A DNA stretch of 39,889 nt from Chthoniobacterales bacterium (GTDB taxonomy: Bacteria; Verrucomicrobiota; Verrucomicrobiia; Chthoniobacterales; UBA10450), in assembly GCA_003244145.1 (NCBI GenBank), contig QHBM01000072.1:6863-46751 (forward strand), in the 5' to 3' direction. Both the position numbers and the translations under genes were made by a program. Below, one piece after another: positions 1-39,889 of this stretch. Under the pieces are notes generated by a model that worked only from the letters and a program-made list of their open reading frames with translations, was not told the origin of the DNA and did no database searches. Each line of letters begins with the position of its first letter. The first letter of the stretch is position 1.

Positions 1-960
1 CGCCACAATCGCGGCCGGCAAAACCCAGGGCTCGCGGGCCGGTGCGACGACTGCCGCGGCCGGCGCGGCGACATCGACCGCGATGACGCGGTCGAATGTC
101 CGCACGACGCGCGGATGATCCGCACCGTCCATTCGAACGATCGCGTTCAGCGTCAGGTGCAAACTCTGCCGGCCGGATTGCCGCGGCCGGACCTCCCACT
201 TCCATTCTGTGGGCTCCGTGCGGCTGACCATCTGCGGCTCCTCCGGCGTGATCGAGTGAATCTCGAAGGCCTGCCCGACCAGCTTCGCCTCCATCAACCC
301 GGAAATCTGGACGCGCGCGGACTCGATCTTCACCGGTTCGCTGGTTTGCTCGCGAATGGCAGTGGTCAATTGTTCCGCCGTTTGCGCCGGGCTGAGAAGC
401 AAACGGACGAGCGCGGTTTGTTCCAGGCGCAGTTTCTCGGGAACGTTGAACGCCATCTGGCCCCAATCGAGTTTCTGGAGCGCGGCGTCGACTTCTTCGA
501 GAGACGTTCCGCCCGTGACGCTCGCAGAAGGCGAAGGCGCGGTTCTGCCTCCGCCTGAGCGTCGATTGAGGATGGAGAGGTCGGGCGTGGCGCTGGTCGA
601 ACCCGGAGGTGCGATCGGATCGAGTGGCTTCGGAAGAGGGACTTGCGGCATCGGTGCCGAGTCGGGCGCCGGCGGCCGCCGCGAACTCGCCTGGGCTTCG
701 GAGGCCTGTTTCTCCGCGGCGTCCTTGCGAGCCCTTTCGAGTTCTACTCTTTCCAGTTCTTCTCGCCTGGCCGATTCGGTCATGGTTGAAACGGTGGCGC
801 TCGGTGATGGCCCGAAGGTGGCGGGTGCTTCCGATTTTAGGGCGGTCGTCGGGCGCTCCCTAGGAGCCGCCGAGCGCTGGGCCATGCGCAAATAGCCAAA
901 CACCGCCAGCGCCGCGACGAAGGAGAATATGCCTGCCGCGATGGCCAGCCGTTTTTTCAT
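1..960 (-). CDS. Membrane-anchored protein with Pro/Ser-rich linker, 3' end beyond window (partial)
   Basis: An open frame runs from an ATG at 960 leftwards to base 1 with no stop, giving 320 codons; the C-terminus lies outside the window. Residues 1-3 are followed by KR and a single hydrophobic helix (about 5-24), so the protein is anchored by a signal anchor. A charged helical stretch rich in Glu/Arg/Lys/Ala (about 58-95) leads into a Pro/Ser-rich linker (to about 150). From about 150 there is a folded region with alternating hydrophobic strands and a Glu-Trp-Lys-Trp-Glu-Val segment. That last part reminds me of beta-sandwich modules at the ends of membrane-anchored bacterial proteins, but I cannot name the family. 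Function unknown. It is divergent from the cupin gene at 1029. The frame itself is well supported: no stop in 320 codons and a coherent domain layout. Confidence 0.72.
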   Translation of the reverse strand, partial: MKKRLAIAAGIFSFVAALAVFGYLRMAQRSAAPRERPTTALKSEAPATFGPSPSATVSTMTESARREELERVELERARKDAAEKQASEAQASSRRPPAPDSAPMPQVPLPKPLDPIAPPGSTSATPDLSILNRRSGGGRTAPSPSASVTGGTSLEEVDAALQKLDWGQMAFNVPEKLRLEQTALVRLLLSPAQTAEQLTTAIREQTSEPVKIESARVQISGLMEAKLVGQAFEIHSITPEEPQMVSRTEPTEWKWEVRPRQSGRQSLHLTLNAIVRMDGADHPRVVRTFDRVIAVDVAAPAAAVVAPAREPWVLPAAIVA

Positions 961-1028
961 GAAGCTATTGGCACTGCCTGTTTTGCCATGACAACAGGCG
1001 GCCCTTTAGCACATCCTGCTTGGGAACC

Positions 1029-1508
1029 ATGCATAAAGTAAACACGAAAGACATCGCCGAAGACCCCTGGTCGTCGCCCAGTGGGAAATTCACAGGCGCG
1101 AGCAAAGGAATTTCGGAAGCACTGGGGAGAAAACCGTTTTCGACCGACCTTAACGAGCGTCATCCTTTTGATGTGGAGATCACTCGTATTCCTCCCGGGA
1201 AAACGCCGTTCCCGTATCATTCGCACAGCGCGCAGTGGGAGTTCTATCACGTGATCTCGGGCAAAGGCATGGTCCGGCATAAGGATGGAACTACAGCGAT
1301 CGAAACGGCCGACGCCTTCCTCTTTCGACCGGATGAACCGCATCAGTTTACCAACGTTGGCTCCGAGGATCTCCTTCTCTACGTGGTCGCGGATAATCCG
1401 ACCGGTGAATCTTCCTACTATCCCGACAGCAAGAAGTGGCTGGTGCGCTCACCCGAACGCAGACTTATGCGGGGCGAATCGCTCGACTACTACGACGGCG
1501 AAGAATGA
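1029..1508 (+). CDS. Cupin domain protein
   Basis: A 159-residue single-domain cupin. The first cupin motif is visible around PYHSHSAQWEFYHVISGKG, with two His and a Glu in the usual metal-ligand spacing. The second motif is the later FRPDEPHQFTN stretch, where His is the fourth ligand. Such proteins bind a metal or a small sugar/acid ligand, or act as isomerases or dioxygenases; the sequence does not tell which. The length matches a stand-alone cupin_2 protein. I chose ATG 1029 because a TTG nine bases earlier adds only three residues and the ATG has a short purine stretch (GGGA) upstream. It is monocistronic: the left neighbour is divergent and the next gene starts about 100 bp downstream. 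Confidence 0.85.
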   Translation: MHKVNTKDIAEDPWSSPSGKFTGASKGISEALGRKPFSTDLNERHPFDVEITRIPPGKTPFPYHSHSAQWEFYHVISGKGMVRHKDGTTAIETADAFLFRPDEPHQFTNVGSEDLLLYVVADNPTGESSYYPDSKKWLVRSPERRLMRGESLDYYDGEE

Positions 1509-1605
1509 CCATTCCACCTGGCTGCCAGTCCCTTCGCTTTGATCCAGTCGTGTTAGGGCTTGGGCCAAATGTGCTCGTAGACCTAAGCGCTGCTTGCTAG
1601 GATCA

Positions 1606-2187
1606 ATGAAAACTACTCGTAATCGCATGGACAAAAAAATAAGAACCCAGGCAGGTAAGCCCGGCCCGCGGCGCGTTCGCTACAGCGTGGCCGCCAGTTT
1701 GGATGGCTTCATCGCGGGCCCCAAGAGCGAGCACGACTGGATTATCATGGATCCGACAATCGATTTCGCTGCTCTTTCCCGGGAATTCGACACAGTCCTC
1801 ATGGGCAGGCGCACCTTTGAGCAAGCGCAGAAAGGCGGAGGCAGCGTTATGCCGGGAATGAGAACGATCGTTTGCTCGCGGACGCTGCACGCAAGCGACT
1901 ATCCCAAAATAACAGTTACCTCGAAGGTAGTGGAAACAATCTCGGCGCTAAGGGCGAAGCCGGGAAAAGACATCTGGCTCTTTGGCGGCGGCGAGCTTTT
2001 CCGAAGTATGCTCGATTTGAACCTCGTCGATACGGTCGAGGTCGCTCTGATTCCGATCCTGCTGAGTCAGGGCATCCCGCTCCTGCCGCCGGGCTCCCGC
2101 TCACCTTCCTTGCGTCTAACCGAGAGCAAAACCCTGCCGACTGGGATTGTCATGCTGAAGTATGAGCTGAACCATGGTGCTAGTTGA
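1606..2187 (+). CDS. Dihydrofolate reductase-like (RibD C-terminal domain) protein
   Basis: A 193-residue protein of the RibD-C/DHFR fold. The N-terminal strand with SVAASLDGFIAGP, the LMGRRTFE segment (the NADPH-contacting region of the family) and the LFGGGELFRSML loop are all present in the usual order. These proteins bind NADPH and reduce a pterin- or pyrimidine-like substrate; stand-alone copies such as this, similar in length to YyaP/YwjB-type proteins, have no established substrate. It is not a full RibD, because the deaminase domain is missing. ATG 1606 is preceded by AGGATC; a TTG at 1594 and an ATG at 1627 are alternatives. It converges with the hydrolase-like gene at 2203. Confidence 0.86.
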   Translation: MKTTRNRMDKKIRTQAGKPGPRRVRYSVAASLDGFIAGPKSEHDWIIMDPTIDFAALSREFDTVLMGRRTFEQAQKGGGSVMPGMRTIVCSRTLHASDYPKITVTSKVVETISALRAKPGKDIWLFGGGELFRSMLDLNLVDTVEVALIPILLSQGIPLLPPGSRSPSLRLTESKTLPTGIVMLKYELNHGAS

Positions 2188-2202
2188 CCGGGCGGTGCGC
2201 TT

Positions 2203-3006
2203 CTAAAACCTTCCGAGCTGCCGGAACCATTGCAGGGCTCGCCGCACTTCAGTCATCTTCAACTGGTGCCCACCCGCAAATTGCTCGAGCCGCACGCGCT
2301 TGAAACCGGTTCGCTCCAGCGAAACCTTCACTACACCGTGGGCTTGCGGCGTGGCGATCGGATCGCGATCACCACTGCTAAGCCAGACCGGCACTTCCAG
2401 AAAACCTGCACCCGGGTGATAGGTTTTGTAGCTCTCCCCTAGGCGGTCTTCGTTAATCCCGCTTAGAAAAAATCCGCACACCCTCACCGATCCACTTTTC
2501 GCCAGCATCGCGCCCAGGATGCCGCTCCGCTTCGAACCTCCGGAGAAACCCGCGAAGGCCACGGGCCACTTGGAACTTTGGGGCCACTCCTTTCGGATCG
2601 TTTCGAGCGCGGCCCCGAGCAGACCGAGCCGCCATTGTGTGGAATCGATCCGCGGCGTGATGGTCGCGTCCGACCCGAGAACAATCCAGCCTTCCGCCGT
2701 GGCGGGAGCGCGATACCAATCCGCGTCCATCGCGCTGGTGCGGTTGAAGTCGCTCGTCGAAGTAACGATCAGGATCGGCCAGCTCCGCCCCGGATCGAAC
2801 CCCGGTGGAAACGTGAGCACAGCGCGTCCTGTTTCTACTCTGGGATTGCCGGCCTGCGCGGCCAGATCCTGAAAATATTTCGAGACCGGGAAGCGGATTT
2901 CAATCTTGCCGCCGCCTTGCACATTTTGGCCTGCCAGGGTGACGGCTTCTGAGACTGAAGCAGTGAGCAGAGCAAGGGGAAAAACGAAAGCAATTAAGCG
3001 CCGCAT
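2203..3006 (-). CDS. Secreted alpha/beta-hydrolase-like protein
   Basis: A 267-residue protein starting with a clear signal peptide (Arg-Arg, then a hydrophobic core to about residue 21), so it is probably exported. The rest fits an alpha/beta hydrolase fold. GFSGGS at 153-158 gives a nucleophile-elbow Ser155, SGDRDP puts a candidate acid at Asp213/Asp215, and the late AGGHQL gives His247. The spacing is right for a catalytic triad. The substrate is not evident; an esterase or peptidase-like role is possible. The closest neighbour is the FkbM methyltransferase gene 18 bp upstream on the same strand, so the two may be co-transcribed. There is no clear lid domain. Confidence 0.75.
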   Translation of the reverse strand: MRRLIAFVFPLALLTASVSEAVTLAGQNVQGGGKIEIRFPVSKYFQDLAAQAGNPRVETGRAVLTFPPGFDPGRSWPILIVTSTSDFNRTSAMDADWYRAPATAEGWIVLGSDATITPRIDSTQWRLGLLGAALETIRKEWPQSSKWPVAFAGFSGGSKRSGILGAMLAKSGSVRVCGFFLSGINEDRLGESYKTYHPGAGFLEVPVWLSSGDRDPIATPQAHGVVKVSLERTGFKRVRLEQFAGGHQLKMTEVRRALQWFRQLGRF

Positions 3007-3024
3007 AAAAGAAAGTATCGCGAG

Positions 3025-3750
3025 CTAGTTGATCTGGCGAAAGGTGGCATTGGCCTGGACCAGGTCACCGTCCGGAGCGTGCACGATATTCGACAAGCCG
3101 CATAACTTGAATCCGCGGCGGGAAAGAAATTCGTTCATGTCCCAGAAAAGCCAGGCGCCGGCATAAAGCTGCTCGAAAAAAACTTCGGTGTAGATCACGC
3201 GGACCCGATCGAGCATTTGTTCGCCCGCGGTCAGGACGAGGCGCTCCGCGCCCTGCAGATCGAGCTTGAGCAGATCCACCGATTCCAAGCGCTGTTCTTT
3301 CATCAGGGTGGACAGGATCATCGTCGTTACCTTCACCGTTTGCGCGACCCGCAGATCACGGGCGAACCATTCGGAATTCCGAGGATCGATGGCCAGGAGC
3401 GAACTGGAAGCTTCCGAGCGGTTGATCTCGAATTGCGCCTCGCCGTCGCTGTCAGAAAGGGCAGTGGAAACGACGGTAACCCGCGGATCCCCGGCGTATT
3501 TTGCGCGTAACTTTTCCGCGAGATCGGGAATCGCTTCGACCAACACGAGGCGCTCCGGGTGATGCAACTGGAGAAACGCATCGGCGAACGCGCCCTGATT
3601 CGCCCCAGCATCGATGACGCAGCGATAATTCAGTCGCGGCAGATGCCGAAGGTTCCGAAAGGCGCGGCGGTATTGCTTGTCGACGAGCGCCCTGAGTTCC
3701 TGCCGAAAACGGGTCAGACCGGACACTTTGGATTCGGAACGAGATTTCAT
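3025..3750 (-). CDS. FkbM family methyltransferase
   Basis: A class I SAM-dependent methyltransferase of the FkbM type, 241 residues from ATG 3750. The SAM-binding motif I is VIDAGANQGAF (about 45-55), the acidic end of strand 2 is LVEAIP, and the later KLDLQGAE segment is the hallmark FkbM motif near the active site. Family members O-methylate sugars, polyketides or other small molecules; nothing nearby identifies the substrate. A GTG at 3786 would add 12 residues, but the extension is not conserved-looking and the ATG is preceded by GGAA. The gene is divergent from tatA and lies 18 bp upstream of the hydrolase-like gene on the same strand. Confidence 0.86.
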   Translation of the reverse strand: MKSRSESKVSGLTRFRQELRALVDKQYRRAFRNLRHLPRLNYRCVIDAGANQGAFADAFLQLHHPERLVLVEAIPDLAEKLRAKYAGDPRVTVVSTALSDSDGEAQFEINRSEASSSLLAIDPRNSEWFARDLRVAQTVKVTTMILSTLMKEQRLESVDLLKLDLQGAERLVLTAGEQMLDRVRVIYTEVFFEQLYAGAWLFWDMNEFLSRRGFKLCGLSNIVHAPDGDLVQANATFRQIN

Positions 3751-3854
3751 TTCCAGCGACGGGCGGGCGCTGCGGCACTGTGACACAGCCGCCGCGCGCG
3801 CGTCATCAGGAAATACCTTGCAACTTTGGCCGATGGGCAGATGCTTTGCCTCGT

Positions 3855-4169
3855 ATGAACTTCCTGGCCAGTTTCATGAATGTCGGCGGGCCGGATTTGA
3901 TCATCATCCTGTTGATCATTCTCGTTCTGTTTGGCGCGAAGAAGTTGCCCGACCTTGCGCGAGGGATGGGCCAGGCAATCAAGGAATTTCAGAAGGCCAA
4001 GGATGAGTTCAGCGACGAGCTGCACTCCGCCGGCAAGACGGACCCCAAGACCGATGTTCGCACACCGGCAGCCACCGTTCCACGGATCGAGAACCAAACG
4101 GCCGCGGCGCCCACCACACCCGCGCCGGATCAGGCGCGAGTGCCGAGCGACCGAGCCGACCAGGTTTAA
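3855..4169 (+). CDS. tatA: Sec-independent protein translocase subunit TatA/TatB type
   Basis: A 104-residue Tat translocase subunit. One N-terminal membrane helix (about 13-25, rich in Ile/Leu) is followed directly by FGAKKLPDLARGMG, the conserved hinge and amphipathic helix of TatA/B. A charged, Pro/Ala/Thr-rich tail makes up the rest. TatA forms the pore of the twin-arginine pathway that exports folded proteins. The hinge and the short amphipathic helix favour TatA over TatB, but assignment between the two from sequence alone is not certain. ATG 3855 is preferred; Met at 3876 is a possible later start. No tatC is present in the window. Confidence 0.9.
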   Translation: MNFLASFMNVGGPDLIIILLIILVLFGAKKLPDLARGMGQAIKEFQKAKDEFSDELHSAGKTDPKTDVRTPAATVPRIENQTAAAPTTPAPDQARVPSDRADQV

Positions 4170-4257
4170 CTCGTCGGTGAGTTGACTTTGCACGGCGTTG
4201 CGACACAGTCGCGACTCGCGCGTGACGAGCGCCCCCGCCGTCTCCGCTCCAATCATC

Positions 4258-4533
4258 ATGCCCGAGTTAGACCTTCGCACCCAGATCAAGGAAATGCTGG
4301 TCAAGAATCTGATGCTGCAGACCACGGCGGCCGAGATCGGCGACGATCTTCCGCTCTTCGGTCCCGGCGGTTTGGGACTCGATTCCATCGACGCGCTCGA
4401 GCTCGTCGTCAGCATGGAAAAAACTTTCGGCGTGGGCGTGCCCAATTCCGAAGTCGCGGCCAAAGCGCTTCGGACCGTAAACACCATTCACGATTACATT
4501 CTGGAAAAGCGCGCGGCGGCTCCGTCCGCGTAA
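4258..4533 (+). CDS. Acyl carrier protein
   Basis: A 91-residue stand-alone carrier protein. The phosphopantetheine site is GLGLDSID with Ser43, in the standard position between helix I and helix II, and the following helix (LELVVSMEKTFGV) is acidic and typical of the family. The gene is not next to fab genes, so it is probably a specialised carrier rather than the housekeeping AcpP. Its closest relatives by pattern are carriers associated with lipid or polyketide-like modifications, but that is inference. ATG 4258 is chosen because the frame upstream lacks family character. It converges with the LOG-family gene, leaving only 4 bp between the stops. Confidence 0.86.
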   Translation: MPELDLRTQIKEMLVKNLMLQTTAAEIGDDLPLFGPGGLGLDSIDALELVVSMEKTFGVGVPNSEVAAKALRTVNTIHDYILEKRAAAPSA

Positions 4534-4537
4534 TGAG

Positions 4538-5647
4538 TTACGAACTCAATTCGGCGGCGTTGATAGCGTCGATCAATTGACGAAACCGGCCGAAGCTCCG
4601 GCGATGGGGAGTGAGCGCGAGTCGGGGCAAGTCCCAGATTTCCGGCTCGTTCTTCTCCTGGCGCAACGCGCTGCATTGGATGATTTCGCCGCTCCGCACG
4701 ATGTCCGCAAAATGGTGATTTAACTCCGCGATCGCCTTTTGGGAAAGTTTTTGGCTGAGGCGGATGACGAGCTGTTCGCCAACCCAGCGCGACGATTGAT
4801 AGACGCGATAAAAATCCACGATCTCCCGCACGGCCTCGGTCACGTTGGGCACGCGCTTGAAAAAATGAAAATCCTCCGGGCCGATGTAACCGAATTTGAA
4901 TAGATGGTCGGTGAGAAATTTCATCCAAGTTTCCCAGTAGGTGCCGCCGGGCCGATCGAGCAGCACCACGGGAATAATGCGAGCCTTGCCGGTCTGCATC
5001 AGGGTGAGAACCTCGAAGCCTTCATCCATCGTGCCGAAGCCGCCGGGGAAGAGCGCGAAGGCGTGGGTCTCTTTGACGAAGTTTAGTTTGCGCGTGAAGA
5101 AATAGTTGAAATTGATGAGCTTCGGATCGCCTTCGATGATCGGGTTCGCGCGTTGCTCGAACGGCAGCCGAATGTTGAGACCGAAGCCGTGCTCGCGCCC
5201 GGCCCCTTTCTGGGCCGCCCCCATGATGCCGTCGCCACCGCCGGTGATGACCATGTAATTCTGCGCGACCATTTCGCGCGCGAATTCCTCCGCCACTTCG
5301 TATTGCGCATCGCTGGGCGGCGTCCGCGCCGACCCGAAGACACAAACCTTGCGGAACTGGCGGTAGTTAGAAAACACTTTGGCGGCGTAACGCATTTCCT
5401 TGAGCGACCGGCTCATCAACTTGAGATCGCCGGTGCCCATTTTGTCTCGCGCCATCTTCAGCGCCGTGATGATGATCTCCTCAATCAGGTCCGGAGATTT
5501 TTCGGCGCCCCAATCCGCTACGAGCTGGCGAACGCGCGCTTCAAACGCAGGATCGACGTTCGATTGACGGTGCGTCGGCTGATCGGGGGTCGCTCCTGCG
5601 GTGAAATCTTCCACCGTGAAGTTTCGCTGCACCACGACGGAGTGCAC
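4538..5647 (-). CDS. LOG family (TIGR00730-type) Rossmann-fold protein
   Basis: A Rossmann-fold protein of the lysine-decarboxylase-like/LOG superfamily. A helical N-terminal part (about the first 100 residues) is followed by VCVFGSAR, a GGGDGIMGA loop and the signature PGGFGTMDEGFE, which binds the nucleotide phosphate and holds the catalytic Glu. LOG enzymes hydrolyse nucleoside 5'-monophosphates (cytokinin-riboside phosphates in plants, AMP-like nucleotides in bacteria). This copy is longer than the about 190-residue LOG proteins and has a C-terminal extension of about 130 residues, so it belongs to the larger bacterial subgroup. The start is uncertain: the open frame reaches 5836, but that part overlaps the upstream gene. 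GTG 5647 is the first plausible start after that gene's stop. Confidence 0.82.
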   Translation of the reverse strand: MHSVVVQRNFTVEDFTAGATPDQPTHRQSNVDPAFEARVRQLVADWGAEKSPDLIEEIIITALKMARDKMGTGDLKLMSRSLKEMRYAAKVFSNYRQFRKVCVFGSARTPPSDAQYEVAEEFAREMVAQNYMVITGGGDGIMGAAQKGAGREHGFGLNIRLPFEQRANPIIEGDPKLINFNYFFTRKLNFVKETHAFALFPGGFGTMDEGFEVLTLMQTGKARIIPVVLLDRPGGTYWETWMKFLTDHLFKFGYIGPEDFHFFKRVPNVTEAVREIVDFYRVYQSSRWVGEQLVIRLSQKLSQKAIAELNHHFADIVRSGEIIQCSALRQEKNEPEIWDLPRLALTPHRRSFGRFRQLIDAINAAELSS

Positions 5648-5679
5648 GTGGAAAATTTTGGGCTCGACGGAGACCCGGC

Positions 5680-6648
5680 CTAACGGATCAAGTCCGACAA
5701 AATTTCGCGCATCTGGCGAATGGGCAACGAGAAGTGGCCCGCGTTTTCGACCAGATGAAATTCGCAGTTGGGGAGACGAGCGGCGATTTGCTCGGCCAGA
5801 CGAAAGGAAAAGGTGCGGTCCTTTTTTCCGTGCCACAGCCGCACGGACACACGCACTTCCTCCAGCGGAAATCCCCAGGGCTGCGCATAAATCTCGGCAT
5901 CAGCCATCACTCCTTCGACAGAGGCGCGCCAGGCTTGCCGCGCGCTTTCGAAGCAGGCATCGAACGAGCGGGAGTCGCGCAGGACGTTCGCATCGCAGGG
6001 CTGGAGGATTTTGAGCAGGAGCGGCCGGAGGCGAAGAGGCGGCTTTATCGATGCAAACGGCCGCGCAATATGGAAGAGAGCTCGCAATAAACGCGGCCGC
6101 GTTTCTCGCAGCGTCAGCAGTTTCTGGTGGAGCGGGAAGAGATCGCTCCAGTCGGTCAGTTCCGCGATGGGCGGCGCGCCGCTCACGACCGCGATCGCCT
6201 CGACGCGCTCCGGCATCGCCCAAGCGCTGGCGAAAGCGTAAGGCGCTCCCCCCGAGATGCCGAGGATGCGGAACCGCCTTATTTCCAAATGCGCCGCCAG
6301 CCGTTCGAGTAACGGCGGCCAATCGAGCAAGGTGCGCTCCGGATGGAGCGGCGAATCTCGAATGCCCGGCCGGTCGGGCGAGATAATGCGCACACCGAGA
6401 TCGCACGCGGCGTCGTGGGTGATCTCCGCCATGGTCCGGGAGCTGGGCCAGCCGTGACAAAAAAATACAGGAGTGCCTTGGGGATCGCCATATTCGCAGA
6501 AAGCGACCTCCGGACTGTTCTCGCGCCGGAGGATTTGTATCTCGCCCTTCACGCCGTTAGTGTAGGGGCAGTTCAAAGGAGTCGCATCGAAATGAAAATG
6601 GCGCTCGTCAGGTACTGCTTTCCACTCGATAATCTTTTTCATGCGCAC
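5680..6648 (-). CDS. Alpha/beta hydrolase
   Basis: A 322-residue alpha/beta-fold hydrolase. The oxyanion-loop motif HGWP is at 65-68, the nucleophile elbow GISGGAP places the catalytic Ser at 132, an acid is available at Asp277 (HGKKDRTF), and ENAGHFSLP gives His305. The triad is complete and well spaced. No signal peptide is visible, so it is likely cytoplasmic. Family members include esterases, epoxide hydrolases and haloperoxidase-like enzymes; the cap region between about 155 and 250 does not point to a particular substrate. It lies 32 bp upstream of the LOG-family gene on the same strand. An ATG at 6642 is an alternative start. Confidence 0.86.
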   Translation of the reverse strand: MRMKKIIEWKAVPDERHFHFDATPLNCPYTNGVKGEIQILRRENSPEVAFCEYGDPQGTPVFFCHGWPSSRTMAEITHDAACDLGVRIISPDRPGIRDSPLHPERTLLDWPPLLERLAAHLEIRRFRILGISGGAPYAFASAWAMPERVEAIAVVSGAPPIAELTDWSDLFPLHQKLLTLRETRPRLLRALFHIARPFASIKPPLRLRPLLLKILQPCDANVLRDSRSFDACFESARQAWRASVEGVMADAEIYAQPWGFPLEEVRVSVRLWHGKKDRTFSFRLAEQIAARLPNCEFHLVENAGHFSLPIRQMREILSDLIR

Positions 6649-6671
6649 ACCGCGCCGCTGAATTTCGTATC

Positions 6672-7064
6672 ATGAGTATGAACGACCACCAACACCACCC
6701 GGCTGGCAAAATCACTCTACACGGCGACGGCTTGGGCGCGGCCTCACCCGATATGGTGGAAAAGCGCGCCAGAGAAATCGCCCTGATCGCGGAACGCGAT
6801 CCGGATGAATTCTCGGATGCGGATTGGGACCAGGCGCGGCGCGAATTGCTGGGCGACCAGAACTCCAATGCGCCGGAAGAAACCGACGACAATGCCGAAG
6901 TCGTCGAGGAATGGAATGTCGTTGCTTCGTCCAACGGACATCGTGCCCCCAGAATTGAAGACGACGAGAATGTGGGCGAGCAACTGGTGACTGACGGGAT
7001 CGAAGAGGCCGCGCACGATCAAATGCTCGAAGCCCGCCGGGAAGAGCTTCAGCAAGAAGGCTGA
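6672..7064 (+). CDS. Small acidic hypothetical protein
   Basis: A 130-residue protein with no signal peptide or membrane segment. It is strongly acidic, with repeated Glu/Asp runs. The N-terminal half has a helical look (DMVEKRAREIALI and DADWDQARRELLG); the middle looks disordered. I do not recognise a family. Reading-frame support comes from the continuous frame with a well-placed ATG at 6672, divergent from the hydrolase at 6648, and from ending 6 bp before egtB. It could be co-transcribed with the ergothioneine genes. A stress or desiccation role is conceivable for such a hydrophilic protein, but there is no direct evidence. Confidence 0.68.
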   Translation: MSMNDHQHHPAGKITLHGDGLGAASPDMVEKRAREIALIAERDPDEFSDADWDQARRELLGDQNSNAPEETDDNAEVVEEWNVVASSNGHRAPRIEDDENVGEQLVTDGIEEAAHDQMLEARREELQQEG

Positions 7065-7070
7065 TTTTTT

Positions 7071-8416
<1,346 letters not shown>

Positions 8417-8420
<4 letters not shown>

Positions 8421-9391
8421 GCGGCGTCCCCGGCCGGGTCAACGTGCTCGATCTCGAGCCGGTCAGTGAAGATTTTCTTGCCGAAGTCGTCGCGGGACTT
8501 TCCAGTTCGCCCCGATCGCTTCCGTGCAAATTTTTCTACGACGAGCGCGGCGCGGAGCTGTTCCAAAAAATCTGCGAGCTGCCGGAGTATTATATCACCC
8601 GGACGGAGACGGAGCTGTTGCGGCGGCACGGCGGCGAAATGGCCGAATCCATCGGCGCGAACGCGGAGCTGATCGGCTTCGGCACCGGCGCGGGCGTGAA
8701 GACCCGGATGTTGCTCGAGCATTTGGAAAACCCGATCGCTTACGTGCCGGTCGATATTTCCAAGCAACGGCTCATAGAGTCTGCCGCCGAACTCGCCCGC
8801 GCCATGCCCGCGCTCGACATTTTGCCGGTCTGCGCCGATTACCTTCAGCCGCTCCAACTACCGAAATCGCTTCGCAAACCGGAGCACGTCGCCGTCTATT
8901 TTCCGGGCTCAACGATTGGAAATCTTGAGACGGACGTCGCCGCGGATTTTCTTCGCCGCGTTTGCCGCCTCTGCGGAAAAAGCGGCGGCTTGATTATCGG
9001 CGTCGATCTCCAGAAGGACCGCGCTGTTTTGGAAGCGGCCTACAACGACAGCGCCGGCGTCACCGCCGAGTTCAATTTGAATTTTCTCGTCCGCGCCAAC
9101 CGCGAGCTCGGCGCGGACTTCGATCTCCCGCTCTGGCGGCATCAGGCGATTTACAACGAGCGCCACGGCCGCATCGAGATGCACCTCATCAGCGAGGCGG
9201 ACCAGACGGTTCATGTCGGCGGCCGGGAATTTCCGTTTTCGCGCGGCGAAAAGATCATCACGGAATATTCCTACAAATACACCCAGGAAGGTTTCGTCCG
9301 CCTCGCCGTTTCCGCCGGCTTCCAGTTGGCGCGTGTCTGGACCGATCCGCAGCAGTTGTTTGCCGTTTTCCATTTCACCGTGGCAGACTAG
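8417..9391 (+). CDS. egtD: L-histidine N-alpha-methyltransferase EgtD
   Basis: A 324-residue SAM-dependent methyltransferase that makes hercynine by trimethylating histidine, the first step of ergothioneine synthesis. The family-specific N-terminal stretch KFFYDERGAELF followed by LPEYYITRTE is present. The SAM loop is GFGTGAG from about residue 87, FPGSTIGNLE carries the conserved Asn of the histidine pocket, and IEMHL lies in the C-terminal half. The real start is the ATG at 8417, which overlaps the egtB stop (ATGA); frames extending further upstream lie inside egtB. With egtB it forms the minimal ergothioneine gene pair. The ABC transporter gene follows 5 bp later. Confidence 0.93.
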
Positions 9392-9396
9392 CCCCG

Positions 9397-10140
9397 GTGA
9401 GTGCGCTCGTTCAGCTTCGCGGCGTCAGCAAGACGTACGGTTCCGCCGCGGCCCTGCACCCGACCGACCTCGCTTTCGAGCGTGGAAAAACCACGGTGCT
9501 CATCGGCCCGAGCGGCTGCGGGAAATCCACTCTGCTGCGTTTGATCATCGGGCTGCTCGAACCCGATGCCGGCACGATTCAGTTCGACGGCGCGCCGATA
9601 ACGCCTGCCCATACTGCCGAGCTTCGCCGCCGGGTCGGCTACGTCATTCAAGACGGCGGTCTGTTTCCGCATCTCACCGCGCGCAAGAATGTGCTGCTGA
9701 TGTCGACGCATCTGAAACGGCCGGTGGCCGAAATGGATCAGCGCCTCGCGGAGCTCTGCGCCTTGACCCGGTTTCCGGAGACGGCGCTCGATCGCTATCC
9801 CCTCGAACTTTCCGGCGGCCAGCGCCAGCGCATTAGTCTCATGCGAGCGCTCGCCCTTTCGCCGGAGCTGCTTCTGCTCGACGAGCCCCTCGGCGCGCTC
9901 GATCCGCTCGTCCGTGCCGCTTTGCAAAAAGACCTGAAAGAAATTTTCGCGCGCCTCAAGCAAACCGCCATCCTCGTTACCCACGATTTGGCCGAAGCCG
10001 CGTATCTCGGCGACGAAATCGTGCTCATGACCGAGGGGCGGGTTGCGCAAATCGGCACCCTGGAAGATCTGCGCGCGAAACCGGCGAGCGCTTTTGTGAC
10101 CGAGTTCATCAACGCCCAACGCGCACTCGTATTGACATGA
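9397..10140 (+). CDS. ABC transporter ATPase, osmoprotectant/EgtV type
   Basis: A 247-residue ABC ATPase. Walker A is GPSGCGKST at 37-45, the signature LSGGQ at 138-142, Walker B ends at Asp162-Glu163, and the H-loop His is at 196. The sequence groups with ATPases of glycine-betaine/choline (OpuCA/OsmV) and EgtV importers by its general look and length. It lacks the C-terminal CBS domains of OpuCA. GTG 9397 is the start: the frame extends upstream into egtD, but that part is not ABC-like. The next gene overlaps by ATGA and encodes the permease and binding domains, so the two form one transporter. The position directly behind egtB-egtD points to ergothioneine or its precursor as substrate. Confidence 0.9.
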   Translation: MSALVQLRGVSKTYGSAAALHPTDLAFERGKTTVLIGPSGCGKSTLLRLIIGLLEPDAGTIQFDGAPITPAHTAELRRRVGYVIQDGGLFPHLTARKNVLLMSTHLKRPVAEMDQRLAELCALTRFPETALDRYPLELSGGQRQRISLMRALALSPELLLLDEPLGALDPLVRAALQKDLKEIFARLKQTAILVTHDLAEAAYLGDEIVLMTEGRVAQIGTLEDLRAKPASAFVTEFINAQRALVLT

Positions 10141-11675
10141 ATGCTGGAACAAGGAGCGGCGGTTTACAAACCGCCGAACGTTTTCAGAGGGCGGTTTGGA
10201 AAGCGCCCCTCCTTGGTTTGCTCGCGACGCTTTGCGTCCTTCGAGCGTCAACTTCTCTGGGCGAGCCAATTCTAGTCGGCTCGAAAAAATTCACCGAATC
10301 GTACGTGCTCGCTGAGATCGCGAAACGCGCAATGGAAGAAGCCGGCATTCCGGTAGAACACCGCCAGGGCATGGGCGGCACCATCATTCTTTGGGAAGCG
10401 CTTCGGACCGATCAGATCGGATTCTACCCCGAATACACCGGCACGATCGGCGAGGAAATCCTCAAAGCCCCACCATCCACGTCCACTGCGGAGATGCGAG
10501 CTAAGCTCGAAAGATCTGGAGTTGGTATGACGAGCGACCTTGGTTTCAACAACACCTACGCGCTGGTCATGCAGCGGGCCGTCGCCGAGAAATCACACAT
10601 TCAAAAAATCAGCGATTTGCGAAATCACCCGGAACTTAGATTCGGATTGACCCATGAATTCCTTGACCGTCGAGACGGCTGGCGGCCGCTGGCGGACAAG
10701 TATCAACTCCCGACCCAAAATGTTTCGGGGATCGATCATGGTCTCGGTTATGCCGCTCTTCGAAATGGTTCGATCGACGTCAAAGACGCCTATTCGACCG
10801 ACGCAAAGATCGGTGAGAACGATCTGGTCGTACTGCAAGATGACCTCCAGTTCTTCCCACAGTACAGGGCCGTCTTCCTCTATCGGCTGACGCTGCCGCC
10901 GAAAGCGATCGCGGTTCTGCGCAGCCTCGTCGGAACGCTGGACGAAAACCAGATGATCCGGTTGAACGCGGAAGCGGAGCGAACCAAAAACTACGCGCTC
11001 GCGGCTGATCTCTATTTTCAAAACGGCGCATCGCGGCAGCAACCGCGCGCCGGCGAAACTCTCACGCACAAACTGATCCGGTGGACTTCGCGGCATCTGG
11101 AGCTGGCTGGCATTTCACTCTTGCTTTCGATTATCGTCGGCATTCCGCTCGGGATCGCGGCCAGCCGCGGCGGCGCGCTCGGCCAGGTGATTCTCGGAGT
11201 GACCAGCGCCGTGCAGACAATCCCTTCGTTGGCGTTGCTGGCTCTGCTCGTTCCCGTTCCGTTCTTCGGAATCAGTCCGCGAACCGCCATCGCCGCGCTT
11301 TTTCTTTACGGTCTGCTCCCGATTGTGCGCAACACCGCCACTGGTTTGCAGGACATCGCGCAGCCGGTGCGCGAATCGGCGATTGCGCTGGGGCTAGAGC
11401 CCGCCGCGCGCCTCTGGAAAATCTATCTGCCGATCGCGTCGCGTTCGATTCTGGGCGGAATAAAAACCAGCGCCGTCATTAACATCGGCACCGCCACCCT
11501 CGCCGCGCTCATCGGCGCGGGCGGGCTGGGCGAACCGATCTTGAGCGGCCTGAACTTGAACGATCACGCGACCATTCTTCAAGGCGCCATCCCCGCCGCC
11601 GTCCTCGCGTTGCTAGTGCAGTGGAGCTTTGATTTGCTCGACCGCATCTTGATTCCAAAGGGCCTGCGTTTATAA
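10137..11675 (+). CDS. Fused substrate-binding and permease protein, OpuAC/EgtU type
   Basis: A 512-residue fusion. A hydrophobic segment (about 22-40) acts as signal peptide or first membrane helix. An OpuAC-like binding domain follows (about 43-300; GSKKFTESYVLAEI, FYPEYTGT), and then a BPD-type permease domain (about 310-505) with several membrane helices and the EAA-like loop (ESAIALGLEPAARLWKIYLP). With the ATPase upstream it makes a complete importer from two genes. EgtU of Helicobacter and Streptococcus is also a permease/binding-domain fusion, but there the permease comes first; here the order is reversed. The egtB-egtD context makes ergothioneine a good candidate substrate; betaine, choline or carnitine remain possible. 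ATG 10137 overlaps the ATPase stop (ATGA). Confidence 0.87.
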   Translation: MNAGTRSGGLQTAERFQRAVWKAPLLGLLATLCVLRASTSLGEPILVGSKKFTESYVLAEIAKRAMEEAGIPVEHRQGMGGTIILWEALRTDQIGFYPEYTGTIGEEILKAPPSTSTAEMRAKLERSGVGMTSDLGFNNTYALVMQRAVAEKSHIQKISDLRNHPELRFGLTHEFLDRRDGWRPLADKYQLPTQNVSGIDHGLGYAALRNGSIDVKDAYSTDAKIGENDLVVLQDDLQFFPQYRAVFLYRLTLPPKAIAVLRSLVGTLDENQMIRLNAEAERTKNYALAADLYFQNGASRQQPRAGETLTHKLIRWTSRHLELAGISLLLSIIVGIPLGIAASRGGALGQVILGVTSAVQTIPSLALLALLVPVPFFGISPRTAIAALFLYGLLPIVRNTATGLQDIAQPVRESAIALGLEPAARLWKIYLPIASRSILGGIKTSAVINIGTATLAALIGAGGLGEPILSGLNLNDHATILQGAIPAAVLALLVQWSFDLLDRILIPKGLRL

Positions 11676-11681
11676 AATTCA

Positions 11682-13046
11682 ATGGCGATCGCATCCACCA
11701 ATCCGGCCACCGGAGAAACGCTGAAGGAATTTAGCGCGCTCGATTCGAGGCAAATCGAAGAGAGACTCGCGAAGGCAGCGACCGCTTTCGAACAACACCG
11801 GCGCACAACATTCGCGCAACGCGCTCAGTGGCTGACCGCCGCTGCCGATCTCCTTGAGCGCGAAAAGGAGCAGATCGCGCGGATCATCACCCTGGAAATG
11901 GGAAAATTGCTGCGCGCGGCCAACGACGAAGTGATGAGGTGTGCCAGGGGTTGCCGCTTCTACGCGGAGAACGCGGAACGTTTCCTCGCGGATCAATCCG
12001 TCCCCACTGACGCCAGCCGAAGTTACATTCGTTATGAACCGATCGGCGCCGTGCTCGCGATCATGCCGTGGAATTTTCCTTTTTGGCAGGTGTTTCGATT
12101 TGCCGCGCCCGCGCTCATGGCGGGCAACGTCTGTCTGCTCAAACACGCCGCCAACGTTCCGCAATGCGCGCTCGCGATCGAAGATATTTTCCGCCGTGCC
12201 GGATTCGCAGATGGCGTTTTCCAAACGTTGTTCATCGAGACGGAGCAGACCCGGAAGGTGATCGACGATCCGCGCGTGAAAGCGGTTACGCTCACCGGGA
12301 GCGAGCGGGCCGGCAGCGAGGTCGCGAGCGCCGCCGCGCGTCAAGTCAAGAAGAGCGTTCTGGAGTTGGGCGGAAGCGATCCGTTTATCGTGATGCCGAG
12401 TGCCGATCTCAAAGCGGCGATCGAAACCGGGGTCACGGCGCGCACTCTCAATACCGGCCAATCGTGCATCGCGGCCAAGCGTTTCGTTCTCGCCGATCAA
12501 ATCTACGACCGCTTCGTTGCCGGATTTGTCGAACGCATGCAGTCGCTCAAAGTCGGAGATCCGCTCGACGCGGCCACGGAGATCGGGCCGCTCGCGACCG
12601 AAGCGATCTTGCGCGGTGTCGATCAACAAGTGCAGGACTCAATCGCGGCCGGCGCGAAATTGCTCACGGGCGGGAAACGAATTGAGCGGCCGGGATTCTT
12701 CTATGAGCCGACTGTGCTGGCGAATATTCCGCGCGATTCGCCCGCGTATCTCGAGGAGGTCTTCGGCCCCGTTGCGTCGTTCTTTCGCGTGGCGGATACG
12801 GCCGCAGCGATCAAGATCGCGAACGATAGCTCCTTCGGCCTGGGCGCGAGCGCGTGGACGAACGATGCGGGCGAGCAGGAACTTTTCGCTGCCGAGTTGG
12901 AGAGCGGAATGGTTTTCATTAACCGCATGGTGGTATCCGATCCGCGATTGCCTTTTGGTGGCGCCAAACGTTCCGGCTTCGGGCGCGAACTAGGCGCGGA
13001 AGGGATTCGCGAATTCGTAAATATCAAGTCAGTGTCGATCGCTTAG
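11682..13046 (+). CDS. Aldehyde dehydrogenase, succinate-semialdehyde dehydrogenase-like
   Basis: A 454-residue NAD(P)-dependent aldehyde dehydrogenase. It has the N-terminal NPATGE stretch, PWNFPFWQ, the general base Glu228 in LELGGSDPF, and the nucleophile Cys262 in GQSCIAAKR. The C-terminal PFGGAKRSGFGRELG is also standard. The short length and these motifs resemble the Sad/YneI branch of succinate-semialdehyde dehydrogenases, but related aldehydes are possible. It begins 6 bp after the transporter gene on the same strand, so it may belong to the same transcript; a functional link to ergothioneine is not established. The stop faces the gamma-glutamyltransferase gene across 40 bp. Confidence 0.9.
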   Translation: MAIASTNPATGETLKEFSALDSRQIEERLAKAATAFEQHRRTTFAQRAQWLTAAADLLEREKEQIARIITLEMGKLLRAANDEVMRCARGCRFYAENAERFLADQSVPTDASRSYIRYEPIGAVLAIMPWNFPFWQVFRFAAPALMAGNVCLLKHAANVPQCALAIEDIFRRAGFADGVFQTLFIETEQTRKVIDDPRVKAVTLTGSERAGSEVASAAARQVKKSVLELGGSDPFIVMPSADLKAAIETGVTARTLNTGQSCIAAKRFVLADQIYDRFVAGFVERMQSLKVGDPLDAATEIGPLATEAILRGVDQQVQDSIAAGAKLLTGGKRIERPGFFYEPTVLANIPRDSPAYLEEVFGPVASFFRVADTAAAIKIANDSSFGLGASAWTNDAGEQELFAAELESGMVFINRMVVSDPRLPFGGAKRSGFGRELGAEGIREFVNIKSVSIA

Positions 13047-13086
13047 AACACGATGAGGCCAAGATAAGCATCAAAGAGCGGAGCTT

Positions 13087-14817
13087 CTAGTACCCAGCCG
13101 CCTGCCCATCCTTGCGGCTTTCGCTCGCGCCGACGTAAACGCGCTGGCCGTCGTGCATCTCGACTTTGATCGCTTGATAACCGCCGTAGCCTCCGACGTC
13201 GAAGCGAACATCGTGACCTTTTCTCTTTAGCTCACGCACAGTCTCGTACGGGACGCCGCTCTCGACGTTCAGATAGCCGCCGGTTTCCGTCAGCTTCTCG
13301 CCCGTTGGCTCGTTGTCACCTTCGTGCTGCCAGCGCGACGCATCGCCGGCTTCCTGCACGCTCATGCCGAAGTCGATCAAGTTCGTCAGCACTTGCACGT
13401 GCCCCTGCGGTTGCATCCCTCCGCCCATGACTCCGAACGCGAGCCACGGCTTTTGATCCTTCATGACGAAGCCCGGAATGATGGTGTGAAAGGGGCGTTT
13501 GCCCGGCGCGTAAACATTGGCGTGGCCCGGTTCCATCGAAAATAATTCGCCGCGATCCTGGAACATGAAACCGAGCCCGGGAACGACGATACCGCTGCCC
13601 ATTCCGCGATAATTGCTTTGGATGAGGCTGACCATGTTGCCTTCGTCATCCGCGGTGCACAGGTAGATCGTGTCGCCATCTTTCAACGCCGGGTTGCCGG
13701 GAGCGACTTTTCGAGCGGCGCGTTCCGGATCGATCAACTTCCGGCGCTCGGCCGAGTATGGTTTCGAAAGCAAACCGGCCAGCGGAATTTTCGAGAAAGC
13801 CGGGTCGGCATAAAATTTCGCGCGATCGGCCCAGGCGATTTTTTTCGCTTCGACCATGGCGTGGAGCGCTGCCGCGGAATTGAAACCCATCGCTTTCAGA
13901 TCGAAGCCCTCGAGCATGTTGAGCATCTGAAGGGTGGCGATGCCCTGGCCGTTCGGCGGCAATTCAAAAACGTCGTAGCCGCGATAATTCACCGAGACCG
14001 GATCGACCCAGGTGGAAGTATGCTTTTCGAAATCGGCTTTGCGCAGATAACCACCATTGGCCTGCATGAACGCGTCGATCTTGTCCGCGATTTCACCTTT
14101 GTAATACCCGTCGCGTCCTTTTTCGCCGATCAAACGCAGGCTCTTCGCCAGCGCCGGATTCTTGAAGATGTCTCCTTTGGCCGGCGTCCGCCCTTTGCCA
14201 TCGAGCGTGTAGGTTTCGAGAAACGCACCGGGCAAATCTTTGTAAAGTTCGGGCCCGAAGTGCCAGTAAAACGCGATGAGCTCGGTGACCGGAAAACCTT
14301 CGTCGGCAAATTTCGCCGCGGGGGCGAGGTCGTCGCTCAGAGTGAGCTTGCCGAATTTCTTATGCAACTCGCTCCATGCATCCACCGTTCCAGGGACACT
14401 GATCGGGAGCATGCCCCGGGGCGGAATCGTCTTGCGCTGCAACTTGTCGAGCTCGGCTTTCATCTGCTCGTAACTCAAGCCGAGCGGTGAACGCCCGCTC
14501 CCGTTCAGGCCGTAAAGTTTGTTCTCCTTCGCGCTGTAAACGATCGCGAACAGATCGCCGCCGATGCCGTTCGAAACCGGCTCCATCAATCCGAGCGTGG
14601 CGTTGGCCGCGATCGCGGCGTCGATCGCATTGCCGCCGCGTTTCAGAATGTCGAGTCCGACCTGCGTTGCCAGCGGGACGCTGGTGCACACCATTCCGTG
14701 CCGGGCGAGAATTTCGGAGCGCGTCGCGAACGATTTGCCGGTGATCCGGTCGATTTGGGCGAAAGCCGATTCAATGGTGAAAGCAAACAAGAACGCGATG
14801 AAAGATAAGCGGCTCAT
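13087..14817 (-). CDS. Gamma-glutamyltransferase family protein
   Basis: A 576-residue Ntn-hydrolase of the gamma-glutamyltranspeptidase family. A signal peptide (to about residue 22) indicates export. The N-terminal block contains the usual GGNAIDAAIA, GIGGDLFA and NGSGRSP motifs. The processing/nucleophile Thr is Thr383 in GDTIYLC, followed by SNYRGMGSGI. The DTIYL context, without the His found in E. coli GGT, fits the broad YwrD-like branch, where true substrates are poorly known. The precursor should self-cleave before Thr383 into two subunits. I chose ATG 14817 because residues upstream of it are low-complexity and would bury the signal peptide. It follows the LolC/E-type gene on the same strand after 56 bp. 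Confidence 0.9.
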   Translation of the reverse strand: MSRLSFIAFLFAFTIESAFAQIDRITGKSFATRSEILARHGMVCTSVPLATQVGLDILKRGGNAIDAAIAANATLGLMEPVSNGIGGDLFAIVYSAKENKLYGLNGSGRSPLGLSYEQMKAELDKLQRKTIPPRGMLPISVPGTVDAWSELHKKFGKLTLSDDLAPAAKFADEGFPVTELIAFYWHFGPELYKDLPGAFLETYTLDGKGRTPAKGDIFKNPALAKSLRLIGEKGRDGYYKGEIADKIDAFMQANGGYLRKADFEKHTSTWVDPVSVNYRGYDVFELPPNGQGIATLQMLNMLEGFDLKAMGFNSAAALHAMVEAKKIAWADRAKFYADPAFSKIPLAGLLSKPYSAERRKLIDPERAARKVAPGNPALKDGDTIYLCTADDEGNMVSLIQSNYRGMGSGIVVPGLGFMFQDRGELFSMEPGHANVYAPGKRPFHTIIPGFVMKDQKPWLAFGVMGGGMQPQGHVQVLTNLIDFGMSVQEAGDASRWQHEGDNEPTGEKLTETGGYLNVESGVPYETVRELKRKGHDVRFDVGGYGGYQAIKVEMHDGQRVYVGASESRKDGQAAGY

Positions 14818-14873
14818 GGCGCACGTTAGAGCGCAGATCGATCGAAGAAAAGGCGCTTCAGCAGCGCTAGTTC

Positions 14874-16166
14874 TCACTCGTAACGCAACGCGGTCACGGG
14901 ATCGAGCCGCGCGGCGCGATAAGCTGGGAGGAAGGCGAAGATGCAGCAAATCAGGAACGCCCCGATGCAAATGATCGCGACATCGCGCGGGATCACTTCG
15001 GCGGGGATTTGCGAAAACTGATAAACCTGTTTCGGGAAGACTTCGATATGCGCCGTCTCGGCCAGCCAGCGGCTAAATTCATTTCGATACCGAACCAGCG
15101 TCATGCCCAAACCCAGTCCGGCGAGCGTCCCGAAAAATCCCACGATGATCCCCTGGCCCAGAAAAACGCAGACGATCTGCGTGATGTTGGCGCCGATCGC
15201 TTTCATAATGCCGATGTCGCGCGTCTTTTGCACGGTCACGGTGATGAGCGTGTTCATGATTCCAAAGGCCGCCACTACAACGATGAAGAAGAGGAGGAAG
15301 AACATGACGGTCCGCTCCAGACGCACCGCTTCGAAAAACTGGCTGTTCATGTCGATCCAGGTTTGCGCGTACTGCGGCGGTTGTAGAAACTTCTCGATCT
15401 CCCGCTTCACCTGGTCGGCGCCATACGGATCTACCGTCTTGACCGTGATGCCGTGAAGCGAGTCGCCCAGCCCGTAAAGTTCCTGGCCCACGTAAATCGG
15501 CACGAGAAGGAACTCGGCGTCGTGCAGGTAATGGCCGGTCTCGAAAATGCCGGTGACGGTCAGCTCTTTGGGCAGGACGACGTCGCGCAACTTATCTATC
15601 GCCTTTTTTTCGTCCTGGCCCTTGGTCTTCTCCAGCTCTTTGATGCCGTCGAGGATGTCGCCAAGATTGCCAGGAGAATAAACCGTCAACTTGTCGCCGA
15701 CGGTGATATGAAGTTTGCGCGCTAATTCCACGCCTAAAATGGCGGAGTCCCCCTCGAGATCGAGCGAACCTTTCTTGATGAACCTCTTGAGCGGAACGAC
15801 CTTTTCTTCCTCCACCGGATCGATCCCGCGAATCATCGGCGCGAGGCGTTGATTTCGAAACTCGACGATCACCGGACCTTGCACGTATGGCGCGGTCCCG
15901 ACCACGCCGGGCGTGTTCCGGATTTTCACCGTGAGGTCACGCCAATCGCGGAGAGTGTCCTCGGAGCTCACCAGAATGTGCGCGTCCCAATCGACCACCT
16001 TTTGCCGCAGCTCGCGGTCGAATCCAGTCATGACCGAGATGACGACAATGAGAACGGTCACGCCCAGCATGACACCGACCATCGAGATGAGGGTGATGAT
16101 CGAAACGAAAGTGCGCTTCGGTTTGAGGTAGCGAAGCGCGAGGAACAAGCTGAACGGCAGTTTCAA
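14874..16166 (-). CDS. FtsX-like permease, LolC/LolE type lipoprotein-releasing protein
   Basis: A 430-residue inner-membrane protein. The start LKLPFSLFLALRYL, the following RTF and the first membrane helix (about 20-45) are typical of LolC/E. A large periplasmic MacB-like domain (about 46-265) follows, and then three C-terminal membrane helices with the FtsX core (MNTLITVTVQKTRDIGIMKA). The ending PAYRAARLDPVTALRYE is the family's standard C-terminus. With LolD these proteins release lipoproteins from the inner membrane towards LolA; no lolD is in the window. TTG 16166 is the preferred start (purine stretch AAGAAG upstream); a TTG at 16205 would add 13 atypical residues. It may be co-transcribed with the gamma-glutamyltransferase. 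Confidence 0.88.
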   Translation of the reverse strand: MKLPFSLFLALRYLKPKRTFVSIITLISMVGVMLGVTVLIVVISVMTGFDRELRQKVVDWDAHILVSSEDTLRDWRDLTVKIRNTPGVVGTAPYVQGPVIVEFRNQRLAPMIRGIDPVEEEKVVPLKRFIKKGSLDLEGDSAILGVELARKLHITVGDKLTVYSPGNLGDILDGIKELEKTKGQDEKKAIDKLRDVVLPKELTVTGIFETGHYLHDAEFLLVPIYVGQELYGLGDSLHGITVKTVDPYGADQVKREIEKFLQPPQYAQTWIDMNSQFFEAVRLERTVMFFLLFFIVVVAAFGIMNTLITVTVQKTRDIGIMKAIGANITQIVCVFLGQGIIVGFFGTLAGLGLGMTLVRYRNEFSRWLAETAHIEVFPKQVYQFSQIPAEVIPRDVAIICIGAFLICCIFAFLPAYRAARLDPVTALRYE

Positions 16167-16201
16167 AGTGGCCAAGCTTCTTACTTGCGAACCAGAACGG
16201 C

Positions 16202-16218
16202 GCAAGCTGGAAGCTTGC
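16202..16218. repeat. Short perfect hairpin (7-bp arms)
   Basis: The sequence GCAAGCT-GGA-AGCTTGC can fold into a stem with 7-bp arms (16202-16208 and 16212-16218) and a 3-nt loop. It sits between the end of the DUF2237 gene and the start of the LolC/E-type gene, both on the minus strand. No T-run follows on the minus strand, so it is not a standard terminator. Its core resembles part of the larger palindromic element at 16628-16740. Confidence 0.6.
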
Positions 16219-16230
16219 CTTACTTCAGTC

Positions 16231-16587
16231 CTAGAGCGCGTGCGCTTTCAGGTCTTCGAGCGAAACGAACTCGATTGCGGAGGAATGCGTCGCCTCGAGA
16301 TCGACAGGCGGCGCGACGCCGCGTCGCAACGCTTCCTGATAACGCGCGGCGCACAAACACCACTTGTCGCCCGGCTCGAGCCCCGGGAATCCCCACTCCG
16401 GATGCGGCGTGACCAGGTCGTTGCCTTGAAAGACGGAGTCGTCGAGAAATTCCCGCGTCACTTTTACGCAGACCGTATGCTGGCCGATGTCCTCGACACC
16501 GGTCCGGCAATAGCCATCGCGATAAAATCCGGTTAACGGATCACGGCAACAGCAGCGCAGTTCGGTTCCGAGAACATTGGTCAACAT
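16231..16587 (-). CDS. DUF2237 family protein
   Basis: A 118-residue cytoplasmic protein of the DUF2237 family. The N-terminal NVLGTELRCCCRDPLTGFYRDG and the middle motif GNDLVTPHPEWGFPGLEPGDKWCLCA are the family's conserved stretches. They contain several Cys and His residues that may bind a metal. The rest (AAPPVDLEATH and the final ALEDL-like helix) fits too. The function of this family is unknown. ATG 16587 is chosen over a TTG at 16605, since family members begin close to the NVLG stretch. It is divergent from the 2H phosphoesterase gene, with the palindromic element in the gap. Confidence 0.88.
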   Translation of the reverse strand: MLTNVLGTELRCCCRDPLTGFYRDGYCRTGVEDIGQHTVCVKVTREFLDDSVFQGNDLVTPHPEWGFPGLEPGDKWCLCAARYQEALRRGVAPPVDLEATHSSAIEFVSLEDLKAHAL

Positions 16588-16627
16588 GGGGAGACGATAG
16601 CACAACAGTTTGGTCGTTGTCGCAGTC

Positions 16628-16740
16628 TGGGGAACGCAGGCTGCTAGCCTGCAGTGTTCGGCAGCTTGCCGAACACAATCTGAGGCGATAAAACTGTTTC
16701 GGCGTCAAAAAGCTGGCAGGCCGGCAGCCTGCGTTCCCCA
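16628..16740. repeat. Imperfect palindromic element with inner hairpin
   Basis: A 113-bp element bounded by inverted arms: 16628-16652 and 16716-16740 pair over 25 positions with only two adjacent mismatches (TA against CG). Inside, 16655-16675 forms a second, perfect hairpin with 9-bp arms (TGTTCGGCA/TGCCGAACA) and a 3-nt loop. The element has no coding capacity. It lies between the divergent starts at 16587 and 16791, so it could carry promoters or affect them. Its form is that of a REP/MITE-like dispersed repeat; copy number cannot be judged from one window. Confidence 0.82.
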
Positions 16741-16790
16741 AAGACACCGCAAATCGTTGAGCTGCTAGTATCCCTGTCCGACAATCGGAA

Positions 16791-17342
16791 ATGACGGAGC
16801 ACGACCCAACCGCGGTCCTCGCCTACTGGCTCATCCCAGCCGAGCCCACGCGGAGTTTCTTCTCGTCCTTGATCAAAGAGCTCTCGGAACGATTTGACGC
16901 GCCACTCTTCGAACCCCACCTCACGATTTACTCGACCAGCAAAGGAGACCAAGACGCAGCCGAAGTTTTGGGACGCACATTTTCTGTGTGCGAACCGTTT
17001 CGCCTAACGGTTCGCGACATCGAACATTCCGACGAACTGACGAAGACGCTCTTCGTCCAATTCGAACCAGATCGCCGGTTATCGGAAGCAAGTGACGCGC
17101 TCCGGCGCGCGTCCGATCGCATTGACGAATACGAACTGAATCCGCATCTCAGTTTGATCTACCAGAAAATAGATCCCGCCGTGAAAAGCGAAGTAGCAAA
17201 CTCGATCACACTGCCTTTTGCCGAAGTGACCTTTGATCTGGCGAAAGCGATTGTCTCCCCGGCTCAAATCAAATCGCGCAAAGACGTGGAGGCGTGGCGC
17301 GTTCTGGCCGCGCGACCACTGCGACCGCATCAAGTTCAATGA
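16791..17342 (+). CDS. 2H phosphoesterase (2'-5' RNA ligase/CPDase-like)
   Basis: A 183-residue protein with the two HxT/S motifs that define the 2H phosphoesterase superfamily: His43-Leu-Thr45 in PHLTIYS and His119-Leu-Ser121 in NPHLSLIY. Enzymes of this fold open 2',3'-cyclic phosphates or related cyclic phosphates, and the CPDase-like branch of this length acts on small cyclic-phosphate substrates. The gene overlaps the rtcB start by ATGA, so the two are translationally coupled. This supports a role in RNA 2',3'-cyclic phosphate metabolism alongside RtcB, which uses the same ends. The precise substrate is inferred. No signal peptide. Confidence 0.85.
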   Translation: MTEHDPTAVLAYWLIPAEPTRSFFSSLIKELSERFDAPLFEPHLTIYSTSKGDQDAAEVLGRTFSVCEPFRLTVRDIEHSDELTKTLFVQFEPDRRLSEASDALRRASDRIDEYELNPHLSLIYQKIDPAVKSEVANSITLPFAEVTFDLAKAIVSPAQIKSRKDVEAWRVLAARPLRPHQVQ

Positions 17343-18508
17343 AAACGAAAATCTTCGGCGAACACGATGAGGCGACGATCGCGCAAATCGATCGCTGCGT
17401 GGCAGCGGGTGGCGAACGGGCGGTCTTGTGTGCCGATGGTCACAAGGGTTACGCCCAGCCGATCGGCGGCGTCATCGCCTACACGGACAAAATCTCGCTC
17501 TCCGGCGTGGGCTTCGACATCGCCTGCGGAAATCTCGCCATCCGCACCGACGCCACGCGCGCGCAAATCGCTCCGGCGATGGAAGAGATCATGAATGACG
17601 TGATGTGCGATATTTCGTTCGGCGTCGGCCGAACCACCCGGACGCGGATCGACCATGAATTGTTCGACGATCCCACCTGGGAAATCACGCCGCTGCGCGA
17701 ATTGAAGCAAAGCGCGGCCGCGCAACTCGGCACCGTCGGAGGCGGGAATCATTACGTCGATATTTTCGCCGATGAAGCGGACCGGATTTGGGTTGGCGTG
17801 CATTTTGGTTCGCGAGGATTAGGACACAAGACCGCGACTCATTTTCTGAAAGAGGCTGGCGGAAAAGATGGGATGGACGTTCCGCCAACCGTTGTTTCCG
17901 ATGCATCTCCCCTGGGAGAGGATTACATCGCCGCGATGAGACTGGCCGGGCGTTACGCTTATGCCGGTCGCGAAGCGGTGGCCCGTCACGTCGTGCGCGG
18001 GATTCTGCGGGCAAACGGGCTCGAAGAAGTGCACAATCACCACAACTTCGCCTGGCAGGAAGAACATGACGGCGTGCGCTACTGGGTGGTGCGGAAAGGC
18101 GCGACCCCGGCGTTTCCCGGCCAGAAAGGTTTTGTCGGCGGAAGCATGGGCGATGACGCGGTTATTATTGAAGGCGTGGATTCTCCGGCGTCACGCGAGG
18201 CGCTTTTCTCGACCGTGCACGGCACCGGACGGATCATGTCGCGAACAGCGGCGAAAGGCCGCTTCGTCAAAGTGGGCGGCAAACGCATTCGGAAGGAAGG
18301 ACTCGTTAGGCACGACGAGATGATGAAATGGATCGCGGAGAAGAACGTGGTGCTGCGCGGCGGCGATCTCGATGAGGCGCCGCAAGCGTATCGACGGTTG
18401 CCGAAGGTTCTCGCGGCCCACGCCGGCACGATCCGCGTTTTGCATACGCTCGCGCCGCTGGGGGTGGCGATGGCCGGCAAGGATATCGTCGATCCGTACA
18501 AAGACTGA
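17339..18508 (+). CDS. rtcB: RtcB family RNA-splicing ligase
   Basis: A 389-residue RtcB ligase, slightly shorter than the about 408-residue E. coli enzyme. Metal-site residues are clear: Asp60 and Cys63 in GVGFDIACGN, His138 in GGGNHYVD, His155 in HFGSRGLGH and His235 in HNHHNF. His294 in HGTGRIMSR matches the guanylylated histidine. RtcB joins a 3'-phosphate or 2',3'-cyclic-phosphate end to a 5'-OH end with GTP and Mn2+, repairing cleaved tRNA or other RNAs. No rtcA, rtcR or archease gene is in the window. Start ATG 17339 overlaps the 2H phosphoesterase stop; earlier in-frame starts lie inside that gene. Confidence 0.93.
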   Translation: MKTKIFGEHDEATIAQIDRCVAAGGERAVLCADGHKGYAQPIGGVIAYTDKISLSGVGFDIACGNLAIRTDATRAQIAPAMEEIMNDVMCDISFGVGRTTRTRIDHELFDDPTWEITPLRELKQSAAAQLGTVGGGNHYVDIFADEADRIWVGVHFGSRGLGHKTATHFLKEAGGKDGMDVPPTVVSDASPLGEDYIAAMRLAGRYAYAGREAVARHVVRGILRANGLEEVHNHHNFAWQEEHDGVRYWVVRKGATPAFPGQKGFVGGSMGDDAVIIEGVDSPASREALFSTVHGTGRIMSRTAAKGRFVKVGGKRIRKEGLVRHDEMMKWIAEKNVVLRGGDLDEAPQAYRRLPKVLAAHAGTIRVLHTLAPLGVAMAGKDIVDPYKD

Positions 18509-18563
18509 GGCGTCGCGCGCGATTAAGGATGACAGCTGTAAGCGCTGATCGTTAATTCGATCC

Positions 18564-20348
18564 GTGGACACGATTGTCGGCATCGATCTTGGGACGACCA
18601 ACTCGCTCATCGGCGTGATGGACGCCGGCTTTCCCATTCTGATCGCGGATGCGAACGGGGCGCGCCTGACGCCGTCGGTCGTTCATTTTCATCCTGGAAG
18701 TCCGCCGCTGGTTGGAAGACCGGCCGCGCGGATGCGCGCGCTCAAACCGGCGGAGACAATTTATTCCATCAAACGTTTCATCGGCCTGCGGGGAGATGAA
18801 CTGCGCGAAGGCGACGCCGACGTTTCGTACGCGGTCGAGCGGCAAGGCCGACAGCCAGTTCGCGTGAGCGCGAACGAACATTCGTACTCCGCCGAAGAAA
18901 TTTCGGCATTGATCCTGCAAAAGCTCAAAGCAGACGCTGAGCTCGCGCTCGGTCTCTCCGTCTCGCGAGCGGTCATCACGGTGCCAGCGTATTTCAACGA
19001 CGCGCAGCGCGGCGCGACGAAACGCGCCGGAGAGCTGGCGGGCTTCACCGTCGAGCGAATCGTGAACGAACCGACCGCCGCCGCGCTGGCCTACGGCCTC
19101 GACAAGTTGAAGAGCCGCTCGAAGATCGCCGTCTACGATTTGGGCGGAGGCACCTTCGACGTTTCGATCCTCGAATTAAACAACGGCGTTTTCGAAGTGC
19201 TCGCGACCAACGGCAACACGCGCCTCGGCGGCGACGACATCGATAACGCCATTATCGTTCACCTGCGCGAGAAAGGTTTTTCGGCGGACAAGCCGGAAGC
19301 CAGGGCGCGACTTCGCGAGGCCGCGACCGACGCAAAGCACCGACTCTCGACCTCGGACAGCGTGCAGATCGAAATCCCTTTTCTGGACGGCGCGCAAAAC
19401 TTTTCGCGCGTCCTCTCGCGAAACGAACTCGAAGGGTTGAGCCGGCCGATCATCGAACGGACTCGCGCTCATTGCCGCCGTTCTCTGGCCGATGCGAAGC
19501 TCGCGCCGTCGGAACTCGACGAAGTGATTCTGGTCGGCGGGATGACGCGGATGCCGCTCGTGCGAAAGATGGTCGCGGAGATATTCGGGCGCGAACCAAA
19601 CACATCGCAAAATCCCGACGAAGCGGTGGGGATCGGCGCCACGATTCAGGCCGGCATCTTGTCGGGTGCGGTGCGCGACGTGGTCCTGCTGGACGTTACG
19701 CCGCTATCGTTAGGCATCGAAACATTCGGCGGTTTGATGAACGTGATCATCCCGCGGAACTCGACAATCCCGATCAAGGCCGGCGAAATGTTTACGACCG
19801 CGGTGAACAACCAGCGATCGATGTCGATCAAGGTGCTCCAGGGCGAACGCGAAATGGCGCGCGACAACTGGCCGCTGGGTCAGTTCGAAATTGAATTTCA
19901 ACCCGCGCTCAAGGGCGTCGCTCGGGTGGGCGTGCAATTCGAGATCGATGCGAGCGGCATTCTCCACGTCCTCGCGCGCGATACGAAAACGGGCACGGAG
20001 AAAACGGTGGAGATCAACAGCGCGGTCGATGTTTCGGACGCAGCGGTGGAGGCGATGATTTCGGAGTCGCTCGACCACGCCTTCGACGACATGAGCGAAC
20101 GTGTCTGGACCGAAGCGAAGTTAAAGGCCGAGGAAATGTTGGGGGCCGTGGAAGCCGCGTTTGCGCAGGTCGGCGATTCAATTGACTCGGCGGAAAAGGA
20201 AATGATCCGCGAGGCGGCCGCGCGAGTGAGAGAGGCACTGGGGACAAATGACACGCGAAAACTACAAGCCGCGAATGCCGTGCTCGACGACGCGACGCAG
20301 GGACTCGCTGCGATCCTCGTGGAGAAAGCGATGCAGGCCGCGCGGTAA
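18564..20348 (+). CDS. Hsp70 family chaperone (DnaK paralogue)
   Basis: A 594-residue Hsp70. The ATPase domain has [12 protein letters not shown] at the N-terminus, [10 protein letters not shown], the linker-side [22 protein letters not shown] and VGGMTRMP. The substrate-binding domain starts after [12 protein letters not shown] and includes TAVNNQ and VLQGERE. It is shorter than housekeeping DnaK (about 640), because the C-terminal lid is reduced and the acidic tail is missing. This resembles HscA-like or other specialised paralogues, although no isc genes are nearby. The GTG 18564 start gives the usual short lead to GIDLGTT. It follows rtcB by 55 bp on the same strand; joint expression is possible. 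Confidence 0.92.
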
Positions 20349-20354
20349 GTTTGG

Positions 20355-20419
20355 CTGTAGCGACGGCGCTCTGTCGCCGTAATGCGCGCTCAAACGGCGA
20401 CAGAGCGCCGTCGCTACAG
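20355..20419. repeat. Perfect 26-bp inverted repeat with 13-nt loop
   Basis: Arms 20355-20380 and 20394-20419 are exact reverse complements over 26 bp, separated by 13 nt. The arms contain CGACGGCGCTCTGTCGCCGT, which is itself partly self-complementary. The element fills most of the 79-bp gap between the convergent Hsp70 and TPR genes, so it may act as a two-way transcription stop through its stem, though there is no T-run. It is also typical of dispersed REP-like palindromes between convergent genes. Confidence 0.9.
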
Positions 20420-20427
20420 CACTTAGA

Positions 20428-22227
20428 TCAAGGCGAGGGTGAAGGCGAAGGAGTTGGAGTGGTCTGGCTCGCCGTAGTTTTTGCGATCGCTTCCTCCAGC
20501 ATTTTTTTTTCCTCGGGGAAGATCGGGCCATTCCGCGCCGCGTTGATGTATTCCTGCGCGGCCGCGACTTGATTTTCGTCGAGCAAAAGAATGGCAGCAT
20601 AAACGGCGGCATGCGGATCGTGCACGCCCTCCGGCGGCAATTTTTTCATGATCTCGATCCCCTCCGCGGTCCGGCCCAATCCGTAAAGCGAGAAGGCGTA
20701 CGTCATCGCGGCGTTCACGTCGTCCGGCGCGCGTTCGTAGGTTTCTTTGGCAACCCGATGACCTTCGGCTGGATTCTGATCGACCAGGAGAGCGAGCCGC
20801 GCGTAATTCGCCGCCGCGCCCGGTTCGTTAGGCGAACTTTCATGCAAACGCTGCGCGGTCCGATAAAGACTTGGGAGATCGTTGTTGGCGCGATAAATCC
20901 GGAAGAGCGCGTCGAGCGCTTCGCGGCGCGTCGGCGCATTCTTCGAAACGCGCTGCCACAATTGCTCCGCTTCGGCCGGCAGATTCCATTTCGACGCGAG
21001 CCGGGCCAGATTGATTTCGCGATCGGTGCGATCGCTCGCGGCCCGTTCCGCGGAACGCCAGAGCGCGGAATATTCGGCGTCCGACGACTGGCGCGATTGC
21101 TTTGAGCTGTAGGCCTGATAAGCCAGGCGAAGATATTCCGCGTCGCCCCAGACACCGCTTCGCGTCCACCGCTTGAGCCGCGACCAATTCTTCGCTTCGG
21201 CGAAGGCATCGGCCACGGAGATAGCCGGCGGCGGGTTAGTCGTGATCTCGGCCGGAAGCTTTTCCATCCATTTGAGCACCTCGCTTCCCAGGCCATTCTT
21301 GTTCAGCCAATCCATGAGCATCGCGAGATCGAGCGGATTGCGCGCCGCCACCGGTTTCACTTTTTCGAGGAGCGCGGAAAACTTTTGCTGGTTGAGCTTC
21401 CGGTAGAACTCGAGGCAGAGAAGATAATCGGAGAACGTCACTTGCTGGCTCATCTGCAGGTCCTGCGCGAGCGTGTCGGCGCGCTCGATGTCGTTTCGCT
21501 GCACCGCGTCGCTAAGCAGGGCACGGAGCGAGCCGGCGCGGTAAGCTGGGACTTGTCTCAGCCGTTCCAGGACCTTGCGGGCCTCGTCGCTTTTTTCCGG
21601 TGCGGAGGAACGAATGCGAAGGACCGCGAGGTTGAACTGGTAGAGATCGTTGGCAGGCTCCCGTTCGACAGCCGCGGCGAAATGCTCTTCAACTTCGGCA
21701 TCGTTACCCTGCGCGCGCGCAAGCCAACCGGCGACGACATGGTAGGCGGCGCGGTCGCGTTGCGCGGGCGGGACACTCTCCAGCGTCTGGCGGGCGGTAT
21801 CGAGCCGACCAAACCGGAGCGCGGCCGAAGCGAGATTGAGCTGGCTGTCGAGATTTCCCGGTTCCAACCGCGCGATTTGCGCGCGCCACGCCACCGTCTC
21901 AGGGCGATTCTGTTTCTCGCTCGCCTCCGCGAGAACGTAAAAAGCGGGCAGCGAATTGTAATGCAACTTCAGAACGTCTCGCGCGGCGCGCGTGGCGCCA
22001 TCGAAGTCGTCCCTCGCCAGCATCGCGGAGGCGCCTTTGAGCAGCCGCGATTCGCGCCAGCTCCAATAAGCCTGCGGTCCATAAGTGAGCAAGCCGAGCC
22101 CAACGCCGAACCCGAGCAACAGTGCGGCGGTGCAAATGGCGACGCGGACCGGCGTGAGGAGCAGGTGCCGGGCACCGGCAGATTTCACCCGGCGTTTGCG
22201 TCGGATTCGTCGAACGTGTTGTGGCAT
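20428..22227 (-). CDS. Membrane-anchored TPR-rich protein
   Basis: A 599-residue protein. A very basic N-terminus (residues 1-20) is followed by one membrane helix (about 28-50) and then a long, all-helical region of tetratricopeptide-like repeats, seen in pieces such as ARLEPGNLDSQLNLASAALR and EREPANDLYQFNLAVLR. It ends in a Pro/Ser/Thr tail (TPTPSPSPSP). It is likely an inner-membrane protein with a large periplasmic TPR domain that binds other proteins. The family is not recognisable beyond the repeats. It converges with the Hsp70 gene across the inverted repeat and lies downstream of the AI-2E-type permease gene on the same strand. Confidence 0.83.
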   Translation of the reverse strand: MPQHVRRIRRKRRVKSAGARHLLLTPVRVAICTAALLLGFGVGLGLLTYGPQAYWSWRESRLLKGASAMLARDDFDGATRAARDVLKLHYNSLPAFYVLAEASEKQNRPETVAWRAQIARLEPGNLDSQLNLASAALRFGRLDTARQTLESVPPAQRDRAAYHVVAGWLARAQGNDAEVEEHFAAAVEREPANDLYQFNLAVLRIRSSAPEKSDEARKVLERLRQVPAYRAGSLRALLSDAVQRNDIERADTLAQDLQMSQQVTFSDYLLCLEFYRKLNQQKFSALLEKVKPVAARNPLDLAMLMDWLNKNGLGSEVLKWMEKLPAEITTNPPPAISVADAFAEAKNWSRLKRWTRSGVWGDAEYLRLAYQAYSSKQSRQSSDAEYSALWRSAERAASDRTDREINLARLASKWNLPAEAEQLWQRVSKNAPTRREALDALFRIYRANNDLPSLYRTAQRLHESSPNEPGAAANYARLALLVDQNPAEGHRVAKETYERAPDDVNAAMTYAFSLYGLGRTAEGIEIMKKLPPEGVHDPHAAVYAAILLLDENQVAAAQEYINAARNGPIFPEEKKMLEEAIAKTTASQTTPTPSPSPSP

Positions 22228-22308
22228 CGCGAAATTTTCTATCCCTGCCCTGCGCGGGAATGCAACTGTCCCAGCGCGATCATGGGCAAAGCGACGTTCC
22301 CCGATGCG

Positions 22309-23688
22309 CTAGACGTGGGCCGCGGTTTCCGATCGTTTTACCACGGGGACTTCTTCAATGGCGTCGGCTACTTTTTCGCGCAAGCGCCGGCCCCAGACGT
22401 AGCGCGCGAGAAGCACCTTCGCGGTCGCAGTCAATGGAACGGCCAGGATCGGACCGAGCAACCCTCCGATCAGCAATCCCCAAATGAAGATGGAAACGAT
22501 CACGGTCATGGGATGCAAGCCGACGGAACTGCCGACGATGCGCGGCGCAATGAACACCGCTTCGAGATTTTGCACGACGACGAAAACGCCGGTGACGACG
22601 AGCGGATGGATCCAATCTCCCCATTGGCCGGAAGCGATGAGGACCGCCGGGACCCAGCAGAGAATAATGCCGATGTAGGGGATCATGGTAAGGACCACCA
22701 CGAGAGCACCAATGAGCGGCGCAAAATTCAATCCGTACATGAAGAGGGCGGTGCCGATAAGAGTTCCGTCGATCAGGCAGACGAGAAGCTGGCCGCGGAA
22801 ATAGGCGATGATGTAGTTGTTGATCTGCGAGAGGACCGCGGCCACTTCATTTTTTAAGGGCGAGTTGCGCAGCGGGAGATATTCGCGCCAGCGGCGCTCG
22901 ATCGCCGGACTTTCCTTGAGCAAGAAAAAAAGATAAATCGGCACCATCACCAGGCTGAGCAGAAACCCGGTCACACCGAGAAAGCCACCGATGCTTTGTT
23001 TCACGAGCGCCCAAATTTTTTCGCTGATGTACGGGAGTTGCCGCTCGAGATTGGGCAGTTGTTTTTGGACCCAGGCCTGAATACGCTGGCGATCGGCCGT
23101 GGTGATTTTTTCCGGCGCGGGCCCGATCTGCTCCCGGGGCTCGGGAGAAGAAGCTGGCGTTGCCTCGGTGGTCTCCGGTGATGGCGATGGCGATGGACGG
23201 GTTGTGCGGGCAGGAGTGGGCGCGGCAAACAACCAGTTGAGCAGGGTCGAAGTCGCGGAAGTCGACTTCTGCTTGGTGCCGGCGACTCCAAAGGTGCGAT
23301 CGTATTTGTAAATGAAATCGACGATCGTATCGCGCGCCTTCTGGGTGTACTGAGGCAGCTCACGTCCCACGTTCGTCGCTTGCAGCGAAACCACGGGCAC
23401 CAGCCAGGCCAGCAAAGCGCCGATGGAAAGGAAGGCGATCGCGAAAAGCGACAGGACTGCTTTAGTGCGGCCGAGACCTTGCTCGCACATTTTCGTCACG
23501 AGCGGATCGAGGAGATAGGCGAGGATGGCGGCGATCGCGACAGGAATCAGGATCGGCTGAAGAAAGCTGACTACGTTCGCCGCGATCCAGATCACGGTGA
23601 TGCCGATGGTGATGAGCACGACAATGAAGACCGCCGTGAGCGCGGCCCACATTGTTTTGCGCTGCCAGGGTGTGGGGTATTTGGTCAT
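22309..23688 (-). CDS. AI-2E family transporter (PF01594 type)
   Basis: A 459-residue multi-pass membrane protein of the AI-2E/PerM family. About seven or eight hydrophobic segments can be seen: two N-terminal (about 14-65), one at about 75-95, and a cluster in the C-terminal half including LLVCLIDGTLIG and the last, ending before the basic tail. A Pro/Ser/Thr-rich insert (PSPSPSPETTEATPASSPEP) sits in the soluble loop between the halves and is not usual for the family. Members have been linked to autoinducer-2 export and to Na+/H+ antiport, so the substrate is open. ATG 23688 fits the family N-terminus better than the in-frame start at 23715. Confidence 0.87.
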   Translation of the reverse strand: MTKYPTPWQRKTMWAALTAVFIVVLITIGITVIWIAANVVSFLQPILIPVAIAAILAYLLDPLVTKMCEQGLGRTKAVLSLFAIAFLSIGALLAWLVPVVSLQATNVGRELPQYTQKARDTIVDFIYKYDRTFGVAGTKQKSTSATSTLLNWLFAAPTPARTTRPSPSPSPETTEATPASSPEPREQIGPAPEKITTADRQRIQAWVQKQLPNLERQLPYISEKIWALVKQSIGGFLGVTGFLLSLVMVPIYLFFLLKESPAIERRWREYLPLRNSPLKNEVAAVLSQINNYIIAYFRGQLLVCLIDGTLIGTALFMYGLNFAPLIGALVVVLTMIPYIGIILCWVPAVLIASGQWGDWIHPLVVTGVFVVVQNLEAVFIAPRIVGSSVGLHPMTVIVSIFIWGLLIGGLLGPILAVPLTATAKVLLARYVWGRRLREKVADAIEEVPVVKRSETAAHV

Positions 23689-23719
23689 TTTGTCTGGGAC
23701 CGCCGCTAGCGGCAAAATC

Positions 23720-25552
23720 TCAGTCGATCCGGTTAATCTGCGAAGGCGGTCCCTTGCTCATTGTCGTTTTGGTTTTCTCTATCTTCTCCGCGAGCAATTT
23801 GTTTTCGGGACTCAGCGCCATCGCCTTCTGCCAATAATCGAGCGCCTGCGGAACCCGATTCAACTTGGAATAGGTGTCGCCGATATGCTCGAAGACGACA
23901 GGATCGTGCCGGGTGAGATTTTGCGCCGCGCGCAGCAATTCACTCAGGGCTTCTTCATATTTCGCTTTGCGATAATGGACCCAGCCCAGGCTATCCAGGT
24001 AAGCCCCGTTGTTCGGATCGAACTGAAGGGCGCGGCCGATCATTTCTTCGGCTTCATCCAGGTGCATGTTGTGCTCGGCCCACATGAAGCCGACGTAGTT
24101 ATATGCTTCAGCAGCGTTCGTAGGATCGAGGGAGATCGACTTCTTGAAGAGACCCGCCGCCTTGTCGTAAAGACCGGCCTGATCCGCCGCGGCGCCGTAA
24201 TCGAAATAAAAACGGGCATTGAGGACTTCTCCGTTTTCAACCTGGGCTTCGTTGAGAGCTTCTTCGAAAATGATTACGGCTTGTTGCGCATGCTTGGCTT
24301 CCCGCAAGGCAATCGCCAGGAAATAGGTAAACTCGGGGATTCCCGGAAAGCGCTGGCGCGCTTCGGTGAGAAGCTTGGCTGCGCGCTCGCTTTCTCTCAT
24401 CGGCACAATCAGTAATTCCGCCAGGCGCAGATAGGTGTTCGCGCGTCCGGGGTTGATCAACACGCTCTGCTCGTAATTTGCCGCCGCCTTTGCAAATTCC
24501 GCCTGGGCCTGCTCGGGTTGATTGGCGCGTTCGAGCGCGCGGCCGTTGTCATCGAGGAGCTGCGCGAGCAGGTCGTAAGGCTGATACCTTTCCGGATGTT
24601 GCTTGATGATTTCCTGCAACATCTCGATGGCTTTTCCCCGCTGGTTGGTCAGAACAAACCCGGTCGCCAGCTTCTCGCGCGCGTTGGCGTCGTCCGGCTG
24701 GAGCTCAAGGACTTTGAGGTAAAGAGGAATCGCTTCGGCGATTTGTTGCGAGGCCGCATAGTAATCGGCCACATCCTTAAGCACGGCCGAATCGTCGCCC
24801 GCCGTCTCCACCGCCTTTTGGAAAAAGCCGTTCACTCGCTTGACCTCTTCCGGTTTGGGTTCCCCTTCCGATTTGAAAGCAATCGAAGCGTATAGCTTCC
24901 CGAGCCGGACCCAGAACGAAGGATCGTCGCTCTTCACCCCGGCGGCTCGTTCCAGAACCGTGAGCGCCTTTTCGGGCGCGCCGGCCGCGACCTCAATTTC
25001 GTAAAGCCGCTGGTAAGCCTCGAAATTCAGAGGATCCAGGGCGATAGCCTGATTCGCATACTTCAACGCTTGATCGATCTTCTTGAGATACTTCGCGTAG
25101 ATGAAGGAAAGCTGCAGGTACGGCGCCGGCTCTTTCGGCTTGGCCTTGATCGCGTCCTTCAAAACATCGATCGCGCGCGGGAAATCTTCCTGTCGGCTCA
25201 ACAAAGCAGCGACGCGCAAGGCAAGTTCGGCCTGGCCCGGATCGACGTTCAGAACTCTCTGGTAGGCGGCGAGCGCGTTTTCCATCTCGGCATCTTCTTC
25301 GAGGCGCGTGCCTTCCACGAAATCCGCGAGCGCGTCCGCTTTGCGCGCATTCTCAGGTTGGAGTTCCAAGTCTTTGGCCGGCTTGAGCGACAAGGAATCG
25401 TCCTGGGGCGGGGCCTTTTTGGCCGGCGCGGTTTTGGTCGCGATTTCTCCCGGCGCGGTGGATCGAGCCGCCGCGATTCCAGTTAACGAAAACAGGAAGC
25501 CGAAAAGAAGAAAATGGAGAAACCCGCCGCTCCAGTTCTTCCCGAAAATCAT
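23720..25552 (-). CDS. Secreted TPR protein
   Basis: A 610-residue protein with an N-terminal signal sequence (hydrophobic stretch about 10-28), a Lys/Ala/Pro-rich linker, and then tetratricopeptide repeats through nearly the whole length. Clear repeats end in phrases such as ALAAYQRVLNVDPGQAELAL, ALKYANQAIALDPLNFEAYQ and AIPLYLKVLELQPDDANARE. TPR domains of this type are protein-protein scaffolds; a role in envelope assembly or secretion is likely but not specific. ATG 25552 is chosen because it gives a normal signal peptide; an in-frame start 36 bp upstream gives an odd leader. The AI-2E-type gene follows 31 bp later on the same strand. Confidence 0.86.
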   Translation of the reverse strand: MIFGKNWSGGFLHFLLFGFLFSLTGIAAARSTAPGEIATKTAPAKKAPPQDDSLSLKPAKDLELQPENARKADALADFVEGTRLEEDAEMENALAAYQRVLNVDPGQAELALRVAALLSRQEDFPRAIDVLKDAIKAKPKEPAPYLQLSFIYAKYLKKIDQALKYANQAIALDPLNFEAYQRLYEIEVAAGAPEKALTVLERAAGVKSDDPSFWVRLGKLYASIAFKSEGEPKPEEVKRVNGFFQKAVETAGDDSAVLKDVADYYAASQQIAEAIPLYLKVLELQPDDANAREKLATGFVLTNQRGKAIEMLQEIIKQHPERYQPYDLLAQLLDDNGRALERANQPEQAQAEFAKAAANYEQSVLINPGRANTYLRLAELLIVPMRESERAAKLLTEARQRFPGIPEFTYFLAIALREAKHAQQAVIIFEEALNEAQVENGEVLNARFYFDYGAAADQAGLYDKAAGLFKKSISLDPTNAAEAYNYVGFMWAEHNMHLDEAEEMIGRALQFDPNNGAYLDSLGWVHYRKAKYEEALSELLRAAQNLTRHDPVVFEHIGDTYSKLNRVPQALDYWQKAMALSPENKLLAEKIEKTKTTMSKGPPSQINRID

Positions 25553-25618
25553 TTCGAGAACTCTAAGGGCAGGGTTCGTGCCGTGCAAACCAGGAGAGCG
25601 CCTAACGAGCGCTGGCGG

Positions 25619-25723
25619 TTACGACTTGTAACGCAGGCGCTTCTTATGGCGATTCTCCTTCATGCGCTTGCGGCGCTTATGTTTGGAGATTTTCGCTTTC
25701 CGGCGTTTTTTCAAAGAGCCCAT
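25619..25723 (-). CDS. AURKAIP1/COX24-type ribosomal microprotein
   Basis: A 34-residue, extremely basic protein. It begins MGSLKKRRKAKISKHKRRKR and ends in RHKKRLRYKS, followed by TAA at 25619-25621. This is the pattern of the bacterial AURKAIP1/COX24 domain proteins, related to the mitochondrial ribosomal protein mS38 and to bS22 of actinobacterial ribosomes: a short Arg/Lys-rich helix that lies along 16S rRNA. I infer that it is a small-subunit ribosomal protein. The frame is complete, from ATG 25723 to the stop, and its amino-acid composition is not seen in the other two frames. It is located between the TPR and BCP genes on the same strand. Confidence 0.88.
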   Translation of the reverse strand: MGSLKKRRKAKISKHKRRKRMKENRHKKRLRYKS

Positions 25724-25797
25724 AGAGTTTGATCAGCATGCCGGTTTCCCGGAGCGCAATGCAAGCATCGGATGCCCACATCCGCAACAGACTTCTT

Positions 25798-26295
25798 TCA
25801 TCGCGGTGCGATATCGCGCAGCGCCTGCTGGACGATCGCGGCATGCTCCTCCGGTTTCACCTTGCGGAAAATCGCCGAAATCTGGCCCCGGCCATCGATC
25901 ACGAAAGTGCTCCGCTCCGCGCCCATGTATTTTTTTCCATACATGCTTTTCTCCACCCAAACGCCGTAGGCCGTGACGATTTTCTTTTCCGGATCGGAAA
26001 GAAGCGGGAAAGGCAGTTGATATTTCGCGATGAATTTCTCGTGGCTGGCGGCGGAATCGACGCTGATGCCGAAGATGTGCGCGTTTGTGGGCAATTCGCT
26101 CCAGGAGTCGCGCAAACCGCATGCCTGTGCGGTGCATCCCGGCGTGGCGTCCTTTGGATAAAAATAGAGAACGACCGGTGAGCCGCTGAAATCTGCGAGC
26201 GCAACCTCTCGTCCGGCGCCGTATTCGCCACCCACCGCCAGGGCTCGAAACTTCGGCGCCTTATCTCCAACGCTCAGTCCAGCCTTCTCGTTCAT
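25798..26295 (-). CDS. bcp: Thioredoxin-dependent peroxiredoxin, BCP/PrxQ type
   Basis: A 165-residue peroxiredoxin. The peroxidatic Cys54 and the resolving Cys59 stand five residues apart in TPGCTAQACGLRD, the arrangement typical of BCP/PrxQ. Pro, Thr and the later Arg (GAERSTFVID) that complete the active site are also there. The enzyme reduces hydrogen peroxide and organic peroxides with electrons from thioredoxin, in the cytoplasm. ATG 26295 overlaps the stop of the upstream membrane protein gene (ATGA), so the two genes are translationally coupled. The longer frame that extends to 26595 lies within that gene and is not real. Confidence 0.93.
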   Translation of the reverse strand: MNEKAGLSVGDKAPKFRALAVGGEYGAGREVALADFSGSPVVLYFYPKDATPGCTAQACGLRDSWSELPTNAHIFGISVDSAASHEKFIAKYQLPFPLLSDPEKKIVTAYGVWVEKSMYGKKYMGAERSTFVIDGRGQISAIFRKVKPEEHAAIVQQALRDIAPR

Positions 26296-27026
26296 GTCTC
26301 GAAGAAAATTATCAGAATACCCACGGCGCAAAGCAGCACTCCCATCAGGACACTCTCGTATTTTTCCAGGAGGCCGAGTTTCATTTTGCTCAGGCCCGCA
26401 AGAGTGAGGGAAGTGAAGATGACCATTCCGGCGACTGTCGCTACCGAGAGCACGGCTGTCAGCACCGCAAATCCGGCCCAGCCGTAGCGAATGCCCGAAA
26501 CATAAAAAGGAACGAACCCTTCGCAGGGCGAGAAAGTGAGAAAGGCCAGCAGACTGAGAATGGCCGCGCGATCCGAGGTCGGGTGCGCCCGACACTCATG
26601 ATCGTGCTCATGCGCATGCTCGTGGGCATGCTCATTCTCGTGAACGTGATCACCGTCATGTGTATGCTCGTCGAGGTACAGGTGTTCATGTGGATAGTGA
26701 AAATGCACATGTCCCTTTCCGATCACCTGGCGGAAGAGATAATAAAGCCCAAAGAGAAGGAGCGCTCCTCCGGCGATGCGAGGAAACCAGATTCCGATCC
26801 GGTCACTGATGGCAGCACCGAACAAGGTGATCGCCAGGCCAAGCGCTGCCGTGACCAGAACATGCCCCGTGCCGGCGAGCGCAGTCACGGCGATTGTCTT
26901 GGAGGCGTTCCATCTTTGCACTCGCGCCGTCAAAACAAATGGCAGCCAGTGCGTCGGAATGGCCGCATGAAAAAACGCCACCCCAAAACCTGTGACGGCA
27001 ATGGTGGTGAGGACGGTTTGGTTCAT
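26292..27026 (-). CDS. His-rich multi-pass membrane protein, probable metal transporter
   Basis: A 244-residue inner-membrane protein with about six hydrophobic segments and a histidine-rich cytoplasmic or periplasmic loop (about 107-150). The loop contains runs like HVHENEHAHEHAHEHDHE and the start HVHFHYPHEH. The first helix carries HAAIPTHWLP; the later AFLTFSPCEGFVPFY has a Cys-Glu pair. The layout suits the UreH/RcnA/NiCoT-like group that moves nickel, cobalt or zinc, though no single family motif decides between them. Metal transport is inferred from the His loop and topology. The stop overlaps the start of bcp by ATGA. The tRNA-Pro gene lies upstream. Confidence 0.8.
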   Translation of the reverse strand: MNQTVLTTIAVTGFGVAFFHAAIPTHWLPFVLTARVQRWNASKTIAVTALAGTGHVLVTAALGLAITLFGAAISDRIGIWFPRIAGGALLLFGLYYLFRQVIGKGHVHFHYPHEHLYLDEHTHDGDHVHENEHAHEHAHEHDHECRAHPTSDRAAILSLLAFLTFSPCEGFVPFYVSGIRYGWAGFAVLTAVLSVATVAGMVIFTSLTLAGLSKMKLGLLEKYESVLMGVLLCAVGILIIFFET

Positions 27027-27096
27027 GAAAGCAATCGAGGATTACGCCGGCTGTGAATGAAAACTGACAATACCGGCGCGGGATGGCGAGGAATTA

Positions 27097-27170
27097 TCGG
27101 GCTGACAGGATTCGAACCTGCGACCTTTCGCACCCGAGGCGAACGCTCTACCAAGCTGAGCCACAGCCCG
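27097..27170 (-). tRNA. tRNA-Pro (anticodon CGG)
   Basis: On the minus strand a complete cloverleaf can be drawn: acceptor stem CGGGCTG/CAGCCCG with 7 pairs and discriminator A, a D arm with AGCTTGGTAGA, an anticodon stem TTCGC/GCGAA around the 7-nt loop CTCGGGT, and a T arm with GGTTCGAATCC. The anticodon positions 34-36 are CGG, which reads CCG for proline. The CCA end is not encoded. The gene stands alone between the metal-transporter gene and the flippase gene. Confidence 0.95.
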
Positions 27171-27352
27171 CACTGCGCGCCGCGTGAAAAATTTCAGGCG
27201 GCGCAAAACCTATCTCGCTTATGTCGGCAGCGCTGGCAAGCTGAATGCCGCCTTTTCGTCCACGGTGATCGGTCGCACTCTGGTTCAAAGCTGGCGCGAT
27301 TGGCATCCGCGACGCTACCTTCCTCAGTCGTGCAGCGCTCTTACGCCAGGAA

Positions 27353-28672
27353 ATGAGCCTCTTCGGCCCGATCTCACGACCGCTCTTGAATGAGAAGACG
27401 GCGCCGGTGATCCGCCGCGCGCTCCAACGCGCCCGCATCGTGGGGAACTTCGCCGTCGTCCAGGTGGTGGTCCAGCTCGTCGGTTTTGCCAGCGGCATTC
27501 TCGTCATCCGCCGTCTCGAGCAAAACGAATACGCCTATTTCACGATAGCCAACACGATGCAGGGGACAATCAACGTGCTGGCCGACATGGGCATCAGTAT
27601 CGGGCTGATGTCGATCGGCGGCCGCGTCTGGCAAGACCGTTATCGCTTCGGCCAGCTCATCACGACCGCGAATAATTTCCGGCGCAGGCTCGGCGCGATC
27701 GCGGTTATTGTGGTCGTGCCCATCCTTTATTGGATGCTCACGCGCAACGGCGCATCCCCACTTTATGCAAGCGCCCTTATCGGCGCCATTCTGGCCGGGT
27801 TGCTCGCGCAATTCTCTCTCGGAGTTCTGGGCGTAGTGCCCCGATTGCGCTCCGACGTTTCGCAGATCCAAAAGATCGACTTCACGGGAGCTGTCGTGAG
27901 GTTTGTTGCCCTCGTCGGCTGCGCTCTCGTTTTTCTGAATGCCAGCCTGGCCGTCTTCGTAGGCTCGATCGTGTTTCTGTTTCAATACTGGATGCTGCGA
28001 AATTATGCGGCCCGGGTCATCGACTTGAACGCGCCGGAGAGCGCGGAGGACCGCTCAGCCATGATCGGCTTCGTGAAAAACCAGGCGCCGAACGCCATCT
28101 TTTTCTGCCTGCAAGGCCAGGTCACAATCTTTCTGATCAGTTTTTTTGGAACCCGCGCCACCGCCGTGGCCGAGGTCGGCGCTTTGGGTCGTCTGGCGGT
28201 GATCTTTACGGTCCTGGGCCAATTGCTCATCAACCTCTTCGTTCCGGCTTTCGCCCGCTGCCAAAATCCGGCGAGACTGCGTTTTCTCTACTTTGCGATT
28301 GTCGCCGGAGTCGCTGCCTTTTGCGCGGCCGTGATCGCCGCGGCGGCTTTTTTTCCGAACCAATTCCTCTTCGTCCTAGGCGGCAGGTATGCGCATTTGC
28401 AGCGGGAACTTCTCCTCATGGTCGCGGGCACGGTCATGATGATGCTGGCCGGGACGCTTTGGGTCCTGAACGCATCCAAAGCCTGGATCAAAGGATCGTG
28501 GATTTACATTCCTCTCACGATCGCCACCCAGATCGCGCTGATCCCCTGGACGGACTTCTCGAACGTGAGCCAGGTTCTGGTCTTCAACCTGATCTCGACC
28601 GTGCCGAGTCTCCTCCAAAACATTGTCCTGAGTTATCGCGGATTCCGCGGCTTTCAGCCGGCGTCGGAGTAG
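27353..28672 (+). CDS. Polysaccharide-flippase-like (Wzx/MATE fold) membrane protein
   Basis: A 439-residue multi-pass protein with about twelve hydrophobic segments. The N-terminal half starts with a basic, amphipathic region, and the first helix is followed by RRLEQNEYAYFTIANTMQG, a typical stretch of Wzx-type oligosaccharide flippases. It probably moves a lipid-linked glycan or another amphiphile across the inner membrane. No glycosyltransferases are around it, so the substrate is unknown. It lies upstream of the NRPS genes with 133 bp between the stop and the first likely NRPS start. A role as exporter for the peptide product is a possible but unproven alternative. Confidence 0.82.
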   Translation: MSLFGPISRPLLNEKTAPVIRRALQRARIVGNFAVVQVVVQLVGFASGILVIRRLEQNEYAYFTIANTMQGTINVLADMGISIGLMSIGGRVWQDRYRFGQLITTANNFRRRLGAIAVIVVVPILYWMLTRNGASPLYASALIGAILAGLLAQFSLGVLGVVPRLRSDVSQIQKIDFTGAVVRFVALVGCALVFLNASLAVFVGSIVFLFQYWMLRNYAARVIDLNAPESAEDRSAMIGFVKNQAPNAIFFCLQGQVTIFLISFFGTRATAVAEVGALGRLAVIFTVLGQLLINLFVPAFARCQNPARLRFLYFAIVAGVAAFCAAVIAAAAFFPNQFLFVLGGRYAHLQRELLLMVAGTVMMMLAGTLWVLNASKAWIKGSWIYIPLTIATQIALIPWTDFSNVSQVLVFNLISTVPSLLQNIVLSYRGFRGFQPASE

Positions 28673-28805
28673 CAACGGTGCGGGGCTCGAATCCGCGGCA
28701 CAGATGTCGCTATTCCAGTGCCGAGTTCCACTGCCACCGACGGCGCTAATACTGCTTTCTATGCCTTGGCGGGAAGTTGTAACTTTACGAACCGAAGAAA
28801 TCGCG

Positions 28806-30659
28806 ATGCTGATCGATAAAAAACAAACAAAGCTGTTGCCGGATCTCATTGCCGACCAGGCGAGACAGAATCCAGATGGAATCGCGCTGGTCGCGGCTTC
28901 CGAACGCCTGACGTACGGCGAGCTGGAGTTCCGCGCGACGCGGCTGGCCAATCACCTTCTGTCGCTCGGAGCAGGTCCTGAAGTTCTCATCGGGCTTGGC
29001 CTCGAACGCTCGCCCGAATTTGTTGTGGCCGCGCTCGCCATCATGAAATCTGGAGCCGCTTATCTTCCGATGGACCTCGCGCATCCGACGGAACGATTGC
29101 ACTTCATTATGAAGGACGCGGGCGTCCGCTTCCTTATCACCCAGGAGAAATTCGCAGACCGCTTCAAAGATTCCGGCGTCAGGACAGTCGTTCTTGATGG
29201 GGAGATAGCAGGAATCGAACAGCGACCAGTTCAGTCGCACTATGGAGATATCGATAGTCTGGCCTACGTGATTTACACTTCAGGTTCTACCGGGCAGCCA
29301 AAGGGCGTCGAGGTCACGCATCGAAATTTGGCTAACCTTATTTCCTGGCACGTGAAGGCATTTGGCGTGGACTCCTCGACGCGCGCGACCTTCCAGGCTG
29401 GTGTCGGCTTCGATGCGGCCGTATGGGAAATCTGGCCGTACCTGGCTACCGGCGCCTCGGTTTATTTGCCCGATGAGTCCACTCGCTTGTCGGCCGACGC
29501 GCTGCGCGACTGGCTAATTAGTCATGAAATCACGATCAGCTTTGTTCCGACCGCGATAGCGGAACAAATGATCGCCCGGCCCTGGCCCGGGGACAGCGCG
29601 CTGCGTTTTCTCCTGACGGGCGCGGACACTCTTCATCGTTACCCGTTGCCCGCTCTTCCGTTTTCCTTCGTCAATAATTACGGCCCGACCGAGTGCACCG
29701 TGGTGGCGACTTCCGGGACCATCCGCGCCGAAAACTTCGGAGATGGAGTGCCATCAATCGGACAGCCGATCGACAACGTTCGCATTCACATTCTCGACGA
29801 ACAACAGTGCGAAGTTCCACGAGGGGCGACGGGAGAGATTTACATCGGCGGGGCCGGAGTAGCGCGCGGTTATCGGAATCGCCCGGACCTCACCGCGGAA
29901 AGGTTTGTTCCAGATCCCTTCGGCGAGGAAGGTGGCCGCCTGTATCGGACCGGCGATCTCGGACGGTTTCTTGCGAATGGCGAGATCGCCTTTCTGGGAC
30001 GAAGGGACGACCAGATCAAAATCCGCGGTTATCGCATCGAGCTCAATGAGATCAATGCAGTTCTCCGCGAACATCCTGCCGTCCAGGCAAGTGTCGTAAT
30101 CGCACGGGAAGATTCTCCGGGAGACAAGCGACTCGTTGCTTACTTGATTGCCCGCGCTCATTCTCAGCGCGATGAGCAAAGTGTGCGTGAATCAATTCGT
30201 CGCCGCCTTCCAGATTACATGGAACCGACTACGTTCGTTTGGATGGAGTCGTTGCCGCTAACTCCAAATGGAAAAGTAGATCGGGCGCGTTTGCCGATTC
30301 CAAAAATGGAAGAGGGCGACCGGGAACGAGCTTTCATCGCTCCGCGGACGGAGATCGAGGAAACGCTCGCCGGAATTATCACCGAGGTTCTCAAAGTGCC
30401 GCGGGTCAGCGTGGACGACGATTTCTTTCACCTCGGCGCTCACTCACTGCTCGGCGCACAAATCATCGCCCGCGTCCGGAGCACGTTTGGAACGGAACTC
30501 AGATTGCTCGACGTTTTCGATGCTCCGACCGTGGCCGAGCTTTCCGTCAGGATCGAGCAGGCACTGGCCACTCAGCTTAACGCCATGACCGAAGCGGAAG
30601 TGGAAGCAGCGCTCGCCGCCTTCGACGAGCCGTTGGCTGCGAATACGAACAGCCGGTAA
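28806..30659 (+). CDS. NRPS adenylation-thiolation didomain, predicted Leu
   Basis: A 617-residue A-T protein without a condensation domain. The A domain (about 10-515) shows A3 YTSGSTGQPKG, A5 NNYGPTECT, A7 YRTGDLG, A8 RDDQIKIRGYRIE and A10 PNGKVDR. Reading the ten specificity positions by eye against GrsA gives DAWFLGNVVK, a published code for leucine. The T domain carries the phosphopantetheine Ser547 in LGAHSLLGAQ. It is either the loading module of the line or a separate carrier for tailoring. The P450 gene starts inside its stop codon (TAATG). The start is not certain: ATG 28761 and ATG 28704 also lie in frame. No clear promoter or strong ribosome site is visible in the upstream 133 bp. 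Confidence 0.9.
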   Translation: MLIDKKQTKLLPDLIADQARQNPDGIALVAASERLTYGELEFRATRLANHLLSLGAGPEVLIGLGLERSPEFVVAALAIMKSGAAYLPMDLAHPTERLHFIMKDAGVRFLITQEKFADRFKDSGVRTVVLDGEIAGIEQRPVQSHYGDIDSLAYVIYTSGSTGQPKGVEVTHRNLANLISWHVKAFGVDSSTRATFQAGVGFDAAVWEIWPYLATGASVYLPDESTRLSADALRDWLISHEITISFVPTAIAEQMIARPWPGDSALRFLLTGADTLHRYPLPALPFSFVNNYGPTECTVVATSGTIRAENFGDGVPSIGQPIDNVRIHILDEQQCEVPRGATGEIYIGGAGVARGYRNRPDLTAERFVPDPFGEEGGRLYRTGDLGRFLANGEIAFLGRRDDQIKIRGYRIELNEINAVLREHPAVQASVVIAREDSPGDKRLVAYLIARAHSQRDEQSVRESIRRRLPDYMEPTTFVWMESLPLTPNGKVDRARLPIPKMEEGDRERAFIAPRTEIEETLAGIITEVLKVPRVSVDDDFFHLGAHSLLGAQIIARVRSTFGTELRLLDVFDAPTVAELSVRIEQALATQLNAMTEAEVEAALAAFDEPLAANTNSR

Positions 30660-31888
30660 TGGCAGCGTCCGACTCCAGTCTAAGCCTCGTTCGGCTGCTT
30701 GAACCGGAGGTCCTGGCGAACCCTTATCCGCTCTACCATAAATTGCGTTCGGAAGATCCGGTGCATTGGGACCGGTTTCTCCACACCTGGGTCGTGACTC
30801 GTTACCCAGATGTCCTGAATGTCCTGCATTCTTTCTCCGCCGATCGCACGCCGACCCCGGAACAGTTGACGGCGATGGGCCTCTCGGGCCTCAACGCAAT
30901 CGCCCAGGTCATGGTGAAACAGATGCTGTTCATGGACGCGCCGGCTCACACTCGGTTGCGCGGCTTGGCTTCAGTAGCTTTCACGCCGCAACGGGTGCGG
31001 GTTTTGCGAGGGCACATCCAGGAAATCGCCGACAATCTCCTCGATCGGGTCCAGGCCCGCGGCGAGATGGATGTCATCGCGGATTTCGCGGCGCCCATGC
31101 CCGCGATTGTAACTGCCGAAATGCTCGGAGTTCCCACCGAAGATCACGTGAATTTGAAAAAATGGTCGGCCGATTTCGCGGAGATGCTGGGAAATTTTCA
31201 GCATAATCCCGACCGCATTCCGGCCGTGCTCGAAAGCACCAACAATCTGACCGACTACTTCCAGGCGGCGATTAGCAAAGCGCGCGAATATCCTCGGGAA
31301 GGATTGATTCACTCTTTCATGACGGCGGAGATCGATGGCGATCGGCTTACCGACGAAGAGATTGTCGCCAACTGCATTGTGACCATGGTCGGCGGGCAGG
31401 AAACGACTACGAATCTGATCGGCAACGGCCTGCTCACTCTGATGCGCAATTCCGAGCAGCTCGCTCAATTGCGAGATGATCCGAGTGTGATTTCTTCGGC
31501 GGTGGAGGAGCTTCTTAGATATGAAAGTCCCAGTCAGCACACTGGGCGAATCGCCCGGGAGGACGTGCAAATCGGCGACAAACAAATTCGCAAAGGACAG
31601 GCGGTGATGGCGATCATGGCCGCCGCGAACCGCGATCCCGGGCGCTTTCCCGATCCAGATCGGCTCATCCTTCAGCGTTCCGACAACAAGCACCTGGCCT
31701 TTGGATGGTCGAGTCACTTTTGTTTCGGTGCACCGCTTGCGCGAATGGAAGGACAAATTGCATTTGAAACGATTTTGCGGCGTCTGCCGCACTTGGAAGT
31801 TGCGCCGGGTCCGCTTACTTGGCGTAACAACTCGGGCTTGCGCGGATTGACAGCATTGCCGGTAACTTTCGAACCCACGCGGAACTGA
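30659..31888 (+). CDS. Cytochrome P450
   Basis: A 409-residue bacterial class I P450. The I-helix oxygen-binding segment is VGGQETTTN (Gly245-Gly246 to Thr249/Thr250), the K-helix ExxR is EELLRYESP, and the haem ligand Cys355 sits in FGWSSHFCFGAPLAR. The usual FxxGxHxCxG becomes F348-G-W-S351-S-H353-F-C355-F-G: the second Gly is a Ser. Electron partners (ferredoxin, reductase) are not in the window. Its position between an A-T didomain and the next NRPS module suggests oxidation of the amino acid while it is bound to the carrier, as NovI does on NovH-bound tyrosine, here probably leucine. Both gene ends overlap the neighbouring NRPS genes. Confidence 0.93.
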   Translation: MAASDSSLSLVRLLEPEVLANPYPLYHKLRSEDPVHWDRFLHTWVVTRYPDVLNVLHSFSADRTPTPEQLTAMGLSGLNAIAQVMVKQMLFMDAPAHTRLRGLASVAFTPQRVRVLRGHIQEIADNLLDRVQARGEMDVIADFAAPMPAIVTAEMLGVPTEDHVNLKKWSADFAEMLGNFQHNPDRIPAVLESTNNLTDYFQAAISKAREYPREGLIHSFMTAEIDGDRLTDEEIVANCIVTMVGGQETTTNLIGNGLLTLMRNSEQLAQLRDDPSVISSAVEELLRYESPSQHTGRIAREDVQIGDKQIRKGQAVMAIMAAANRDPGRFPDPDRLILQRSDNKHLAFGWSSHFCFGAPLARMEGQIAFETILRRLPHLEVAPGPLTWRNNSGLRGLTALPVTFEPTRN

Positions 31889-34800
31889 TGCAATCTGACG
31901 TAAGAGCGACGGATCGGCGGGCGCTTTTGAAGGAATATCTTCGCAAAGGACTGGTGCGCTGCGACGCAAAGGCCGCTGCCATCCCGCGGCGAAAGGGATC
32001 AGGTCCCGCCCCGCTGTCGTATGGGCAGGAGCAAGTCTGGCTGCACTCACAACTGGCGGGAAAGACTTTGATCTACAACGAGGCCGCGACCATTCATCGC
32101 CACGGCGCGCTGGATATCGTGGCCTTGGAACGCAGTTTTGCGGAAATCGTGCGTCGCCACGAGATGTGGCGGACAACCTTCGAGTGGGAGGGCGATCGTC
32201 TGGTCCAGATTGTCCGGCCGCCTCCAGCAAGCATCCGGATTCCCTGCGATGACCTGCGTGCGCTTCCGCGGGTGGAGGCGGAGCGGGAGGCAATTCGGCT
32301 GGCGACGGAAGACAGGCATCAGCCATTCGATCTCGCGCAAGGCCCGATGTATCGGCCGCGGCTCGTTCGCTTATGCGACGATGAACATCGTTTGTTCTTG
32401 ACTCTGCATCATATCATTTTCGACGGGGTTTCCCTTTATCGCGTCTTTCTGCCTGAGTTGCAGACTTTGTATGAGGCGTTTTCGCGCAACGAATCCGCCG
32501 CTCTAAGAGAGTTACCGATTCAATATGCCGATTACGCGGAATGGCAGCGGGGAACGGTCGAGCGCGCGCTGCCGAAGGAGATCCCTTACTGGAAGGCTCT
32601 TTTGGAGGACGTTCCAGTGCTCGATCTCATGAAAGGGCACCCGCGTCCCGCGGTTCAGACTTACACCGGCGAGATGGAGAAGCTGCAAATCTCGACTGAA
32701 GTCACCGCGGCGTTGAAGGCCCTGAGTCAGGAACAAGGGGTAACGCTCTTCATGACGATAGTCGCCGCCTTCAAGGTGCTCTTGCACGGTTACACCGGCG
32801 AAGAGGACATTGTGGTCGGCAGTGCGACCTGCGGCCGGAGCCATACAGAACTGGAAGGTCTTCTCGGGTTCTTTTTGAACACCGTTGTGATCCGATCCCG
32901 GTTTTCACGGGAGATGCCATTCACGGATTTGTTAGCGAAGGTAAAGGGGGCCACCTTGGAGTCACTAGCTCACGGCGCGGTTCCGTTCGAGCTGCTCGTG
33001 AATAGAATCGTACGAGTCCGCGACGCGAGCCGTCCACCGTTGTTTCAGGTGTTGATCTCCGTGGAACCTCCGCTCCCTCCGTTGAAGGAGGGCTGGGGCT
33101 TTTCGCAAATGGATGTCGAACCGGGCACCGCCAAGTTCGATCTCTATCTGGAGTTAGACGATCGCCCGGACGGTCTGATTGGCCGCTTCACTTACAACAC
33201 GGCTTTATTTGACCGGCAAACCATCCAGCTCTTGAAAGCGCGCTGGTTGAAGCTGCTCGATCGGATCGCCGTTTCGGCCACAGAACGGGTTTGTGATTTG
33301 ACCGCGGAGGTTTTCGAGCTCTCAAAAGGCCCGAGTGCGGAGGAGCGGCATCGCCTCCTGGTCGAATGGAACGAGACGCGCACGCTGTTTCCCGAGGAGC
33401 CAGTCCACGTTCTCATCGCCGCCCAGGCGCGCCTCACGCCCGGCGCGGTCGCACTCGTAGATGGCAATCGTCAGTTCACCTATGCCGAGCTCAATACCGC
33501 CGCCGACCGGTTAGCCGGCCATTTGCAGTCTCTCGGGGCCGCCACGGGCGAGATTATCGGGGTCTGTGTCGAGCGCTCGCTCGAGATGGTCGTCGCCGTC
33601 CTGGCGATCCTAAAAACCGGCGCCGCCTACGTTCCGCTGGATCCCGCTTTTCCCGCGGACCGTCTGGCGCTGATGGTTGAGGACACAGCGATGCCGCTCC
33701 TGATCACGCAGAAGCGAATGCTGTCGTCGCTGCCGGCATATGGGGGCAAAGTCGTGTGCGTCGATGACCTCGCGCTCAACGCGGCGCCCGCGAGATGGCG
33801 CCCGGTCCAAAGCTCGCTGGACGATCGCGCTTACGTGATCTTTACCTCCGGTTCCACTGGCCGGCCAAAAGGCGTCGAGATCACCCATCGCAACCTCACG
33901 AATTTCCTCTGCTCAATGCAGCGCACACCAGGCTTGCGGCGCGACGATGTGCTCCTCGCCGTCACCACGCTTTCCTTCGACATCGCCGGGTTGGAGCTTT
34001 TCCTGCCTTTGGTTACCGGGGCGCGCGTGGTTCTGGCCAGCCGCGAAACCGCGCAGGACGGGCAGGCGCTCGCCGACGAAATCGAGTGCCACGGCATCAC
34101 CATCATGCAGGCCACGCCGGTGACGTGGCGACTGCTTCTCGATGCGCCCTGGCACGGCAATCACCGGCTAAAAGCGCTGATCGGCGGCGAGCCTTGTCCT
34201 CTCGATTTAGCGGAGCGGCTCCTGGCGAAATGCGGCGAGCTCTGGAATCTGTACGGTCCCACCGAAACAACCATTTGGTCGACTGTGGAGAAGCTATCGC
34301 CGGGCGCCGCGCGCGTCACGATTGGCCGGCCAATCGCGAATACCGAAGTCTATATTGTCGATGACCGCCTCGATCCTGTCCCAATCGGCGAGGAGGGAGA
34401 ACTGCTCCTCGGCGGAGCCGGCGTGGCGCGCGGCTATCTAAATCGGCCGGAACTGACCGCGGAGAAATTCATCCCCCATCCCTTCAAGCCTGGCACCGGG
34501 GCGCGGCTTTACCGCACGGGAGACCTCGCGCGCTACTTGTCGGATGGCCGCATCGAGTGCCTGGGGCGCATCGATCGGCAGGTCAAGCTGCGCGGGTTTC
34601 GGTTGGAGCCCGGCGAGATCGAGTCCATCCTGCGCGAGCACCCGGCCATCCGCGAAGCGGTGGTCATCCTCCGGGACAGCGGCGTGGCGGAGGCGCGGCT
34701 GCTCGCCTACGTGGTGCCGGCGGCGAACCTCCCCGCCGATCAAGAGTTGCGCGCCCTTCTCCGGAGGAAATTGCCGGATTACATGGTGCCAGTGGCCTTC

Positions 34801-35196
34801 GTCCCGCTGACGCGCGTGCCGCTTACCGCCAACGGCAAGGTGGATCACCGCGCGCTGCCGGATCCCGATCCCAGCCGCTTGGCGCGGCAGAGCGGATTCG
34901 TCGCGCCTCGGAATGATCTCGAAAGGAAGATCGCGGAAGCTTGGAGCCAGGTGTTAAAGCTCGAACGCGTGGGCATTCACGATAATTTTTTCGAGATCGG
35001 CGGCCACTCGCTCGCGGCCATGCAAGCGCTGGCCCGTCTTCGCCACTCCTGGCCGACGGAGTTGAATCTCCGCCATTTTTTCGAGCATCCCACCATCGCC
35101 GGACTCGTGGCCACGATTCCTTCGGCGGAAATTCCGGCGCGGAACGGTGAAGGCGCATTGGTGGCCGCCGAAGCCCGCGAGGAGGGGGTGCTGTGA
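31888..35196 (+). CDS. NRPS module C-A-T, predicted Gly
   Basis: A 1102-residue module. A short charged N-terminal helix (about 8-20) may dock on the previous protein. The C domain (about 42-480) has SYGQEQVWL, RRHEMWRTTF and the catalytic HHIIFDG (His174, His175, Asp179). The A domain (about 510-1000) has FTSGSTGRPKG, LYGPTETT, YRTGDLARY and NGKVD. Its specificity code reads DILQIGLIWK, one change from the glycine code DILQLGLIWK. The T domain has Ser1041 in IGGHSLAAM. It should condense the residue from the first module with glycine. No epimerase, methyltransferase or thioesterase domain is present. ATG 31888 overlaps the P450 stop (TGATG); the stop overlaps the next start (GTGA). Confidence 0.93.
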   Translation: MQSDVRATDRRALLKEYLRKGLVRCDAKAAAIPRRKGSGPAPLSYGQEQVWLHSQLAGKTLIYNEAATIHRHGALDIVALERSFAEIVRRHEMWRTTFEWEGDRLVQIVRPPPASIRIPCDDLRALPRVEAEREAIRLATEDRHQPFDLAQGPMYRPRLVRLCDDEHRLFLTLHHIIFDGVSLYRVFLPELQTLYEAFSRNESAALRELPIQYADYAEWQRGTVERALPKEIPYWKALLEDVPVLDLMKGHPRPAVQTYTGEMEKLQISTEVTAALKALSQEQGVTLFMTIVAAFKVLLHGYTGEEDIVVGSATCGRSHTELEGLLGFFLNTVVIRSRFSREMPFTDLLAKVKGATLESLAHGAVPFELLVNRIVRVRDASRPPLFQVLISVEPPLPPLKEGWGFSQMDVEPGTAKFDLYLELDDRPDGLIGRFTYNTALFDRQTIQLLKARWLKLLDRIAVSATERVCDLTAEVFELSKGPSAEERHRLLVEWNETRTLFPEEPVHVLIAAQARLTPGAVALVDGNRQFTYAELNTAADRLAGHLQSLGAATGEIIGVCVERSLEMVVAVLAILKTGAAYVPLDPAFPADRLALMVEDTAMPLLITQKRMLSSLPAYGGKVVCVDDLALNAAPARWRPVQSSLDDRAYVIFTSGSTGRPKGVEITHRNLTNFLCSMQRTPGLRRDDVLLAVTTLSFDIAGLELFLPLVTGARVVLASRETAQDGQALADEIECHGITIMQATPVTWRLLLDAPWHGNHRLKALIGGEPCPLDLAERLLAKCGELWNLYGPTETTIWSTVEKLSPGAARVTIGRPIANTEVYIVDDRLDPVPIGEEGELLLGGAGVARGYLNRPELTAEKFIPHPFKPGTGARLYRTGDLARYLSDGRIECLGRIDRQVKLRGFRLEPGEIESILREHPAIREAVVILRDSGVAEARLLAYVVPAANLPADQELRALLRRKLPDYMVPVAFVPLTRVPLTANGKVDHRALPDPDPSRLARQSGFVAPRNDLERKIAEAWSQVLKLERVGIHDNFFEIGGHSLAAMQALARLRHSWPTELNLRHFFEHPTIAGLVATIPSAEIPARNGEGALVAAEAREEGVL

Positions 35197-38100
35197 ACGA
35201 GTTGCTCACCGAGCTGCGGCGCCGCGACATTACGATCTGGCGCGAGGGCGACAATCTGCGCTTCAGCGCGCCGCCGGGGGCCATGACGTCCGATCTGCGC
35301 GCCCAGCTCGCGGCGGCAAAGTCGATCTTGCTCGAAGGGCTGGCCGCTGAGGCCGGCGGCGTGGAGCCGATCCCGCGCGCGGCCCGCGACCGCGATCTCC
35401 CGCTCTCTTTCAGCCAGGAGCAACTATGGGTGCTCGATTGCCTGGAACCAGGCATGGCGATGTATAACGTCTCGTCTCTCTGGCGCCTGGCGGGAACGCT
35501 CGACGTTGCGGCGTTGGAGCGCAGCCTCGATGAAATTGCCCGCCGCCATGAGATCCTGCGCACGAATCTCGTCGCGGGCGAGGACGCGTACCCGGTTCAG
35601 GTCATCCATCCATTCACGACGCGCGCTCTGCCCGTCATCCCAGCCACGGCCGGGCAGCTCGGCGCCCTCGCGTCGCGAGAGTCGGGTCGCGGGTTCAATC
35701 TCGCGAGCGACACGCTCTGGCGGGCGACCCTCTTTCGAGTTACCGAGGAGGAGCACGCTCTCTGCGTCAGCTTTCACCACACCGTTTGCGACGCCTGGTC
35801 GCTGGGGGTTTTCAGCCGCGAGCTGGAGCTTCTCTATCCCGCCTTTCGCGACGGAGTTCCGAGCCCGTTGCCGGAGCTTCCCATTCAGTACGCCGACTTC
35901 GCGATCTGGCAACGAACCACCCTCTCCGAAACGGCGCTCGAACCGCACCTCGCCTACTGGCGACGGCAGCTTGCCGGCGAGCGCTCGCCGCTGACGCTTC
36001 CGGGCGACCGGCCCCGACTCGCCCGCCAGAGCTTTCGCGGCGCTATTTGCTCGCGCGAATTGCCCGCCCGTCTGACCGAAGCGCTCAGCCACCGCGGTCG
36101 CGAGCTGGAGGCCACGCCTTTCGTTCTGTTGCTGGCGGCGTTCAAGGCGCTCCTCGCCCGCCTGACCGGCGAGACGGATATCTGCGCCGGCTCGCCCGTT
36201 GCTCAACGAACGCAGGTCGAAACCGAAGGGCTGATCGGTCTCTTTCTGAATATGCTGGCGCTGCGCTCCGATCTTTCGGGCGACCCCGATTTTCGAGAGG
36301 TGCTGCGGCGCGTTCGCGCCACGGTGCTCGATGGCTTCGAGCATCAGGAAGTCTCCTTTGAGCGGCTGGTCGAGAAATTGTGTCCAAAACGCGAGCTGAG
36401 CTATAATCCGCTCTTTCAGGTCGCCTTCGTCCTTCTCCCGGCGAGTCTCCGCCCGCCCGCGCTGCCGAAGCTCAAGGTCGATCTCCTTCCCCTTCCCACT
36501 ACCACGGCCAAGTTCGACCTCACGCTTTTCATCGAAGAAGGAGCCGCTGGGATGCGCGTGTACGCCGAGTACAGCACGGACCAGTTCGACACCCCGACCA
36601 TTGATCGCTTGCTCGCGAGCTTCGAGCTCCTGTTGGAAAAGATCGCCGCCGCGCCGGAGACTTCGCTTTCACAACTCCCGGTGCTCCCGATCACGCAACC
36701 CCTTCCCCTCCCGCTCGAAGGGAACCCAACCGCGCGCACTCCCTATCCGCGCGAGGCAACGATCCAAGAAATCTTCGAGGAACAAGCGCGAAAAACGCCG
36801 TCGGCCATCGCAATAGTTTTTGGCGAGCTGCATCTGACTTACGACGAACTGAATCGGCGCGCCAACCAGCTCGCCCGGCGGCTGCGACAACTCGAGGTCG
36901 GCCGCGATGTTCCGGTCGGTGTCTGCATGAAGCGCTCAGTGGAGATGATTCTCGCGCTTCTGGCCGTTCTGAAAGCAGGCGGCGCCTACGTTCCGCTCGA
37001 TCCAAGTTACCCCGTGGAACGGCGGGCGTTGATGATGGAAGACACCGCGATGTCCATCCTTCTCACCGACGTGGCGGATCGAGCGGCGGGTCCTTCGATC
37101 AAACAGGTGATTTGCCTCGAGGAAGAGGACCTCACCGGCTTCGAAGAAACCAATCTCGCCACCGACGGGCGGGCCGAAGATTTGTGTTACATCATGTACA
37201 CCTCCGGCTCGACCGGGGCACCGAAAGGAGTGGCCGTTATGCACCGGGGCGTTGTCCGGCTGGTCAAGGAAACGAATTACGCATCGTTCGCCGGCGAAAC
37301 ATTTCTCCAACTCGCGCCGATCTCGTTTGACGCTTCGACATTCGAAATCTGGGGCGCGCTCTTGAATGGCGGGAAGCTGGTCGTGATGCCGCCCGCGCCA
37401 CCAACTCTGCAGGAAATCGGCAGCGCGATTCGCGAAAATGGTGTCACGACGTTGTGGCTTACCGCGGGATTGTTCAACGCGATGGTGGACGAACGTCTCG
37501 AGGACTTGCGGCCGCTCCGCCAATTGCTGGCGGGCGGCGATGTGCTGTCGGTTTCGCACGTGAGCAAGGCATTACGCGCTTTGACGGAGACCCGCCTCAT
37601 CAACGGTTACGGCCCGACGGAAAGCACGACGTTCGCGTGTTGCCATGCTATTCCGGCGAACGCGGAAGTCGGTGATTCGATTCCGATCGGCAAGCCGATC
37701 GCCAACACCACGGCCTACGTTTTGGACGCGCAACTTCATCCCGTCCCGGTCGGCGTGACGGGCGAATTGTTCATCGGCGGCGATGGTCTGGCGCGCGGCT
37801 ATTGGAAGAGTGCGGAGTTGACCGCGGAAAAATTTATCACCGCCGGCCTGGGTTCTCGACTTTACCGAACCGGTGATCTGGCGCGCTGGCGCGAAGATGG
37901 CGCGATCGATTTTATCGGACGCGTCGATACGCAAGTGAAGCTGCGTGGGTTCCGAATCGAATTGGGCGAAATCGAAAATGCGCTTCGGCGCCAACCCGAT
38001 GTCCGGGATTGCGCCGTCGCGATGCGTGAAGACAATCCGGGCGACAAGCAACTGGTGGCCTACGTCGTCCGCCAAGCAAACTCAGCGCACGAGTGGGAAC

Positions 38101-38588
38101 AGGCGCTGATCGTCGCGCTGAAGAAATCGTTGCCTGATTACATGGTCCCGTCGGCAATCGTCGCCGCACCCGCCTTGCCGCGAACAGCGAACGGTAAGCT
38201 CGACCGCAATGCCCTCCCCGCCCCGAACCGCTCCGCGAAAAAATCCAGGGACAACTTCGTGGCTCCGACAACGCCGCTCGAAAAGCAGGTCGCGGCCATC
38301 TGGCAGGAAGTGCTCGGTCTCGAGCGCGCCAGTTTGACGGACAATTTTTTTGATCTGGGCGGCGATTCGCTCTTATTGATGGCCGCTCACGCCGAGCTAA
38401 ACCGGGCACTCGACATGAACCTTCCAGTTACCGAGTTGTTCCAATTTGCGACCGTAAGTTCGCTCGCCAAACGTATCGGAGCCAAAGGTGGCGGAATTTC
38501 GGTATTTGCCGCCGATCGGGATCGGGCCAACCGGCAACGGGAAGCCATTGCCAGGCGGAAACGCGCCAAAGCGGGGGCGAATCGATGA
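35193..38588 (+). CDS. NRPS module docking-C-A-T, predicted Val
   Basis: A 1131-residue module. Residues 1-50 look like a TubC N-terminal docking domain (LLTELRRRDITIWREGDNLR, then a helix ending LLEGL). The C domain (about 70-500) has LSFSQEQLWVL, RRHEILRTNL and His195/His196 in HHTVCDAWS, where Ala replaces the usual Gly after Asp200. The A domain (about 530-1030) has YTSGSTGAPKG, GYGPTESTT, YRTGDLARW and NGKLD. Its specificity code reads DAFWLGGTFK, one change from a valine code. The T domain Ser1059 lies in LGGDSLLLM, and a basic C-terminal tail follows. GTG 35193 has a strong ribosome site (GAGGAGGGGG, 35179-35188). The stop overlaps the ketosynthase start (ATGA). Confidence 0.93.
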   Translation: MNELLTELRRRDITIWREGDNLRFSAPPGAMTSDLRAQLAAAKSILLEGLAAEAGGVEPIPRAARDRDLPLSFSQEQLWVLDCLEPGMAMYNVSSLWRLAGTLDVAALERSLDEIARRHEILRTNLVAGEDAYPVQVIHPFTTRALPVIPATAGQLGALASRESGRGFNLASDTLWRATLFRVTEEEHALCVSFHHTVCDAWSLGVFSRELELLYPAFRDGVPSPLPELPIQYADFAIWQRTTLSETALEPHLAYWRRQLAGERSPLTLPGDRPRLARQSFRGAICSRELPARLTEALSHRGRELEATPFVLLLAAFKALLARLTGETDICAGSPVAQRTQVETEGLIGLFLNMLALRSDLSGDPDFREVLRRVRATVLDGFEHQEVSFERLVEKLCPKRELSYNPLFQVAFVLLPASLRPPALPKLKVDLLPLPTTTAKFDLTLFIEEGAAGMRVYAEYSTDQFDTPTIDRLLASFELLLEKIAAAPETSLSQLPVLPITQPLPLPLEGNPTARTPYPREATIQEIFEEQARKTPSAIAIVFGELHLTYDELNRRANQLARRLRQLEVGRDVPVGVCMKRSVEMILALLAVLKAGGAYVPLDPSYPVERRALMMEDTAMSILLTDVADRAAGPSIKQVICLEEEDLTGFEETNLATDGRAEDLCYIMYTSGSTGAPKGVAVMHRGVVRLVKETNYASFAGETFLQLAPISFDASTFEIWGALLNGGKLVVMPPAPPTLQEIGSAIRENGVTTLWLTAGLFNAMVDERLEDLRPLRQLLAGGDVLSVSHVSKALRALTETRLINGYGPTESTTFACCHAIPANAEVGDSIPIGKPIANTTAYVLDAQLHPVPVGVTGELFIGGDGLARGYWKSAELTAEKFITAGLGSRLYRTGDLARWREDGAIDFIGRVDTQVKLRGFRIELGEIENALRRQPDVRDCAVAMREDNPGDKQLVAYVVRQANSAHEWEQALIVALKKSLPDYMVPSAIVAAPALPRTANGKLDRNALPAPNRSAKKSRDNFVAPTTPLEKQVAAIWQEVLGLERASLTDNFFDLGGDSLLLMAAHAELNRALDMNLPVTELFQFATVSSLAKRIGAKGGGISVFAADRDRANRQREAIARRKRAKAGANR

Positions 38589-39889
38589 GCGCGGGTGAAA
38601 GCGCGCGGATGGTCGATGGAATTGCCGTAATCGGCATGGCCGGCCGCTTTCCCGGCGCGCGCGATATCCCGCAATTTTGGGAAAACCTGAAGAACGGCAT
38701 CGAATCGATTACCGGCTTCGACGACGAGGATCTCCACGAAGGGGCCGCGAAAAACTCCCCTAACTACGTTCGGGCCCGGCCCATGCTCCAGGACGCCGAA
38801 ATGTTCGATCCCGCGTTCTTCGGCATGTATCCCAAGGAAGCCGAAGTCATGGATCCGCAGCAGCGCGTGTTTCTCGAATGCTGCTGGCAGGCGTTTGAGG
38901 ATGCGGGCTACGATCCACTCACTTACGACGGGCTGGCGGGCGTTTATGCGGGTTGCAGCACGAACACATATTTTCTCGAGCACCTTTGCCCGACGCGCGA
39001 TTTCGTGCAGGATTACGCGGCGTCGTACCCGGTGGGGAACTACCAAACGATGCTCGGGAACAATCGCGACTTCCTTGCCACGCGAGTATCGTACAAGCTG
39101 AATTTGAAGGGCCCGAGCTTCACCCTCCAGGCCGGTTGCGCCACATCGCTCGTGGCCATCTGCCAGGCCTGCCAAGGCCTGCTCACCTATCAAGCGGACA
39201 TGGCGTTGGCCGGTGGGGTATCGATCACATTCCCTCAAAATCGCGGCTATTTGTATCAGTCCGATGGGATCGTATCTCCGGACGGCCATTGCCGGGCTTT
39301 CGACGCCAAGGCGCAAGGGACCGTTTTCGGCGCGGGCGCTGGAGCGGTGCTCTTGAAGCGCTTCGAAGACGCCGTGGCGGATGGCGATCGTGTCCATGCG
39401 GTGATTCGTGGATTTGGCGTGAACAACGATGGTTCGGTAAAGGTCGGATATACCGCGCCGAGCGTGGATGGGCAGGCGCGAGTCGTCGCGATGGCGCACG
39501 CCAATGCGGGGGTCAACCCCGCGTCCATCACCTATGTCGAAGCGCACGGCACGGGCACTAGCCTGGGCGATCCGATCGAGATTGCGGCGCTGACCCAGGC
39601 TTTTCGCGCCGGAACCGAGGCTAAGCAATTCTGCGCGATCGGGACCGCCAAAACCAACATCGGCCATTTGGATGTCGCGTCCGGGGTAGCCGGGTTCATC
39701 AAGGCCGTGTTATCGCTTCGGCACAAGAAGCTTGTGCCCACGTTGCACTTCAAAACGCCCAACCCCCGGATCGATTTCGCGAACAGCCCGTTCTACGTAA
39801 ACACCGAGCTTCGGGAGTGGGAAACGGCGGGCATGCCGCGGCGCGCGGGGGTGAGCGCCTTCGGCATCGGCGGCACCAACGCGCACGTG
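38585..39889 (+). CDS. Polyketide synthase, ketosynthase domain (partial, continues right)
   Basis: The frame is open from ATG 38585 to the window end: 435 codons, almost all one KS domain. Motifs in order are IAVIGMAGRFPGA at the N-terminus, MDPQQRVFLE, the active-site Cys185, FDAKAQGTVFG, His321 in EAHGTGTSLGDP, His361 in NIGHLDVASG, and the final FGIGGTNAHV. Around Cys185 the sequence is QAGCATSLV instead of the usual DTACSSSLV; all three catalytic residues are present, so it should be active. It takes up the peptide from the valine module and extends it with an acyl unit. The acyltransferase, carrier and reductive domains lie beyond the edge and cannot be described. Confidence 0.95.
   Translation, partial: MSAGESARMVDGIAVIGMAGRFPGARDIPQFWENLKNGIESITGFDDEDLHEGAAKNSPNYVRARPMLQDAEMFDPAFFGMYPKEAEVMDPQQRVFLECCWQAFEDAGYDPLTYDGLAGVYAGCSTNTYFLEHLCPTRDFVQDYAASYPVGNYQTMLGNNRDFLATRVSYKLNLKGPSFTLQAGCATSLVAICQACQGLLTYQADMALAGGVSITFPQNRGYLYQSDGIVSPDGHCRAFDAKAQGTVFGAGAGAVLLKRFEDAVADGDRVHAVIRGFGVNNDGSVKVGYTAPSVDGQARVVAMAHANAGVNPASITYVEAHGTGTSLGDPIEIAALTQAFRAGTEAKQFCAIGTAKTNIGHLDVASGVAGFIKAVLSLRHKKLVPTLHFKTPNPRIDFANSPFYVNTELREWETAGMPRRAGVSAFGIGGTNAHV

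Follow-up and report, generated by a model that had tools for sequence, protein, structure and literature searches.

A recurrent leucine A-T/P450 pair heads a probably mosaic peptide synthetase line in a Chthoniobacterales bacterium

Which peptide would a short run of synthetase genes in a Chthoniobacterales bacterium from soil assemble, and how would the line start and end? The window, i.e. the whole stretch of DNA analysed (39,889 nucleotides), covers positions 6863–46751 of a contig of 46751 bases (C98) from a draft genome of 3.6 Mb that is 88% complete, and the right edge of the window is therefore the contig end. According to Pfam, consecutive genes carried the adenylation (A), carrier (T) and C domains of a modular NRPS, in the order A-T, P450, C-A-T, TubC_N-C-A-T and KS. 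Neighbouring enzyme genes shared 1–4 bases and all ran in one direction, so that the assembly order and the gene overlaps described in an earlier, sequence-only reading were borne out. Among the NCBIfam models listed, only the general AA-adenyl-dom passed its cut-off. The features, numbered within the window, were the following.

27353..28672, + strand: helix-rich protein of 439 aa, transporter-like by look; no Pfam match at E 0.05
28806..30659 (earlier start codon at 28704), + strand: A-T protein, code DAWFLGNVVK (leucine); Pfam AMP-binding, AMP-binding_C and PP-binding; 80% identical to its counterpart in G022
30659..31888, + strand: cytochrome P450 (PF00067, 7e-29), constant partner of the A-T protein and proposed oxidase of carrier-bound leucine
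31888..35196, + strand: C-A-T protein (Pfam), code DILQLGLIWK (glycine) from the code alignment; C at ~32008-33291, A at ~33421-34839
35193..38588, + strand: TubC_N docking-C-A-T protein (Pfam), code DAFWLGGTFK (valine) from the code alignment; docking domain at ~35199-35336, C at ~35394-36686, A at ~36774-38198
38341-38363, + strand: 23 bases that recur without mismatch as the first 23 of contig C8 (reverse strand); the window departs from the sister locus here
38585..39889, + strand: KS, cut at the contig end (PF00109, 2e-69; PF02801, 5e-43); join to the rest uncertain

By eye, the heme-binding, ExxR and I-helix motifs of the P450 were intact, the cysteine and two histidine motifs of the KS were present and the carrier serines of the line were in place. 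The sister locus G022, from the same genus, corresponds to PMSN01000022.1 of Spartobacteria bacterium palsa_1379, a metagenome-assembled genome (MAG). It holds an 89% identical counterpart of the gene for the 439-aa protein, likewise ahead of the A-T gene. The P450 was 90%, 84% and 80% identical to those of G022, G039 and G019, respectively. Structures predicted for the 439-aa protein and for a motif-less A region on contig C8 (mean pLDDT 36.5 and 45.3) were too poor for use.

Code positions of the A domains were placed with an MAFFT alignment and with the GrsA landmarks. Read against the known codes, DAWFLGNVVK points to leucine, DILQLGLIWK to glycine and DAFWLGGTFK to valine, in agreement with the earlier calls. 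Two of them were exactly as read before; the glycine code, previously given as DILQIGLIWK, came out as DILQLGLIWK, with the L at position 5 depending on gap placement. None of the three codes was found in the literature in which they were looked for. The leucine-type A domain matched 8hlk (microcystin synthetase B, McyB) with 465 bits and two LgrA domains with 342 and 280 bits, and the glycine-type A domain matched 5u89 with 437 bits, the best single stretch among the matches listed. McyB activates leucine and the 5u89 enzyme glycine, and the scores lend the two calls partial, independent backing. The substrate of the valine domain was not decided by its nearest solved chains.

The leucine A-T protein and the P450 are a recurrent pair. 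A profile built from seven P450s was run against the named genome collection; it gave 142 relatives, and the analysis went on with the top 80. With 58 of these 80 loci, the window and four loci of other relatives, there were 63 distinct loci (66 entries, three of them duplicates) at which the P450 was preceded by an A-T protein encoded on the same strand. This number is a lower bound: the remaining 22 loci were missed by the filter, whether through ORF picking, its limit on length, the edges of contigs or a different layout; L111, for example, has an A-T protein that exceeds the length limit. The two genes were separated by ≤250 bases at 62 of the 63 loci, and at L066 a C gene lay between them. 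The A-T code was DAWFLGNVVK at 56 loci, differed at one position at six and was cut at one. Distances between A domains and between P450s were correlated (r 0.74, n = 60; 0/2000 permutations), with a mean identity of 70% for the P450 and 54% for the A domain. Judging from record titles, mostly of MAGs, the pair occurs in Acidobacteria, Verrucomicrobia, Rokubacteria, Chloroflexi, Actinobacteria and a planctomycete.

What followed the pair varied. A complete C-A-T-TE (TE, thioesterase) stood directly after the P450 or was fused to it in 19 of the 63 lines, a fused P450-A-T-TE was found in seven, C-T-TE in two (G023 and L115, each with a single A domain), a TE alone in two and nothing recognised in ten; the other lines had C-A-T or parts of C proteins. 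The P450 was fused to the next module at 17 loci, and A-T, P450 and TE occurred without any C domain at L111, L140 and L133 (TE in two frames). The literature searched, mostly outside subscription journals, yielded no description of the pair as a recurrent leucine-specific starter, and the pair was not seen in the accessible part of a paper on Ktedonobacteria (PMC6497799).

With the P450 as its constant partner, the A-T protein should supply an oxidised leucine as the first residue, and the recurrence of the pair suggests that the core probably reads (oxidised leucine)-Gly-Val. The Leu-Gly-Val-ketide core proposed earlier would thus keep its three codes, with leucine itself giving way to an oxidised form; its ketide hangs on one join (38363/38364). 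The constancy of the pair also argues for oxidation of leucine on the A-T protein, most likely by beta-hydroxylation, a position taken from precedent. The closest solved relative of the P450 was the BioI enzyme. Solved relatives numbered 538 and act on diverse substrates; no amino-acid hydroxylase was recognised among the 60 listed.

The precedents differ from the window in their setting. For polyoxypeptin, the accessible text proposes that PlyC, PlyD, PlyQ and PlyR, together with free TEs, hydroxylate carrier-bound leucine to 3-hydroxyleucine (PMC3943440). As suggested for the window, an A domain, a carrier, a P450 and a TE would act on carrier-bound leucine; there, however, the proteins are separate, and the proposal has the amino acid leave its carrier and be activated anew, whereas the window encodes a single A-T protein that stands first in the line. 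Sky32 of skyllamycin and Tem23 of telomycin are P450s that hydroxylate carrier-bound leucine, according to the part of the source available to us (PMC9321520), and in this they resemble the P450 proposed here. They belong to large actinobacterial lines, and no such enzyme was recognised among the 60 listed relatives of our P450.

When 93 C domains were placed in one tree, the first C domain of the window fell within a clade of 66 (support 100/100). Of the 39 first C domains that follow a pair, 33 were in the same clade; the other six (L058, L100, L115, L126, L129 and L141) lay outside, as did the second C domain of the window and the terminal C domain on C8. The clade was not exclusive and also included C domains further downstream (e.g. 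L082, L097 and L108) and second C domains of Thermogemmatispora. The first C domain matched Txo2, Txo1 and TycC domains with E-values of 2e-73, 2e-70 and 9e-61, and the CDA lipid-starter C domain with 1e-11. A lipid-starter role was rejected, the CDA match being far weaker than the others.

The window has both terminal motifs resembling a docking pair. Across the set, the acidic C-terminal motif was present in 30 of the 63 A-T proteins, including 5 of the 20 without a C domain recognised behind them, and the N-terminal motif of C proteins, under a strict pattern, was carried by 14 of the 33 first C proteins and by 15 of the 49 others. Since these counts do not discriminate, the motifs were dropped as proof of a hand-over. 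Gene order and the grouping of the C domains make it plausible that the A-T protein hands leucine to the first C domain. As neither the end motifs nor the clade is exclusive, collinear use is the simplest reading and not a shown one.

The G022 line (Leu A-T, P450, C-A(Val)-T, C-A(dead)-T-TE) is shorter than that of the window, and G022, G039 and G019 each encode a single C-A-T in place of the two in the window. G022 shares the A-T protein, the P450, the valine A domain and the terminal enzyme with the window but is without its glycine module, docking domain and KS. The C domain of the G022 C-A-T was 66% identical to the first C domain of the window versus 39% to the second, while its A core was 82% identical to the second (valine) A domain versus 39% to the glycine A core. 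DNA of the window matched G022 over 27284-33708 and again over 36733-38371; between these, a single stretch at 34321-34622 matched weakly (66%). The first C domain, at 66% identity to G022 between neighbours at 80–90%, branched outside the group of the three sisters (95/97). Judging from this distance, the place in the tree and the cross-identities, an exchange seems to have affected the DNA between the P450/C border and the C/A border of the valine module; faster change of the first C domain is the alternative. The line of the window would then be a mosaic with extra A(Gly)-T/docking-C and T-KS pieces, and with the short form present in three relatives, the simpler reading is that the lineage of the window gained these pieces.

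No direct 18-base repeat was found in the region around the A(Gly)-T/docking-C block. A donor search in 213 genomes of the order, excluding its own, gave best identities of 58% for the glycine A domain, 54% for docking-C and 63% for the KS, and thus no source for the block or the KS. GC3 was 0.71–0.90 from the glycine A domain to the second C domain and 0.63–0.68 in the A-T, P450 and first C parts. Base composition was dropped as a mark of foreign origin because the gene upstream also had a GC3 of 0.76. Recombination is known as a main force in such lines; a survey reports that most breaks fall within A cores and spare the domain interfaces, as far as its accessible part goes (PMC8097286). Unlike in that survey, the exchange borders in the window would lie at domain interfaces.

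Although the line had been expected to continue past the right edge, the contig ends there, and the far end of the line was placed on C8, a linkage that we infer from orthology with the sister operon. The genome had only one C domain outside the window and one thioesterase match, both on C8. Read in reverse, this contig starts inside a T domain and continues with C, A without core motifs, T and TE, which adds an ending to a line previously described only up to the edge. The first T piece was 75% identical over 71 codons to the orthologous T domain of the G022 C-A-T protein. The terminal enzyme was 79% identical to its G022 counterpart, which directly follows the G022 C-A-T gene, and a blastn match between C8 and G022 spanned the T piece and the terminal gene and ran on for another 2.8 kb.

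In the terminal enzyme, the core motifs of the A domain were lost while C and T were kept. Identities to G022 were 87% (C), 79% (dead A), 96% (T) and 77% (TE), and dN/dS values, rough at a dS of 0.68 to 1.37, were 0.092, 0.148, 0.026 and 0.146, respectively. Among nine segments ranked, the terminal T domain was lowest (0.026), the P450 had 0.063 and the terminal C domain was third. Decay of the dead A domain is unlikely: its value resembles those of its neighbours, which points to continuing constraint. The TE nucleophile on C8 was a cysteine (GGFCVGG, GxCxG type), as in 7/7 lines first compared; among the 36 lines with a TE in reach there were 13 with cysteine, 22 with serine and one unread. 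In G019, the C and A domains of the last module were gone and the second T domain read GGNA instead of GGNS (alanine for serine), with the pair and the TE remaining. The TE on C8 would be the release domain of the line.

Behind the hybrid NRPS/PKS character claimed earlier is a KS that follows an NRPS module on the contig; the ketide step is in doubt, since this join falls at the very base at which C8 starts. The 23-mer at 38341-38363 was found at two sites only in the assembly, the window and the start of C8. The blastn match between the window and G022 stops at 38371, C8 carries on along G022, the two matches meet with an overlap of ~30 bases, and the KS branch begins exactly where C8 does (38363/38364). 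The odds are about even that the KS end (38364-39889) is an assembly error, i.e. a wrong branch, or a strain variant, with A(Val) leading to the T domain on C8 and no ketide, or else a real insertion with sequence missing between the KS and C8. For the former speaks, besides the join, that the remaining 62 paired loci showed no KS in flanks of ≤10 kb, using a profile built from the KS of the window alone. Further PKS parts were also not matched in the assembly: its six KS matches were that of the window and five in frames of 394–485 aa (FabF-type by length), its sole AT match lay in a 333-aa frame (FabD-like by length), and KR matches lay in eight frames of 164–816 aa, none of PKS size. The line therefore cannot be closed in its own genome, but at 88% completeness missing PKS parts are unsurprising. 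Against an artefact, the same contig has a second block unlike the sister, A(Gly)-T/docking-C, free of direct 18-base repeats, so that the line of the window does differ from its sister. The 4-base overlap into the KS gene and the intact frame point the same way, although a join inside the T motif would keep the frame too.

The explanation we favour, at slightly better than an even chance, is a collinear peptide synthetase. The A-T protein would activate leucine and keep it on its own T domain, where the P450 would oxidise it, most likely at the beta position. The first C domain would pass the oxidised leucine to glycine, and the second, docked via TubC_N, would pass the chain to valine, possibly followed by a polyketide unit. 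The end would be the C8 enzyme, with its C domain, motif-less A domain, intact T domain and cysteine-nucleophile thioesterase. Such a line may have arisen from a shorter, sister-type line (oxidised Leu-Val) through exchange of module pieces. All of the chemistry, the order of use and the load of the last T domain are deduced in this scheme. On its side are the pair at 63 loci, the first-C clade, the non-lipid type of the first C domain, the A-T/P450/TE lines without C and the tie to C8. On the other side, the P450 is not specially close to any solved amino-acid hydroxylase, and simple collinearity leaves the one-A lines G023 and L115 unexplained. The dN/dS values of the last T and C domains also imply that this module does something that the collinear explanation does not supply.

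A distinctly less probable account is trans-loading, in which oxidised leucine would be moved to the T domain of the A-dead last module, leucine would come last and the cysteine TE would close a beta-lactone on its hydroxyl. The loss of core motifs from the terminal A domain beside strongly conserved C and T domains is consistent with this, as are the A-less terminal modules that lie beside the pair in G023, G060, G073 and L115 and face it in L101, L104, L113 and L117, and the cysteine in all TEs first compared. The single-A lines G023 and L115 fit trans-loading better than the collinear reading. Stand-alone A-T proteins are described as serving A-less or A-dead modules in the available part of PMC8949500, SyrB1 feeding SyrE and alb04 the albicidin synthetase. 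Like the A-T protein of the window, they stand beside a terminal or internal module without a working A domain; their partner is a halogenase, whereas that of the window is a P450, and the window has no insert between A and T. The beta-lactone of ObiF is made by a TE with the GxCxG nucleophile that C8 also has, and there the carrier adjacent to the TE bears the hydroxy amino acid, a placement that is putative on C8 (PMC6668435, accessible part). The TEs of ObiF and SulM both use cysteine, according to the part of PMC11298585 available. We rate trans-loading below the collinear reading because 19 of the 63 lines have a complete C-A-T-TE after or fused to the P450 and no A-less module to take leucine, and because G019 has kept the pair and the TE in spite of its lost C and A domains and altered T domain. 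The first C domain would, moreover, need another donor while being unlike the CDA lipid-starter C domain, and the cysteine TE is not universal (13 of 36).

Still more improbable is a P450 whose substrate is a precursor or the completed peptide and which is no more than a fellow traveller of the A-T gene. The diverse substrates of its solved relatives would allow this, but the P450 follows the A-T gene at 63 loci that differ greatly in what lies downstream, TE-only lines among them, and is fused to the next module at 17.

Each part of the collinear line favoured here belongs to a known kind, and the widespread starter pair holds more interest than the claimed ketide. In a bolder and rather doubtful version, the leucine A-T protein, the P450 and the following C domain would form an undescribed, portable starter cassette present in six phyla, which feeds a mosaic line in the window and also delivers oxidised leucine to the A-dead module for beta-lactone closure by the cysteine TE. 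The pair itself is nearly unchanged across phyla, and what it makes of its first residue bears on dozens of lines that have yet to be characterised. Together with its sisters, the window would also offer a natural case of module gain, which is of relevance to synthetase engineering.

The window carried the following genes ahead of the A-T gene and its P450 partner.

Within 7071-11675, +: protein combining a DinB_2 and a sulfatase-modifying-factor domain, and a histidine-specific methyltransferase (Pfam)
Within 7071-11675, +, behind these two: ABC ATPase, then an OpuAC-permease fusion
16791-20348, +: consecutive genes, one resembling 2'-5' RNA ligase/cyclic phosphodiesterase, one for an RtcB-type RNA ligase and one for Hsp70
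27353-28672, +: 439-aa protein, rich in helices, preceding the A-T gene

The first two proteins were EgtB-like and EgtD-like, respectively, based on their Pfam domains. The region looks like ergothioneine synthesis adjoining an EgtUV-like importer. The 439-aa protein was conserved at 89% in the related genome G022 (Spartobacteria bacterium palsa_1379), and had no match in the other compared loci.

In the sister line of genome G019 (L057, 9491-13819, +), the terminal module is, as read from its domains, lost in part. The second T domain reads GGNA, not GGNS. The terminal C and A domains were missing, while the TE was kept.

An A-T/P450-type line was also observed in L141, a record titled Akkermansia muciniphila. 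This label is doubtful, since the C domain of L141 was close to that of L129, another Verrucomicrobiota record.

In ten Acidobacteria records (L068, L070, L075, L079, L080, L081, L083, L092, L103 and L130), the P450 was fused to the next C-A-T module. Since a bacterial sugar transferase family was encoded near the P450 in 14 of 80 loci (the best 80 of 142 relatives), the A-T/P450 pair may lie within polysaccharide loci in these Acidobacteria records.
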